In this document: in pieces, positions 1 to 61,353 of the stretch
Position numbering within the stretch: position 1 is the stretch's first letter
Layout: every line of letters begins with the position of its first letter
From: Paracoccaceae bacterium
GTDB lineage: Bacteria > Pseudomonadota > Alphaproteobacteria > Rhodobacterales > Rhodobacteraceae
DNA length: 61,353 nucleotides
Direction of reading: 5' to 3'
Assembly (NCBI GenBank): GCA_027013095.1
Contig: JALUYI010000025.1
Location: 1-61,353 of the forward strand
Position numbers and translations under genes: made by a program
The notes under the pieces: model-generated
Told to the model about the DNA's origin: nothing
What the model saw: only the letters and a program-made list of their open reading frames with translations
Databases searched by the model: none

Positions 1-374
1 GAACATTTTGGTCCCTCCAAAGGTTACTGTTCGTTTCCACTTTCATGCCGGTCCGGGGGTTTATGAACTGGGTTTTGCCTCAGAGTTTCCAGCTCGCCGT
101 CTCAACATGCAGCCATATAGCCGGGCATTTGGGGCGACAGTTTGACGGGAAAGCGAAAATCTCGAAAAAATGGTTAATTTTTTGGAAAGAAAATAATATC
201 CATAAAAAACAAGGTATTATGGCGGTATCGCCGGCGGCTTTCTGACGATTTTTTGGGCGGCACGGGCTATTGTGGCAAATTCGCCATAAAATTTGCACTC
301 AAATAGCTGGTTCTTCGGGTTAATCCTTGGCAAATAGTAAACAATAAAGGGAAAAAACGAAAGATCGGGGTGGA
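1..374. other. Upstream region without a recognised gene
   Basis: No open frame here looks like a known protein and no RNA gene is visible. Bases about 140-220 and 300-360 are A/T-rich compared with the rest of the window, as expected for a promoter region in front of the gene starting at 375. I cannot point to a convincing -35/-10 pair. A purine-rich GGGGTGG lies directly in front of the ATG at 375. Confidence 0.5.
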
Positions 375-1196
375 ATGAACAGGCGCATCACAGCGGGTCT
401 TAGGCTGCTGACGGCGGCTGCTCTGCTTGGTACCGCGGCTTTTTCCGCCGAGCCCTTCAAGGATTTCACCTTCAAGACCGTTCGACCTCCGGCGAAAGGG
501 GCCAAGAAGCTGATCACCATTCAGATCGAGCCACCATCAAAAAAGGCCCCCAAGGCGGCTCCCCTAACCAGCACCGCAAGGGGGGGGCCGGTTCTGGAGA
601 CCATGAACGCGTGGTTCTGGGACAAGATCTCGCCCGCGCGTGCCTCCGCCGGACCGGGGCGGTTTACCGAGGCGCTGCGGGTCATCGACGTTGCCCGAGC
701 GGATCAAAAGCCTAAGGTTCCGGCGCTGGCACAGCTACGCCGGATTGCCAATGCGCACGGAACCGATATTCTGTTGGCCACCATCGGCGAAAAGGTGTCG
801 CCGGCGTTGGTTCTGGCCATGATCGCCGTGGCCTCGAGCGGGGATTATGGCGCCCACGCGGGTTTTGCGTTGGCGGACCTGTCAACGGCGACGCCGCGCT
901 CGCCGGCTGAATTCAAACGTGTCGATGCCCCGGACCCGGCGGCGGAAATCAAGGCGGCGGTGGCCCGGATGGGACGGCTGTTGCGGCGCTTTGACCATGA
1001 TCCGATTCTGGCGCTGGCGGCCTATCAGGCCGGGGCAAAGGCGGTCGATGCCAGTGCCGGGGTGCCTCCGGTTGCCCTCAGCCGCGCCTATGTGCCGACG
1101 GTCATTGCCACCTTTCAGGTTGCCCGCACCCTCTGTATCACGCCACCCGAACTTTATTCGGATGGCTGCGTCTTTCTGCCCAAGGAATTGCAATAA
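375..1196 (+). CDS. Degenerate lytic-transglycosylase (SLT)-like exported protein
   Basis: The 273-residue protein starts with a signal-peptide-like segment (residues 1-24, hydrophobic core LLTAAALLGTAA). A low-complexity linker follows, then from about residue 120 an SLT-like region. The helix that normally carries the catalytic glutamate (pattern LxxAVxxxES) reads LAMIAVASSGD, so Glu is replaced by Ser154. The later AAYQAGA segment matches the AAYNAG motif of the family. Lysozyme-fold transglycosylases need that Glu, so this is probably a non-catalytic peptidoglycan- or glycan-binding relative; this is inference. The stop codon TAA (1194-1196) is followed directly by the ATG of the UbiA-family gene, so the two are likely co-transcribed. 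An eight-G run at 580-587 lies inside the gene. Confidence 0.6.
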   Translation: MNRRITAGLRLLTAAALLGTAAFSAEPFKDFTFKTVRPPAKGAKKLITIQIEPPSKKAPKAAPLTSTARGGPVLETMNAWFWDKISPARASAGPGRFTEALRVIDVARADQKPKVPALAQLRRIANAHGTDILLATIGEKVSPALVLAMIAVASSGDYGAHAGFALADLSTATPRSPAEFKRVDAPDPAAEIKAAVARMGRLLRRFDHDPILALAAYQAGAKAVDASAGVPPVALSRAYVPTVIATFQVARTLCITPPELYSDGCVFLPKELQ

Positions 1197-2621
1197 ATGT
1201 CAAGGATCGAACAACTTTCCAAACCTCTGGTGCTGGACGTGGACGGAACCTTTCTGAAAACCGATCTGCTGCTCGAAAGTTTCTGGAGCGCCCTGGGGCG
1301 GGCGCCGCTGGCCTGTTTGCGGGCCTGTCTGCTGGCGTTCTCGAACCGGGCGAGACTAAAGCGTGCGCTGGCGGAGCTGGCGGCACTCAGGATGGATCTG
1401 CTGCCGGTCAATTCCGAAGTGCGCGCGTTGGGGGCGCACTCGGCCAAGCTGGGGCGCAGGGTGGTGCTGGCCTCGGGCTCGGACGAACGGTTGGTCAGCG
1501 CGCTGGCGGCCCAATACGGGATCGAGGGTCCGGTTTTTGCGTCGGACGGCAAGGTCAATTTGACTGGCCAGCGCAAGGCTGACGCGCTGGTACAGGCATT
1601 TGGCGAGGGTGGCTTTGATTATGCCGGAGACGGGATTGTGGACATGCCGGTCTGGGATGTTGCCGAGAACGCGATCATTGTTGGTCACCTGCCGCAGGTG
1701 GCGGCGCGACTGGCGGCCAAGGGCTCGAACGTTGAGGAATTTCGCCGCACTTGGGCGCTGCGCGATCTGCTGCGGGCCATGCGTCCGCACCAGTGGGTCA
1801 AGAATATCCTGCTGTTTCTGCCCCTGATCGCTGCGCATCGCTTTGATCTGGCGGGGATTATGCTGGTTTCTTACGGGGTGGTGGCCTTCAGCGCGGCGGC
1901 CTCCTCGATCTACATTATCAACGATCTGCTTGATCTCGAGGCCGACCGCCTGCATCCGACCAAGCGACGGCGGCCGTTTGCCTCGGGGGCGGTGCCCATC
2001 GTTGCCGGTATGGTGACAGCCGTGGGGCTGGGGGTGTTCGCGCTGGTGCTGGCCTTTTTGCTGGGCTGGGGGATGCTGGGGATCGTTGCGCTTTATATGG
2101 CGCTGTCGCTGGCCTATTCGCTGAAACTGAAACGCCTGCGTTGGGTCGATATTGCGACGCTGGCGGGGCTTTATACCCTGCGGGTGATTGCCGGAGCCAT
2201 TGCCGCACAGGTGATGGCCACCGGGTTTCTGGTCGCCTTCATCTATCCGACGTTCATTGCCCTTGGCTGTGTCAAGCGGCTGACCGAGCTGACTCTGGCC
2301 AAGACCGATGAGCGTCTGCCCGGCCGCGGCTATGGGCGCCCGGATCGCCCCGATCTTCTGAACGTAGCGTGGCTGGGCACATTTGGCGCGGTGCTGGCCT
2401 TTTTCCTTTACAGCTTTACCGAGGCGGCGAGCACCCTTTACGACAGCCGCTGGCAGTTGTGGCTGGCAATTATTCCGATGGCGGGCTGGCTGATCCGGAT
2501 GGTGCTGCTGGGCTGGCGCGGAGAACAGGATTACGACCCGATCGTCTTTGCCATGCGCGACAAATACGGCCTGTCCCTGATCGCGGTCACGCTGGCCCTG
2601 ATGTTCACCGCCACCATCTGA
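1197..2621 (+). CDS. HAD phosphatase-UbiA prenyltransferase fusion (DPPR-synthase-like)
   Basis: 474 residues in two domains. Residues 1-180 are a HAD phosphatase with all four motifs: LDVDGTFLKTD (Asp14, Asp16), LASGSDE, GQRKAD and YAGDGIVDMPVW. Residues 190-474 are a polytopic UbiA domain with NDLLDLEADRLHPTKRRRP (NDxxDxxxD prenyl-diphosphate/Mg site) and KRLTEL...RGYG, as in Rv3806c-type decaprenyl-phosphate 5-phosphoribosyltransferases. In mycobacteria the UbiA enzyme makes decaprenylphosphoryl-5-phosphoribose and a separate phosphatase removes the 5-phosphate. Here the fused HAD could do the second step. The facing DprE1/DprE2-like genes support this. AAGGA about 11 bases before the ATG is the ribosome site, inside the preceding gene. 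The exact prenyl and sugar substrates are inferred. Confidence 0.82.
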   Translation: MSRIEQLSKPLVLDVDGTFLKTDLLLESFWSALGRAPLACLRACLLAFSNRARLKRALAELAALRMDLLPVNSEVRALGAHSAKLGRRVVLASGSDERLVSALAAQYGIEGPVFASDGKVNLTGQRKADALVQAFGEGGFDYAGDGIVDMPVWDVAENAIIVGHLPQVAARLAAKGSNVEEFRRTWALRDLLRAMRPHQWVKNILLFLPLIAAHRFDLAGIMLVSYGVVAFSAAASSIYIINDLLDLEADRLHPTKRRRPFASGAVPIVAGMVTAVGLGVFALVLAFLLGWGMLGIVALYMALSLAYSLKLKRLRWVDIATLAGLYTLRVIAGAIAAQVMATGFLVAFIYPTFIALGCVKRLTELTLAKTDERLPGRGYGRPDRPDLLNVAWLGTFGAVLAFFLYSFTEAASTLYDSRWQLWLAIIPMAGWLIRMVLLGWRGEQDYDPIVFAMRDKYGLSLIAVTLALMFTATI

Positions 2622-2652
2622 GCGGGCGTGCCGGCATGGCGCAGCGCAACGC

Positions 2653-3390
2653 TCAGATCGACATTTTCTTGAACATGTTTTCCGGGATCGCGCGGATGAT
2701 CAGCATGATCCAACGCCAGAAAAATGGCGTGTAGATGACATTCTTTTTCTTGTTCACCGCAGTCAGGATGTCGGTTGCGACCATCTCCGGGCTGGCCACA
2801 AGAAACATGCCGGGCAGTCCCCATGTCATGGCGGTATCGACAAAGCCGGGCTTTACCGTGACCACATGGCCGCCGGATCGCGTCAGGCGGTTGCGCAGGC
2901 CCGACAGATAGGTTGCAAAGCCCGCTTTGGCGGCGCCGTAAACATAATTCCCCACGCGGCCGCGGTCTCCGGCGACCGAGGCGACCCCGACGACGCAGCC
3001 GCTGTGGCGGGCCTCCATCAGGGGGGCAAATTCCTGCAAGAAACGGGCTGGTCCGGTAAAGCTGTCCTCGATGGTGCCATTGACGAGGGCAGGGGTCTTG
3101 TCAATGTCGGACTGCTCGGGCATCGAGCCGACAAAGACGGCGACGTTGAGGGTTCCGTCGGCCTCGGCAAGGCGCGCACAGATGCGGGCAAAACCGGCGG
3201 GCTTGCGAGCGTCAAAGGTGAGCGTTTCGGCAATTTCAGCGCCCCGCGTGGCGCAATCGGCGGCGCTGCGGGCCAGATCGTCCATGTCGCGCCCAGCCAG
3301 AAAGACATTGGCGCCGTCGCTGGCTACCTTGCGGGCAAAGGCGCGGGCTATGGCTGAACTTGCGCCGAGGATAAGCCAGTTCTGGGTCAT
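2653..3390 (-). CDS. DprE2-like short-chain dehydrogenase
   Basis: 245-residue SDR. The N-terminal LILGASSAIARAFA is the nucleotide-binding glycine motif. Catalytic Ser (GVASVAGDRG) and YxxxK (YVYGAAKAG) are present, and the basic, hydrophobic C-terminal tail (WRWIMLIIRAIPENMFKKM) could lie on the membrane. In mycobacteria DprE2 reduces decaprenylphosphoryl-2-keto-ribose to the arabinose epimer with NADH, working with DprE1. The start codon overlaps the stop of the DprE1-like gene by four bases (ATGA), so the two are translationally coupled. A general SDR role cannot be ruled out from this sequence alone, but the partner gene makes the DprE2 assignment the best one. Confidence 0.75.
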   Translation of the reverse strand: MTQNWLILGASSAIARAFARKVASDGANVFLAGRDMDDLARSAADCATRGAEIAETLTFDARKPAGFARICARLAEADGTLNVAVFVGSMPEQSDIDKTPALVNGTIEDSFTGPARFLQEFAPLMEARHSGCVVGVASVAGDRGRVGNYVYGAAKAGFATYLSGLRNRLTRSGGHVVTVKPGFVDTAMTWGLPGMFLVASPEMVATDILTAVNKKKNVIYTPFFWRWIMLIIRAIPENMFKKMSI

Positions 3391-4709
3391 GTTCTGCTCC
3401 TCAGGTTCAGGCGGCGCACCAGATCGGTTTCAAACACCCGCCCGGGATCGGCGGCATTCGCAACGCGGGCAAAATCGGGTTGCTCGTCATACATTTGCAA
3501 GGCCGAGTCCGGGCGCATCAGGGCGTCCTTGGCCAGATAGATCCGCCCGCCCGCCGCCAGTGTGACCTCTTCAAGGGCGTGCAAGAGACCGGGTGTCTCG
3601 GGGCGGTTGGCAAAGTCGATGGCAAGGGTAAACCCCTCCATCGGAAAAGACATCATGCCGCCGCGCCCGGCGCCCAGACGTTTCAGGACCGCCAAGGGCG
3701 AGGCCAGACCCGAGCGGGCGATGCGCTGCATCATCTGCGAGATACTGTCCCGGGCACTGACCGCGGGCACAACACATTGGAACTGATAGAACCCGGCCTT
3801 ACCATAGAGACGGTTCCAGTGGCCGATCCGGTCCAGCGGAAAAAAGAAGTCGTCCAGCGTGCGGTGTCGCTGTCGTCCCTCGGGGGGCACGCGGCGGAAA
3901 TAGGCGCTGTTGAACAGCCGCACGACCGGCGGAGAAAGGGCAAAGCCCGGCGCGTCAAAAGGCACCGAGCGGCGGTTTTTCATGCGTTGCGGCGCGCTGT
4001 GGGGCAGGTATTCTCCCTCTTCCAGAATTCCGCGCCCCATCTGTCGGCCCCGCGCTGCCGCGTCGATCCAGCCGACGCTGTAGGTGGCGCTTGAGGCCTC
4101 CAGCATGGACATGAACTCTTCCAGATTATCGGCGCGACTTTCGCGCACATCAAGAAGGGGCGCGCCCCCCTCGCTCAGGCGGAGCTCGGCAGCCAGAATG
4201 ATCCCGGTCTGGCCCAGCCCGCCAATGGTGGCGCGAAACAGTTCGGGGTGGCTTTTTTCGGTGATCTGGCGCACCCGGCCACTGGGGCCCATCAGGTCGA
4301 TTGAATGCACATGCTGGCCGAAACTGCCGACAAGATGGTGGCTTTTGCCGTGGACGTCATTGGCGATACAGCCGCCAAGGGTCGCCAGCCCCGTGCCCGG
4401 CAGAACCGGCACAGCAAAGCCGCGGGGGGCAAAGATGCGGGCGATATCGCCGACCATGGCACCGGCTTCGGCCTTGAGAATACCGCTTGACGGAGCAAAG
4501 GCGATCAGCCGGTCAAGGCGGGTCATGTCCATTACCGGCCCGGCCCCGTTCAGCGCCGCATCGCCATAGGATCTGCGGTTGCCAATGGCCGGTCCCGCGG
4601 CCTCTTTCAGGGTTGTCCTGAGGGCACTGACGCGCTCGGGGCGCGCGATGTCGCCATGTGCCTTGACCGCCCGGCCCCAGCCGGAATACTCAGCTGTTTT
4701 CCAACGCAT
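3387..4709 (-). CDS. DprE1-like FAD-dependent polyprenylphosphoryl-ribose oxidase
   Basis: 440 residues. The start at 4709 (MRWKTAEYSGWG) is preferred because the family begins here and longer versions run into the neighbouring gene. The FAD-binding PCMH domain shows RRSYGDAALN, VLPGTGLATLGG and CIANDVHGKSHH. The C-terminal substrate domain has VLKRLGAGRGGMMSFPMEGF and GGRIYLAKDALM, the latter carrying the Lys equivalent to the catalytic Lys418 of mycobacterial DprE1. The Cys387 targeted by benzothiazinones is not conserved (TLAIDF in place of the Cys-containing motif). Predicted reaction: oxidation of polyprenylphosphoryl-ribose at C2. It overlaps the flippase-like gene upstream by 20 bases and the DprE2-like gene by 4. 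Confidence 0.8.
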   Translation of the reverse strand: MRWKTAEYSGWGRAVKAHGDIARPERVSALRTTLKEAAGPAIGNRRSYGDAALNGAGPVMDMTRLDRLIAFAPSSGILKAEAGAMVGDIARIFAPRGFAVPVLPGTGLATLGGCIANDVHGKSHHLVGSFGQHVHSIDLMGPSGRVRQITEKSHPELFRATIGGLGQTGIILAAELRLSEGGAPLLDVRESRADNLEEFMSMLEASSATYSVGWIDAAARGRQMGRGILEEGEYLPHSAPQRMKNRRSVPFDAPGFALSPPVVRLFNSAYFRRVPPEGRQRHRTLDDFFFPLDRIGHWNRLYGKAGFYQFQCVVPAVSARDSISQMMQRIARSGLASPLAVLKRLGAGRGGMMSFPMEGFTLAIDFANRPETPGLLHALEEVTLAAGGRIYLAKDALMRPDSALQMYDEQPDFARVANAADPGRVFETDLVRRLNLRSRT

Positions 4710-5655
4710 GGTTTTTCCTTGTTGCAACGCCCTCGGCAAAGGGAAAGATGATGACCCCAAGGCCGATGGCAAACCAGAGGGTGGTCATTCGGATGATCGC
4801 GGTTGCCGGGATGCTGGCCTCAAGTGGCACGCCCTCCAGCGTCAGCAGGCCAATCATCGCCGCTTCGGCGCCGCCGATCCCGCCGGGCATTCCGGTGGCG
4901 CCGCCGGTCATCATCGAAAACAGAAAAATGGCGACCGCCTGCCAGAGCGGCAGATTTACCCCCAGCCAGCCCAGTAGCAGGTGAAAAGCAAAGCCCTCGG
5001 CCATCCAGCCCAGCCCACCCAGCACCAGCGCCGGGAAAACGAGGCTGGCCCGCGAAAAGGGTTTCAGCGCCCGCGCCGCCCGGCGCAGGCGGACGAACAG
5101 GCGCGGTTTTCGCCCGATGACGCGATAGAGTGCATCGACCACACCGGCAAACAGGCCGGGGCGGGTGGCGATCAGGGCGATCACGACCGCCAGCAGCGCA
5201 ACCGGCAGTCCGCCGGAAATTCCCGCCGAACTGGCCGCCAGCGCCAGCGCCAGCAGCAGCCCGGTCGAGGCCAGATCGCCGGCCCGATCCACAAGGATCA
5301 GGGGCGCCAGAGTTTCAAGCGGGGCTCCGCTCTCGCGCGCGATCCAGCGCATGCGCACGGCCTCGCCCACCCGCGCCGGTGTCATGGTCAGGGCAAAGCC
5401 GCCGAAATAATGTCGCAAGACCTGCAGCAGCCCCATCCGCAACCCCAGTGTTTTGGTGTAGAGAAACCAGCGCAGCGCCCGAAGAATATAGTTCAGCAAA
5501 GAAAGTGCCAGCAGAGCCACGGCCTGCATCAGCGACAGCGTGGACATCTGTCCCCAGATATCCTCGCCGCTGGCCGCCCAGAGGGCGAGACCGGCAAAGA
5601 CCAGAAATATGGCAAACACGATGACGGATGTGCGTATGTTATGAAGTCCCACCAT
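4690..5655 (-). CDS. Flippase-like integral membrane protein (LPG synthase TM family)
   Basis: 321 residues with about seven to eight hydrophobic spans and the family signature LNYILRALRWFLYTKTLG near residue 53. Further signatures are GGFALTMTPARVGE and, near the C-terminus, GGATGMPGGIGGAEAAM. This is the membrane half of lysylphosphatidylglycerol synthases, often found alone as a presumed lipid-linked-sugar flippase. It is first in a three-gene minus-strand operon with the DprE1- and DprE2-like genes. A role in moving polyprenyl-phosphate-pentose across the inner membrane is therefore a reasonable inference, not shown by the sequence. Confidence 0.75.
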   Translation of the reverse strand: MVGLHNIRTSVIVFAIFLVFAGLALWAASGEDIWGQMSTLSLMQAVALLALSLLNYILRALRWFLYTKTLGLRMGLLQVLRHYFGGFALTMTPARVGEAVRMRWIARESGAPLETLAPLILVDRAGDLASTGLLLALALAASSAGISGGLPVALLAVVIALIATRPGLFAGVVDALYRVIGRKPRLFVRLRRAARALKPFSRASLVFPALVLGGLGWMAEGFAFHLLLGWLGVNLPLWQAVAIFLFSMMTGGATGMPGGIGGAEAAMIGLLTLEGVPLEASIPATAIIRMTTLWFAIGLGVIIFPFAEGVATRKNHALENS

Positions 5656-5743
5656 AGGGGCGTGCTAGCGTGGTAAAATGGCAGAATAAAGGCCGGTTTA
5701 CGAACAATCTGTGCGATTTTTCAATATTGATGCAAAAACAGGG

Positions 5744-6139
5744 CTATTCCCGCGGTGGGACCGGGGTCTTGTTGCCCTCGTCATCAAGCGCGACAAAGGT
5801 GAACACCCCCTCGGTCACGTTCAGCAGATCATGGCTGAGCTTGCGCTCGACCCACGCCTGAATGTTGACCGCCATCGAGGTGCGCCCGACCCGTACGACC
5901 TTGCAGTAGACCGCCAGAATATCTCCGACGCTGACCGGCTTGAGAAAACTCATGGCCTCGATTCCAACGGTTGCAACCCGGGTGCGGGCATGATCCGCCG
6001 CGGCAATCCCGCCTGCGATGTCCATCTGGCTGAGAACCCAGCCGCCGAAAATGTCGCCGGCGGTGTTGGTGTCTGCGGGCATGGCCACGGTGCGGATGGT
6101 CAGGTCGCCTTGGGGGGTGTTGGGTTGAGGCACGCTCAT
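5744..6139 (-). CDS. Hotdog-fold acyl-CoA thioesterase (YciA type)
   Basis: 131 residues, a single hotdog domain. It carries the YciA/acyl-CoA-hydrolase signature PADTNTAGDIFGGWVLSQMD followed by a catalytic-region Asp, and VGDILAVYCKVVRVGRTSM on the central strand. The length fits this class (about 130 residues). It hydrolyses acyl-CoA to free acid and CoA; the preferred acyl chain cannot be read from the sequence. Its ATG shares one base with the stop of the upstream acetyltransferase gene (TGATG), so the two are coupled. Confidence 0.85.
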   Translation of the reverse strand: MSVPQPNTPQGDLTIRTVAMPADTNTAGDIFGGWVLSQMDIAGGIAAADHARTRVATVGIEAMSFLKPVSVGDILAVYCKVVRVGRTSMAVNIQAWVERKLSHDLLNVTEGVFTFVALDDEGNKTPVPPRE

Positions 6140-6615
6140 CAGGCGACCGAGGCGGCAAGGGTCAGGTTTTTTTGCATGACAAAGACGCTCTTTTCCCCCA
6201 GAGGTGCAGTGTCCGCGACCTCCCAGCCGTGCGAAAAATAGACCGCCGGCGTTTCGGTCAGCAAATAGATGCGCTGGTCGCCCCCGCTGGCAGCATAAGC
6301 CTCGATATGCCGGATCAGCGCCCCGGCGATTCCCCGATCGCGATGGGCCGGGTCGACCACCAGACTGGACAGCCACGGCGTAAGATGCTGAAGCGTGTCG
6401 ATCCCCTCATGTTCGAGCAGCCAGACCATGCCGGCCGGAACACCGTCCTCGAGGGCAACAAAGACCTCGTCCGTGGGATGCGCCTCGATTCGGGCGTATT
6501 CCTCCTCCCAGTCGGCAATGGTAAAGCCGGCAACGGCGCCCCACTCCGCATCGGCCCAGCGAATGCATGTCTCGCGGGCTGTCGGAACTTCGGAGAGGGG
6601 ACGTATGATCGGCAT
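6139..6615 (-). CDS. GNAT-family N-acetyltransferase
   Basis: 158 residues starting at the ATG at 6615 (MPIIRPLSEVP); a TTG 33 bases further out is less likely. The acetyl-CoA-binding motif A region reads LVVDPAHRDRGIAGALI, followed by a helix and the C-terminal strands (TETPAVYFSHGWEVA). The substrate is unknown. It is the first gene of a two-gene unit with the thioesterase. Confidence 0.8.
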   Translation of the reverse strand: MPIIRPLSEVPTARETCIRWADAEWGAVAGFTIADWEEEYARIEAHPTDEVFVALEDGVPAGMVWLLEHEGIDTLQHLTPWLSSLVVDPAHRDRGIAGALIRHIEAYAASGGDQRIYLLTETPAVYFSHGWEVADTAPLGEKSVFVMQKNLTLAASVA

Positions 6616-6735
6616 GATAGAGCGCTGGGGTTTCAGGACGGGTACCAAACCAGCCTACCATAGCTTTGCGCCACAGTGTATAAGCTGTGTGCAGGAACGT
6701 GGGCTGTGTTGCCCCTATGCCAGACAGGAGACAGG

Positions 6736-6990
6736 ATGACCGGGTTGAGCTCTCTTTGTGACGGGCGGATCTTTACCGTAAGGGTCACCCCAAAGGCGTC
6801 GCGCAACGAGGTCAAGGTCGATCCCGACGGGCGGGCCGATCTGCGGGTTTACGTGACCAAGGTCCCCGAGGGGGGCAAGGCAAATGCGGCGGTTCTGAAA
6901 CTGTTGTCAAAGGCCCTTGGTGTGCCCAAGACTCGAATCGAGTTGGTGCGCGGCGGATCCGGGCGAGACAAGCAGTTTCGTGTGGTTTGA
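6736..6990 (+). CDS. DUF167 / YggU-family protein
   Basis: 84 residues. The start at 6736 is chosen because AGGAG (6726-6730) sits 5 bases in front of it. The family core is clear: RVTPKASRNEV, VPEGGKANAAVLKLLSKALGV and ELVRGGSGRDKQFRV. This small alpha/beta fold is widespread in bacteria and archaea; no biochemical role is established. It is divergent from the GNAT gene. Confidence 0.85.
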   Translation: MTGLSSLCDGRIFTVRVTPKASRNEVKVDPDGRADLRVYVTKVPEGGKANAAVLKLLSKALGVPKTRIELVRGGSGRDKQFRVV

Positions 6991-7012
6991 TCCCAAAAGG
7001 AGGGGCTACGCC

Positions 7013-7246
7013 CTAATCACGGGCGAACTGATAGCTGCCTTCCGGCAGGTCCAGCGCTGCCTGAAGGTCGCGCAGTTGTGCCATTGAAAAGGTGATTTTC
7101 TGCACGCGGTCGTTGCGAGGATCGTATTGGGTCAGGGTCACGCAAGAGGCAAAGGCGCTGACGGTTATATCCTCTTGCAGCGGCACGTCGCCGTCGTCAA
7201 TCAGGGTCACGACACTGGCGTCAAATTCGTGTTCTATGGTAAACAT
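7013..7246 (-). CDS. Small conserved-type hypothetical protein
   Basis: 77 residues from the ATG at 7246 (MFTIEHEFDASVVTLIDD). It is acidic, with no signal peptide or membrane span and no motif I recognise. Codon use matches the neighbours and it lies 43 bases downstream of rimO on the same strand, so it could be the last gene of that unit. The coding call rests on frame length and composition only. Confidence 0.55.
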   Translation of the reverse strand: MFTIEHEFDASVVTLIDDGDVPLQEDITVSAFASCVTLTQYDPRNDRVQKITFSMAQLRDLQAALDLPEGSYQFARD

Positions 7247-7289
7247 GCCAAAACAGTAGCGATTGTCGGTGTTTTGGGCAATGGGGGCC

Positions 7290-8672
7290 TTAACCGGCCC
7301 CAAGCGGGGTTCCCCAGAGGTCATAATCGCTGGTTTCATCCACCTGAACGGTCAGGATGTCGCCGGGGTTCAGCCCCTGAAAATGGCTGTCGATAAAGAG
7401 GTTTCCGTCGATCTCGGGGGCATCGGCAGTCGTGCGACAGGTTGCACCTCGGGCGTCCACCGCATCAACGATCACCTGCAGGTTCTGCCCCAGCTTTTCC
7501 GCCAGTTTGGCCTTGGAAATGGCCTGTGCCCGGGCCATGAAGCGATCCCAGCGCTCTTGTTTCACCGGCTCGGGAATATGGTCGGGCAGAGCATTGGCGC
7601 GCGCCCCGGCGACGTTCTCGTATTGAAAGCAGCCGACGCGATCCAGTTTTGCCTCGTCCAGCCAGTCCAGAAGATGCTGAAACTCGGCCTCGGTCTCGCC
7701 GGGGTAGCCGACGATAAAGGTCGAACGCAGGGTGATACCGGGGCAGATCTTGCGCCATTCCGCGATTTCCTCCAGCGTTTTTGCACTGGCCGCAGGACGC
7801 GCCATGCGTTTGAGGACATCCGGGTGGCTGTGCTGAAACGGGATATCGAGGTAGGGCAGCACGCCGCTGTTCCGGTCAGCCATCAGCGGGATCAGCGCCC
7901 GCACATGCGGGTAAGGATAGATATAATGCAGCCGGACCCAGACCCCCAGTGTGCCCAGATCGCGGGCCAGATCGGTGATATGGGCGCGGTGCCCCCTCGC
8001 GGTCGCGTGCTTCAGGTCCAGACCATAGGCCGAGCTGTCCTGCGAGATCACCAGCATCTCGCGCACCCCACTGTCCACCAGCGCCTCGGCCTCTTTCAGA
8101 ATCGCATGTGCGGGGCGGCTGACGAGGCGCCCGCGCATGTCCGGGATAATGCAGAACCGGCAATGGTGGTTACAGCCCTCCGAGATTTTCAGATAGGCAT
8201 AGTGGCGCGGGGTCAGGCGCACGCCACTGGCGGGCAGAAGGTCTATGAACGGGTCGGGGTCGGGTGGCAGCGCAGCATGGACCGCGTCCAGAACGGCCTC
8301 GGTCTGATGTGGGCCGGTGACGGCCAGAACACTGGGGTGGGCGCCGGTGATGAACTCGGGCGCGGCCCCGAGGCACCCGGTCACGATCACTCGGCCGTTT
8401 TCAGCCAGTGCTTCGGAAATCGCGCTCAGGCTTTCGGCCTTGGCGCTGTCCAGAAATCCGCAGGTGTTGACGATCACGACGCCAGCGCCGGCGTAATCGG
8501 GGCTGATGGCGTAACCCTCGGCGCTGAGGCGCGTCAGGATGCGCTCGCTGTCCACCAACGCCTTTGGGCAGCCGAGGCTGACCATGCCGATCGTTGGCTG
8601 TCCGGGGCGTGGGGCCTGAGGGATGCGGGCGCGGGCGAGGTCGGGTCGCAGGTCTGGTGGGTTCTGGCTCAT
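7290..8672 (-). CDS. rimO: Ribosomal protein S12 methylthiotransferase RimO
   Basis: 460 residues from the ATG at 8672 ([10 protein letters not shown]). The N-terminal UPF0004 domain has its three cluster cysteines, Cys35 (SLGCPKA), Cys71 ([10 protein letters not shown]) and Cys100 (TGCLG). The radical-SAM motif CNHHCRFC gives Cys167, Cys171 and Cys174, and a C-terminal TRAM domain ends the protein. It adds a methylthio group to an aspartate of ribosomal protein S12 using two 4Fe-4S clusters and SAM. The [12 protein letters not shown] and [13 protein letters not shown] signatures favour RimO over MiaB. Confidence 0.95.
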
Positions 8673-8733
8673 GGCCGAGGTATAGGCGAGGCGGGCCTGC
8701 GCAACAAGCGCCGACATCCGCTCAGGGAGCGGC

Positions 8734-8763
8734 AAAAAAGGCGGCGCTGAAAAACGCCGCCTT
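8734..8763 (-). terminator. Intrinsic terminator after the cupredoxin gene
   Basis: A perfect 9-bp stem (AAGGCGGCG 8738-8746 with CGCCGCCTT 8755-8763) has an 8-base loop and, read on the minus strand, is followed by six T. It lies 25 bases past the cupredoxin stop and before rimO, so it should insulate the two genes. Confidence 0.85.
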
Positions 8764-8788
8764 CTGGTGTGTCAATTTCTGCGCCGGA

Positions 8789-9274
8789 TTATTTCACTGT
8801 CAGCAGCGTCCACATACCCGAGGCATAGTGGCCCGCGACGTTGCAGTAGAGCAGATATTTGCCGGGGGTCAGGTGCAGGGTCAGCGACGCTTTTTCGCCC
8901 GGCTCCAGTTCGGAAATCTCGCCCATGTTCATGTTGGGCGCATTTTCATCAACCCGGCTGAGCTTGGCCTTGAACGGCACGCTGTCGGGGTGTTTGGCCA
9001 GCGAGGCGACGACCATTTCATGCTCGATATTCTTGGATGAGTTGACCGCCTTGAAGGTCACTTCGCCCGCGGGTACGGTGGCTTGCGAAATCTTGATCCC
9101 CATGGGGGCCTTGGAAAGGTCCGGGTGATCTTTCAGGCGCATGTTGTCAACCATGACCATATCGGCCCCGGAATCCCAGAGATCGACGTTGATTGTGGTA
9201 CCCGCCCATACCGGGGCGGTCAGCGTGCTTACGGCCAGAACGGCGGCGGCGGTGCTTGCGAGAAGGCGTTTCAT
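8789..9274 (-). CDS. Exported blue-copper (cupredoxin) protein
   Basis: 161 residues from the ATG at 9274, preceded by GGAG. Signal peptide: MKRLLASTAAAVLAVSTLTAPVWA, cleavage near residue 24. The mature part is a single cupredoxin domain with a complete type-1 copper set: His in NIEHEMVV, then Cys, His and Met in LLYCNVAGHYASGMW. It is probably a periplasmic electron carrier or copper-binding protein; no partner oxidase or reductase is next to it. It is monocistronic (own terminator) with possible regulatory sites upstream. Confidence 0.85.
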   Translation of the reverse strand: MKRLLASTAAAVLAVSTLTAPVWAGTTINVDLWDSGADMVMVDNMRLKDHPDLSKAPMGIKISQATVPAGEVTFKAVNSSKNIEHEMVVASLAKHPDSVPFKAKLSRVDENAPNMNMGEISELEPGEKASLTLHLTPGKYLLYCNVAGHYASGMWTLLTVK

Positions 9275-9331
9275 TTTAGGGCTCCAATCATGTAAAATTC
9301 TCTTTTTCTGAGGTCTCGCCTCATGCGGTTT

Positions 9332-9347
9332 GTATGCATCTGCATAC
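9332..9347. promoter_or_regulatory. Perfect dyad, possible operator
   Basis: GTATGCA-TC-TGCATAC: two 7-bp arms around a 2-base centre, 57-73 bases upstream of the cupredoxin start codon. The size and position suit a repressor or activator site. The cognate regulator is unknown. Confidence 0.4.
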
Positions 9348-9358
9348 GGCCAAAGTCT

Positions 9359-9372
9359 TTGATCTGGAGCAA
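9359..9372. promoter_or_regulatory. FNR/DNR-like box
   Basis: TTGAT-CTGG-AGCAA matches the FnrL/Dnr consensus TTGAT-N4-ATCAA at nine of ten positions. It lies about 85-98 bases upstream of the cupredoxin start, so oxygen- or NO-dependent control is possible. Confidence 0.4.
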
Positions 9373-9589
9373 ATTTTTTGCGTGATTCACCGCCAAAATG
9401 TCGCAGGAAACGCCGTTTCAACCGGCTGGTGCAAAGCTGCCATGCAGGTGTGGAATGGCTGCGGGAAAAACGACTCGGTTGGGGCCTGAATTTCGCACCC
9501 GTTTGCACGTTGAGCGCCGGTTCGGGAAAGAGCCGGCGTCGTCAAGTTGGTGTCCGGTCTGGGCCGAGTCCTGCCCCCTCAGGCCAAGG

Positions 9590-10129
9590 TCAGGCTCCTG
9601 CAAATTCACAAAGGACATGCACATTCATGCCCAGATCCTGCAGCTTCTTGCGTCCGCCCAGTTCCGGCAGGTCGATGATGAAGGCGCAGCCGACGATTTC
9701 GGCCCCGGCGCGTTCCAGCAGTTTGATCCCGGCCTCGGCGGTTCCGCCGGTTGCCAGTAGATCATCGACGACCAGAACCTTTTCTCCCGGTGCGATCACG
9801 TCATCATGCATCTCCATCACGGCCTGTCCATATTCCAGCGTATAGGCCTGCGAGATTGTGCTGCCGGGCAGTTTGCCCTGCTTTCGGATCGGCACAAAGC
9901 CGACCGACAACTGGTGGGCAATCGCGCCGCCAATGATAAAGCCGCGTGCCTCCAGACCGACCACCTTGTCGATCCGCTGTCCCGCATAGGGCGACAGCAG
10001 CTGGTCAATGGTGATCCGCAGACCCCGCGCATCGGCAAATAGCGTGGTGACATCGCGAAACAGGATGCCCTTGTGGGGGAAATCGGGAATCGTGCGGATG
10101 TAATCCTTGATCGAGCGGGTTGTGGGCAT
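9590..10129 (-). CDS. apt: Adenine phosphoribosyltransferase
   Basis: 179 residues from the ATG at 10129 ([18 protein letters not shown]), with AGGAG 6 bases upstream. The type-I PRTase PRPP loop [14 protein letters not shown] and the family start [14 protein letters not shown] are present, and the length is typical. It converts adenine plus PRPP to AMP in the cytoplasm. The next gene upstream is mtnP, whose product releases adenine from methylthioadenosine, so the pair recycles the adenine of the methionine-salvage pathway. Confidence 0.95.
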
Positions 10130-10271
10130 TGCAGCTCCTGATACGGTCTGAGGGTCCATGGCCAGAGAATCCCCGGCCTGAGAATCCCCAGGTTGTGTTA
10201 ACGCCCGCGTTCGGTGGCGAAAACCCGGAATTTGCAAAATTCCCGGCCCTGCGGCGAATGGCCATGCGCGC

Positions 10272-11156
<885 letters not shown>

Positions 11157-11180
11157 GCTGGTTCCTCCCGGGTTTATGGT

Positions 11181-11780
11181 TCAGCCTTTGGGTTTCGTGT
11201 CATCCGGGCGGGTCAGTTCAAAAACCTCGCGCACCACCGAATAATCCCGATAGCCAAGACGCGACAATGGGTTGTAGCGGGTCACGTCAAGGCGGCCATC
11301 GCGGATGCAAGAATCGGCCAGATGGACGCCAGTGACCTCACCGAAAACCACGTGGTTCTGCTCGCCTTCAGCGACGATGATCTGGGTCATCCGGCATTCC
11401 AGCGCTGCCGGAGCGGTCGCAACGCGCGGGCAATCAATCGTCTGACAGGCCGCTTTTTCCAGCTCGGCAACATCGAATTCATCGACGTCATGAGCAAAAT
11501 TCTCGCTGCTCAGGTTCATCGCATCGGTCAACGCCTCGGAGACGATGTTGACGCAAAACACCCCGGTCTCGCGGATGTTGGCGAGGCTGTCCTTGACCTT
11601 GGTCGAGGCGAACATCACCTGCGGAGGATCATAGGCAATGCCGTTAAAAAACGAATACGGCGCCAGATTGTCGGCTCCTGACGCGCCTCGGGTTGAAATC
11701 CAGCCAATCGGGCGCGGAGTCACGATGGCATTGAACGGGTTGTGCGGCAGCGGATAACCGTCTTTCGGGCGGTAAAACAT
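11181..11780 (-). CDS. Flavin reductase-like FMN-binding protein
   Basis: 199 residues of the flavin-reductase (split-barrel) family. Characteristic segments are NAIVTPRPIGWISTRG, NLAPYSFFNGIAYDPP and DSLANIRETGVFCVNIVS. It probably binds FMN and transfers electrons from NAD(P)H or another flavoprotein. No oxygenase partner is adjacent and the function is open. It lies 24 bases upstream of mtnP on the same strand. Confidence 0.8.
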   Translation of the reverse strand: MFYRPKDGYPLPHNPFNAIVTPRPIGWISTRGASGADNLAPYSFFNGIAYDPPQVMFASTKVKDSLANIRETGVFCVNIVSEALTDAMNLSSENFAHDVDEFDVAELEKAACQTIDCPRVATAPAALECRMTQIIVAEGEQNHVVFGEVTGVHLADSCIRDGRLDVTRYNPLSRLGYRDYSVVREVFELTRPDDTKPKG

Positions 11781-11894
11781 GGGCGTCCTTCATTATCTCT
11801 CTTGGCCCAATGCCTAACTGCGTGCTAGGGCGATTGCCAGTGCAAACAACGGTTTCGTGAAGACGAAGGCCAAAGCTCTGGGTTTGAATATCTG

Positions 11895-12410
11895 ATGTTT
11901 CGCCTGTCCACGGAAACCCCCGATGATACTGCCGAGGTGGAATATCTGTTCGATCTCGCCTTTGCGCCAGGGCGTGAAGCGCTGTCTTCATACCGCTTGC
12001 GCGACGGGATTGCACCGCTGGCTGCGCTGTCGCTGGTGGCGCGCGAGCAACGTGAACCGGAGGCGGGCGGTGTTGCCGGCGCCATTCGTTATTGGCCGAT
12101 TCTGGTCGGCAACGGGGCCGGGGCAAAGAAGGCGCTGTTGCTGGGGCCGGTTGCCGTGCATCCCACCCATCAGGGCGAGGGGCTGGGGGCGTCGCTGATC
12201 TGGGACAGTCTGGCGCGGGCGCGCAGCGCCGGCTGGAAACGAGTGATCCTTGTGGGGGATGCGCCGTATTACCGCCGCTTCGGCTTTCGTCGGGCCGAGG
12301 GGCTGTCTTTTCCACCGCCGACCAACCCGAACCGATTGCTGGCGCTGGCGCTGGTTGATGGCGGTCTGGACGGGGTCAGGGGGATGGTGCGGCGGTTCGA
12401 TCAGACCTGA
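11895..12410 (+). CDS. GNAT-family N-acetyltransferase (YhbS-like)
   Basis: 171 residues. The acetyl-CoA motif reads LGPVAVHPTHQGEGLGASLI, followed by VGDAPYYRRFGFRRAEGLSF, typical of YhbS-like acetyltransferases. Divergent from the flavin reductase gene with 114 bases between them. Substrate unknown. Confidence 0.82.
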   Translation: MFRLSTETPDDTAEVEYLFDLAFAPGREALSSYRLRDGIAPLAALSLVAREQREPEAGGVAGAIRYWPILVGNGAGAKKALLLGPVAVHPTHQGEGLGASLIWDSLARARSAGWKRVILVGDAPYYRRFGFRRAEGLSFPPPTNPNRLLALALVDGGLDGVRGMVRRFDQT

Positions 12411-12470
12411 GCCGTCTCTGTATCTCGATATTGCTATCGTGTTCCCGTCAACCGCCTTGGCCGAGACGGC
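12411..12470. other. Long-range inverted repeat in a convergent intergenic region
   Basis: GCCGTCTC (12411-12418) is perfectly complementary to GAGACGGC (12463-12470) across 44 bases, between the 3' ends of the GNAT gene and ptsP. It may help end transcription from either side; without a T run this is a weak call. Confidence 0.3.
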
Positions 12471-12508
12471 GGCTCAATCACAACGGTCATGCCTTTGGGG
12501 CGTTGCGC

Positions 12509-14752
12509 TCAGATCGTTGCCAGCCAGGTGTTCACCGCATCGCGCACGGATTGCGCCCCCGAGGCCCGGGCCATGTCGATCACCGCCCGCGCTTCGGACA
12601 GATCGACCCGGCGCAGAAGGTCCTTGACCGGACCGATCGAGGCCGGACGCAGCGACAGGGCCCGCAGCCCCATGGCGGCAAAACACAAGGCCTCGGTCGG
12701 GCGACCCGCGTCCTCGCCGCAAAAGCTGACCGGCGTGCCGAGATCAGTGCAGCGCCGGGCGATCTGCTCGATAAAGGTCAGAAAGCTGACGTTTAGCGTA
12801 TCATAGCGACGGCGCACGCGCTCATTCTCGCGGTCGGCGGCAAAAAAGAACTGCTTCAGATCGTTGCCCCCGATCGAGATGAAATCCGCCAGCTCAAAAA
12901 ACTGGTCCGGGGCAAAGGCCAGAGACGGGGTTTCCAGCATGGCGCCGATTTCAAGGGATTCGGGAACCTCGTGCCCCAGCGCAGCCTCGCGCTCAACTTC
13001 GCGCAGGACGGCATCGCGGGCCTCGGTGAATTCCTCGAACTGGGCGACAAAGGGAAACATGATGGCCAGCGGCCGACCGTTTGCCGCACGCAAGAGCGCC
13101 TGCACCTGCATGCGCATGACCCCGCCCTTTTCCATCGCCAGACGGATGGCGCGCCACCCCATCGCCGGGTTCGGCTCCTCCTCGCGTTTCATATAGGGCA
13201 GGACCTTGTCCGAGCCGATGTCGAGGGTGCGAAAGACGATCCGCTTGCCCTTGGCGGAATCCATGATCCGGGCGTACAGCCTTGCCAGCTCGCCCCGGCG
13301 CGGCACGGTTGAGCGGATGAGAAACTGGAGTTCAGTGCGAAACAGCCCGACGCCTTCTGCGCCCGAGCTTTCGAGGCTGGGAAGATCGGCCATCAACCCT
13401 GCATTCATGTACAGGCGGATGCGCTGCCCATCCCGGGTGATGGTCGGCTTGTCACGAATCGAGCGGTATTTCTGCTGCGCCTCTTGCTGCATCGCGATCT
13501 TGTCACGAAAGGCCGAGGCGACACTTTCCTCGGGACGCAGATGTGCAATCCCCTGATCGCCGTCGACAAGGATCGGGTCGCCGTTCTGCGCCTCGCGGGT
13601 AACCTTTTCGGCATGGATGACCAGCGGAATGGCCATCGCCCGCGCGACGATTGCAGCGTGGCTGCCAACCGAGCCTTCCTCCAGCACGATGCCTTTCAGC
13701 TTGCGCCCGTAATCCAGCAATTCCGCCGGCCCGATGTTGCGGGCAACCAGAATGGCGTCGTCGGGCACCTCGTCGCCGGTGGGAACGGTCTGCCCGGTCA
13801 GCAGGCGCAACAGCCGGTTCGAGAGGTCGTCCAGATCATGCAACCGCTCGCGCAGGTAGGGGTCGGGAACGCGGGCCATGCGGGCGCGGTTTGCGGATTG
13901 CTCTTTTTCCACCGCCACCTCGGCGGCCAGCCCCGAGCGCACGTCCGCCTCCATCCGGCTGGCCCAGCCTTGCGAGTTGGCAAACATTCGGTAGGCCTCA
14001 AGCACCTGTCGGCTTTCCTCGGTGGCGGCGCCGATATCTCCCTTCAGAAGATCGTCGATATCGCCCTTCAGGGTTTCGATTGCGTTTCGCAGGCGCTGTT
14101 GTTCGCGATCGACATCGTCCGTGACCGGGTCTGGAACGACGATTTGCGCTTCGTGCAGCAGGACGTGGCCCGCGGCGCTGCCTTCCTGCGCCGAGGTTCC
14201 GCGGAACACGACGGGGTGGGTGTGCGGGGCGGACAGGGCCGCGCCCTCGCCAACGAAGACGCCCAGCTCGGCCATTTCGGCGATGACCATGGCCACCACT
14301 TCCAGACCGTAAAGCTCATCTTCCGAAAAAATCCGTGCATCGCGGCTCTGGACCACCAGAACGCCGCGGGTTTCGCCCAGACGCTGGATCGGAACCCCCA
14401 GAAACGAGCTGTAAACCTCTTCGCCAGTTTCCGGCATATAGCGAAAGGCGGGCAGGTCCGGGGCGTTGGCAACATTCATCGGGCGGGCGTCGGCGGCAAT
14501 CTTGCCCACCAGTCCCTGACCGATCCTCAGCCGAGTGCGATGGACGGCGTCGGGATTCAGCCCTTCGGTTGCACACAGTTCCAGTGTTCTGGCATCGCGA
14601 AACAGGTAGATCGAGCAGACCTCGGCTGACATTGCATCCGCGATCAGGCTGGTGATCCGGTCCAGCCGTTCCTGTCCTTCGGCCTCGATTGCCAACGCAT
14701 CGCGCAGGCGTTTCAAAAGTTTTCGGGACTTTTGTCCTTTTGTCTCGGCCAT
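12509..14752 (-). CDS. ptsP: PEP-protein phosphotransferase PtsP (enzyme I-Ntr)
   Basis: 747 residues: N-terminal GAF domain (about 20-165), then the PTS enzyme-I domains. The active-site His365 lies in GSVGSHAAIVARAMAIPLV, the PEP-binding barrel has GVGLFRTELQFL and GGNDLKQFFF, and the C-terminal Cys is in SFCGEDAGRP. It autophosphorylates from PEP and passes phosphate to NPr in the nitrogen-PTS relay, which regulates rather than transports. It starts 12 bases after the lysC stop, so lysC-ptsP form an operon. Confidence 0.95.
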   Translation of the reverse strand: MAETKGQKSRKLLKRLRDALAIEAEGQERLDRITSLIADAMSAEVCSIYLFRDARTLELCATEGLNPDAVHRTRLRIGQGLVGKIAADARPMNVANAPDLPAFRYMPETGEEVYSSFLGVPIQRLGETRGVLVVQSRDARIFSEDELYGLEVVAMVIAEMAELGVFVGEGAALSAPHTHPVVFRGTSAQEGSAAGHVLLHEAQIVVPDPVTDDVDREQQRLRNAIETLKGDIDDLLKGDIGAATEESRQVLEAYRMFANSQGWASRMEADVRSGLAAEVAVEKEQSANRARMARVPDPYLRERLHDLDDLSNRLLRLLTGQTVPTGDEVPDDAILVARNIGPAELLDYGRKLKGIVLEEGSVGSHAAIVARAMAIPLVIHAEKVTREAQNGDPILVDGDQGIAHLRPEESVASAFRDKIAMQQEAQQKYRSIRDKPTITRDGQRIRLYMNAGLMADLPSLESSGAEGVGLFRTELQFLIRSTVPRRGELARLYARIMDSAKGKRIVFRTLDIGSDKVLPYMKREEEPNPAMGWRAIRLAMEKGGVMRMQVQALLRAANGRPLAIMFPFVAQFEEFTEARDAVLREVEREAALGHEVPESLEIGAMLETPSLAFAPDQFFELADFISIGGNDLKQFFFAADRENERVRRRYDTLNVSFLTFIEQIARRCTDLGTPVSFCGEDAGRPTEALCFAAMGLRALSLRPASIGPVKDLLRRVDLSEARAVIDMARASGAQSVRDAVNTWLATI

Positions 14753-14764
14753 AGGCCCCAGTTC

Positions 14765-16003
14765 TCAGGCTGCGTTTTCCAGATTGAACGTATCATGCAG
14801 CGCCTGCACCGCCAATTCCATATATTTCCGGTCTACAAGCACGGAAACCTTGATTTCCGAGGTGGTGATGACCTTGATATTGACGCCTTCGGCGGCCAGC
14901 GCCTCGAACATTTGCGCCGCTACCCCGGCGTGGCTGCGCATGCCGATTCCCACCACCGAAACCTTGCAGACATCCTTGTCGGCGATGAGGTCGTGAAAGT
15001 TTATTTCACCACTGTCCCGGGCGGCGTCCAGCGCCTTTGAGGCCAGCGCAACTTGATTGGTCGGGCAGGAAAAGGTCATGTCGGTGCGCCCCTCTTCGCT
15101 GATATTCTGCACGATCATGTCGACATTCACTCCGGCGGCGGCGAGGGGCGAGAAAATGGCCGCGGCGATCCCCGGACGGTCGGCGACCGACACCAGAGTC
15201 ATCTTGGCCTCATCGCGTGAATAGGCTACGCCTGAAACAACGTTGTTTTCCATGATTTCCTCCTCGGGGCACACCAGCGTGCCTGAATTTTCCCGCGCAT
15301 CCTCAAAGCTGGACAACACCCTGAGGCGTACATTAAAGCGCATCGCCAGTTCGACCGAGCGCGTCTGCAGGACCTTGGCCCCCAGCGATGCCAGTTCCAG
15401 CATTTCCTCATACGAGATGCGATCCAGCTTGCGCGCCTTGTCAGTGATGCGCGGATCGGTGGTAAAGACGCCGTCAACATCGGTGTAGATATCGCAACGG
15501 TCGGCCTTCAGCGCCGCGGCAAAGGCCACCGCCGTCGTGTCCGAGCCGCCGCGCCCCAAGGTGGTGATTCGCCCGTCCGCAGCCAGCCCCTGAAAGCCGG
15601 CGACAACGGCCACCTTCATCCCTTCGGCGAACTTGGCATCCAGATTGTCGCAAGGAATTTCGGTGATGCGCGCGGCGCCATGGGCCGAGGTGGTTTTCAG
15701 GGGCACTTGCCAGCCCTGCCAGCTGCGCGCCGGCACGCCCATGCCCTGCAGGCTCAGCGCCATCAGACCGGCGGTCACGTTCTCGCCCGATGACACCACG
15801 GCATCATATTCGCGCGCATCGAACATTGGCGCAGTTTCGTTGACCCAGCCGACCAGCTCGTTCGTCTTGCCGGACATGGCCGAGACGATGACGACCACCT
15901 CAAAGCCGTTCTCGACCTCGCGTTTCACCTTTTGCGCCGCATTCCTGATGCAGGCGAGATCGGCAACGGAGGTGCCGCCAAATTTCATGACGAGCCGGGG
16001 CAT
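14765..16003 (-). CDS. lysC: Aspartate kinase
   Basis: 412 residues from the ATG at 16003, with AAAGG upstream. Kinase signatures: MKFGGTSVADLACI at the N-terminus, and TLGRGGSDTTAVA with YTDVDGVFTTDPR further in. The C-terminal third holds two ACT domains (for example VSVADRPGIAAAIFSPLA) for feedback by lysine and threonine. It phosphorylates aspartate, the first step to lysine, threonine and methionine. Confidence 0.96.
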   Translation of the reverse strand: MPRLVMKFGGTSVADLACIRNAAQKVKREVENGFEVVVIVSAMSGKTNELVGWVNETAPMFDAREYDAVVSSGENVTAGLMALSLQGMGVPARSWQGWQVPLKTTSAHGAARITEIPCDNLDAKFAEGMKVAVVAGFQGLAADGRITTLGRGGSDTTAVAFAAALKADRCDIYTDVDGVFTTDPRITDKARKLDRISYEEMLELASLGAKVLQTRSVELAMRFNVRLRVLSSFEDARENSGTLVCPEEEIMENNVVSGVAYSRDEAKMTLVSVADRPGIAAAIFSPLAAAGVNVDMIVQNISEEGRTDMTFSCPTNQVALASKALDAARDSGEINFHDLIADKDVCKVSVVGIGMRSHAGVAAQMFEALAAEGVNIKVITTSEIKVSVLVDRKYMELAVQALHDTFNLENAA

Positions 16004-16114
16004 GATAAGCCTTTGCATTTGCTGTGTTCGTGTTGGCGATGCTGACCGGGTTCTTACGGTGGCGCGCGGGTAAGGGCAAGCGTTCTTGTTCCCCGCCTTC
16101 CGGCTGGCGCTGCG

Positions 16115-16627
16115 TCAGTTCGTCTTGCGGCCACCCCACGGGAGGGGGGTGACGGGGATGCCGTCCTCGATCAGGCTGCGGGCCTCTTTGGGACGGACCT
16201 CGCCAATAATCGGGCGGGCCGGGGCGTCGCCGGCGTGAATGGCCCGGGCCTCGCGGGCGAACTCGGGGCCGACATCTTCGGAACTGGCTTCAATCCGCGC
16301 CCGCAGCTCGGCAAATTTGCGTTCGATCTCGGAGGCCGGGGCCCGCAGCGAGACCTTTGGTTTTGCTTCTGTCTCGGCGGGGCAGGCGTCCCCGGCGGCG
16401 TTCGCCTGCGGCGGCTGTGCAGGTCCGGGGGCAGGAGCAGCATCGGGGGAAGCGGCGGTACGGGCAAGGCTGACCCGCGGGGCCATGATCGCCTTGCTGA
16501 CGGTGCCGCTGTCGCAGACCGTGCAGCAGACCAGCCCCGCGGCGTTCAGCTGATCAAAGGCATCGGCGGATTGGAACCAGCTGTCAAAACTGTGGCCCCG
16601 GTGGCATTTCAACGTGTAGCGGATCAT
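16115..16627 (-). CDS. DUF1178 family protein
   Basis: 170 residues. It begins MIRYTLKCHRGHSFDSWFQS, with CxxCD-type cysteines at VCCTVCDSG (a small zinc-ribbon-like N-terminus). A Pro/Ala-rich linker follows, then a conserved C-terminal helix region (SEIERKFAELRARIEASSE) and the family ending GIPVTPLP. It is widespread in alphaproteobacteria; function unknown. Confidence 0.85.
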   Translation of the reverse strand: MIRYTLKCHRGHSFDSWFQSADAFDQLNAAGLVCCTVCDSGTVSKAIMAPRVSLARTAASPDAAPAPGPAQPPQANAAGDACPAETEAKPKVSLRAPASEIERKFAELRARIEASSEDVGPEFAREARAIHAGDAPARPIIGEVRPKEARSLIEDGIPVTPLPWGGRKTN

Positions 16628-16723
16628 AACGAACCCGAATTTTTTAGGATGGCTAAGGATAGCCTGAATGGTCGCAGGGGCAAGGCTTATTATCCTCGAA
16701 CCGCTGCCGCGTCAGCCCGGTGG

Positions 16724-16818
16724 CGTTTCGACAAAATATCGCATCGCCAAAACCTTGCCGTGCCTTCGGCGTTCTCGGGCGTTTGGCGATGAGCATGCCT
16801 CAACGATTTGTCGAAACG
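16724..16818. repeat. 95-bp intergenic repeat, copy 1 (nested inverted arms)
   Basis: Outer arms CGTTTCGACAAA (16724-16735) and TTTGTCGAAACG (16807-16818) are perfect inverted repeats. Inner arms CATCGCCAAA (16742-16751) and TTTGGCGATG (16782-16791) are also perfect. About three quarters of its bases match copy 2 at 35661-35755 over the same length without gaps (72 of 95 by hand). Its right end supplies the stop and last residues of the Nudix gene. Confidence 0.8.
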
Positions 16819-17273
16819 TTTGAGTCCAGCAGGTCAGGGTCAAAATCCGCGATGATCTGGCGCAGTTTCGGTTCCCGCACCAGCAGGGCGGCAGTTTTCT
16901 GATCGAACCACTGGATCCGGCGTTGGCCCTTTTCCTTGAAGTCGCTCCTGTGGGCGGTGACACGCAGCGCAAAGATATAGGCCTCCGAGGATTTCTTTTT
17001 GTCCCGATCCTTCAGCCGATTGTATTTGTAGCGCCCCAGCGCGGCGGGGTATGTCTGGCCGGTGACGCCGGCCTCTTCCAGCGCCTCTTGGGCGGCGCTT
17101 TCGGCGGGGCTGAGCCCCTCTATCGGCCAGCCCTTGGGGGGAATCCATCGGCCGGTGCCGCGACTGGTTATCAGCAGGACCTGGGGTTTTTGACCGGCGG
17201 TGCGGCGAAAACACAAGGCGGCGTATTGTGTGCCCTCCTGCCGTTTGGCGATGACTTTTCCGGGCGGAATCAT
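16800..17273 (-). CDS. Nudix hydrolase
   Basis: 157 residues. The Nudix box runs from about residue 49: GWPIEGLSPAESAAQEALEE, with the glutamates kept but the usual REUxEE arginine replaced by Gln. It has RGTGRWIPPKGWP before it, as in DipP/diadenosine- or diphosphoinositol-type Nudix proteins. Substrate unknown. The last six residues and the stop codon come from the 95-bp repeat, so the C-terminus may differ from relatives. Confidence 0.85.
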   Translation of the reverse strand: MIPPGKVIAKRQEGTQYAALCFRRTAGQKPQVLLITSRGTGRWIPPKGWPIEGLSPAESAAQEALEEAGVTGQTYPAALGRYKYNRLKDRDKKKSSEAYIFALRVTAHRSDFKEKGQRRIQWFDQKTAALLVREPKLRQIIADFDPDLLDSNVSTNR

Positions 17274-17397
17274 GGATGTCTTCTATAGCGTTTTTCGAGA
17301 TCGTCTTGGGAAATCGTCGGGACAGGTAGCTGCGCTGCAGCCCTGCGAGCGTCTGGCGCAGCTGGGTGTTGTTGGCCCATCCTTTTCTTGAAACATT

Positions 17398-18003
17398 TCA
17401 GCGTGAGGCGCGGCGGTCGCGGCGGGCGGACATCGGCTGGAAGGCGACTGCCACATGGGCCTCGCAATAGGGTTTTCCCGGTTGCACCGGATGGCCGCAG
17501 AACCAGAAATCATCGGTTGCCGGATCGCCGACTGGCCATTTGCAGGTGCGCTCGGTCAGTTCCATAAGGTGCAGGCGCTTGGCGGTCTTCTCGACCTCCT
17601 TGACATTGGCCAGTGCCTCGGCGCTGACCTCGTTGGCCGAGGGTTGCGGCGGCAACGGCTGGCCAGCCTTGATAATCGGGCGGCGCGGCGGGATCGGCAG
17701 GTTGCGCGTTTGCTCTTGCGGCTGGCCTTGTGCCTCTGACGGGGTCTCGGCCTGCTTGGGCGAGGATGACGGGTCCGGCGCTTTGGCGGCCGATGTGGTG
17801 CCGCTGTCCTTCAGCGATTTCCCCTTGGGTGCGGCGGTTTTGGCACTGGCCGCGCTGGTGCGGTTTGACAGGCCGAGCCGATGCACCTTGCCGATGACGG
17901 CATTGCGGGTGACGCCGCCCAGCTCTTTGGCGATCTGGCTGGCGCTCTTGCCTTCGCCCCACATGGTTTTCAAAACCTCGACGCGTTCGTCAGTCCAGGA
18001 CAT
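17398..18003 (-). CDS. gcrA: GcrA family cell-cycle regulator
   Basis: 201 residues from the ATG at 18003 (MSWTDERVEVLKTMWGEGKS), with GGAG upstream. The N-terminal helix-turn-helix includes ASQIAKELGGVTRNAVIGKV and HRLGLSNR. A long Ser/Ala/Pro-rich linker leads to the conserved C-terminus ERTCKWPVGDPATDDFWFCG with YCEAH (Cys/His, sigma-70-binding region in Caulobacter GcrA). GcrA activates genes at methylated GAnTC promoters and is restricted to alphaproteobacteria, which helps place the organism. Confidence 0.93.
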   Translation of the reverse strand: MSWTDERVEVLKTMWGEGKSASQIAKELGGVTRNAVIGKVHRLGLSNRTSAASAKTAAPKGKSLKDSGTTSAAKAPDPSSSPKQAETPSEAQGQPQEQTRNLPIPPRRPIIKAGQPLPPQPSANEVSAEALANVKEVEKTAKRLHLMELTERTCKWPVGDPATDDFWFCGHPVQPGKPYCEAHVAVAFQPMSARRDRRASR

Positions 18004-18158
18004 GCTGTGCTCCATTCGTGTGACCTTGCAGGAGGGGATCGGGGTGAATCCCTCGACTGCGCGGGTGAAATTCCGTGACCGCCTATTGTAACCGCCTCAG
18101 GGGCGGTTACAAGGTCATGGGTAAAAGTTTCTGGCGCTAGGGACAAGGAGGGACCGCT

Positions 18159-18959
18159 TTGACGCAACAAAGGATGGGGATGCGCAGGTTCGGTCGGGTG
18201 AACTGGCTGGGTCTTTACACGCTGGCGCTGCGCGAGGTGATCCGCTTTACCTCGATCTGGACCCAGACGGTGCTGGCGCCTCTGATCACCGCGGGGCTGT
18301 TCCTGTTGGTCTTTGATCTGGCGATCGGCAGTCGGCGCGGAGACGTGATGGGGGTCAGCTTTGCCCATTTTCTGGCTCCCGGGATCCTGATGATGAGCGT
18401 CATTCAGAACGCGTTTTCCAACACCGCCAGCTCGATCGTGATTTCAAAGCTGCAGGGCAATATCGTTGATACGCTGATGCCGCCGCTGTCGCCACTGGAG
18501 CTGGTTCTGGGCTTTGCCTTGGGCGGTATCGTGCGCGGCGTTCTGGTTGCTCTGGCCGTGGGGGTCGTGACCTTTCCGGCGCTGGGTCTGGGCGTTGCCC
18601 ATCCGCTGTGGGTGCTGACATTCGTGTTGCTTGCCAGCGCCATGATGTCGCTGATTGGCGTGCTGGCGGGGGTTCTTTCGGATCGGTTCGACCAGATGAA
18701 CGCGATCACGAATTTCATCGTAACACCGCTCAGCTTTCTGTCCGGCACGTTTTATTCGATTCAGATCCTGCCGCCGTCTCTGCAGGTGGTGACCCATTAC
18801 AATCCGATCTTTTACCTGATCGACGGCTTGCGGTTTGGCGTTCTCGGGGTCTCGGACCGGCCACCGTTGACGGGGCTGCTGTTTTGTGGCGGGCTGACGA
18901 TTGGGCTTGTGTTCTGGGCCTGGCGCTGGTTCGTAACCGGCTATCGCCTGAAGAGCTGA
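18159..18959 (+). CDS. ABC-2 type transporter permease (NodJ-like)
   Basis: 266 residues with about six membrane spans. ABC-2 signatures: APGILMMSVIQNAFSNTASS, PLSPLELVLGFALGG and SFLSGTFYSIQILPP. A TTG start at 18159 is chosen because AAGGAGGG (18145-18152) stands 6 bases ahead; an ATG at 18174 would be 21 bases from it. This type usually pairs with a DrrA/NodI-like ATPase encoded next door, but none is present here, so the partner must be elsewhere. Substrate unknown (polysaccharide or drug export are family possibilities). Confidence 0.82.
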   Translation: MTQQRMGMRRFGRVNWLGLYTLALREVIRFTSIWTQTVLAPLITAGLFLLVFDLAIGSRRGDVMGVSFAHFLAPGILMMSVIQNAFSNTASSIVISKLQGNIVDTLMPPLSPLELVLGFALGGIVRGVLVALAVGVVTFPALGLGVAHPLWVLTFVLLASAMMSLIGVLAGVLSDRFDQMNAITNFIVTPLSFLSGTFYSIQILPPSLQVVTHYNPIFYLIDGLRFGVLGVSDRPPLTGLLFCGGLTIGLVFWAWRWFVTGYRLKS

Positions 18960-19297
18960 GCGGGCAAGGGCAATCGTCCGAGGCGCCGATTTACCGGACG
19001 TATCGTAAAATGCCGACGATCTGGATCCTGATCGATTGCTTGACGGGGCGCGTCTTTTTCTGGACAAGCCGGTGTTGTCGCGCTAAAGCCATGCCCGATG
19101 GCACAGAACACCGCATATTCTTCGGCGCGACGCCGACGCTGACACCGGTCGGCCGCCCGCTGCCGACAGCCCCTGCGCGCGGGCCTTTTATGCGCGCCCG
19201 TTCCGGCCATACGTTTCCTCCAATACGCTCCGGCGATAATTGACACTGCCCTGAGATTACGTCACATCAGGGCCTTCACCAGCGAAAGGGTTCCTTG
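18960..19297. other. Intergenic region before argD
   Basis: 338 bases without a supportable gene. A TTGACA hexamer at 19240-19245 could be the -35 element of the argD promoter, but no good -10 stands at the right distance. AAAGGG at 19285-19290 is the argD ribosome site. The rest shows nothing recognisable. Confidence 0.45.
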
Positions 19298-20476
19298 ATG
19301 ATTTCTGCTGTTTTGCCCACCTATACACGCGCGCCTCTGGCCTTTGTCCGGGGCGAGGGCTCATGGTTGATCGAGGAGGACGGCCGTCGATTTCTGGATA
19401 TGGGGGCCGGAATTGCCGTCGCGGCTCTGGGCCATGCCAACCCCGATCTGGTGGCGGCCCTTACGGCACAGGCGCAGGAGCTGTGGCATACGTCAAACCT
19501 CTATACCATCCCCAAACAGGAGGCGTTGGCAGCGCGGCTGGTGGATGAGACCTTTGCCGATACGGTGTTTTTCACCAATTCGGGGGCGGAATCGATGGAA
19601 TGTGCGTTGAAGATGGCGCGCAAGTCGTTCAGCCACGCCGGCGCGCCCGAACGCAGCAAGATCATCGCCTTCACGGATTCCTTTCACGGTCGCACGCTGG
19701 GCACGATTGCGGCGGCGGGCGCGGCCAAGCTGACGGACGGGTTCGGCCCGGTGTTGGGCGGGTTCGTCCATGTCCCCTTTGGCGATCTGGCTGCGGTCTC
19801 TCAGGCGATTGACGACAAGACCGCGGCGATCGTTGTCGAGCCGGTGCAGGGCGAGGGCGGCATCGTGCCCGCCACGGACAGCTTTTTGCGCGGCTTGCGT
19901 CAGCTTTGCGACGAAAACGGCCTGTTATTGATCATGGATGAAATCCAGTGCGGCATGGGCCGTTCGGGGCGCTTGTTCGCGCATGAATGGAGCGGCGTGA
20001 CCCCTGACATCATGGCCGTGGCCAAGGGGATCGGTGGCGGTTTTCCCATGGGGGCGTGTCTGGCCCGCGAAGCCGCGGCGCAAGGGATGGTCGCAGGGAG
20101 CCACGGCTCGACCTATGGCGGCAACCCGTTGGCCTGCGCGGTAGGTCTGAAAGTGATGGACCTTGTTTGCGCCCCCGGTTTTCTGGACGAGGTGCGGCGA
20201 AAATCCGGTCTGTTGCGGCAAAAACTGGAGGGTCTGGTGGCCGCCCACCCAGATGTCTTTGCCGAGGTTCGCGGCCTTGGGCTGATGCTGGGTCTGGTGT
20301 GCAAGCGGCCCAACATGGATGTGGTTAAGGCGGGCTATGCGCAGCAACTGCTGTGCGTTCCGGGGGGACAGAACGTGGTCCGCCTGCTGCCGCCTCTGAC
20401 CATCACGGATGAGGAAATTTCCGAGGCGGTCCGGCGTCTCGATCAGGTGGCATGCACATTGGAGGCAAGCAAATGA
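19298..20476 (+). CDS. argD: Acetylornithine aminotransferase
   Basis: 392 residues from the ATG at 19298, 7 bases after AAAGGG; a TTG directly before is less likely. Class-III aminotransferase motifs: [27 protein letters not shown], the PLP-Asp/Gln segment [15 protein letters not shown] and the PLP lysine in [14 protein letters not shown]. It makes N-acetylornithine from N-acetylglutamate semialdehyde in arginine synthesis. It overlaps argF by four bases (ATGA). Confidence 0.95.
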
Positions 20477-21399
20477 CGCACTTTCTGGACATCAACAAGA
20501 CCGCGCCGGATGATTTGCGCGCGATCCTCAATCAGGCCGCCGAAATGAAGGCAGCGCGCCGCGATCGGCCCAAGGGAACGCCCGATGCGCTGACGCCTCT
20601 CGCCGGGCGCATGGTTGCCTTGATCTTTGAAAAACCGAGCACCCGTACGCGGGTCAGTTTCGATGTCGGCGCGCGGCAGATGGGGGCGCAGACCATGGTT
20701 CTGTCCGGGGCGGACATGCAGCTTGGCCACGGTGAGACGATTGCCGACACGGCACGCGTCCTCAGCCGGTATGTGGACCTGATCATGATGCGCACGTTCG
20801 AGGAGGACACCCTGCTGGAGATGGCCGAGTATGCCAGCGTGCCGGTGATCAACGGGCTGACCAATCGCACCCACCCTTGCCAGATCATGGCCGATATCCT
20901 GACCTTTGAAGAGCATCGGGGCCCAATCCGGGGCAAGAAAGTTGTCTGGATGGGAGACGGCAACAACGTCTGTGCTTCGTTCATCCACGCCGCCGGGCAG
21001 CTTGGGTTCGACCTGACGTTCTCGGGGCCGAAATCGCTGGACCCCGAAGACGCCTTTGTCGGGGAGGCCCGGCAGAAAGGCGCGCGGATCGTCATCGAGC
21101 GCGATCCCGTGGCGGCGGTCGAGGGCGCCGATCTGGTAGTGACGGATACCTGGGTATCGATGCACGACAGCCAATCCTCGCGCGAGCGGCGTCACAATCT
21201 GTTGCGCCCCTACCAGGTCAACGACGCGCTGATGAGGGCGGCAGGGCGGGACGCGTTATTCATGCATTGCCTGCCGGCCCATCGGGACGAGGAGGCCACC
21301 AGCGCGGTGATGGACGGGCCGCATTCGGTGGTGTTTGACGAGGCCGAGAACCGGTTGCATGCGCAAAAGGCGGTCATGCGCCACTGTTTGGGGGTCTGA
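20473..21399 (+). CDS. argF: Ornithine carbamoyltransferase
   Basis: 308 residues from the ATG at 20473, with GGAGG at 20461-20465. Carbamoyl-phosphate motif [12 protein letters not shown], then [27 protein letters not shown] and the ornithine-specific HCLPAHR. It forms citrulline from ornithine and carbamoyl phosphate. It is coupled to argD. Confidence 0.97.
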
Positions 21400-21411
21400 G
21401 GCTCTCCCGTC

Positions 21412-21429
21412 GCGGGGGCCAGCCCCCGC
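21412..21429 (+). terminator. Hairpin after argDF
   Basis: A perfect 8-bp stem, GCGGGGGC-CA-GCCCCCGC, lies 13 bases past the argF stop, with an A-rich stretch (not a T run) downstream. It is probably a transcript-end or 3'-stabilising hairpin. Confidence 0.55.
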
Positions 21430-21535
21430 ACCCCCGGAGTATTGTCACAAAAAAGACGGGGGTGCCGCCCCGGCCGCTCGATTTTATGTGCTTTATGCGC
21501 GAAAGGCCGGAGTCTCGACGGTTGGTGACAGACTT

Positions 21536-23571
<2,036 letters not shown>

Positions 23572-23572
23572 G

Positions 23573-23914
23573 TCATTCTCCTGCCTTTTTCAGCTTTTCC
23601 TTGAAGGCCTCGACGGTCAGGCCGGTTTGCTGCGCGCCGATGTCCTGCATGTTGAGGTGGTAGATTCCGGCAAATTTGGCGAGGTAGTAGATATTGCCGC
23701 CCGCCTTGATCATGGCCAGAACGTCGCGATCCCGGCAGGCCTGTTTTTGGGCGTCGTTCAGGCCAAAGCGGCGCATATAGCCCTCGGGGTCGGCCAGATA
23801 GGCCTCGCGCGCTGCAGCCGAGTTGAAGCTGTAGCACATCTTGTTCAGGGCATAGCCTTTCATGGCCATTTCGCCGTCAAAGATGGTGGTGCCGGGGATG
23901 GTCTTTTTGGTCAT
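23573..23914 (-). CDS. ligA: Protocatechuate 4,5-dioxygenase alpha subunit
   Basis: 113 residues, all-helical LigA domain: KMCYSFNSAAAREAYLADPE, RRFGLNDAQKQACRDRDV and GGNIYYLAKFAGIYHLNMQD. It caps the active site of LigB in the alpha2-beta2 enzyme. It overlaps ligI by four bases and is followed directly by ligB. Gallate-type fused enzymes carry both parts in one chain; here they are separate, as in LigAB. Confidence 0.95.
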   Translation of the reverse strand: MTKKTIPGTTIFDGEMAMKGYALNKMCYSFNSAAAREAYLADPEGYMRRFGLNDAQKQACRDRDVLAMIKAGGNIYYLAKFAGIYHLNMQDIGAQQTGLTVEAFKEKLKKAGE

Positions 23915-24795
23915 GTCGGGGTCTCCTCTGGCCAGTAAAGGCGCATGGGGTTGTCCACCAGAAGGGTGCGCTGCACGGCTGGGTCAGGTGCGATCCGCGG
24001 GATGTAATCAACCAGCGCGCCGTCATCGGGCATGTGGCTTTTCATGTTGGGATGGGGCCAGTCGGTGCCCCACAGAACCCGCTGTGGAAATCGTGAGACC
24101 AGCGTGCGGGCAAACGGCAGCACATCATCGTAGGGCGGGCCGCTCTGGCTGAGGCGCTCGGGACAGGTCACCTTGGTCCAGATGTTTTCATGCTCTTCCA
24201 TCAGTCGGACAAAGCGCTGAAACTCGGAGTGCCCGGCCCCTTTTGTCACATCGGGCCGGCCCATATGATCGACCACGACAGGGGTCGGAAGCGCGGCCAA
24301 AAACGGCGCTAGCTCATCAAGGTCAGAGGCCTCGAAATAGACCACCACATGCCAGCCAAAGCGGCTGATCCGTTGCGCAATCTCGTGAAAGATGTGGTGG
24401 GGTGTCTTCTCGACGAGGCGGCGCACAAAGTTGAAGCGCACCGCACGCACGCCCCTCTCGGTCATGTCGGAAAGGGTCTGTTCGCTGACCTCGGGGGCCA
24501 GTGAAACCACGCCCCGCGCGCGCCCATCTGCGGCGTCCAGCGCGTCCAGAAGGGCACGATTGTCCTGCCCGTGGCAGGTCGCCTGCACGATCACGTTGCG
24601 GGCAAATCCAAGGTGGTCGCGCAGCGCGAAAAGTTGGTTTTTGTCGGCATCGCAAGGGGTGTATTTGCGCTGGGGAGCAAAGGGGAAACGGGTGTGGGGG
24701 CCAAAAACGTGGCAATGGGCGTCCACCGCGCCCGCAGGCAGGCGAAAATCGGGTTTCTTCGGGTCGGGGTGAAAGACCAGCCAGTCCGCGTCCAT
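23911..24795 (-). CDS. ligI: 2-Pyrone-4,6-dicarboxylate hydrolase
   Basis: 294-residue amidohydrolase. It begins with the LigI-type DAHCHVFGP motif, has RFNFVRRLVEKTP, VVVDHMGRPDVTKG and the conserved Asp in VLWGTDWPHPNM. LigI hydrolyses the lactone 2-pyrone-4,6-dicarboxylate to 4-oxalomesaconate without a metal, unlike most of its superfamily. TGATG overlap with galD upstream and ATGA overlap with ligA downstream. Confidence 0.93.
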   Translation of the reverse strand: MDADWLVFHPDPKKPDFRLPAGAVDAHCHVFGPHTRFPFAPQRKYTPCDADKNQLFALRDHLGFARNVIVQATCHGQDNRALLDALDAADGRARGVVSLAPEVSEQTLSDMTERGVRAVRFNFVRRLVEKTPHHIFHEIAQRISRFGWHVVVYFEASDLDELAPFLAALPTPVVVDHMGRPDVTKGAGHSEFQRFVRLMEEHENIWTKVTCPERLSQSGPPYDDVLPFARTLVSRFPQRVLWGTDWPHPNMKSHMPDDGALVDYIPRIAPDPAVQRTLLVDNPMRLYWPEETPT

Positions 24796-25841
24796 CAGGC
24801 AAATACCCTTCCATCCATCAGTTTTCGGGCCGTGCGCAGGATCGCCGTGTCGGTGATCTCGTTCCCGTCGTCGAGCCGGACGACCACGGTCATTTCGCCA
24901 CTCGGGTGTTCGATGCTGAGGCGCCGCCGCTGGCCGGTGCCGCGGTCGGCTATGTCAAAGGCGATACTGCCGTTCAAAAGGCAGGCGCGCGCGACCGAGG
25001 CGGCGGCCATGACTCCGATCGCCGCATGGACGCGGTGTGGAATAAAGCTTTGGGTGCGGATCGCGCCGCCCGAACGCGCCGGACTGAGCAGCGTCATCTT
25101 TGGAATCGTCTTGGCGCTGACGTCACCCAGATTCATCCGCGGGCCCAGCGCCAGACGCAAGGTTTCCAGACGTGCGCGGAGGTCGGAGTTGGCCTCCAAC
25201 TCGGCCGGGCTTTCCTGCCCTCCGAGGCCCAACTCCGCGGCCCTCAGCAAAACGCAGGGCATACCGTTGTCGATGCAGCTGACCTCCAGCCCGTCGATGC
25301 GCTCACGGGGCTGGCCCGTCGGCAAGAGGGCGCCACAGGTTGCCCCGGCGATGTCCTGAAAGGCGATCTCGACCGGAGCGGCGGTTCCCGGAACGCCGTC
25401 GATCTTGGCGTCTCCGGTATAAACCACCCGGCCGTTGCGGGTGACTACGCTGAGGGTGGCTGTCTTTTTGGTGTTTTCCATGAACACCCGGACCGTGGTC
25501 ATCCCTTCGCGCGGCGTAACGAGGCCGCGCTCGATGGCAAAGGGGCCGACCCCGGCGAGGATGTTGCCGCAGTTTTGCTGGTCGCTGACGCTGGCGCTGT
25601 CAACGCCGATCTGCAAAAACAGATAATCTACGTCCACCCCGCTGCGGCGCGAGCGGCGCACGATTGCTACCTTGGAGCTGAGCGGATCGCCACCCCCCAT
25701 GCCGTCAATCTGCCGTCGATCCGGGCTGCCCATCATCCGCATAAGAAAGGCGTCACGCGCCTCTGGCAGATCGGAGGCCAGAAAATACCCCCCCTTGGAG
25801 GTGCCGCCGCGCATCCACATGCAGGGGATGCCGTCACTCAT
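24795..25841 (-). CDS. galD: 4-Oxalomesaconate tautomerase (PrpF family)
   Basis: 348 residues from the ATG at 25841, AAGGGG upstream. PrpF-type start [20 protein letters not shown], then [31 protein letters not shown] and the second catalytic-Cys region [12 protein letters not shown]. In Pseudomonas putida GalD converts the keto and enol forms of 4-oxalomesaconate. The neighbours galB, galC and ligI make this the fitting PrpF subfamily. It overlaps galC by 8 bases. Confidence 0.9.
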
Positions 25842-26508
25842 ACCGCAGCCCCTTTCGGGCCAGCCGCGGGCGCATGTCATAAAGATCAAGGCCCAGTTCT
25901 CCGGCTTGAAATCGCGCCCGTTTGCTGGCTTCACCGGCCAGCCGCTCCCGGGCCTTGTGCAAGACGGTTTCGGCATTGCTGCAGGGTACCACGCAGACGC
26001 CGTCGTCATCGGCAATGATCACGTCTCCGGCGTTCACATGCGCTCCGGCGCAGACCACCGGCACATTGACCGAGCCCGGGGTCTCCTTGACGGTTCCCTG
26101 TGCCGATATTGCCCGCGACCAGACCGGAAACCCCATTTGCCGCAGCTCATGCACGTCGCGCACCCCGGTTTCGGTGACCAGCGCACGGCAGCCATGGGCC
26201 ATGGCCGAGGTGGCCAGAAGATCGCCGAAATACCCGGCATCGGAGGGCGAGGTCGTGGCCAGCAGCAGAATATCACCGCCCCGGAGCTGTTCGATGGCGA
26301 CATGCAGCATCCAGTTGTCGCCCGGTGGCGCCAGTATAGTGACCGCCGAGCCGGCGACCCGTACCCCCGAAATAATCGGGCGGATGTTTGCGGCCAGCAG
26401 CCCCTTGCGCCCTTGAGCTTCGTGCACGCAGGCCACCCCGCATTGGCCCAGCCCGTCGATGATCTCGGGGGCTGCGCGCGGGATGTTGCGGATGACGACC
26501 CCGCTCAT
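25834..26508 (-). CDS. galC: 4-Carboxy-4-hydroxy-2-oxoadipate aldolase (RraA-like)
   Basis: 224 residues from the ATG at 26508 ([20 protein letters not shown]). RraA/HMG-aldolase family with the metal/pyruvate pocket [19 protein letters not shown] and [18 protein letters not shown], then [15 protein letters not shown]. It splits 4-carboxy-4-hydroxy-2-oxoadipate to pyruvate and oxaloacetate, the final step. Overlaps galB by four bases (ATGA). Confidence 0.92.
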
Positions 26509-27305
26509 AGCGCGTCCACCGTGCGCGGAAACATCGACTGGAACCCTTCGGCATATTTGGCCGCCCGCCCGCCCGCCTGCCCACCCGAGTTGCGGCGGAA
26601 ATGGTTGGCGCGGTTCTCGGCCACATTGGTATAGAAATCCCACAGATGCTGCTGGCCTTGCATGCATTCGATGGCGGCGCGCTTTTCCTTCCAGACCGGG
26701 GTGATGTCGAGGAACACGTCCGGCTTCCAGCCCATCTGTTCGCTCTGGTGAGGCTCGAACAGGTAGAGCTGCGGCGCCCCCAAAACCCGTTCCCCTGGCT
26801 TGTGGCCCCAGGCCTGCGCGATCATCCGGCACTCCAGAACAAAGCGGGTCGTGTTCATGTGGTCGGTATTATACGGGTCCCACATCGAGTGACTCATCAT
26901 CCATTTCGGTTGCACCTCGCGGATGATGTCCACCAGACGCTCACGGGCGGAGGGGCCAAGGTCCAGCGGGTAGTCTCCGAGGTCCAGAAACCGGATGTCC
27001 TTAACCCCCAGCGCTGCGGCGGCGTTTTCAGCCTCGATGCGGCGCGCTGCCTTGACGGCCGCAAGGGTCATCCCGCCCTGTTTCCACAGTCGCGCACTTT
27101 CGCCGCGTTCACCATAGCTGAGACAGACCACCGTCACTTTTGTGCCGCGGCTCTGGTGCAGCGCGATGGCACCACCCGCCCGCCAGACGAAATCGGCGGC
27201 GTGGGCGCTGATGACAAGAGCGCGGGAGGTTGCACCGGATGTCGGCTGCGCCCCGGGGTTCTGGTCGGTGTTTTTCTCGTCGCCGTCCGGTGTTTTTTCC
27301 GGCAT
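26505..27305 (-). CDS. galB: 4-Oxalomesaconate hydratase (PIG-L/LmbE family)
   Basis: 266 residues from the ATG at 27305 (AGGGA upstream); a TTG further out lacks support. A PIG-L fold is shown by [20 protein letters not shown] (residues 31-50, in place of the deacetylase AHPDDE) and [18 protein letters not shown]. GalB of P. putida is a zinc-dependent hydratase of this family that adds water to 4-oxalomesaconate. Being first in the operon before galC and galD makes a deacetylase role unlikely. Confidence 0.9.
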
Positions 27306-27687
27306 GGATATTGTCCCTGATATTGCCTCTGGTTGCGATGATCCGGCCACAGGCGTCAAAACACTCCGCTCGCCAAGGTCTGCGCGGCGTCAGCCGTCGC
27401 TCTGGCGGGCGGTGGACGGGACCCTCTTGTCCTGAGGCCACTGGCCCTGTTAAGGGGAAATATCGACGCTTTGCTCCGCCCCGTCAATGGGGGATCAATC
27501 GGGAGGTTAAGCCGCTAAAACCGTGCTGGCCCAGCCACCCCAAATTCGCGCCTGAACCTTGGCCAAGGTCGCGTGGGGCCCGCACGGGGCCAATCTGAAA
27601 GGTATCGCAAAGCGCGGATCCTTCGTGTTATGACCTCGGTATCCCGCCCCGAACAGGCAGGTGGCGGGCAGTTGGGTGGAGCCCCTG
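27306..27687. promoter_or_regulatory. Divergent promoter region of the protocatechuate genes
   Basis: 382 bases between galB (minus) and the DUF1932 gene (plus), with no gene of its own. It should carry both promoters. The clearest element is the 14-bp perfect palindrome at 27556-27569. No LysR-type or other regulator gene borders the cluster. Confidence 0.65.
27556..27569. promoter_or_regulatory. 14-bp perfect palindrome, candidate operator
   Basis: ACCTTGGCCAAGGT in the middle of the divergent region, about 250 bases before galB and 120 before the plus-strand genes. Its symmetry and place suit a dimeric regulator. Confidence 0.5.
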
Positions 27688-28617
27688 ATGATGACAGACA
27701 CAGCTGAGAACCCCCGCGCAACACCGCGCCCTGCCATCACAATGATTGGTTTTGGCGAGGCTGCCCGAGCCTTTGTTTCCGGCTGGCGTGAGGTCGGGCA
27801 ACAGGCGCAGATCGCGGCCTTTGACATCAAGACGAACGGCGCTGGCAAGGACGCGATGCAGGCGCAATATCGCGCGCATGGGGTGATCGGGTGCGCAGAC
27901 CCGGCGGGGGCGGTGCAGGGGGCGGCGCTGGTTTTCAGTCTGGTCACCGCGGATCAGGCCGCCGGGGCGGCGCAGGAGGTGGCCGCTGTGATTTCGCCCG
28001 GCGCATTTTACCTTGACGCCAACTCCTGCGCGCCGGGAACAAAACGGCGCAATGCCGCCGTTGTCGAGGCGGTGGGTGGGCGCTATGTCGATGTTGCAAT
28101 CATGGCCCCCGTTCAGCCGCGAAAGCACCGAACACCGATGCTGCTGAGCGGCCCCCATGCCACCGCACTTGTGCCGGTGCTGGCTGATTTGGGGATGACC
28201 GTGCGTCTGGTCAGCGGCCCCGTGGGACATGCGTCGTCGATCAAGATGGTTCGCTCGATCATGGTCAAGGGACTAGAGGCGCTGATGGCGGAATGCCTGC
28301 TTGCCGGGCAGCGCGCCGGGGTCAGTGCCGAGGTTCTGGACAGTCTTGAAGCGTCGGACCCGGAATTTGGCTGGCGCAGGCGCGGCAGCTATAATCTGGA
28401 GCGGATGATGCGCCACGGCCAGCGGCGCGCCGCCGAGATGGACGAGGTTGCCCGGATGTTGGATGAGCTCGACCTGCCACAGGGAATGGCCCGGGCCACC
28501 GCCGACTGGCAGCGCCGGATCGCGGGGCTGGGGCTGGATTCGGGGGCCGATGATCTGAAGGAACGGACCGGACGGGTTCTGGCCGCACTGATGGGCGAGG
28601 CGCTGGACAGATCATAG
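27688..28617 (+). CDS. NAD(P)-dependent dehydrogenase with DUF1932 domain
   Basis: 309 residues; start at 27688 (or the next codon) with GGTGGAG 7 bases ahead. The N-terminal 6-phosphogluconate-dehydrogenase-like Rossmann domain begins ITMIGFGEAARAFVSGWR. The C-terminal DUF1932 helical domain shows GHASSIKMVRSIMVKGLEAL and RAAEMDEVARML. Substrate unknown. It is 57 bases upstream of ligC and divergent from the gal/lig operon, so a part in aromatic-acid catabolism is likely but undefined. Confidence 0.8.
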   Translation: MMTDTAENPRATPRPAITMIGFGEAARAFVSGWREVGQQAQIAAFDIKTNGAGKDAMQAQYRAHGVIGCADPAGAVQGAALVFSLVTADQAAGAAQEVAAVISPGAFYLDANSCAPGTKRRNAAVVEAVGGRYVDVAIMAPVQPRKHRTPMLLSGPHATALVPVLADLGMTVRLVSGPVGHASSIKMVRSIMVKGLEALMAECLLAGQRAGVSAEVLDSLEASDPEFGWRRRGSYNLERMMRHGQRRAAEMDEVARMLDELDLPQGMARATADWQRRIAGLGLDSGADDLKERTGRVLAALMGEALDRS

Positions 28618-28674
28618 GCGCGGACCCCGGATACAGGGCGCGAATACAGGGTTGATGAACAAGGGGAAAAACGG

Positions 28675-29637
28675 ATGAAGATTTGTGTGGCCGGCGCCTA
28701 CGGCGCCTTTGGGCAGAAACATCTGGCAGCGCTTGCGGCCATTGAGGGGGTCGAGGTTGTCTCGGTCATGGGTCCGAACCGGGCGCGCATTGACGCGCTT
28801 GCCAAGGAGCGTGGCATTCCCCATGCGGCAACCGACCTTGGCGAATGTCTGGCCCGCCCCGAGGTCGAGGCGGTCATTCTGGCAACCCCGACCGGCGTTC
28901 ACGCGGCACAGGCGCTGGCCTGTCTTGATGCGGGCAAGCATGTTCTGGTTGAAATTCCGATGGCTGACAATCTGGCCGACAGCAAGGCCATCGTTGCCGC
29001 GCAGGCTCGCACGGGGCTGGTGGCCATGGTCGGTCAGGTTCGCCGCTTCAACCCCAGCCACCAGTGGATTCACGACCGGATCACCGCGGGTCAGCTGAAA
29101 ATCCAGCAAATGGACGTTCAGACCTATTTCTTTCGCCGCAGCAACACCAATGCCAAGGGCGAGCCGCGCAGCTGGACCGATCACCTGTTGTGGCATCACG
29201 CCTGCCATACGGTGGACCTGTTTCAATATCAGACCGGCGAGACATGCAGCGCTGCCTTTGGCCTTGAAGGGCCGCATCACCCCGATCTTGGCATTGCCAT
29301 GGACATGTCGATCGGCCTGAAGGTGCCCTCCGGCGCTCTGTGTACGTTGTCTCTCAGCTTTAACAACGATGGTCCGCTGGGAACGTTTTTTCGCTATATC
29401 TGCGACAAGGGAACCTATTTGGCCCGTTATGACGACCTTTACGATGGGTATGACAAGCCGGTGGACCTGTCGGGGGTTGCGGTCTCGAACAACGGTATCG
29501 AACTGATCGACCGCGAGTTCATCACCGCCATCACCGAAGGGCGACAGCCCAATGGTGCGGTTGCCGATGTGTTGGGCACGATGGAGGTGCTGGAGCGGAT
29601 TTCACGCAGCCTGACCGTGGGGCAAGGGCTCGTTTGA
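28675..29637 (+). CDS. ligC: 4-Carboxy-2-hydroxymuconate-6-semialdehyde dehydrogenase
   Basis: 320 residues of the Gfo/Idh/MocA family: KICVAGAYGAFGQKHLAAL at the N-terminus, then the VLVEIPMADN motif (replacing EKP) and HLLWHHACHTVDLFQYQTG. The length and the ring-cleavage context match LigC of Sphingobium, which oxidises the hemiacetal of the LigAB product to 2-pyrone-4,6-dicarboxylate with NAD(P). With ligI and galDBC this closes the route to pyruvate and oxaloacetate. Confidence 0.92.
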   Translation: MKICVAGAYGAFGQKHLAALAAIEGVEVVSVMGPNRARIDALAKERGIPHAATDLGECLARPEVEAVILATPTGVHAAQALACLDAGKHVLVEIPMADNLADSKAIVAAQARTGLVAMVGQVRRFNPSHQWIHDRITAGQLKIQQMDVQTYFFRRSNTNAKGEPRSWTDHLLWHHACHTVDLFQYQTGETCSAAFGLEGPHHPDLGIAMDMSIGLKVPSGALCTLSLSFNNDGPLGTFFRYICDKGTYLARYDDLYDGYDKPVDLSGVAVSNNGIELIDREFITAITEGRQPNGAVADVLGTMEVLERISRSLTVGQGLV

Positions 29638-29714
29638 GTAAGGATTGAGCCGGGTTTTGCGCGGCATATGTGGTTGCGCGCCCGCCCGTGCATTGCGCCG
29701 CCTGTGTCGCGCCG

Positions 29715-31175
29715 TCAGGTCCCGCAAAATGTTGCCGCGATAACCTCATGCGGCTGCGGCGGGGCCTCATACGCGGTAAACTCGGGCTGCTCCTGAAAGG
29801 GTGATTTCACCGCCTCGATCAGGGTCTCGAATGGCTGGAGATCATGGTCATACGCGGCCTTGATCGCCTGTTCGACCCGGTGGTTGCGGGGGATGATTCG
29901 AGGGTTGGCGCGGCGCATGATCTCGGCCGCCTTTTCCATGCCGCCCGGGCCAAGCGCGTCCTGCCATATCTCGACCCACGCCTGGGCAGCCAGATGTGAG
30001 GTGAACAGCCCTTGAAATGCGCTGAGATCTCCGCTTTGGGCGCCACGGGTCAGGGTGCTGAAGGCAACGGTGAAATCCACCTTGTCCTTGGCCATGAGGT
30101 CAAGCAGGGTTTCGATCATGGTGCGGCTCTGCGCGCTGCTTTGCCCAAGGCCGATCTTGGCGGCAAAGCGCGCCCCATAGGCGCTGGCAAAGGCCGGGGC
30201 AAAGCCGTCGAGAACGCCCTGCGCCTGACTGGCGGCCTTTTCGGGGTCGCCGGGCAGCAGGGGCAACAGGCTCTGGGCCAGTTGTGCCAGATTCCAGTGG
30301 GCGATGGCGGGCTGGTTGGCAAAGGCATACCGACCCTGATGGTCGATTGAGCTGAACACCTGCGCCGGATTATAGGTATCCATGAAGGCGCAGGGGCCAT
30401 AGTCGATCGTTTCGCCGGAAATCGTCATGTTGTCGGTATTCATCACCCCGTGGATAAAGCCGATCTGCATCCAGTGGGCGATCAGGTCCGCTTGCCGCCC
30501 GGCAACCGCACCCAGCAACGCCAGCGCCGGAACCTCGGCCTCGCTGGCGCCGGGGTAATGACGCTGGATGACATGATCCATGAGCGCCTCAAGCGCTTCG
30601 GTATCCTTGCGGGCGTAAAAATACTGGAACGTGCCAACCCGGATATGACTGGCCGCGACACGGGCCAGAACCGCGCCCGGCTCGGGGGTTTCTCGCCGTA
30701 TGATTTCACCGGTCAGGCTGGCCGCCAGAGCGCGGGTCGTTGGTACGCCAAGCGCCGCCATGGCCTCGGAGACGATATACTCGCGCAAGACCGGCCCCAG
30801 CGCCGCCTTGCCATCGCCGCCGCGCGAAAACGGCGTGCGGCCCGCCCCCTTCAGGTGCAGGTCGAACCGTTTCCCGTCCGGGGCAACCACCTCACCCAAC
30901 AGGACAGCGCGCCCGTCCCCAAGCTGCGGCACCCAGTTGCCGAACTGGTGCCCTGCATAGGCCATCGACAGCGGCTGGGCCGAGGCGGGCAGGGCGCCAC
31001 CGGCCAGCATCGCCACCCCCTCGGGGGTTCTGAGGGCGGCTGTGTCAAGGCCAAGCCGTTCGGCCAGCCCCTCATTGAGGCGCAGCAGCGCCGGAGCCGG
31101 AGCGGGCTCGGGCGGTTGCAGGGCGTAAAACCGGGCCGGCAGACGGGCATAGCTGTTGTCAAAAAGGATGGGCAT
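29715..31175 (-). CDS. selO: SelO/YdiU protein AMPylase (pseudokinase)
   Basis: 486 residues from the ATG at 31175. Family landmarks: YAGHQFGNWVPQLGDGRA, HLKGAGRTPFSRGGDGKA, REYIVSEAMAALGVPTTRAL, GVMNTDNMTISG and DYGPCAFMD. A Cys sits three residues from the C-terminus (TFCGT), where relatives carry Cys or selenocysteine. SelO transfers AMP to protein Ser/Thr/Tyr and is linked to oxidative-stress response. Divergent from the amidohydrolase at 31312. Confidence 0.93.
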   Translation of the reverse strand: MPILFDNSYARLPARFYALQPPEPAPAPALLRLNEGLAERLGLDTAALRTPEGVAMLAGGALPASAQPLSMAYAGHQFGNWVPQLGDGRAVLLGEVVAPDGKRFDLHLKGAGRTPFSRGGDGKAALGPVLREYIVSEAMAALGVPTTRALAASLTGEIIRRETPEPGAVLARVAASHIRVGTFQYFYARKDTEALEALMDHVIQRHYPGASEAEVPALALLGAVAGRQADLIAHWMQIGFIHGVMNTDNMTISGETIDYGPCAFMDTYNPAQVFSSIDHQGRYAFANQPAIAHWNLAQLAQSLLPLLPGDPEKAASQAQGVLDGFAPAFASAYGARFAAKIGLGQSSAQSRTMIETLLDLMAKDKVDFTVAFSTLTRGAQSGDLSAFQGLFTSHLAAQAWVEIWQDALGPGGMEKAAEIMRRANPRIIPRNHRVEQAIKAAYDHDLQPFETLIEAVKSPFQEQPEFTAYEAPPQPHEVIAATFCGT

Positions 31176-31311
31176 GTGATTGGCCTTGGATTGTCCTGTC
31201 ATCCGCAGCTTATCGGGGCTTGGGCCAAAGTTCCAGCGGCACGGTGCGCGAAACTGGACCTTGCCCGCGGATTTGATAGGGTGCGAGGACAGCGTGAACA
31301 AGGATACTGCC

Positions 31312-32652
31312 ATGACCACCATCCGGATCGAAAACGCCGACGTCATCGTCACGATGGATGCGCAGCGACGCGAGTTGCAGGGCGCTGACATCCTGATCAG
31401 GGACGGGGTCATCGCCGCTATCGGAGCGTGTCCCGAAAGGGCGGACAGCGTGATCCGCGCCGATGGTTGCGTGGTGACGCCGGGATTGGTGAACACCCAC
31501 CACCACCTCTATCAAACCATGACCCGGGCGGTGCCCGGCGGGCAGGATGCGCTGCTGTTTGGCTGGCTCTCGACGCTCTATCCGATCTGGGCGCGAATGG
31601 GCCCGCGAGAGATGTTCGTCTCGGCTCAGACCGGGCTGGCCGAGCTGGCACTGTCTGGCTGCACGATGTCCTCGGACCACCTTTACCTCTATCCCAATGG
31701 GGTGCGGCTGGAGGATACCATCGCCGCGGCGCGCACCGTTGGCCTGCGGTTTCACGCCACCCGGGGCGCGATGAGCATCGGCCAGAGCGACGGAGGACTG
31801 CCGCCGGACGATCTGGTCGAACGCGAAGCGGACATCCTGACCGATTGCATCCGAGTCATCGACGCCTTTCACGACCCTGAGGACGGCGCCATGACACGGA
31901 TCGGAATTGCCCCCTGCTCACCCTTTTCGGTCAGCCGCGAATTGATGCGCGACGCTGCCCTTCTGGCGCGGGACAAGGGCGTCATGCTGCACACGCATCT
32001 GGCGGAAAATACCGAGGATATTGCCTATAGTCTGGAGAAATTCGGCTGCCGCCCAGGGCAATATGCCGAGGATCTGGGCTGGACGGGGGATGATGTGTGG
32101 CATGCGCATTGTGTCAAGCTGGACGCCGACGAGATCGCTCTTTTTGCCCGCAGCCGGACCGGGGTGGCACATTGCCCGTGCTCGAACTGTCGTCTGGGCT
32201 CGGGGATTGCCCCGGTGCGGGCACTGCGCGATGCGGGGGTTGCAGTCGGGCTGGGGGTGGATGGCTCGGCCAGCAATGATTCCGGCGATCTGATTGGCGA
32301 AGCACGGCAAATGATGCTGCTACAGCGGGTTGCCAACGGCGCCGAGGCGATGGCTGCGCGCGAGGCTCTGGAGGTGGCGACACTCGGCGGGGCCGATGTG
32401 CTGTCACGCCCAGATTGCGGGCGTATCGAGGTCGGCAAGAGGGCCGATATCGCCATCTGGGACATGCGTGGTATTCACAGCGCCGGGGCGTGGGATCCGG
32501 TCGCCGCGCTTGTTCTGTGCGGCCCGACCCGGGTTCGCACCCTTCTGGTTGAGGGCCGCGAGGTGGTGCGGGATGGCCATCTGGTGACGCTGGATCTGCA
32601 GGCGCTGGTGGCCCGACAGAATCGTCTGGCCCACGCGCTGGCCGAGGGGTAG
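31312..32652 (+). CDS. 8-Oxoguanine deaminase-type amidohydrolase
   Basis: 446 residues from the ATG at 31312, with AAGGA 7 bases ahead. Amidohydrolase metal sites: NTHHHLYQTMTRAVP, HTHLAENTEDI, HAHCVKLD and GLGVDGSASNDSGD. The SSDHLYLYPNG and HCPCSNCRLGSG segments are typical of the AtzB/8-oxoguanine-deaminase group. Probable role: deaminating 8-oxoguanine to uric acid. A guanine deaminase gene follows convergently, so both serve purine breakdown. The s-triazine hydrolases are close relatives, so the substrate needs testing. Confidence 0.82.
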   Translation: MTTIRIENADVIVTMDAQRRELQGADILIRDGVIAAIGACPERADSVIRADGCVVTPGLVNTHHHLYQTMTRAVPGGQDALLFGWLSTLYPIWARMGPREMFVSAQTGLAELALSGCTMSSDHLYLYPNGVRLEDTIAAARTVGLRFHATRGAMSIGQSDGGLPPDDLVEREADILTDCIRVIDAFHDPEDGAMTRIGIAPCSPFSVSRELMRDAALLARDKGVMLHTHLAENTEDIAYSLEKFGCRPGQYAEDLGWTGDDVWHAHCVKLDADEIALFARSRTGVAHCPCSNCRLGSGIAPVRALRDAGVAVGLGVDGSASNDSGDLIGEARQMMLLQRVANGAEAMAAREALEVATLGGADVLSRPDCGRIEVGKRADIAIWDMRGIHSAGAWDPVAALVLCGPTRVRTLLVEGREVVRDGHLVTLDLQALVARQNRLAHALAEG

Positions 32653-32784
32653 GGCCATATGTGAGGCAAATCGCTTGTGCAGATGTCGGTGGATAGGGGG
32701 GTGCCGCGGCGTTTGAAACAGAACCACTGCTCCGGCATGAACGGTGCAACTTCAGGCAAGACGCCGCAAACCGAAGGTGCGGGA

Positions 32785-34098
32785 TCAAGCGTTTCTGGCG
32801 CCTGAGTCCGGCACGGGCGCACCGTTGATCCAGACGCTTGAAATAGCGCGGTCGTCGCCCAGCATGATGGTGGGGAAAAGCGCCTCCCAAAAGGTTTCGG
32901 CGCGGGCGTGACGCTGGGCGATGGCCGGGGTCGAGGCAAGGTCCAGAACCACCAGATCAGCCTCCATGCCGACCGCAAGATTGCCGATCCTGCCCTCCAC
33001 CCGCATCGCTCGGGCGCTGCCGACGGTTGCCAGCCACCACAGTTGGGCCGGATGCAGGGCGGTGCCGCGCAACTGGCCGATTTCATAGGCGGCAGCCATG
33101 GTGTGCAACATCGAAAAGCTGGAGCCTCCGCCTGTATCGGTGGCCAGCCCGATCCGGTGACCCGCCGCTTTCAGCCCGGCCATGTCAAACAGCCCCGAGC
33201 CGATGAACGTGTTTGACGTCGGGCAGTGGATCAGCGCGGCATTGCTTTCCACCAGCCGCGCCTTTTCCCGGTCGGTCAGGTGGATTGCGTGGCCAAATAG
33301 CGCGCCTTGGCCCAAGAGGCCGAATTTTTCGTAAACATCGAGATAGTCGCGCGCCTCGGGGAACAGCTCATGCACCCATGAAATCTCGGGCAGTTGCTCG
33401 GACAGGTGGGTCTGCATCAGGCAGTCGGAGTTCTGTTGCCATAGCGCGCCCATGGCCTCCAGTTGCTCGGGGCTTGAGGTGGGGGCAAAGCGGGGCGTGA
33501 TCGCATAGCTCAGCCGACCCTTTCCGTGCCAGCGCCCAATCAGGGTCTGGCTGTCGTCATGGGCGGATTGCGCGGTGTCGCGCAGCCCGGCGGGGGCGTT
33601 GCGGTCCATACAGGTCTTGCCCCCGGCCACGCGCATGTTGCGCCGCGCGGCCTCGGCGAAAAAGGCGTCCACGCTGCCCGGATGGATCGTGCAAAAGCTG
33701 CACATGCTGGTGGTGCCATTGGCCAGCGCCAGATCGAAATAGGTGCGGGCGACCTCGGCGGCAACCGCAGGGTCGGCAAAACGGGTTTCCTCGGGAAAGG
33801 TATAGGTGTTCAGCCAGTCGATCAACTGCTTGCCCCAGCTGGCAATGATGCCGGTTTGGGGGTAATGCACATGGGCGTCGATGAACCCGGCGCTGATCAA
33901 TGCATCGCCATAATCGATGACGCGTGCATCGGGGTAGGCCGCGCGCAGGTCTTGGCCCGTTCCGGTGGCCGCGATCTTGCCATCCCGGAGCACCAGCCCG
34001 CCCCGGGACTGGATGCGGACGGCGGCGTCAATGTCGGTGGCAAAGGGGTCGTCCCGAAACGCCAATGTCTGCCCCAGTATTAGAATATCGTTTTCCAC
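32785..34098 (-). CDS. guaD: Guanine deaminase
   Basis: 437 residues with a GTG start at 34098 (GGAGAG just ahead). Metal-binding GFIDAHVHYPQTGII, then QTHLSEQLPEI, FGHAIHLTD and GLATDTGGGSSFSML, with the guanine-pocket CPTSNTFIGSGLFDM. It converts guanine to xanthine and ammonia. Convergent with the 8-oxoguanine-deaminase-type gene. Confidence 0.93.
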   Translation of the reverse strand: MENDILILGQTLAFRDDPFATDIDAAVRIQSRGGLVLRDGKIAATGTGQDLRAAYPDARVIDYGDALISAGFIDAHVHYPQTGIIASWGKQLIDWLNTYTFPEETRFADPAVAAEVARTYFDLALANGTTSMCSFCTIHPGSVDAFFAEAARRNMRVAGGKTCMDRNAPAGLRDTAQSAHDDSQTLIGRWHGKGRLSYAITPRFAPTSSPEQLEAMGALWQQNSDCLMQTHLSEQLPEISWVHELFPEARDYLDVYEKFGLLGQGALFGHAIHLTDREKARLVESNAALIHCPTSNTFIGSGLFDMAGLKAAGHRIGLATDTGGGSSFSMLHTMAAAYEIGQLRGTALHPAQLWWLATVGSARAMRVEGRIGNLAVGMEADLVVLDLASTPAIAQRHARAETFWEALFPTIMLGDDRAISSVWINGAPVPDSGARNA

Positions 34099-34184
34099 GC
34101 GCTCTCCATCCCGGCGACTTGCAACCCGGCAAAGTTACGGGCAAGAGCGGGCGAGGTAAAGCGCCTGAGTATGTTTGGCGATCT

Positions 34185-34224
34185 TAGCCCTAATCCCCCT
34201 GTCATCGTCAGGGGGCATGGGCTA
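34185..34224 (+). promoter_or_regulatory. Two-tier hairpin in the mgtE leader
   Basis: Outer stem TAGCCC (34185-34190) pairs with GGGCTA (34219-34224); inner stem CCCCCTG (34195-34201) pairs with CAGGGGG (34209-34215) around a 7-base loop. It ends 36 bases before the GTG start of mgtE, and is a possible RNA control element. Confidence 0.5.
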
Positions 34225-34260
34225 TATTGCCTCAAAAATGAAAAGAGCGGGGATTGTGGC

Positions 34261-35643
34261 GTGACTGATCTGAATATCGAGCAGCAAGACCCCTCGGATG
34301 ATGCCTATGTGCTGGAGCCGGGCATTGTCGATTCGGTTCTGGAGATGGTTGAGGCGGGCGACCGCGCCCATCTTCTGACCCTGCTTGAGCCGCTTCACGC
34401 GGCGGATGTTGCCGACCTTCTGGAGCAGATCAGCCCGGCCGAGCGCCGTGCCTTCCTGACCCTTCTGGGAACCGAAATAGATGGCGAGGTGCTGTCGGAA
34501 CTCAGCGATGGCGTCCGCGAAGAAGTACTGGAATACCTGCCGCAAAACATTCTGGCCGATGCCGTTAAGGATCTGGAAACGGACGATGTTGTCGATCTGA
34601 TCGAGGACATGGAAGAACCACAGCAAGAGGTGGTTCTGGATGCGCTGGAGGATGCCGACCGGATCGCGGTCGAGCGCGCCCTGCAATACCCCGAGGAAAC
34701 CGCCGGGCGTCTGATGCAGCGCGAATTGGTGATGGCCCCGACCCACTGGACGGTGGGGCAGGCCATTGACTATCTGCGCACCGCCGATGATTTGCCCGAG
34801 CGCTATTACAACGTGATGATCGTTGATCCGCGGATGCGCCCGGTTGGGCAGGTTCCCTTGGGCAAGCTGATGTCCTCAAAACGCGATGTGCCGCTTACCG
34901 CCATCATGCAGGATGATTTTCGCACTATCCCGGTTCTGCAGAGCGAAGAGGACGTGGCCTATGCCTTTAACCAGTACCATATGGTCTCGGCGCCGGTGGT
35001 GGATGAGGACGACCGCCTTGTTGGAGTCATTACCATTGATGACGCCATGGGTGTGCTGGACGAAAACGCCGAAGAGGACATGATGCTTTTGGCGGGTCTG
35101 GGCGATGAAAGCCTGACGGACCGGGTGATCGAGACCACACGCCAACGCTTTCCCTGGCTGGCTGCCAATCTGGTGACGGCGTTTCTGGCCTCGATGGTCA
35201 TATCGCTGTTTTCGACCACGATCCAGTCGATTGTGGCGCTGGCGGTCCTGATGCCCATCGTCGCCTCGATGGGAGGAAACGCCGGCACCCAGAGCCTGAC
35301 CGTAGCGGTGCGCGCCATGGCCACCAAGGATTTGACCGGCGCCAACGTCTGGCGCGTGATCCGGCGCGAGGCGCTGGTCGGGCTGGCCAACGGGCTTGTT
35401 TTTGCGGTGATCGTCGGGGGGGTCGGGTATTTCTGGTTTGGCCAGCCGATGTTGGGGGTCGTTCTGGGATTGGCGATGGTGGCCAACCTGTTGGTTGCCG
35501 GATTGGCCGGAATCCTGATCCCGATTGGCATGGACAAGCTGGGGGTCGATCCGGCGCTGGCCTCGGGGACGTTCGTAACCACCGTGACCGATGTGGTTGG
35601 TTTTTTTGCCTTTCTGGCGCTGGCCTCGGCCATATTGCTATAG
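34261..35643 (+). CDS. mgtE: Magnesium transporter MgtE
   Basis: 460 residues from a GTG at 34261. This start is preferred over an ATG at 34171 because that frame would include the strong hairpin and lacks a ribosome site. Order: acidic N domain (about 20-130, HAADVADLLEQISPAERR), two CBS domains (about 130-255, ending VVDEDDRLVGVITIDDAMG), then a five-helix membrane domain. The Mg-site signature MPIVASMGGNAGTQSLTVAVRA is in the membrane domain. Cytosolic Mg closes the channel through the N/CBS part. Confidence 0.93.
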   Translation: MTDLNIEQQDPSDDAYVLEPGIVDSVLEMVEAGDRAHLLTLLEPLHAADVADLLEQISPAERRAFLTLLGTEIDGEVLSELSDGVREEVLEYLPQNILADAVKDLETDDVVDLIEDMEEPQQEVVLDALEDADRIAVERALQYPEETAGRLMQRELVMAPTHWTVGQAIDYLRTADDLPERYYNVMIVDPRMRPVGQVPLGKLMSSKRDVPLTAIMQDDFRTIPVLQSEEDVAYAFNQYHMVSAPVVDEDDRLVGVITIDDAMGVLDENAEEDMMLLAGLGDESLTDRVIETTRQRFPWLAANLVTAFLASMVISLFSTTIQSIVALAVLMPIVASMGGNAGTQSLTVAVRAMATKDLTGANVWRVIRREALVGLANGLVFAVIVGGVGYFWFGQPMLGVVLGLAMVANLLVAGLAGILIPIGMDKLGVDPALASGTFVTTVTDVVGFFAFLALASAILL

Positions 35644-35660
35644 AGGTTTGTGCCCTACAG

Positions 35661-35755
35661 CGTTTTGATAAAACACTGAAACGCCAAAACCCTGCCATGT
35701 CTGTGGCGTTCTCGAACCTTTGGCGATGAGCGTGTCTTAACCATCTATTGAAATG
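35661..35755. repeat. 95-bp intergenic repeat, copy 2
   Basis: Same length and layout as the copy at 16724-16818: outer arms CGTTTTGATAAA and TCTATTGAAATG are decayed, inner arms CGCCAAA (35682-35688) and TTTGGCG (35719-35725) kept. Its right end lies 2 bases from the stop of the following minus-strand gene. Confidence 0.75.
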
Positions 35756-35757
35756 CC

Positions 35758-38418
35758 TTAATTCGGTATTTTCAGAACACGGTTGCGGCCGCTCTTGACG
35801 TAGCTGATCGACGAGGTTCCAATTGCCGCGATCTTGCCTCCGGCCACCCGGTCTCCGGGGCGCACCTTCACAAAGCGCCCGCTTGGCAGGCGCAACAGCG
35901 CGCTTCGCCGTGACGGCGTGCCATAAACGCCGATCAGGTTCAGGCGGGACAGGTTGATGGCGTTGCGTACCGTGGCGCGTCTGGCAACAGAGGCCCGCGT
36001 GGGAATATTGGGTCCCACGTTCGAAAACCGTCGGGTCGTGCCGCGTTTCGGCGTTTTCGCGGCGTTGGCCAGTGCCAGTTTCACCCGCACCTTTCTGACG
36101 ATCTTGGAAAAATCGCTGGGTCGGCGCGACGGTTTCAGCGAGGTCAGGGCGGCCAGCGCCGAGGGGCTGTTGCCGCCGGTGGCGGCGTGCAATTGTTGAA
36201 ACGAGGGAGGGCGTGGCTTGGCACGCAGCTTGCGCAGTTGCGTCAGCGTTAGCTTGCCCTGCACATAGATCGCATCGGCGCCGGTCTTGAGGGTTGCGGG
36301 CCGCGGTTTCGGTTTCAGGGCGGCCAGCGGGTTCGGCGGAACCAGTTGGGCAGTCTCGGGTTTTTTCGGCGGAAAGACCGGAGGTTTGCCCGCGCGCACC
36401 AGAATACCGTCAGGGTTCAGCGTGCCTTTGGGCGAGGGCTTGACCAGACCGTTCGCGTCGGTTTTGATCGAAATTCCCGGATCCAGCGGCGACAGAACCC
36501 GTGGTGGTGGCAGCTCACCCACGCCATTGCTGAAATCCGGCAGGATGATCGCATCGTTGGCCTCCAGCGGACGATCGACGCTGGCGACATAGATATCCTC
36601 GCGCTGCGGGTTGGCCTCGGGCGCTGGAGGGATGCGGATCTGTTGCAGCGCCCCGGTCGCCTTGTAGGCGGCGGCAACCTCGGCGGCGGATTTCTGCTGG
36701 CGATTGCCGGTCGCGTCAGCCAGTTCTTCGGGGGTTGGCGTGTTCAGTCCGGCGGCGCGAATGTCCGCAAGCTCCTGCTCGGACAGGGTGGTGACCGGCG
36801 CCGCGGTATCCGGCAGCTTGGCATTGGGATCGGCGCGCCCTTCAAAGACCGAGCGGCGGGCCGGTCGGATCGGCTTGGTCGGGGCGCTGCTGCTTGCCAG
36901 CCGCTTGGCAAGACGCGTGGGGCGCGATGGCGGCGGCGTTCTGGCGCGCCCCCGGCTGACTGCAAGCTGGGGTTGCGGTGTGGCCTTTTGGGCCGTCGTC
37001 CGGGGCGATGAGGGATGCTTTTGCGTCCCCCTCATCTGCCAGAGGGAAAGCCCGCCGACAAGCGCCAGAACCAGCACCGCAGCAACAAGGCCAAGTCGAA
37101 CGCGTTTTGTGGCAGCGCCAGGGTCGCTGTCCTGACTGTCGCTTTCTGCACCCTCCGAGCTTGGCGGCTGGCTGAAGGTGGGTTCGATGCGCGGGCGCGG
37201 CCCGGTTTTCTGCCGGTTGCGGATGGCCTGCGACATGCTCCCCAGCGCCTGTGTCGCACGCGCGGCCAGCGATTTGATCGCCGACGGTCCCCGCCCGCCG
37301 GAATTGTGCCCCGCAGAATTGCCGCCTTCGGGGCTGGATTTCTTCAGCATTGCCCGCAGCAAACCGGCGGCACGACCTGCACCACGAGCTTTGGCCCCGG
37401 GCGGCTCGTCCGCGCCCATAATTGCGCGGCGCAGATCGGCGTTTCGGTCACCCGGCGTGCCCCCTTGGGGCGGCGTTTCCGCAGGGGCCGCTGCAAGCGA
37501 GTCGGACGCCGCTGTGGCCTCGGCTGCGGCGGGTGGTTCGGGTATGGTGCTGTCGGTGCCGGTAGCGTTGGTATCCGGGCCGGTCAGTTCTGGTTCTGGC
37601 GCGATGGCGATGCGCGGCGTGACCCGCTCCAGCGGGCGCGGCTGGTCCGGGTCGATCCCGACCGCTGCGGCGGTTTCGGGGTTGTGGCGACGCGAGGAAA
37701 ACGGCGGGATTGGCGCCGCCGGTTCCGGCTGTTCCGGCGGGGCCTCTGGCTCGGGTTGGGAGACGGGGTCGGGCACGGCCTCTGATTCGGGGGCGAAAAT
37801 ATTCTGTTCGGGATCGACGGGCGGTTCGGCCTCTTCAGCGGCGAAATCCTCGGCAAACAGGTTCTCGCTCGCGTCCTGCAGCAGGGCCGGAGCGGGGGTG
37901 TCGCGAACCTCGGCATCGGCCCCGAGAAAGGCGAATGAATAGTCGGTACGCCCAAAGAAGGGCTGCCAAGCGCCGGGTTCGGCGCTTTCGCGGCCAACGA
38001 AACTGACCGGGTTGAAGCGATGTTCGACGGCAAAGCTTTCGGCCTCGTCAAGCGTGACATTGGCCACGACCGCCACCTTTACCGTTGCGCCCTCGGGCAG
38101 CCAGTCATAGGTCAGGTCGGCAACGTCATAGCGGGTCGCCCCCTCCAGCGCCTGCTTGATCTGCGCGTCACGCTCGGCCTGCGTGGGACCGGGGGCGTTG
38201 ATCTCGCGGTAGAGGATTTCGGAGTTCGGCAGAATCAGCTTGGAGGCAAAGCCCTTGCCCTCCAGCGCCACTGCCGTGCTGCGCAGGTAGGACAGGTTCT
38301 TGGACAGGCCCGGGTCGTCCAGTTTGACATTCCCCACCTCCGTCCAGTGGCCATTCGGGGCCCGGTGCAACAGAACGATGCCGTCTTGCGACAAATCAAG
38401 GGCGAAATTCGGTTTCAT
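35758..38418 (-). CDS. Large bitopic membrane protein with PilM/GspL-like and PilP/GspC-like ends
   Basis: 886 residues. Residues 1-165 (start MKPNFALDLSQDGIVLLHRA) resemble the cytoplasmic actin-like part of PilM/GspL-type proteins. Residues 170-435 are acidic and Pro-rich. One membrane span lies at about 440-461, followed by a long Arg/Pro/Ala-rich periplasmic stretch. The last about 70 residues (LNLIGVYGTPSRRSALLRLP, then GRFVKVRPGDRVAGG) look like the PilP/GspC homology-region fold. This is pattern similarity only. No pilus or type-II-secretion genes are nearby, so the function is open. Confidence 0.65.
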   Translation of the reverse strand: MKPNFALDLSQDGIVLLHRAPNGHWTEVGNVKLDDPGLSKNLSYLRSTAVALEGKGFASKLILPNSEILYREINAPGPTQAERDAQIKQALEGATRYDVADLTYDWLPEGATVKVAVVANVTLDEAESFAVEHRFNPVSFVGRESAEPGAWQPFFGRTDYSFAFLGADAEVRDTPAPALLQDASENLFAEDFAAEEAEPPVDPEQNIFAPESEAVPDPVSQPEPEAPPEQPEPAAPIPPFSSRRHNPETAAAVGIDPDQPRPLERVTPRIAIAPEPELTGPDTNATGTDSTIPEPPAAAEATAASDSLAAAPAETPPQGGTPGDRNADLRRAIMGADEPPGAKARGAGRAAGLLRAMLKKSSPEGGNSAGHNSGGRGPSAIKSLAARATQALGSMSQAIRNRQKTGPRPRIEPTFSQPPSSEGAESDSQDSDPGAATKRVRLGLVAAVLVLALVGGLSLWQMRGTQKHPSSPRTTAQKATPQPQLAVSRGRARTPPPSRPTRLAKRLASSSAPTKPIRPARRSVFEGRADPNAKLPDTAAPVTTLSEQELADIRAAGLNTPTPEELADATGNRQQKSAAEVAAAYKATGALQQIRIPPAPEANPQREDIYVASVDRPLEANDAIILPDFSNGVGELPPPRVLSPLDPGISIKTDANGLVKPSPKGTLNPDGILVRAGKPPVFPPKKPETAQLVPPNPLAALKPKPRPATLKTGADAIYVQGKLTLTQLRKLRAKPRPPSFQQLHAATGGNSPSALAALTSLKPSRRPSDFSKIVRKVRVKLALANAAKTPKRGTTRRFSNVGPNIPTRASVARRATVRNAINLSRLNLIGVYGTPSRRSALLRLPSGRFVKVRPGDRVAGGKIAAIGTSSISYVKSGRNRVLKIPN

Positions 38419-38582
38419 GGTCGATGCTTAACAAGTTTTTCCACAAGATTGGAGTCGCCCGATGCGGCCCTGTCCGAACTATAGCAGAAATCCGCTCATG
38501 GGCCAGCGTCCGCTCAGAGGTGGCCTGTCGGTGCAGATCTTGGTATCCTGATCGAGTGATCACATAAATCTTGGGGAATATC

Positions 38583-39275
38583 GTGGAGAAGAAGATATTT
38601 TATTGTCTGGTCCTGCTGCTCGGACTGACGCTTGGCGCCCCGGTGAGCGCCGGGAACGGGGGTGCGGTTCTGACCGTGAACGGCACCGGCATCATCACGG
38701 TCAAGCCGGATATCGTCACGATTCTGGTGGGTGTCGATGCCCGCGCAAAAAGTGCCGATCTGGCCCTTGGACTGAACGCCGAACGGATGAACGGGGTCAT
38801 GGCGATTCTGCAAAAGCGGGGGGTGAAAAAGGGCGATATCCAGACCCGCGAACTGTCGCTCAACCCGTTGTGGAAAAATCGGAATACCTCTTATGACAAG
38901 CCGTTGGAGATCATCGGGTTCACCGCATCCAACGTGGTTTGGATTCGGCTGCACGACCTCGACCTTTTGGGCCCGCTCCTGGATGCGCTGACCCGATCCG
39001 GGGCCAATCGTATCCAGAATGTGCAATTTGGCGTATCCGACCCCAAACCCTATTTTGACCGGGCCCGCGTGCTGGCGGTCAAGGAAGCGATGCGAAAGGC
39101 GCGCCTTTACGCCGATGCCGCGGGGCAGCGTCTGGGGGGAATCATCTCGCTCGAGGAAGGCGGCGCGACCCGGGCAGGGCCGGAATTGCGCGCGCTCAGC
39201 GCCAGCCTCCCGGTTGCCGGGGGCGAATTGTCAATGCGGGCAGATGTGCGGTTGCGGGTTGCGCTGCGTCCCTGA
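38583..39275 (+). CDS. Exported SIMPL-domain (DUF541) protein
   Basis: 230 residues from a GTG at 38583 with GGGGA 5 bases ahead; signal peptide MEKKIFYCLVLLLGLTLGAP with cleavage near Ala23. SIMPL-domain signatures: LTVNGTGIITVKPDIVTILV, RGVKKGDIQTRELSLNP, GFTASNVVWIRLHDLD and ARLYADAAGQRLGGIISLEE. Periplasmic; this family (YggE, BP26) is linked to oxidative stress and forms large assemblies, with no defined reaction. Convergent with the dehalogenase gene. Confidence 0.88.
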   Translation: MEKKIFYCLVLLLGLTLGAPVSAGNGGAVLTVNGTGIITVKPDIVTILVGVDARAKSADLALGLNAERMNGVMAILQKRGVKKGDIQTRELSLNPLWKNRNTSYDKPLEIIGFTASNVVWIRLHDLDLLGPLLDALTRSGANRIQNVQFGVSDPKPYFDRARVLAVKEAMRKARLYADAAGQRLGGIISLEEGGATRAGPELRALSASLPVAGGELSMRADVRLRVALRP

Positions 39276-39309
39276 CGTCCGCCTGCCCCGGGTGGGGTCT
39301 TTATTTGGC

Positions 39310-42300
39310 CTAAAGGTCGATCTCGATCACACCATCCTTGTCCCGGGCCCGCGACTGGCACAGGATCATTGCCGTTTTCCGTTGCTCGTTTGACAACACA
39401 AAATCCCGGTGCTCGACCGCGCCCGAGACCAGCGTGCATTTGCAGACGCCACAGATTCCGTCCGCGCATTTGACTGTGACGGGGACGCCGTTTTCAGCCA
39501 GAACATCGGTTGCCGAGCGGTCTGCCGGAACCCGTAGCTCGCGTCCCGAGCGGGTCAGGCGCAGAATGAAATCGTGGTTTTCATGGGCTGGCTGCGGGGG
39601 CGGCGTGAAATATTCGAGATGCCGGTTTTCCTCGGGAAAGCCGTTGTCCGTCGCGGCCTCGAGAACCGCCTGCATGTAGCGGTCCGGCCCGCAGGTATAG
39701 ACGTGACAGTTCTGTTGCCATTGCAGGATCTTGCCGAGATCGGCCCGTTGCCCCTGATCGGACAGGTGTAGATGGACCCGCGCGGCCCAAGGGGTGGCGG
39801 CCAGCTCGTCCAGAAATGCCGCGTCGGATGCCCGGGTGGCAGAGTAGTGCAGTTCAAAGGACGCTCCCAGTGCGTGCAGGCGGTGGGCCATGGCGATCAT
39901 CGGGGTGACGCCGATGCCGCCTCCCATCAGAAAACTGTGGGCGGCGCTTTCACACAGCGGGAAATGGTTCACCGGTTTTGAGATGAACACCATCCGGCCA
40001 ACCTGAAACACCTTGTGCATCAGGCGTGAGCCGCCACGCCCCGTGTCTTCGCGCAGAACCGCAATCTGGTAATGCGCTTGCTCGGCGGGGTTGCTCATCA
40101 GCGAATATTGGCGAAAATACTCGGGCGCAACGACGACCTCGATATGGGCGCCGGCCTCAAAGGCGGGCAGGGGGCTGCCGTCGGGCATGGAAAATGTGTA
40201 TTTGACGATGTCTGATGTCATTTGCTGTACCCCGGACAGGCGCACATGCAGGACCGGAACGTCGAGGCGGTCGTTGGTATAGACATGCTCGGGCGGCAGA
40301 CCACGAGCCCGGCGCGCCTTGTAGGTCGCCGCGTCAATCATCTCGCCATAGGCGCGGATCCCGCCTTCGCGGTCCATCGGGAAGGGCCATGAATAGGGCG
40401 GTGGGGCCAGCGGCGCCGGATAGACGGCCAGTGTCTGGTCCTGATGGCGCAGCTTCAGATCCTTTTGCAGGGCGCGGGCGTTGACCGGGTGGGGCGAGGG
40501 CGCATAGGGGCCCTCGTCGATCATCTCCAGATCCCACCACCATTTCTTGACCGGGTTGATCTGGCCATTGCCCAGCAGATCGTCGAGGCGGGCCAGAACG
40601 GGGGCGCTGCCCGGGATGTTCATTGCCCCCCAGCGAAACGGGCGCTCGGCGAATATGCCTTCCAGATTCCACGGGCAGGTCTTCATGCAGCGCCCGCACA
40701 TCGCGCCGTTTTTCTGGGCGACGCGGTAGGTCAGGCATTTCGAGCTGTCCGATTTCCAGATCTCATAGCCGTTGAACATCAGTTTCGGCCCGGCCGTGAT
40801 CGCCCCCGAGGGGCATTCGCGCGCGCATTTGTTGCAGGATTCGCAAAACCGTTGCAGGCCGAAATCGATCGGTTTGTCCGGGGTCATCGGCATGTTGGTG
40901 GTGATCACGCCGGATTTCAGGCGCGGGCCGAGGAACGGGTTCAGGATGACCTCGCCAATGCGGCTGACCTCGCCAAGCCCGGCCAGCAGCAGCAAGGGTG
41001 GGTTCAGAACCTCGTCATCCATGACACTGTGGACCCGGGCGCTCCAGCCAAGGTTGCGCAACTGCTGTGCCAGAACGCCGCCGATCAGGGAAAACCGCAA
41101 ATAGGCCCGCATGCTTTGCGCGCAGGCAATCCAGTCGTCGCCCGAGGCACCCTCCATGGTTTCGTGCCCCTGATCGACGATCGCCGAGATGGCGTTCTTG
41201 TGATAAGGCACAATCGGCTCGCCGACCGCGTTGTGTGAATAATAGGCGTAGTCCGGGCAGGGGCTGAGGCCAACCGCATCGATCCCGAGAAAATAGAGCG
41301 TCGCCTTTAGATTGGCGGCATTGCGCGCCGCATCCGCCGTTTTGGGGTCGCGCTGTGTATTGGCGGTGCCGTCCTGCAGAACGGTGAGCGCCCCGAGACT
41401 GGGACGAAAGGCAAAGGCCGCGGCGGATTTGCGCACATAATTGCCGTCTTTTGCCCCGGCTTGGGCAATCGGACCGAGGTCGCCAAACAATGCCCGCGCA
41501 AACATGTTGGCGCGTTTTGGCACCCGCGCGACGTTCTTGGCATCAATCAGGGTGGTGGGGTTTTCAACACGGCGCAACGTCTCGAACGGATGCGGGCCAT
41601 CCCGAAACAGGCGTTTGGCATAAGGATCACGGTTCCACGCGTTTTTGGCCTGTGGACCAAGGCCGGTTTTCCATCGCCAGCCGGGTTTCTGGCCGGGGGC
41701 CAAGGGCAGATCGGCAGCCATCTCCAGTGTTGTTGTGATCGCCGCCAGACCAAAGCGCGGGCCGAGAAACGGATTGACCAGCGCCGACCCTTCGACCACG
41801 GCCAGACCTGCAGCGACCGCCAGTTTACCAAGGTCGATATCGCTGGCCGCACCGGAATGGGCGCGCGCCTCATAACCCAGAAGGCGGATGTAGTTGGCAA
41901 GGGTGACGGCGGTCTCTGCCCCGCGCAGGCAGGCCCGTTGCGCCTGTGCGTTCTGTATCCAGTCACAGCCCGGCTCATCCAGAGCCGGATCGCGGGGATA
42001 GTCGTAAAGAAAGACGATGGCATGTGTGTGATGCCGGCAGTTCCCGAGTGGGGTTTTCAGGTTTTCCCGCAGCGCCGCCATGATCATATCGATCCCGGAT
42101 GCAAATGTCTTGGGTTGCAGGGTCTGCAGCTTGTTCCCAAGGCGCACGACATCCGGATTTTCCAGTGGCGTCTCGGCCCACGCGTCGGGCCGGATCCGGC
42201 AGATTGCGACCATCGCAGCGTCGCAGTAATAGCCAAAAGATTTCAGATGGTTGGCGCGTTCATTCGGGTCCCTGGGAATGTCGGCACGTTGCGATTTTAC

Positions 42301-42507
42301 TGGCCCGTCGCGGGTGGCGTCCAGCATCGCCTGATAGTCCCGCATCGCATTCACGATCGAAGCCGGATCCTCGGGGCGATGAAAGGACACCGCCTGCATC
42401 GCCTGAACGCGCGACAGGTCGGCATCCTCGCCGGTGCGCGCCAGCGTTTCCAGAGGGTAGGGCCCAAGATGCATGGGCCGGTTGCGGTAGGAAAAGAGCT
42501 TGGCCAT
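39310..42507 (-). CDS. Self-sufficient reductive dehalogenase fused to flavin/2Fe-2S reductase
   Basis: 1065 residues, no Tat signal and no membrane span, so cytoplasmic. Residues about 80-390 are a decayed duplicate of the B12 domain. Residues 395-550 are the likely cobalamin/catalytic domain (SPCPDYAYYSHN, Tyr420/422/423; NPFLGPRLKSGVITT). Two 4Fe-4S motifs follow (Cys555/558/561/565 in CESCNKCAREC, then Cys591, Cys604/607/611). From about 745 there is a phthalate-dioxygenase-reductase-like part: flavin site RQYSLMS (799-805), NAD site MGGGIGVTPM (861-870) and a C-terminal 2Fe-2S ferredoxin (Cys1014, 1019, 1022, 1050). This layout is that of catabolic enzymes BhbA (Comamonas 7D-2) and NpRdhA (Nitratireductor pacificus), which remove halogen from phenolic rings with NAD(P)H. 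The substrate here is inferred. Confidence 0.88.
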   Translation of the reverse strand: MAKLFSYRNRPMHLGPYPLETLARTGEDADLSRVQAMQAVSFHRPEDPASIVNAMRDYQAMLDATRDGPVKSQRADIPRDPNERANHLKSFGYYCDAAMVAICRIRPDAWAETPLENPDVVRLGNKLQTLQPKTFASGIDMIMAALRENLKTPLGNCRHHTHAIVFLYDYPRDPALDEPGCDWIQNAQAQRACLRGAETAVTLANYIRLLGYEARAHSGAASDIDLGKLAVAAGLAVVEGSALVNPFLGPRFGLAAITTTLEMAADLPLAPGQKPGWRWKTGLGPQAKNAWNRDPYAKRLFRDGPHPFETLRRVENPTTLIDAKNVARVPKRANMFARALFGDLGPIAQAGAKDGNYVRKSAAAFAFRPSLGALTVLQDGTANTQRDPKTADAARNAANLKATLYFLGIDAVGLSPCPDYAYYSHNAVGEPIVPYHKNAISAIVDQGHETMEGASGDDWIACAQSMRAYLRFSLIGGVLAQQLRNLGWSARVHSVMDDEVLNPPLLLLAGLGEVSRIGEVILNPFLGPRLKSGVITTNMPMTPDKPIDFGLQRFCESCNKCARECPSGAITAGPKLMFNGYEIWKSDSSKCLTYRVAQKNGAMCGRCMKTCPWNLEGIFAERPFRWGAMNIPGSAPVLARLDDLLGNGQINPVKKWWWDLEMIDEGPYAPSPHPVNARALQKDLKLRHQDQTLAVYPAPLAPPPYSWPFPMDREGGIRAYGEMIDAATYKARRARGLPPEHVYTNDRLDVPVLHVRLSGVQQMTSDIVKYTFSMPDGSPLPAFEAGAHIEVVVAPEYFRQYSLMSNPAEQAHYQIAVLREDTGRGGSRLMHKVFQVGRMVFISKPVNHFPLCESAAHSFLMGGGIGVTPMIAMAHRLHALGASFELHYSATRASDAAFLDELAATPWAARVHLHLSDQGQRADLGKILQWQQNCHVYTCGPDRYMQAVLEAATDNGFPEENRHLEYFTPPPQPAHENHDFILRLTRSGRELRVPADRSATDVLAENGVPVTVKCADGICGVCKCTLVSGAVEHRDFVLSNEQRKTAMILCQSRARDKDGVIEIDL

Positions 42508-42567
42508 GACGACCCCTTTGTTGTGTCTCGTTGCGTTGGCTTTTGCGCGCGGTATTAACGGCCCCCT

Positions 42568-43017
42568 TTAAAGGCCGGGCACGCTTTGCGTTTCACCCGT
42601 CATCAGTCTGGCGATGGTGGCGCCCAAGGCTTCGCGTTCGGGGCGCGACAGTTTTTCGTTGAAATGGGCCGCATTCTCACGCGCGGCATCGGTGGCTCGC
42701 GCCAGCGTGCTCCGGCCCTTGCCGGTGATCGTGACCCTTGTTGTCCGCCGGTCGCGCTGCCCACCCTGACGTTTCACGAGGGCGCTGTGCTCCAGCCGCC
42801 TCAGGGCGCGCGATGTGGCGGTGCGGTCGATGCCAATATAGCTGGCGATTTCGGACGGGCTGTGCAGCCCCTGCTGCTCCAGCGCAAGCAGGACGCACCA
42901 AGTCACCCGTGACAGGCCAAGCGGTGTCAAAGCGCGCTCGAACCGCCGTTCGCTGATCCGGGCAAGCAGGGTGATCTGATAGCCGAGCGAGCCGTGTAAA
43001 TCATAGGGTTCCATCAT
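42568..43017 (-). CDS. MarR-family transcriptional regulator
   Basis: 149 residues from the ATG at 43017. Winged helix: GLSRVTWCVLLALEQQGLHS, then ASYIGIDRTATSRALRRLE (recognition helix), and the basic wing GGQRDRRTTRVTITGKG. MarR proteins usually repress until an aromatic ligand binds. It is 60 bases upstream of the dehalogenase gene on the same strand, so the two probably form one unit. A 32-bp inverted repeat lies right before its start. Likely control: self-repression and dehalogenase induction by the substrate. Confidence 0.88.
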   Translation of the reverse strand: MMEPYDLHGSLGYQITLLARISERRFERALTPLGLSRVTWCVLLALEQQGLHSPSEIASYIGIDRTATSRALRRLEHSALVKRQGGQRDRRTTRVTITGKGRSTLARATDAARENAAHFNEKLSRPEREALGATIARLMTGETQSVPGL

Positions 43018-43020
43018 ATG

Positions 43021-43052
43021 TGACAGTGTCAATCAACTGATTGTCGCTGTCA
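43021..43052. promoter_or_regulatory. 32-bp inverted repeat, candidate MarR operator
   Basis: TGACAGTGTCAATCA (43021-43035) and TGATTGTCGCTGTCA (43038-43052) match as inverted arms at 13 of 15 positions with a 2-base centre. It begins 4 bases before the marR start codon, where bound protein would block transcription or initiation. Confidence 0.6.
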
Positions 43053-43170
43053 ACCATATCGCCCGTCCCCGGCGGTTTTACTGCGGCCACGGCTGTGGTT
43101 GCGCCGGCGGCGAAAACATGCTTGCCTCGCCACGGGCATCGCAGCGGGCCGCATACGGAGACATGACAAC

Positions 43171-43872
43171 ATGACGACGCCAATCAAGGGAATCCTGTTT
43201 GACAAGGACGGCACGCTTTTTGATTTTCACACCACATGGGGGGCATGGGCGGCGACCTTTTTTCTGGATTTGGCCGGGGGAGATCGGCAGCGCGCCGGCG
43301 AAATGGCCCGGCCCCTCGGCTATGATTTCCAGACTTGTGCATTTCAGAAAGATAGCGTGATCATCGCCGGCACCCCGGAGGAGGTCACCGCCGCCATAAT
43401 CGACGCTGTTCCGAATTGGGCCGAGGCCGATATCATCCGGCATATCAACAAGGTATCCTCTGATGTTCCGCAGGCCGAGCCGGTCCCGCTCAGGCCGTTG
43501 CTCAAGGGTCTGAGGGCGCGGGGTATCCGTCTGGGGGTGGCGACCAATGATGCGCAGGCCCCGACACAGGTGCATCTTGCCAAGGCGGGGATTGCCGAGC
43601 TGTTTGATTTTGTCGCCGGGTTCGATAGCGGCTTTGGTGCCAAGCCGGACATCGGAATGCAGCGCGCCTTTTGCGCCGCGGTCGGCCTGAGACCGGCAGA
43701 ATGTCTGATGGTCGGGGATTCCGAACACGACCTGATTTCGGGGCGCCGGGCGGGAATGGCGGTGGCGGCGGTTCTGACCGGAATGGCCGATCACGACGAC
43801 CTTGCCCCTCTGGCGGATGTCGTGCTGGACAATATTGGCGGGATTCCTGACTGGCTGGGGTTGTCCTTGTAA
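43171..43872 (+). CDS. HAD-family hydrolase (phosphoglycolate-phosphatase-like)
   Basis: 233 residues from the ATG at 43171 (GGAG upstream). HAD motifs: LFDKDGTLFDF (Asp nucleophile and acid), GVATNDAQAP (motif II), KPDIGM (motif III Lys) and MVGDSEHDLISGRRAG (motif IV). The DxDGT form indicates a phosphatase rather than a haloacid dehalogenase. Divergent from marR, sharing its control region; the link to dehalogenation is unproven. Confidence 0.85.
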   Translation: MTTPIKGILFDKDGTLFDFHTTWGAWAATFFLDLAGGDRQRAGEMARPLGYDFQTCAFQKDSVIIAGTPEEVTAAIIDAVPNWAEADIIRHINKVSSDVPQAEPVPLRPLLKGLRARGIRLGVATNDAQAPTQVHLAKAGIAELFDFVAGFDSGFGAKPDIGMQRAFCAAVGLRPAECLMVGDSEHDLISGRRAGMAVAAVLTGMADHDDLAPLADVVLDNIGGIPDWLGLSL

Positions 43873-44004
43873 TCCGAATGCGCCCCGCGATGTCCTTGCC
43901 GGGGTCGTTTCTGCTGGCTTTGATCCCGGCGGCAATGGTTGATACGGGGGAATACGGACCACTTGACGCCCGGGCTTGCATAAAATATCACGCAGGCTCT
44001 GCCA

Positions 44005-44078
44005 GCGGGCGTTGTGTAGTGGTAAGACCTCAGCCTTCCAAGCTGATGACGCGGGTTCGATTCCCGCCGCCCGCTCCA
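44005..44078 (+). tRNA. tRNA-Gly (anticodon TCC)
   Basis: Acceptor arms GCGGGCG (44005-44011) and CGCCCGC (44068-44074) pair perfectly. The T arm is GCGGG-TTCGATT-CCCGC. The anticodon loop CTTCCAA puts TCC at 44037-44039. Discriminator T and an encoded CCA end the gene at 44078. Confidence 0.97.
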
Positions 44079-44135
44079 GATACCGCCTCGTTCAGATACT
44101 GCCCACTCCAGATGCCGCGGTGAGCGGTTTTCTGT

Positions 44136-44687
44136 TCAGCCCTTTCCACACGGCAAAATTACTGTCCCGGATTGCGACAGAACCTGTGGTGGCCGATCCC
44201 CACCGGCCGCCTGGGTTAGCCAGAATCGTGCTTTTTGTGGGTCTTTCTTGACCCCCTCTCCGGTCAGATATTTCAGCCCCAGATCCGCCTGTGCAGGTTG
44301 ATAGTTCTGGTTGGCCGATTCGCGGATCCACATCAGGCCAACCGGCCCCGAGGGGGCCACGCCCAGACCCGTTTCATAGGCTTTCCCGACCGCGTATTGG
44401 GCCGCCGGAAGGCCGGATTCCGCCGCTTGCTGGAACAGCGTATAGGCCTCAGTCAGATTCTTGCTGACCCCCTGACCGCTGGCGTAGAGCGTCCCCAGAT
44501 TGTATTGGGCGGACATGTCCCCCTTGCGGGCCAACTTTTTCCAGAATGCCGCGGCGGATTTGTAGTCGCCCTTCTGATAGGCCTTCATGGCCTCGCGTCC
44601 CTGATCCGGGAATTGTTTGATCGCATAAAGGATCAATCCCAGCACGATCAGCCAGAACACGGAACGACGAAAGGCTTTCTTTAACAT
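44136..44687 (-). CDS. Sel1-repeat/TPR-like membrane-anchored protein
   Basis: 183 residues from the ATG at 44687 (GGAG upstream). An N-terminal membrane anchor (SVFWLIVLGLILYAI) is followed by Sel1-like repeats: AQYNLGTLYASGQGVSKNLT, AQYAVGKAYETGLGV and AQADLGLKYLTGEGVKKD. Such repeats serve protein contacts at the envelope. Partner unknown. Confidence 0.85.
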   Translation of the reverse strand: MLKKAFRRSVFWLIVLGLILYAIKQFPDQGREAMKAYQKGDYKSAAAFWKKLARKGDMSAQYNLGTLYASGQGVSKNLTEAYTLFQQAAESGLPAAQYAVGKAYETGLGVAPSGPVGLMWIRESANQNYQPAQADLGLKYLTGEGVKKDPQKARFWLTQAAGGDRPPQVLSQSGTVILPCGKG

Positions 44688-44749
44688 TCGGCTCTCCAGC
44701 ACAGGGAACGGGTAGCGCAATTGGCGCCCAAATCCAGCGGCAAGTCAAT

Positions 44750-44890
44750 TTGAAATCGCGCTGTTTGACTGCGCCTGCCTTTGGCGGCAGCAAATTCCGG
44801 GGCGCGACATTGCTGGTCCTTGTGGTCTTGCTCCCTCTGGCCTATCTGATCGGAACAGCAATAAAGGAATCCGGCAAATGGCAGAGCTAA
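44750..44890 (+). CDS. Possible small single-span membrane protein
   Basis: A 46-codon frame from a TTG at 44750 to TAA at 44888-44890 encodes a clear membrane helix (LLVLVVLLPLAYLIGTAI) and a basic/polar end. It overlaps the start of the ABC exporter gene by 13 bases, an arrangement that would allow coupling. There is no ATG and no strong ribosome site, so the call is weak. Confidence 0.25.
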   Translation: MKSRCLTAPAFGGSKFRGATLLVLVVLLPLAYLIGTAIKESGKWQS

Positions 44891-46671
44891 TCCAGGAAGA
44901 CCCGCGCGACCGCGAGAAATCGAAATCGGTGGGGCCGATCCGGGGCCTGTTTCCATTTTTGCGTCCCTATCGTGTGCTGGTGGTTCTGGCCGGTATCGCC
45001 CTGACCCTGACCGCCGGCCTGTCGCTGGCGCTGCCGTTGGCGGTGCGTCGTGTCATCGACAGTTTCTCCAACAGCGTCAATGGTCTTCTGGATCAGTATT
45101 TTGCCGCCGCCATCGGGGTTGCGGCACTTTTGGCCATCGGGACCGGGCTGCGCTATTACCTTGTGACACGCCTTGGCGAGCGGGTCGTGGCGGACATCCG
45201 CGAGGCGGTCTATGATCGCATGATCGGCATGAGCCCGGCCTTTTTCGAGCGGATCATGACCGGCGAGGTCCTGTCGCGGATCACCACCGATACCACGCTG
45301 ATTCTGTCGGTCATCGGCTCATCCGTGTCGGTGGCGCTGCGAAACCTTCTGATCTTTGTTGGCGGGCTGGCATTCATGCTGGGAACCAGCCTGAAACTGG
45401 CGGGGCTGGTGCTGCTGCTGGTGCCGCTGGTGATCGTGCCGATCATCGTTTTGGGGCGTCGCCTGCGTGGGCTGTCGCGGGAAAATCAGGACAAGATCGC
45501 AGAAAGCTCGGGCAACGCATCCGAGACCCTTCAGGCGGCGCAGACAGTGCAGGCCTTTACCCACGAATCCGAAAGCCGGCTTGAGTTCAAGCGCGTGACC
45601 GAGGAATCCTATGAAACCGCCCGTCGGCGGATTCGCACCCGGGCGATCATGACTGTGATCGTGATTTTCCTGATCTTTACCGGCGTCGTTGGGGTGCTGT
45701 GGATCGGGGCGCGGGACGTGCGCAGCGGCATGATGAGCGCGGGTGCGCTGGTGCAGTTCGTCATTTACGCGGTGATGGTTTCAGGCTCGGTCGCCGCGCT
45801 CTCCGAAATCTGGGGCGAGTTACAGCGTGCCGCCGGCGCAACCGAGCGTCTGGTTGAGCTGCTGCGCGCCAAAGACAGCGTCGATGATCCCGAGGATCCG
45901 GTCCCGCTGCCCGCCCATGTTGCCGGCGAGATTGCTTTTGAGAATGTCACTTTCCGCTATCCGGCGCGCCCGGATGTGAAGGCCCTGCACGAGGTCTCGT
46001 TTACCATCAAGGCGGGCGAGACCGTGGCCATCGTCGGCCCTTCGGGGGCGGGAAAATCGACCATCTTCCAACTGTTGATCCGCTTTTTCGATCCGGTCAG
46101 TGGGCGGGTGACGCTGGATGGGATCGACCTGAAATCCATGCGCCGCGAAGAGTTCCGCAAGGCGCTGGCGCTGGTTCCGCAGGACCCGGTGATCTTTGCC
46201 ATCACGGCGCGGGAAAACATCCGCTTTGGTCGCCCCGACGCCACCGACGCCGAGGTGGTAGCTGCCGCCCGCGCCGCTGCCGCCGACGAGTTCCTTAGCG
46301 AGCTGCCCGACGGTTATGATTCCTTTGTCGGCGAGCGCGGCGTGATGCTGTCCGGTGGGCAGAAACAGCGCATCGCCATCGCCCGGGCCATCCTCAGGGC
46401 GGCGCCGATCCTGCTGCTGGACGAGGCCACCTCGGCGCTGGACGCCGAAAGCGAACTGGCGGTGCAAAAGGCGGTTGAGGAAATGTCTCAGGACCGCACG
46501 ACCCTTATCGTTGCCCACCGTTTGGCGACCGTCAAAAAGGCCGACCGGATCATCGTTTTCGACCGCGGCCGCATCGTTGCCACCGGCACCCACGCCGAGC
46601 TGGTCGCCGAGGGCGGTCTTTACGCACGTCTGGCCAAGCTGCAGTTTACCGACGGTGTTGCGGCTGAATAA
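44878..46671 (+). CDS. ABC exporter half-transporter (MsbA/LmrA type)
   Basis: 597 residues: six-helix transmembrane domain (about 25-320) then the nucleotide-binding domain. Walker A GPSGAGKST, Q-loop region LALVPQDPVIFA, signature MLSGGQKQRIAIARA, Walker B ILLLDEATSALD, and the H-loop VAHRLAT. It works as a homodimer (or heterodimer) exporting lipid or drug-like substrates. No dedicated partner genes adjoin; the substrate is unknown. Confidence 0.92.
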   Translation: MAELIQEDPRDREKSKSVGPIRGLFPFLRPYRVLVVLAGIALTLTAGLSLALPLAVRRVIDSFSNSVNGLLDQYFAAAIGVAALLAIGTGLRYYLVTRLGERVVADIREAVYDRMIGMSPAFFERIMTGEVLSRITTDTTLILSVIGSSVSVALRNLLIFVGGLAFMLGTSLKLAGLVLLLVPLVIVPIIVLGRRLRGLSRENQDKIAESSGNASETLQAAQTVQAFTHESESRLEFKRVTEESYETARRRIRTRAIMTVIVIFLIFTGVVGVLWIGARDVRSGMMSAGALVQFVIYAVMVSGSVAALSEIWGELQRAAGATERLVELLRAKDSVDDPEDPVPLPAHVAGEIAFENVTFRYPARPDVKALHEVSFTIKAGETVAIVGPSGAGKSTIFQLLIRFFDPVSGRVTLDGIDLKSMRREEFRKALALVPQDPVIFAITARENIRFGRPDATDAEVVAAARAAAADEFLSELPDGYDSFVGERGVMLSGGQKQRIAIARAILRAAPILLLDEATSALDAESELAVQKAVEEMSQDRTTLIVAHRLATVKKADRIIVFDRGRIVATGTHAELVAEGGLYARLAKLQFTDGVAAE

Positions 46672-46825
46672 GGCCCGTTGCCCCCGCATGCCGCCGCCAT
46701 CGCCGCGCCTCTCTGTTTTCCCCACGGCTGACGTTGCGGCCGTCGGGGTTGCGTCGCGACCCTGAAATGTTTCATTCTATCAGGCAGAGCGCACCCATTG
46801 CGCCGCGCCCGAGGGGAGGGGAAAC

Positions 46826-48721
46826 ATGACCAAGATGGCAACGATTGCCGACAAGGAAGCGCTGGAACAGGCGATGCCTTTCGAGGACCGGATGACGGCC
46901 CGCACCATGTATCAATACGTCAAGCAGACCGCAGATCGCTTTCCCGAGCGTCCGGCGCTGACCTTCCAGATCACCTCGGGGCCGACCGACAAGGCCGAAA
47001 CCCTTAACTGGGCGCAGGTTCTGGCCAAGGTCACACAGGCGGCCAATCTGTTTCGCCGCCTCGGGGTGGGGGAAAAGGATGTAGTTGCCTATCTCCTACC
47101 CAACGCCAACGAGACCGCGATCACCCTTTTGGGCGGCGCCGTGGCCGGGATTGTTAATCCGATCAACCCGCTGCTTGAACCCGAGCAGATCGGCGCCATC
47201 CTGCGGGAAACCGGCGCCAAGGTTCTGGTGACGATGAAATCCTTTCCCAAGACCAACGTGGCGCAGCTGGCCGAAGAGGCCGTCAGCCATGCGCCAAACG
47301 TGAAAACCGTGCTCGAGGTTGACCTTCTGCACTATCTCACCCCTCCAAAAAGCTGGCTGGTGCCGTTCCTGCGTCCCAAGAACGAGGTGCATCATCACGC
47401 CAAGGTGCTGGATTTCAACCGCGAGCTTGGCAAGCAACGCAGCGACGGGCTGGACTTTGAGGACGCGACCACCGACCGCATCGCCGCCTATTTCCACACC
47501 GGCGGCACGACGGGAATGCCCAAGGTCGCACAGCATCGCTATTCCGGCATGATATATCAGGGCTGGTGTGCGACTGAATTGTTGCTGACCGAGGCCGACG
47601 TGACCCTGTGCCCGCTGCCGCTGTTTCATGTCTTTGCCGCCTATCCGATCCTGATGGCCAATATTGGTGCCGGCAGCCATATGGTGATGCTGACGCCCGC
47701 GGGCTATCGCGGCGAAGGGGTCTTTCAGAACTTCTGGAAGCTGGTCGAGCGTTGGCACGCGACCTTTATGGTCATGGTCCCGACTGCGGCGGCAGCGCTG
47801 ATGCAGGTGCCGATCAATGCCGATGTTTCCAGCCTGAAAACCGCCTTTTGCGGCTCGGCCCCGTTGCCGGTGGAATTGTTCAACCGTTTTCAAAAGGCCA
47901 CCGGCGTGACCATCCTTGAGGGCTATGGCATGACCGAGGCGACCTGCCTGATCTCGGACAACCCCTTTGATGGCGAAAAGAAAATCGGCTCGGTCGGTAT
48001 TCCGTTCCCCTATACCGACGTCAAAATTCTGGATTGCAAACCCGATGGCGAGGTGATCCGGGAAATGGGTGTGGACGAGGTTGGCGAGATCTGCGTCAGC
48101 AACCCCGGCATCATCCCCGGCGGCACCTATACCGAGGCGGCCAAGAACGAGGGGTTGTTTGCGCTGGACAAGTACCTGCGCACCGGGGATCTGGGGCGTC
48201 TGGATGCCGATGGCTATCTGTGGATCACCGGGCGCGCCAAGGATCTGATCATCCGTGGTGGGCACAATATCGACCCCGCCACCATAGAAGAGGCGCTGGC
48301 CGCCCATCCCGACGTGGCCTTTGTCGGCGCAATCGGGCAGCCGGATGCACATTCCGGCGAGGTGCCTTGCGCCTATGTCGAGCTGGTCGCCGGTGCAACG
48401 GCCTCGGTTGATGAGCTGATGGAGTTTGCCCGCGAACGCATCGGTGAGCGCGCTGCGGTGCCGAAATATCTGGAGATCCTGCCAGAGTTGCCCAAGACCG
48501 CAGTCGGCAAGATATTCAAACCGGATCTGCGCAAGCGGGCGATCACCCGGGTCTTTGATGCGGCTCTGAAAGAGGCCGGACTGGCGGCCCATGTTTCAGA
48601 AGTCGTCGAGGACAAAAAGCGCGGCCTGCTGGCCAAACTGGTCAAGACCGGCGAGGTCGATGAGGCGGCCATCAAGGCCTGTCTTGGCGATTTCATCACC
48701 AAATGGGACTGGGCGGCCTGA
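46826..48721 (+). CDS. Acyl-CoA synthetase (AMP-binding)
   Basis: 631 residues, GAGGGGA upstream. ANL-family motifs: P-loop YFHTGGTTGMPK, GYGMTEATCL, RTGDLGRLDADGYLWITGRA and the C-terminal catalytic Lys region LPKTAVGKIFKP. Forms an acyl-adenylate and then the CoA thioester. Its place just before the importer and benzoate genes suggests an aromatic or fatty acid substrate, but the sequence does not say which; it is clearly distinct from the benzoate-CoA ligase at 54101. Confidence 0.85.
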   Translation: MTKMATIADKEALEQAMPFEDRMTARTMYQYVKQTADRFPERPALTFQITSGPTDKAETLNWAQVLAKVTQAANLFRRLGVGEKDVVAYLLPNANETAITLLGGAVAGIVNPINPLLEPEQIGAILRETGAKVLVTMKSFPKTNVAQLAEEAVSHAPNVKTVLEVDLLHYLTPPKSWLVPFLRPKNEVHHHAKVLDFNRELGKQRSDGLDFEDATTDRIAAYFHTGGTTGMPKVAQHRYSGMIYQGWCATELLLTEADVTLCPLPLFHVFAAYPILMANIGAGSHMVMLTPAGYRGEGVFQNFWKLVERWHATFMVMVPTAAAALMQVPINADVSSLKTAFCGSAPLPVELFNRFQKATGVTILEGYGMTEATCLISDNPFDGEKKIGSVGIPFPYTDVKILDCKPDGEVIREMGVDEVGEICVSNPGIIPGGTYTEAAKNEGLFALDKYLRTGDLGRLDADGYLWITGRAKDLIIRGGHNIDPATIEEALAAHPDVAFVGAIGQPDAHSGEVPCAYVELVAGATASVDELMEFARERIGERAAVPKYLEILPELPKTAVGKIFKPDLRKRAITRVFDAALKEAGLAAHVSEVVEDKKRGLLAKLVKTGEVDEAAIKACLGDFITKWDWAA

Positions 48722-48773
48722 GTCCGAACTGGGCAGCCGTTCCGCGGGGCCCAAAGGAATTTGTTGCGACTCG

Positions 48774-48827
48774 TGCATAATAGTGCAACTTTATCGGCAT
48801 TGGGCATCGAGTATGCCAAATAATGCA
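48774..48827. promoter_or_regulatory. Phased TGCA half-sites upstream of the importer
   Basis: TGCA at 48774, 48784 and 48824, with TGCC at 48814, all spaced in multiples of 10 bases. TGCA repeats six bases apart are the known operator pattern of BzdR/BoxR benzoyl-CoA-responsive repressors. Lies 68-121 bases before the substrate-binding-protein gene. Confidence 0.5.
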
Positions 48828-48894
48828 TAAGATCCTGAGTTTGACAGGACGCCACAAATGGAACAACGTCAGAGTTACCAACGGGAGAGAACAC

Positions 48895-50070
48895 ATGAAA
48901 CGACTACTGAGCGCGGCTCTGGCCGCGACGATGCTGACCACCCCCAGCTGGGCGGGTGAGGTCAAGATCGGCTTTGTCACCACCCTGACCACCGGCGGCG
49001 CCGTGATCGGCAACGACCAGAAAAAGGCCGTCGATCTGGCGCTGGAGCATATCGGCCACAAGATGGGCGGGCTGGATGTCAACCTGATTTACGCCGATGA
49101 CGGGTTCAAGCCCGATATCGGCAAACAGGCAACCGACAAGCTGGTAAAACAGGACAACGTCACCTTTGTGGCCGGTTATATCTGGAGCCACGTCTTGCTG
49201 GCGTCGCGAAAATCGGCCTTGGATGCGGGGAAATTCCTGATTTCCGCCAATGCTGGGCCCAGCCCGATTGCCGGCAAGCTGTGCAACAAGAACTTTTTCT
49301 CGACCAGCTGGCAAAACGATCAGACGCCGATGGCGATGGGCGAGGTCCTGAACCAGAAGGGGGTGAAATCCCTCTATATTATTGCGCCCAATTATGCCGC
49401 AGGCAAAAACATGGTGGCCGGGGTCGAGCGCACCTTCAAGGGCAAGATCCTCGGCAAGGACATGACCAAATGGCCAACGCAGCTGGACTTTTCCTCGGAG
49501 CTTGCCAAGGCCAAGGCCTCGGGGGCCGAAGCGCTGTTCATCTTCTTTCCGGGCAAGGCGGGTGGAGCCTTTATCAAGCAATATCAACAGGCCGGCCTGA
49601 AAGACGTCCTGCCACTCTATACGGTATTTACGGTTGATGCGCTCAGCTTGCCGAAGCTGCAAAAAGCCGGGTTCAGCGACATCCTCGGCTCACAATTTAC
49701 CCAAGAATGGGACCCTTCGCTGGATAATGCGCAGAACAAGCGTTTCGTCCATGATTTCAAGGCCAAATATGGCAGTTACCCGTCGTTTTACGCCGCGCAG
49801 GCCTATGATTCGATCTTTCTGATCAAATCGGCGGTCGATGCGGTTCATGGTGACCTGACCAATATGGATGGTATGCGCGCGGCGATGAAGGCGGCGAATT
49901 TCCCCTCGGTCAGGGGCAAGTTCACCTATGGCAACAACCATTTCCCGATCCAGAACTTCTATCTGCGCCAAGTGGTCAAGGATGGCGACGGCAACTGGAC
50001 GACCAAGGTTGTGAAAACGGTTTATACCGCCAATCAGGACCCCTATCACGCCCAATGCGCGCTGAAATAG
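48895..50070 (+). CDS. ABC importer substrate-binding protein (HAAT/Liv type)
   Basis: 391 residues from the ATG at 48895 (GGGAGAG upstream). The signal peptide MKRLLSAALAATMLTTPSWA is cleaved near residue 20. Type-1 periplasmic fold beginning VKIGFVTTLTTGGAVIGNDQ. The family binds branched amino acids, amides or aromatic acids. Being the first gene of the benzoate operon suggests it captures benzoate or a relative in the periplasm; inference. Confidence 0.88.
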   Translation: MKRLLSAALAATMLTTPSWAGEVKIGFVTTLTTGGAVIGNDQKKAVDLALEHIGHKMGGLDVNLIYADDGFKPDIGKQATDKLVKQDNVTFVAGYIWSHVLLASRKSALDAGKFLISANAGPSPIAGKLCNKNFFSTSWQNDQTPMAMGEVLNQKGVKSLYIIAPNYAAGKNMVAGVERTFKGKILGKDMTKWPTQLDFSSELAKAKASGAEALFIFFPGKAGGAFIKQYQQAGLKDVLPLYTVFTVDALSLPKLQKAGFSDILGSQFTQEWDPSLDNAQNKRFVHDFKAKYGSYPSFYAAQAYDSIFLIKSAVDAVHGDLTNMDGMRAAMKAANFPSVRGKFTYGNNHFPIQNFYLRQVVKDGDGNWTTKVVKTVYTANQDPYHAQCALK

Positions 50071-50095
50071 GCCTTGCCTGACATCTGAACACAAG

Positions 50096-50126
50096 CGCGA
50101 CCGGAGATAACGATTTTCCGGTCGCG
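50096..50126 (+). other. Intercistronic hairpin between binding protein and permeases
   Basis: CGCGACCGG (50096-50104) pairs perfectly with CCGGTCGCG (50118-50126). No T run follows. Such hairpins after the binding-protein gene commonly protect its message or cut read-through so that binding protein exceeds permease. Confidence 0.6.
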
Positions 50127-50159
50127 TCCCCCCAACGGACAATTTTCGGAAAACCTGTC

Positions 50160-51083
50160 GTGGATTACACGCTCCTGTTCATTCAGACCCTCAACGGGGT
50201 GCAGTTGGGGCTGTTGCTGTTTCTGGTCGCCTCGGGTCTGACGCTGGTGTTTGGTATCCTCGATTTTGTCAATCTGGCGCATGGGTCGATCTACATGATC
50301 GGCGCATTCGTCTGCGCCTCGCTGACCTATTGGAGCGGCAATTTTCTGATTGCGGTGGTCCTGTCGCTACCGGTCATGGCGGTTCTCGGCTATCTGATCG
50401 AGCGGGTTATTGCCCGCCGCCTCTATGCGCGCGACCATCTCGACCATGTGTTGGGCACCTTCGGGCTGATTCTGGTGATGGACACCAGCGCCCATCTGAT
50501 CTGGGGCCCCGAGGGGATCGCGGTGCCGCTGCCGGACTGGCTGAACGGGCAGGTGACGCTGTTTGCCGATGTCGTTGTGCCCAGCTTTCGCCTGCTGATT
50601 ATTGCCACCGGGTTGACCATTGCTGCGGGGCTGTTCTGGCTGGTCAATTACACCCGCCTCGGGATGTTGATTCGCGCCGGAGCCAGCAACCGTACCATGG
50701 TTGCGGCGCTGGGCATCGATATCAAGACCCTGTTCAGTCTGGTGTTCGCCCTTGGCGCGGTGCTGGCCGGGTTGGCAGGGATGCTGGTCGCACCAATCAC
50801 AGAAGCGTCAATTTCCATGGGCGGCGAGATCATCATCACCGCCTTTGTGGTCATTATCGTCGGCGGCATCGGCTCGATGAAAGGGGCGTTCATCGCGGCG
50901 CTGATGATCGGGCTGATCGACACGTTGGGGCGCTCGTTTCTGGGCGATATATTCCAGCTGTTCATGAGCCAGGACGCTGCTGAAACATCGGCTCCGGCGA
51001 TCTCGGCGATGCTGATCTATATCATCATGGCCGCGGTGCTGGCGGTGCGGCCGCAGGGCCTGTTCCCGCCAAAGGTGCGCTGA
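50160..51083 (+). CDS. ABC importer permease, LivH-like
   Basis: 307 residues from a GTG at 50160. Typical LivH start LFIQTLNGVQLGLLLFLVAS and LDFVNLAHGSIYMIGAF, about eight spans, and the ATPase-docking segment RAGASNRTMVAALGID. It ends sharing a base with the LivM-like gene (TGATG). Confidence 0.9.
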   Translation: MDYTLLFIQTLNGVQLGLLLFLVASGLTLVFGILDFVNLAHGSIYMIGAFVCASLTYWSGNFLIAVVLSLPVMAVLGYLIERVIARRLYARDHLDHVLGTFGLILVMDTSAHLIWGPEGIAVPLPDWLNGQVTLFADVVVPSFRLLIIATGLTIAAGLFWLVNYTRLGMLIRAGASNRTMVAALGIDIKTLFSLVFALGAVLAGLAGMLVAPITEASISMGGEIIITAFVVIIVGGIGSMKGAFIAALMIGLIDTLGRSFLGDIFQLFMSQDAAETSAPAISAMLIYIIMAAVLAVRPQGLFPPKVR

Positions 51084-52069
51084 TGGGCCGTCTGGGCAAA
51101 GCCGGCTGGGTGACGCTGATCGTCATGCTTGCGCTTTTGATCCTGCCGCCGGTGCTGCTCTGGAGCGGGAATGAGTTCTACCTTCTGCTGGCAACGCGCC
51201 TTGTCATTCTGGCTATTGCGGCGGTCAGCCTGAACTTGATCCTCGGCTATGGCGGCATGGTTTCGTTCGGCCATGCGGCCTTTATCGGGATTGGGGCCTA
51301 TGCGATGGGGATTCCCGTCTATCACGAGTTTTATGGCGGCTTGCCGGGCGTTGCCTCGACCAACGGTTTTTTTCAACTGGCGCTGGCGGTGGGGTTGTCG
51401 GCGTTGTTTGCATTGATCACCGGGGCCATCAGCCTGCGCACCAAGGGCGTCTATTTTCTGATGATCACCATGGCCTTTGGGCAGATGGTCTTTTTCCTGT
51501 TCCAGTCGCTTAGCGAATACGGTGGCGACGACGGGCTGGTGATCGAGCAGCGCTCGGAGTTGCCGCTGGTCAGCTTCGACAATCCCCTGTCGCTGTACCT
51601 GACCTCCTATGCGGTTCTGGTGGCGGTGATGCTGCTGGTCTGGCTGATCGTCAACTCGCGCTTTGGCATGGTGCTGCGCGGGGCCAAGGGAAATGATCAA
51701 CGCCTTATCACGCTGGGCTACAATACCTACCTCTACCGGCTGACCGCCTATGTCATCGCCGGCGTGATCGCTGGGGTGGCGGGTTTTCTGATGGCCAATT
51801 TTGCCAGCTTCATCTCGCCCGACATGATGGGATGGAGCCGCTCTGGAGAGCTGATGTTCATGGTGATTCTCGGGGGCGCGGCCAGCGTTATCGGTCCGGT
51901 GCTGGGGGCGGCGGCCTTTGTCGTCATCCAAGAGGTGCTGTCAAGCTGGACGGTTTACTGGCATTTGCCCTTTGGCATCATGCTGATCCTGATCGTGCTT
52001 TACGGGCGGGGCGGTGTCATGGGCATCATCTCAGGCCGTGGGTCTGCACACCGGAGACCGGATGAATGA
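51083..52069 (+). CDS. ABC importer permease, LivM-like
   Basis: 328 residues, about nine spans. LivM signatures: LNLILGYGGMVSFGHAAFIG, TKGVYFLMITMAFGQM and RGAKGNDQRLITLGYNTYLY (coupling helix). Translationally coupled to both neighbours (ATGA overlap with the next gene). Confidence 0.9.
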   Translation: MGRLGKAGWVTLIVMLALLILPPVLLWSGNEFYLLLATRLVILAIAAVSLNLILGYGGMVSFGHAAFIGIGAYAMGIPVYHEFYGGLPGVASTNGFFQLALAVGLSALFALITGAISLRTKGVYFLMITMAFGQMVFFLFQSLSEYGGDDGLVIEQRSELPLVSFDNPLSLYLTSYAVLVAVMLLVWLIVNSRFGMVLRGAKGNDQRLITLGYNTYLYRLTAYVIAGVIAGVAGFLMANFASFISPDMMGWSRSGELMFMVILGGAASVIGPVLGAAAFVVIQEVLSSWTVYWHLPFGIMLILIVLYGRGGVMGIISGRGSAHRRPDE

Positions 52070-52809
52070 GCGTGTTGCTGGATATCCGCGATCTGCGCAA
52101 AAGCTTTGGCGGCGTGACCGCAACCGATGGTGTATCATTGGCGGTCAGAGCAGGCGAACTGCACGCGATCATCGGACCGAACGGGGCCGGCAAAACCACG
52201 CTGATCGGCCAGCTGTCCGGCGCGCTCCTGCCTGATAGCGGCCAGATTCTGTTTCGCGGCGGCGATATCACGCGAAAGGCGGCGTATGTCCGGGCGCGGA
52301 TGGGGATCACCCGCTCATTCCAGATTACCTCGCTGGTCATGGATATGAGCGTTCTGGACAACGTGGCGCTGGCGGTGCAGGCCACCAAGGGCCATTCGTT
52401 CTGCTTTTTTCGCCCCGCGCACAAGATCACGCCGATCCGTGACGCGGCGCGCGAGGTGCTGGACAAGGTCGGGCTGCTGGCGCGGGCCGAAACCCCGGCG
52501 ATTGCCCTGTCCCACGGCGAGCATCGGCAGCTGGAAATTGCGGTTGCGCTGGCCAGCGGTGCCGAGATGATGCTGCTGGATGAACCGATGGCGGGTCTTG
52601 GCGGCGAGGAATCCGCCCTGTTGGTGGAGTTTTTGAAAACCCTGAAGGGGCAGCGCACCATCTTGCTGATCGAACACGACATGGATGCGGTTTTTGCCTT
52701 GGCGGACCGGGTCTCGGTGCTGGTTTACGGGCGCATCATTGCCACCGGTTCGCCGGATGAAATCAGGGCCAACCGCGAGGTGCGCCATGCCTATCTGGGT
52801 GAGGAATAG
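52066..52809 (+). CDS. ABC importer ATPase, LivG-like
   Basis: 247 residues. Walker A GPNGAGKTT, RMGITRSFQITSLVMDMSVL, signature ALSHGEHRQLEIAVALA (one residue off the usual SGG), Walker B MMLLDEPMAGLG and H-loop EHDMDAVF. One of the two ATP-hydrolysing subunits of the benzoate-locus importer. Confidence 0.9.
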   Translation: MSVLLDIRDLRKSFGGVTATDGVSLAVRAGELHAIIGPNGAGKTTLIGQLSGALLPDSGQILFRGGDITRKAAYVRARMGITRSFQITSLVMDMSVLDNVALAVQATKGHSFCFFRPAHKITPIRDAAREVLDKVGLLARAETPAIALSHGEHRQLEIAVALASGAEMMLLDEPMAGLGGEESALLVEFLKTLKGQRTILLIEHDMDAVFALADRVSVLVYGRIIATGSPDEIRANREVRHAYLGEE

Positions 52810-52812
52810 GAG

Positions 52813-53514
52813 ATGCTGAAAATCTCGGGGCTGACCAGTCACTACGGCAGTTCTCAGGCGCTGTTTGGGGTCGATCTGGCGCTGGGGGCCGGGCAGGTTG
52901 CAACCCTTCTGGGGCGCAACGGAATGGGCAAGACAACGACGATCAACGCGATCATGGGCATCGTGCCGCCCAGCGGGGGATCGATCAGCTTCGACGGGGT
53001 CGAGATCAGCGGCCTGCCATCGTTCAGGATTGCCCGTCTGGGCATTGGTCTGGTGCCCGAGGGGCGACAGATTTTTCCCAACCTGTCGATGCGCGAGAAC
53101 CTGATTGCCACCGCATCGAACCACCTTGGCCATCCCGACCCCTGGACGGCCGAGCGGGTCTATGAGCTGTTCCCCGAACTTGCCACGCGGGCCGGCTCGA
53201 TGGGAAACCTGCTGTCGGGGGGCGAGCAGCAGATGTTGGCCATTGGCCGCGCTCTGATGACCAATCCGCGGCTGTTGATTCTGGATGAGGCAACCGAGGG
53301 GCTGGCGCCGATGATCCGGCAAAAGATCTGGGCGGCGCTCAAGGCCATTCGTGCCGACGGCCTGTCGATTCTGGTGGTGGACAAGAACCTGAGCGACCTT
53401 TTGAAATTTGCCGACGTCAATTTCATTCTGGCGCGGGGCAAGACCGTCTGGAGTGGCGGCTCGGAGGCCTTGCGCGCCGACCGGTCGGTGCTGCAACGCC
53501 ACCTCGGGGTTTGA
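52813..53514 (+). CDS. ABC importer ATPase, LivF-like
   Basis: 233 residues. Walker A GRNGMGKTT, LGIGLVPEGRQIFPNLSM, signature LLSGGEQQMLAIGRALM, Walker B LLILDEATEGLAP. Second ATPase of the importer; 3 bases after the LivG-like gene. Confidence 0.92.
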   Translation: MLKISGLTSHYGSSQALFGVDLALGAGQVATLLGRNGMGKTTTINAIMGIVPPSGGSISFDGVEISGLPSFRIARLGIGLVPEGRQIFPNLSMRENLIATASNHLGHPDPWTAERVYELFPELATRAGSMGNLLSGGEQQMLAIGRALMTNPRLLILDEATEGLAPMIRQKIWAALKAIRADGLSILVVDKNLSDLLKFADVNFILARGKTVWSGGSEALRADRSVLQRHLGV

Positions 53515-53558
53515 CGGAGGGATGCGGGTTTTTCAACTTTCGGACAGGAGATGGAAAA

Positions 53559-54026
53559 ATGGTAAAATCGGAATTTCTGGAGCTGATGGGAGACGTCGCC
53601 AGAACCATCGGAGAGCGCCCTCTCGACCCTTTGCTTGCTAAGTTTCTGAACGCGACCTACCCTGTTGACGGGCCTTGGTTCACGCGTCTTGCGCGGCTCT
53701 GCGCCGAGGGTGAGCGTGACGGCTGGTTGATGAAACACGAGGCTGGCGGGATCAGGTTTGGCCGCGCGATCAAGCCCGGGGATGCTGCCGGAGCGTTCAG
53801 CGTCGATGTGGTGCGGATGCAGGATGTCAAAGGCCCGCATCACATTCACACCACAGGCGAAATCGGCGCAGTGATGGCTATCGACGGGCAACCCCGTTTT
53901 GATGACTGGCCACCGGGGTGGTATGTTTATCCCCCCGGCAGCGATCATCATCCCACGGTCAAGGGGGGTGCGGCCTATGTCCTTTACCTTCTGCCGGGGG
54001 GCGAAATCGAGTTTACCGGGAGATAA
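53559..54026 (+). CDS. DUF4863 / 4-hydroxylaminobenzoate lyase-like protein
   Basis: 155 residues from the ATG at 53559, with ACAGGAG 8 bases ahead. A cupin-like fold is suggested by HHIHTTGEIGAVMAI and PPGWYVYPPGSDHHPTV (His/Glu-rich metal-site pattern). The family includes PnbB-type 4-hydroxylaminobenzoate lyases and is often found in box clusters, where its task is not established. It stands between the importer and the benzoate-CoA ligase. Confidence 0.72.
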   Translation: MVKSEFLELMGDVARTIGERPLDPLLAKFLNATYPVDGPWFTRLARLCAEGERDGWLMKHEAGGIRFGRAIKPGDAAGAFSVDVVRMQDVKGPHHIHTTGEIGAVMAIDGQPRFDDWPPGWYVYPPGSDHHPTVKGGAAYVLYLLPGGEIEFTGR

Positions 54027-54100
54027 TCGTATCGAAACAGTTTGCGCGACAGGACGAAAGGATGACGCCCGCCGCCAGGGATTTGCAATCGGGAGGATTG

Positions 54101-55654
54101 ATGATGACCACGAAAAACGAGAACGCAGCCTTTTGGTTTGTCGAGCGCCACCGGGACACCCCTCTGTCGACAAAGACGGCCTTTCGCGAGGCGGTCCCCG
54201 AGGGCCGCAGCCTGAGTTATGGCGAATTGGCGCAACAGACCGATCGGGTGGTTGGATTGCTTGCGCAGCACGGGGTTCGGCGCGAAGAGCGGGCGGCCAT
54301 GCTGGTTTTGGACACGATCGAGTTTCCGATGATTTTCTGGGGCTGTCTCAAGGCAGGGGTGGTGCCGGTTCCTCTGAATACGCTGCTGTCCACGGATGTC
54401 TATAATGCCATTCTGCGCGACAGCCGGGCGCGTATCCTGTTTGTCTCGGCGCCGCTGCTGGAGGTCGTGGCACCGGCCCTTTCCTCCAACCCCTATCTTG
54501 AAACGGTGGTGGTGATTGGCGGCGATGGGGTCGGCGAGTACCTGAATTTTGGCAAAGAGCTGGAGGTTGCTGCACCGGGCTCTCTGGTCGAGGTGTCGGC
54601 GGATGATACGGCGTTCTGGCTTTACTCCTCGGGATCGACGGGAACGCCCAAGGGGGTGCGCCATGTGCATTCGGCCCTCAGGGCCACGGTTGACACCTAC
54701 GGGGTGCAGGTTCTGGGGATTGCCGAGAGCGACGTGGTGTTTTCCGCTGCCAAGCTGTTTTTTGCCTATGGGCTGGGCAATGGCATGACCTTTCCAATGT
54801 CGGTGGGTGCGACGACGATCCTTTATCCGTTGCGTCCGACGCCGGATGCGATGTTTCAGGTCATTGCCGAGACCGAGCCGACCATCTTTTGCGGGGTGCC
54901 AACGCTTTATGCTGCGATGTGCGCAGCGATGGGGCAGGAAAAGCCCGCGGGCACAGGGCGGTTGCGCCGGGCCATCTCGGCGGGTGAGGCATTGCCGGCG
55001 GAGATCGGCCAACATTGGCGCCGCGTCGTGGGAACGGATATCATGGATGGTGTCGGCTCGACCGAGATGCTGCATATCTTTCTGTCAAACACACCCGGAA
55101 ATGTGGAATATGGCACGTCCGGCACCGCCGTGCCGGGGTATGAGCTGCGCCTTGTCGATGATGATGGCGCCGAGGTCGGGGTGGACGAGATCGGTGAATT
55201 GCTGGTCAACGGTCCGTCGGCGGCCGATGGATACTGGAACCAGCGGGCCAAGTCCCGCGCCACGTTCGAGGGTGTCTGGACCCACACCGGTGACAAGTAT
55301 CACCGCCGCGCCGACGGACGCCTTGTCTATTGCGGGCGCACCGATGATTTGTTCAAGTCTTCGGGCATCTGGGTCTCGCCCTTTGAGGTCGAGCAGGCGT
55401 TGATCACGCATCCCGCGGTTCTGGAGGCGGCGGTCGTTGCGCATCGGGATCCGGAAGGTCTGGAAAAGCCCAAGGCGTTTATCGTGCTCAAAGACGGGGC
55501 CAGCGCTGACGGGTTGGAGATGGCGCTGAAGGATCTGGTCAAGGAAAAGATCGGCAAATGGAAATATCCGCGCTGGATCGAGGTGGTCGAGGAGCTTCCG
55601 AAAACCGCGACGGGTAAAATTCAGCGTTTCAAGCTGCGAAACCGGTGCACATGA
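54101..55654 (+). CDS. bclA: Benzoate-CoA ligase
   Basis: 517 residues; GGGAGG (54091-54096) precedes two adjacent ATGs (54101, 54104). ANL motifs: P-loop YSSGSTGTPKGVRH, DGVGSTEMLHIF, THTGDKYHRRADGRL, GRTDDLFKSSGIWVSPFEVE and catalytic Lys in LPKTATGKIQRF. The KLFFAYGLGN and STEMLHIF segments are typical of benzoate/hydroxybenzoate-CoA ligases. It makes benzoyl-CoA, the entry to the box pathway, and is coupled to the next gene. Confidence 0.92.
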   Translation: MMTTKNENAAFWFVERHRDTPLSTKTAFREAVPEGRSLSYGELAQQTDRVVGLLAQHGVRREERAAMLVLDTIEFPMIFWGCLKAGVVPVPLNTLLSTDVYNAILRDSRARILFVSAPLLEVVAPALSSNPYLETVVVIGGDGVGEYLNFGKELEVAAPGSLVEVSADDTAFWLYSSGSTGTPKGVRHVHSALRATVDTYGVQVLGIAESDVVFSAAKLFFAYGLGNGMTFPMSVGATTILYPLRPTPDAMFQVIAETEPTIFCGVPTLYAAMCAAMGQEKPAGTGRLRRAISAGEALPAEIGQHWRRVVGTDIMDGVGSTEMLHIFLSNTPGNVEYGTSGTAVPGYELRLVDDDGAEVGVDEIGELLVNGPSAADGYWNQRAKSRATFEGVWTHTGDKYHRRADGRLVYCGRTDDLFKSSGIWVSPFEVEQALITHPAVLEAAVVAHRDPEGLEKPKAFIVLKDGASADGLEMALKDLVKEKIGKWKYPRWIEVVEELPKTATGKIQRFKLRNRCT

Positions 55655-56469
55655 GTATTTTTGCAAAGAAGATGATGCTGGACTGGACGGTCTCGGGGCG
55701 TCAGTGGCTGGAGGTGGAGGGCAGGCGCCTTGAAGCGCAGGTCTGGGGGCCGCCGCCGGATCGGGCGCTGACCCTTGTTCTGTTGCATGAAGGGTTGGGA
55801 TCGGTCAGCCTTTGGCGGGATTTCCCCGCCGATCTGGCCGCCAAGAGCGGCTGCGGTGTTTTGGCTTACAGTCGCCCAGGTTACGGGCGATCGGATGTCA
55901 AGGCGCCGCCATGGCCACTGGATTACATGACCCGTGAAGCGCTGGAGGTTCTGCCCCATGTTCTGGATCAGGGGGGTCTTCGGCGCGCGGTTCTGCTGGG
56001 GCACAGCGACGGCGCCTCGATTGCGGCGATTTATGCCGGTCGTGTTGATGATGCGCGCATCACCGGTCTGTGCCTGATGGCGCCGCATTTCTTTACCGAA
56101 GCAAAGGGGTTGGAGGCGATCAGGGCCGCCAGAGAGGCCTATCGGACCACCGATCTTGCCGCCCGTCTGGGGCGCCACCACGATGACCCGGACGCCACCT
56201 TTCGCGGTTGGAATGGAGCGTGGCTGGACCCCAGCTTTGAGGCGTGGAACATCGAGGATGTGATCGGCGGCATCACGGTGCCGGTTCTGGCCCTTCAGGG
56301 GCGGGAGGATCAATATGGAACGCTTGCGCAGATTGAGGCGCTTGAGGCGGGGCTGGCGGTTGCCCCGGAGGTGGTTCTGTTCGATCAGTGTCGGCATTCC
56401 CCCTATATCGACCGCGCTCCAGAGACGGTGGCCGCGATCGCACGTTTTGCGGCCTCGCAAGGAAAATAG
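55651..56469 (+). CDS. Alpha/beta hydrolase
   Basis: 272 residues from the ATG at 55651 (ATGA overlap with bclA). Oxyanion region LLHEGLGSVSLWRDFP, nucleophile elbow LGHSDGASIA (Ser), the Asp in LALQGREDQYGT and catalytic His in DQCRHSPYIDRAPE. Such hydrolases accompany box genes and could act on dead-end thioesters or lactones; the substrate is unproven. Confidence 0.82.
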   Translation: MSIFAKKMMLDWTVSGRQWLEVEGRRLEAQVWGPPPDRALTLVLLHEGLGSVSLWRDFPADLAAKSGCGVLAYSRPGYGRSDVKAPPWPLDYMTREALEVLPHVLDQGGLRRAVLLGHSDGASIAAIYAGRVDDARITGLCLMAPHFFTEAKGLEAIRAAREAYRTTDLAARLGRHHDDPDATFRGWNGAWLDPSFEAWNIEDVIGGITVPVLALQGREDQYGTLAQIEALEAGLAVAPEVVLFDQCRHSPYIDRAPETVAAIARFAASQGK

Positions 56470-56472
56470 GCA

Positions 56473-56534
56473 ATATACTGCGAAATATGTAATATAATGC
56501 AGAATATCTGCCATTGACTATGTATTATATTGCA
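56473..56534. promoter_or_regulatory. AT-rich boxC promoter with repeated TGC/TGCA sites
   Basis: Four ATAT-plus-TGC units: TGCG at 56479, TGCA at 56498, TGCC at 56509 and TGCA at 56531, in an A/T-rich stretch before boxC. Resembles BoxR/BzdR-type operators and matches the motif before the importer gene. Confidence 0.45.
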
Positions 56535-56571
56535 CGTTACAAGGGGGAGAACAGGTCGACAGGGGAGCCAA

Positions 56572-58236
56572 ATGGGAAAAGTGATAGATTTTCGCACCGA
56601 TCCGTCGCGCTATCGTCACTGGCGCGTCGAATATGACGGCCCGATTGCCACCCTGTTTATGGATGTGGACGAAAACGGCGGCCTGTTTGATGGCTATCAG
56701 TTGAAGCTGAATTCATATGATCTGGGCGTCGATATCGAACTGGCCGATATTGTGCAAAGGATGCGCTTTGAGCACCCTGAGGTCGGCGCGGTGGTGCTGC
56801 GTTCGGGCAAGGAGAACGTCTTTTGCGCTGGGGCCAATATTCGCATGTTGGGGATGGCGGAACACGCGGACAAGGTTAATTTCTGCAAATTCACCAACGA
56901 GACCCGGAACACCTACGAGGCGGCGGGATCCGAGTCGGGACAGACCTATATCGCCGCGATCAAGGGATCTTGCGCTGGAGGCGGGTATGAACTGGCGCTG
57001 GCTTGCGATCATATCATCCTAGCCGACGACAGCGCCTCCAACGTCGCCCTTCCCGAGGTGCCACTGCTGGCCGTTCTGCCCGGCACCGGAGGGCTGACGC
57101 GGGTGACCGACAAGCGCAAGGTCCGGCGTGACCTTGCGGATGTGTTCTGCTCGGTCGAAGAGGGTGTCAAGGGCGCTCGGGCGCTGGACTGGAACCTTGT
57201 GGACGAGCTGGTCCCCAACAGCCGCTTTGACGCAACCGTTGCGGCCCGTGCGGCCGAATTTGCCGCCCGCAGAACACGCCCCGCCGCTGGTCAGGGGATT
57301 GCGTTGACGCCGCTCTCGCGCGAGATGGAGACAGACGGCGATCTGCATTATCCGCATGTCGATGTGTGCGTGGATCGTGGGGCGCGGGTGGCCTCGATCA
57401 CCCTCAATGGACCGGATGCTGAGGCCCCGTCCGACCTTGCAGCGCTGCATGCAGCAGGGTCCGACACATGGATGCTGGCCGCCGCGCGGGAACTGGACGA
57501 TGCGCTGTTGCACCTGCGGTTCAACGAGTTGGAGCTTGGCGTTATCGTGTTCAAATCGCAGGGTGATCCGGCGCGCCTTCTGGCCCATGAAGCGTTTCTT
57601 CTGGCCCAACAGGACGATTGGTTGGCGCGCGAGATCCTGCTCTACTGGAAGCGGGTTCTGAAGCGGGTCGATATGACCTCACGCAGTCTTGTCGCCCTGA
57701 TCGAGCCGGGTTCATGTTTTGCCGGAACGCTGGCCGAGCTGGCCTTTGCTGCGGATCGCTCCTACATGGCCGAGGGGGCGTTTGACGGCGACAACCGTCC
57801 GATTGCCAGCATCACCCTGAGCCCGGCAAATTTTGGTCCCTACCCGATGGGCAATGATCTGACGCGGTTGCAGACGCGGTTTCTGGGCAATGCCGACGCG
57901 GTGAGCGCGGCACAGGCGCGGATAGGAGAGGCGCTGGAGGCCGAGGAAGCGGCCAATGAGTTAGGTCTTGTCACCTTTGCGCTTGATGACATCGATTGGG
58001 AGGACGAAATCCGGGTCTTTCTGGAAGAGCGCGCCAGTTTCTCGCCGGATGCGATGACCGGGATGGAGGCAAATCTGCGCTTTGCCGGCCCCGAAACCAT
58101 GGAAACGCGAATTTTCGGCCGTCTGACCGCGTGGCAAAATTGGATTTTCCAGCGCCCCAACGCGGTCGGCGAGAACGGCGCACTGAAACGATATGGCACC
58201 GGGCGGCGCGGCGAATTCGACCGCCGCCGGGTTTAG
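56572..58236 (+). CDS. boxC: 2,3-Epoxybenzoyl-CoA dihydrolase (benzoyl-CoA dihydrodiol lyase)
   Basis: 554 residues from the ATG at 56572 (AGGGGAG upstream). Long crotonase-family protein: oxyanion segments RSGKENVFCAGANIRMLG and IKGSCAGGGYELALACDH. A second half (from about residue 290) is decayed or dimerising, typical of BoxC. It opens the epoxide ring of 2,3-epoxybenzoyl-CoA hydrolytically, giving the dehydroadipyl-CoA semialdehyde and formate. Confidence 0.95.
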   Translation: MGKVIDFRTDPSRYRHWRVEYDGPIATLFMDVDENGGLFDGYQLKLNSYDLGVDIELADIVQRMRFEHPEVGAVVLRSGKENVFCAGANIRMLGMAEHADKVNFCKFTNETRNTYEAAGSESGQTYIAAIKGSCAGGGYELALACDHIILADDSASNVALPEVPLLAVLPGTGGLTRVTDKRKVRRDLADVFCSVEEGVKGARALDWNLVDELVPNSRFDATVAARAAEFAARRTRPAAGQGIALTPLSREMETDGDLHYPHVDVCVDRGARVASITLNGPDAEAPSDLAALHAAGSDTWMLAAARELDDALLHLRFNELELGVIVFKSQGDPARLLAHEAFLLAQQDDWLAREILLYWKRVLKRVDMTSRSLVALIEPGSCFAGTLAELAFAADRSYMAEGAFDGDNRPIASITLSPANFGPYPMGNDLTRLQTRFLGNADAVSAAQARIGEALEAEEAANELGLVTFALDDIDWEDEIRVFLEERASFSPDAMTGMEANLRFAGPETMETRIFGRLTAWQNWIFQRPNAVGENGALKRYGTGRRGEFDRRRV

Positions 58237-58280
58237 GCCGGGGTCCGGCCCGATTATGAATGATGGCACAGGAGGCTATG

Positions 58281-59732
58281 ATGCTTGACGAACTCAATGT
58301 CAGTTATGACACGCAAATTCCCAATAATGTGGGCCTGTCAAGCGACCGTCGTGTCCTGAAGGCGCTGGAAAAATGGCACCCCGGTTATCTGGACTGGTGG
58401 AACGGGCGCGGCCCCGACGGATTTCAGGAGAGTCTGGTCTATCTGCGCACGGCGGTCAGCGTCGATCCCAAGGGCTGGGCAAAGTTTGACTATGTCAGGA
58501 TGCCCGAATATCGCTGGGGGGTGCTGCTGGCGCCTCAAGTCGAGGGGCGCGTGATTCCCTGTGGCGAGCATTACGGCCAGCCCGCTTGGCAGGAGGTGCC
58601 AGGAGAATACCGCGCCATGCTGCGCCGCCTTGTGGTCATTCAGGGCGATACCGAACCCGCCAGCGTCGAGCAGCAACGCTTTCTCGGGGCGACTGCGCCT
58701 TCGCTCTATGACATGCGCAACCTTTTTCAGGTCAATGTCGAGGAAGCCCGCCATCTCTGGGCGATGGTCTATATCCTGCAGAAATATTTTGGCAAGGACG
58801 GGCGCGAAGAAAGCGCGGAACTGCTGCAGCGCCAGTCAGGCTCGCTTGAAAAACCCCGGATGCTGGGAGCCTTTAATGAAGCGACGCCTGACTGGCTGTC
58901 GTTTTTCATGTTTACCTATTTCACCGACCGCGATGGCAAGATGCAACTCGAGGCGCTGGCGCAATCCGGCTTTGACCCGCTCAGCCGGACCTGTCGCTTT
59001 ATGCTGACCGAAGAGGCGCATCACATGTTCGTCGGCGAGACTGGCGTCGGGCGCACGATCCAGCGCACGGTTCAGGCGATGAATGATGCGGGGATCAGCG
59101 ACCCCTATGATGTTGACAAGGTGCGCGCGCTGGGGGTGATTGACCTGCCCCTGATCCAGAGAAAGCTGAACCTTCATTACACGCTGTCGCTGGATCTGTT
59201 CGGGGCCGAGGTCTCGACCAATGCGGCCAACGCTTTCAACGCTGGGATTAAGGGGCGGTACCACGAGAACAAGATCGAGGACGACCACAAGCTGACTGAC
59301 GCGACCTATCCGGTGCGTGATTTCGTCGACGGCAAGATCGTTGACCGCGATGTTCCGGCCCTGACGGCGGTGAACATGCGCCTGCGCGACGATTATTCCC
59401 GCGATGCCGCCGGGGGGGTGAAACGCTGGAATGCGATCATCCGCAAGGGCGGCTTTGATTTTGAACTGACGCTGCCGCATGAGGGGTTTCACCGGCAGAT
59501 TGGTACGTTCAATCAGGCCCCGATCACACCGGATGGCCGGGTAATCAGCGCCGAGGACTGGCTGGCCCAAAAAGACGACTGGCTGCCCAGCGCCGCGGAC
59601 GGGGACTTTATCCAGTCTCTGATGCAGTCCTGCTGGAACAGCGGCGAGTATGCCGGCTGGATTGCGCCGCCGCGTGTCGGAATTGACAACAAGCCCGGTG
59701 ATTTCGAGTATGTGCAGCTTCACATGGCCTGA
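58281..59732 (+). CDS. boxB: Benzoyl-CoA 2,3-epoxidase, diiron oxygenase subunit
   Basis: 483 residues from the ATG at 58281, 5 bases after GGAGG; earlier ATGs are too close to it. Diiron ligands known from Azoarcus BoxB all appear at a constant +5 shift: Glu125, Glu155, His158 (NVEEARHLW), Asp216 (YFTD), Glu245 and His248 (TEEAHHMF). It forms 2,3-epoxybenzoyl-CoA with O2 and electrons from BoxA. Confidence 0.97.
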   Translation: MLDELNVSYDTQIPNNVGLSSDRRVLKALEKWHPGYLDWWNGRGPDGFQESLVYLRTAVSVDPKGWAKFDYVRMPEYRWGVLLAPQVEGRVIPCGEHYGQPAWQEVPGEYRAMLRRLVVIQGDTEPASVEQQRFLGATAPSLYDMRNLFQVNVEEARHLWAMVYILQKYFGKDGREESAELLQRQSGSLEKPRMLGAFNEATPDWLSFFMFTYFTDRDGKMQLEALAQSGFDPLSRTCRFMLTEEAHHMFVGETGVGRTIQRTVQAMNDAGISDPYDVDKVRALGVIDLPLIQRKLNLHYTLSLDLFGAEVSTNAANAFNAGIKGRYHENKIEDDHKLTDATYPVRDFVDGKIVDRDVPALTAVNMRLRDDYSRDAAGGVKRWNAIIRKGGFDFELTLPHEGFHRQIGTFNQAPITPDGRVISAEDWLAQKDDWLPSAADGDFIQSLMQSCWNSGEYAGWIAPPRVGIDNKPGDFEYVQLHMA

Positions 59733-59765
59733 CCGCTTGGGCCGCAGCAGTCACAGGATGAGATC

Positions 59766-60968
59766 GTGACCACACCGATAAAGCAGCATCTGATCGACCC
59801 CGAGATCTGCATCCGCTGCCATGCTTGCGTCGAGGCCTGCCCCCGAGAGGCAATCACCTATAATGACGAGAACGTGGTGGTCGATGTCTCGATCTGCGAT
59901 CACGAGATGGCCTGTCTGGGTCCCTGTCCGACCGGGGCGATTGACAATTGGCGTGTGGTCCAGACGCCGTTTACCCTGGATGAGCAGCTTGAGTGGGTCG
60001 AATTGCCTGAACAGCAGGAGATTTCGCCTGCGCCTGACGCGGGGGAGGGCGAGTCCGAGGTCGAGGCGATGGATCCGTCCATTGCCGCGCTTCTGGCCGA
60101 GGCCCACAGCGGCACCGGCGGCGAGGCGGTCGCACCGGCCTCGGCGGCGGTGCCCACGGTCAATCTGTTTGGGGCCAAAGCCCCGCTGGTGGCGGTTGTG
60201 CAGGGAAATTTCCGCCTGACCGAAAAAGACAGCGACAATGACGTGCGCCACATCATCCTGAACCTTGGTACAAACAGTTTTCCGTTGCTCGAAGGGCAAA
60301 CGGTTGGCGTCATCGCGCCGGGGCAGGACAGCACCGGGCGGGCCCATGTGCCGCGGCTATATTCGGTCTCCAGCCCACGCGATGGCGAGCGCGCGAACAC
60401 CAACAACCTGTCTCTGACGGTCAAGCGTGAGCCGGGGGGGCTGTGCTCGAACTACATTTGCGATCTGGCGCGGGGCGACGAGGTTGCGCTGACCGGCCCG
60501 TTTGGCCGGACCTTTCTGTTGCCCGACGATCCGGCGGCGCGCCTTTTGATGATCTGCACCGGCACCGGCAGCGCGCCGTTTCGGGCCTTTACCATGCGGC
60601 GTCAGCGCGTCATGGCAGATTGCGACGGCACGATGTCGCTGTTTTTTGGCGCCCGTACACCGCAATCCCTGCCCTATTTCGGGCCACTTGGAAAGGTTCC
60701 TCAGAGTTTTCTGGACAAGCATTTCGCCTTTAGCCGCGACCCCGGACAACCAAAAACCTATGTGCAGGACCTGTTGCGTGCTGCGGACCAGCAGGTGGCC
60801 GCCATGCTGCGCGACGCCAACAGCTATATTTACCTCTGCGGCCTCAAGGCGATGGAAGCAGGGGTCGAGGCCGCATTCGACGAGATCGCCCGCGCCCATG
60901 GTCTGGACTGGTCGGCAATTCGCGACCGGATGCGCAAGGCAGGGCGGTATCATGTCGAAACCTACTGA
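59766..60968 (+). CDS. boxA: Benzoyl-CoA 2,3-epoxidase, reductase subunit
   Basis: 400 residues from a GTG at 59766. An N-terminal two-4Fe-4S ferredoxin (Cys15, 18, 21, 25 and Cys44, 50, 54) is followed by an acidic linker. A ferredoxin-NADP-reductase domain then has FAD site RLYSVSS, LMICTGTGSAPFRAF (NADP) and the C-terminal YHVETY. It passes electrons from NADPH to BoxB. Overlaps the following thioesterase gene by 17 bases. Confidence 0.96.
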   Translation: MTTPIKQHLIDPEICIRCHACVEACPREAITYNDENVVVDVSICDHEMACLGPCPTGAIDNWRVVQTPFTLDEQLEWVELPEQQEISPAPDAGEGESEVEAMDPSIAALLAEAHSGTGGEAVAPASAAVPTVNLFGAKAPLVAVVQGNFRLTEKDSDNDVRHIILNLGTNSFPLLEGQTVGVIAPGQDSTGRAHVPRLYSVSSPRDGERANTNNLSLTVKREPGGLCSNYICDLARGDEVALTGPFGRTFLLPDDPAARLLMICTGTGSAPFRAFTMRRQRVMADCDGTMSLFFGARTPQSLPYFGPLGKVPQSFLDKHFAFSRDPGQPKTYVQDLLRAADQQVAAMLRDANSYIYLCGLKAMEAGVEAAFDEIARAHGLDWSAIRDRMRKAGRYHVETY

Positions 60969-61230
60969 GGGGGCAGATTTTTGCCATCGGATTCGTGTGG
61001 GCTGGGCCGATTGCGACCCGGCGCGCATCGCCTTTACCGGGCGCATTCCCTATTGGGCGCTTGCGGCGATTGACGCGTGGTGGGGGCATCATACGGGCGA
61101 TGACTGGTATCGGCTGAACGTGGACAAGGGGTTTGGGACACCATTCGTTCACATGGACCTTGATTTTCGCGCCCCGGTCACGCCGCGCCATCCGCTGGAG
61201 TGCAAGGTACGGCTGCTCCGGCTTGGCACA
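60952..61230 (+). pseudogene. Acyl-CoA thioesterase (hotdog), interrupted by an insertion element
   Basis: It begins MSKPTEGADFCHRIRVGWAD with the 4-hydroxybenzoyl-CoA-thioesterase signature CDPARIAFTGRIPYWAL and the strand FVHMDLDFRAPV. After about 93 residues the family sequence stops at VRLLRLGT. The frame then runs into an insertion-element end and stops at 61290, about 50 residues short of a whole domain. In intact box clusters this enzyme would release free acid from stalled CoA esters. Probably inactive here. Confidence 0.75.
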
Positions 61231-61353
61231 TGTCAATCCCGGAGTAAAAAGGGGCCAAATCGCGGTGTAAAACTGGGCCAGTCGGTGTGATTTCGTCCAG
61301 CCCCTTGGAACGCGAGGCCATTCAAAGAGCAAGCGCGTTCCAGGGGGCGTTGG
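61231..61353. mobile_element. End of an IS21-type insertion element (partial, runs off the window)
   Basis: Starts with TGTCAATCCCGG at the point where thioesterase homology ends. Two copies of a terminal repeat, GTAAAAAGGGGCCA (61244-61257) and GTAAAACTGGGCCA (61267-61280), are 23 bases apart, the multiple end-repeat layout of the IS21 family. GGAACGCG (61307-61314) and CGCGTTCC (61334-61341) form a further hairpin. The transposase genes would lie beyond the window. Confidence 0.65.

Follow-up and report, generated by a model that had tools for sequence, protein, structure and literature searches.

Two questions are raised by the 1,065-residue product of rdhA in the window, a stretch of 61,353 nucleotides from a Paracoccaceae bacterium: whether it is a reductive dehalogenase carrying its own reductase, and what such an enzyme would feed in its host. 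The reading frame opens with ATG, and its product scored 201.4 bits on the reductive dehalogenase profile TIGR02486, above the cut-off of 160.35. By sequence, the top solved relative was NpRdhA (4ras; E = 2.4e-164), and the C-terminal third resembled phthalate dioxygenase reductase 2pia (residues 753 to 1062; E = 1.4e-57), which Foldseek also matched to the reductase module (E = 1.7e-28). In the AF2 model, pLDDT was below 50 at residues 565 to 609 and 614 to 622, around the second 4Fe-4S motif. The nearest relatives in both the tree and the searches belong to Rhodobacteraceae and Roseobacteraceae, in line with the alphaproteobacterial setting given in the first-pass annotation; as the alignments and the tree place the protein in a large conserved family, the ORF is not a chance one. 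Judged from its sequence, RdhA of the window is very probably a cytoplasmic, self-sufficient catabolic reductive dehalogenase, passing electrons from NAD(P)H to cobalamin for carbon-halogen cleavage. The features discussed below are collected in Table 1.

Table 1. Features of the window, with positions on the 61,353-nucleotide stretch
Feature	Position	Strand	Evidence
pobA, 4-hydroxybenzoate 3-monooxygenase (391-aa core 21536-22711)	21536..22837	-	TIGR02360, 656.9 bits > 538.7
ligB, class III extradiol dioxygenase (putative protocatechuate 4,5-cleavage)	22723..23571	-	NF009901, 451.9 > 290; PF02900, 191.7 > 26.3
ligA, small subunit	23570..23914	-	PF07746, 118.6 bits > 25.3
Amidohydrolase, putatively LigI-like	23911..24795	-	PF04909; NF042924, 240.9 bits, under cut-off 500
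4-Oxalomesaconate tautomerase	24795..26015	-	NF033377, 504.3 > 440
ligK, 4-carboxy-4-hydroxy-2-oxoadipate aldolase	25834..26832	-	TIGR02798, 346.1 > 304.5
PIG-L family protein	26505..27359	-	PF02585, 88.9 > 28.2
DUF1932 protein	27661..28617	+	Homologue adjoins rdhA on plasmid pOM-1
Gfo/Idh/MocA oxidoreductase, putatively LigC-like	28675..29637	+	Homologue near rdhA on pOM-1
rdhA, self-sufficient catabolic reductive dehalogenase, 1065 aa	39310..42507	-	Profile scores, structure-relative searches, alignment, Foldseek
Phthalate-dioxygenase-reductase module (flavin, NAD(P), plant-type 2Fe-2S), residues about 753-1065	39313..40251	-	Motifs, 2pia matches
Catalytic corrinoid domain and two 4Fe-4S motifs, residues about 360-665	40513..41430	-	S465, M466, Y469, K531, R595
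Vestigial N-terminal corrinoid-domain copy, residues about 1-345	41473..42507	-	hhalign, 86-protein alignment
MarR-family regulator, directly upstream of rdhA (candidate regulator)	42568..43032	-	Profile/homology searches

Aligning the N-terminal half of RdhA with its C-terminal half using hhalign gave a probability of 99.2 (E = 8.3e-20, 33% identity over 172 columns). C193 and G253 of the vestigial copy occupy the positions of the catalytic Tyr and Lys, and the Tyr position in this copy is C, A or G in all 86 aligned proteins. In the catalytic copy, the residues corresponding to S422, M423, Y426, K488 and R552 of NpRdhA are conserved in RdhA of the window, as in all 86 proteins aligned; the catalytic Tyr, Lys and Arg anticipated by the first-pass annotation are thus in place, including the Tyr whose absence had been checked for. 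The two 4Fe-4S motifs, C555-x2-C-x2-C-x3-C565 (C555/558/561/565) and C591 with C604-x2-C-x3-C611 (C591/604/607/611), are likewise each present in every one of the 86. The reductase module contains RQYS (799 to 802), GGGIGVTP (862 to 869) and a 2Fe-2S motif, C1014-x4-C-x2-C1022, plus C1050, so that the cofactor chain can, as had been claimed, be followed through Cys motifs and nucleotide sites located along the protein.

From these motifs and by analogy with JtRdhA, a hydride from NAD(P)H would first be transferred to the flavin of the C-terminal module. The C-terminal 2Fe-2S would then pass electrons on one at a time by way of both 4Fe-4S clusters, with base-off cob(II)alamin of the catalytic domain as the final acceptor; the Cys motifs are seen in RdhA of the window, and the proposed order of transfer is that of JtRdhA. 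In a third step, the hydroxyl of an ortho-halogenated phenol would be held against S465, K531 and R595 with the halogen at the cobalt, and Y469 would donate a proton coupled to cleavage of the carbon-halogen bond, if these residues, all of them observed, have the roles assigned in NpRdhA. The dehalogenated phenol, perhaps 4-hydroxybenzoate, might finally enter aerobic catabolism via pobA, ligAB and the later 4,5-cleavage genes; the genes are seen in the window and the flux is presumed, making this fourth step much less sure than the other three. On the best reading, RdhA is predicted to remove bromine from ortho-bromophenols at the expense of NAD(P)H, the products probably entering 4-hydroxybenzoate catabolism. 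By analogy with JtRdhA, brominated and iodinated phenols would be likelier substrates than chlorinated ones, with 3,5-dibromo-4-hydroxybenzoate a candidate, and the probable role is removal of bromine or iodine from phenols, which would let an oxygen-using bacterium degrade them.

The enzyme class has already been characterized in JtRdhA and BhbA, of which RdhA of the window is a further member. JtRdhA from Jhaorihella thermophila (WP_104007082) is a purified and assayed enzyme of the fused type and, as described in its paper (PMC10463259), has the same duplicated corrinoid domain, two 4Fe-4S clusters, fused phthalate-dioxygenase-reductase module and key residues, with no Tat signal. The first-pass annotation had named BhbA and NpRdhA as the known examples of the self-sufficient type. 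This holds for BhbA (Comamonas sp. 7D-2 plasmid pBHB, WP_015585978), which is co-linear over its full length with 48.7% identity (516 of 1,059 columns), but not for NpRdhA (Nitratireductor pacificus; 4RAS, 6ZXU), which is about 40% identical to the catalytic part in the structure match and is in its natural form a truncated RdhA lacking the fused reductase (PMC10463259). Compared with NpRdhA, about 45 additional residues (110 to 154) lie between two aligned blocks, in agreement with an insert reported for fused enzymes in the JtRdhA paper (PMC10463259). The type had also been called rare; however, of 394 genomes sampled from the bacterial family at least 145 carry a full-length fused homologue, and the self-sufficient RdhA is common there.

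The genes into which a dehalogenated product could flow form a nearly full 4,5-cleavage set at 21.5 to 29.6 kb, and a box cluster is located at 53.9 to 61.0 kb. The true start of ligK is probably internal to its ORF, as the profile match begins at residue 111, and the PIG-L protein is possibly a 4-oxalomesaconate hydratase of the GalB-like kind, by analogy. The host genome encodes CobN (TIGR02257, 1602.7 > 822.05) and probably makes its own B12. Within the window, 16.6 kb separate pobA from rdhA, and this interval contains unrelated genes, among them those for SelO and guanine deaminase. Among 50 rdhA-bearing genomes checked, a pobA match at E <= 1e-100 was missing in 12, was on a separate contig in 30, where no distance is obtainable, and was at least 69 kb from rdhA in five; it lay within 20 kb in three, including the window, and closer than 400 bp in two. 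Literature searches found no papers naming bhbA together with pobA, and none joining reductive dehalogenase, Roseobacter and protocatechuate.

With pobA this seldom within 20 kb, the same enzyme and the first three steps could instead serve detoxification, the substrate being a bromophenol that occurs naturally in the sea, or a similar metabolite, unlinked to the 4-hydroxybenzoate pathway; this has somewhat less than an even chance. The pocket also points that way. A419 of NpRdhA, in the second-halogen pocket, is replaced by C462 (Ser in BhbA; Cys in 74 of 86 aligned self-sufficient RdhAs), and K307, a contact of the carboxylate in one of the NpRdhA complexes, is matched in the alignment by A352, although a local shift is possible there; a carboxylated substrate is therefore not assured. 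Furthermore, Ros_A3X954 of Roseobacter sp. MED193, a debrominase of the Roseobacter group without Tat, acts on 2,6-dibromophenol and loses activity when exposed to oxygen (PMC13101508). It is apparently of the short type, as its Cys motifs lie at residues 283 to 345, unlike the 1,069-residue match from the same strain. Against detoxification stand the nearly full 4,5-cleavage set, the two other genomes in which pobA adjoins rdhA, and the plasmids: an rdhA homologue adjoins pobA-ligAB genes on pOM-1, and the BhbA locus on pBHB, plasmid-borne and betaproteobacterial, has ligA and ligB nearby with a pobA match over 278 residues, as well as IS elements and a TTT-type binding-protein gene.

The window is an added case with the downstream aromatic genes on the same stretch, making a growth test simple. 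Dehalogenation that tolerates oxygen and draws on NAD(P)H is useful in bioremediation; as it is widespread in a family many of whose members are marine, ordinary heterotrophs may carry bromophenol turnover in oxygenated water. A wider proposal is offered tentatively, with rather more doubt than belief: that most of the steps taking bromo- or iodo-4-hydroxybenzoate aerobically to central metabolism (RdhA, PobA, LigAB and lower 4,5-cleavage) are encoded in the 61 kb, beside a benzoyl-CoA pathway in a probable B12 maker, and that Cys-462 self-sufficient RdhAs are adapted to the bromophenolics that occur naturally in the sea, a common family thereby removing bromine from marine organobromine in oxygenated water with no need of anaerobes.

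Two further readings concern the enzyme itself. A respiratory RdhA of organohalide respiration would have the RDH domain in common, and PceA matches at E = 3.9e-33; this is nevertheless very improbable given the vestigial duplication and fused reductase, and simple scans found neither an RR pair within residues 1 to 60 nor, at 37.5 to 45 kb, an anchor ORF of 50 to 140 aa with at least two TM-like stretches. The single stretch flagged inside RdhA by this loose hydropathy scan falls within the vestigial domain, at residue 226. The catabolic, self-sufficient assignment of the first-pass annotation was borne out. A QueG or QueG-like enzyme with a fused reductase is scarcely credible, since the weak TIGR00276 match at residues 490 to 604 and the class III corrinoid/4Fe-4S kinship noted in PMC10463259 are set against a QueG score of 27.7 bits, far below the cut-off of 200, the passed RDH profile and full conservation of NpRdhA Y426, K488 and R552. 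QueG as best match, the other outcome that the first-pass annotation had named as refuting, was not seen.

The genes flanking rdhA were compared across 89 rdhA loci, counting any match in a locus and not neighbors alone (loci L082 to L090 partly duplicate genomes of L002 to L081). A MarR match was present in 48 of these loci. At E <= 1e-28, MarR was matched in 66 of 394 genomes; no fewer than 17 of the 66 matches are 75 bp or less from rdhA, and a further 22 or more are 300 bp or less from a HAD gene and have no rdhA at that place; neither MarR nor Rdh2R was matched in the text of one regulator paper. The HAD hydrolase (43099 to 43872) was ruled out as an rdhA-specific partner, as HAD matches occur in at least 363 of 394 genomes (E <= 1e-20); 66 of the 89 loci contained one. 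The box cluster was unsupported as a conserved partner, as none of the 89 loci gave a match to BoxA, BoxB or BoxC within the flanks searched, which were at most 8 kb, and shorter for many, so that a remoter cluster would escape. The AcsL and ligase queries gave two matches each in these loci, 28 to 30% identical. Other families frequently flanking rdhA were GGDEF, MTTB, DUF3572, NUDIX, DUF983, sigma-70, HNOB and EamA.

The rdhA product scored 201.4 bits against the NCBIfam reductive dehalogenase model TIGR02486 (cut-off, 160.35) and only 27.7 bits against the QueG model TIGR00276 (cut-off, 200), so that a QueG identity was rejected and the first-pass annotation of a dehalogenase proved sound. 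The closest solved sequence was NpRdhA of Nitratireductor pacificus (4ras, E = 2.4e-164; 6zxu, E = 3.8e-164), which aligned with RdhA residues 3 to 109 and 155 to 732. Residues 753 to 1062 matched the phthalate dioxygenase reductase 2pia (E = 1.4e-57), with the P450s with fused reductase 6laa and 6kbh as the next solved matches. An AF2 model built from 51 proteins (set A1; the window RdhA and 50 of its 80 relatives) had a mean pLDDT of 75.3 and a pTM of 0.76, with pLDDT below 50 at residues 565 to 609 and 614 to 622, around the second 4Fe-4S motif. In Foldseek, the top-ranked structures were chains of NpRdhA (best E = 8.1e-52; TM-score by target length, 0.80; rmsd, 6.1), followed by 6laa, 2pia, and 6kbh.

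Features of the rdhA locus, its product, and related loci in family genomes
Feature	Position	Strand	Remarks
Proline-rich protein	35758-38418	-	886 aa
rdhA	39310-42507	-	ATG start; 1065 aa
Fer4-type clusters	RdhA residues 555-614		Pfam
FAD_binding_6	RdhA residues 755-849		Pfam; 20.6 bits, slightly below cut-off of 21.1
Fer2	RdhA residues 985-1054		Pfam
MarR	42568-43032	-	Divergent from HAD-hydrolase
HAD-hydrolase	43099-43872	+	Divergent from MarR
Apparent aerobic benzoate cluster	46826-60968	+	Acyl-CoA synthetase, branched-chain-type ABC transporter, PnbB-family protein, benzoate-CoA ligase, alpha/beta hydrolase, boxC, boxB, boxA
Short RDH-family protein	G027:C66:51074-51658		Example
Short RDH-family protein	G038:C8:31416-32009		Example
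Partial rdhA match	G340:C29:202381-205005		RdhA residues 1-871 only, within 2585-codon open frame

To compare functional residues, 86 proteins were aligned (the window RdhA, 80 relatives, and five plasmid-borne proteins). NpRdhA residues S422, M423, Y426, K488, and R552 correspond to RdhA S465, M466, Y469, K531, and R595, all identical in 86 of 86 proteins, and NpRdhA F291 corresponds to F336. All eight 4Fe-4S cysteines were likewise present in every protein, and the 2Fe-2S cysteines C1014, C1019, C1022, and C1050 were kept in every ungapped row (86, 85, 85, and 84 rows, respectively). Within the N-terminal 345 residues is a second, diverged version of the catalytic domain (hhalign probability, 99.2; E = 8.3e-20; 33% identity over 172 columns), with C, A, or G at the Tyr position and G, T, S, or Q at the Lys position across the aligned proteins; PMC10463259 describes such a vestigial duplication as the distinguishing mark of catabolic RdhAs. 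RdhA differs from NpRdhA in having extra residues 110 to 154, in agreement with the insert described there for fused enzymes. No RR pair occurs in residues 1 to 60, a hydropathy scan flagged a single stretch (residue 226, within the vestigial domain), and no membrane-anchor-like ORF (50 to 140 aa with two TM-like stretches) was found at 37.5 to 45 kb.

The purified fused enzyme JtRdhA of Jhaorihella thermophila contains FMN, 2Fe-2S, 4Fe-4S, and base-off cobalamin, couples NADPH oxidation 1:1 to halide removal from brominated and iodinated phenols, is merely inhibited by chlorinated analogues, and is active under air too (PMC10463259). As the same residues and modules are kept, the window RdhA most likely shares this mechanism. 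NpRdhA, which had been cited beside BhbA of Comamonas sp. 7D-2 as a self-sufficient example, is not self-sufficient. The host can probably make its own B12, given the presence of CobN in its genome (TIGR02257, 1602.7 bits against 822.05).

Across 394 family genomes (393 genera), RdhA matches at an E value of ≤1e-20 were found in 236, many far weaker in score and taken for reductase-only proteins, while matches covering at least 998 residues occurred in at least 145. RdhA belongs to an already known enzyme class that is common in its bacterial family, and the initial description of the type as rare does not hold. TIGR02486 exceeded its cut-off in 149 genomes, including those with a second, short type; matches below the cut-off extend to 382 genomes and were found in 10 of 14 control genomes, none of which exceeded it, as expected if the weak matches are mostly QueG. 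The short RDH-family proteins, present in a number of family genomes, have open frames of approximately 390 to 480 codons. A 2026 paper (PMC13101508) describes putative bhbA homologues as widespread in the Roseobacter clade and reports that Ros_A3X954, which seems to be of the short type, lost activity in oxygen; air tolerance is thus not to be assumed outside the fused type. Of 72,556 plasmid records, 8 had an RdhA match covering ≥80%. A quick tree was made from 38 proteins: the window RdhA, 30 of its 80 relatives, five plasmid-borne proteins, and two others, with BhbA and the Nitratireductor sp. OM-1 protein set as the outgroup. In this tree, RdhA clustered with relatives L002, L003, and L060 (SH-aLRT, 97), inside Rhodobacteraceae/Roseobacteraceae rows.

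The local addition to this known class is that pob-lig and box genes share the window with rdhA. PobA (TIGR02360, 656.9 bits against 538.7), 4-oxalomesaconate tautomerase, and LigK each exceeded their cut-offs, LigB and LigA were identified by profile matches, and we infer pathway roles for amidohydrolase, PIG-L, DUF1932, and Gfo/Idh proteins. One additional LigB-domain protein is encoded elsewhere in the host genome (contig C55, 94.8 bits). Benzoate-CoA ligase (subfamily model), BoxC, BoxB, and BoxA, at 53.9 to 61.0 kb, all exceeded curated cut-offs. On plasmid pOM-1 of strain OM-1, rdhA (48 to 49% identical to that of the window) is followed on the opposite strand by DUF1932, Gfo/Idh, LigB, LigA, and PobA genes; on pBHB, bhbA has ligA and ligB upstream, separated from it by one gene and preceded by a pobA match. 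Among the best-scoring 50 of the 145 rdhA-bearing genomes, 38 had a pobA match (E ≤ 1e-100); 8 of these carry both genes on one contig, and 30 carry them on separate contigs, making distance unmeasurable. The two genes lie within 20 kb in three genomes (16.6 kb in the window, 247 bp in G073, and 365 bp in G197) and 69 kb to 2.5 Mb apart in the remaining five. The linkage thus recurs but is uncommon. In the 19-kb loci of G073 and G197, no pob-lig query besides pobA matched.

Position 462 of the substrate pocket is C in 74 of the 86 aligned proteins, V in 8 (including three other plasmid-borne proteins), S in 3 (including BhbA and the OM-1 protein), and T in 1. The corresponding NpRdhA residue, A419, adjoins the second halogen, and K307, which contacts the carboxylate in one NpRdhA complex, aligns pairwise with RdhA A352, where a local shift is possible. 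Owing to these two differences, 3,5-dibromo-4-hydroxybenzoate is a plausible but not certain substrate. That the same enzyme instead detoxifies a natural marine bromophenol or similar metabolite, with no link to the 4-hydroxybenzoate pathway, is a serious contender at somewhat below even chances, and was given slightly greater weight because the pobA distance was measurable in only 8 of 38 pobA-bearing genomes.

The proline-rich protein has one hydrophobic stretch in its translation and no Pfam match at an E value of ≤0.001. The MarR/HAD-hydrolase pair is found repeatedly in family genomes, including at sites that lack rdhA: of 66 MarR matches, 17 are next to rdhA, and at least 22 more are next to HAD at sites with no rdhA. 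The rdhA gene may have been inserted downstream of MarR. In 40 of the 80 relatives' loci, a gene resembling trimethylamine methyltransferase (MTTB) is found upstream of rdhA, on the opposite strand.
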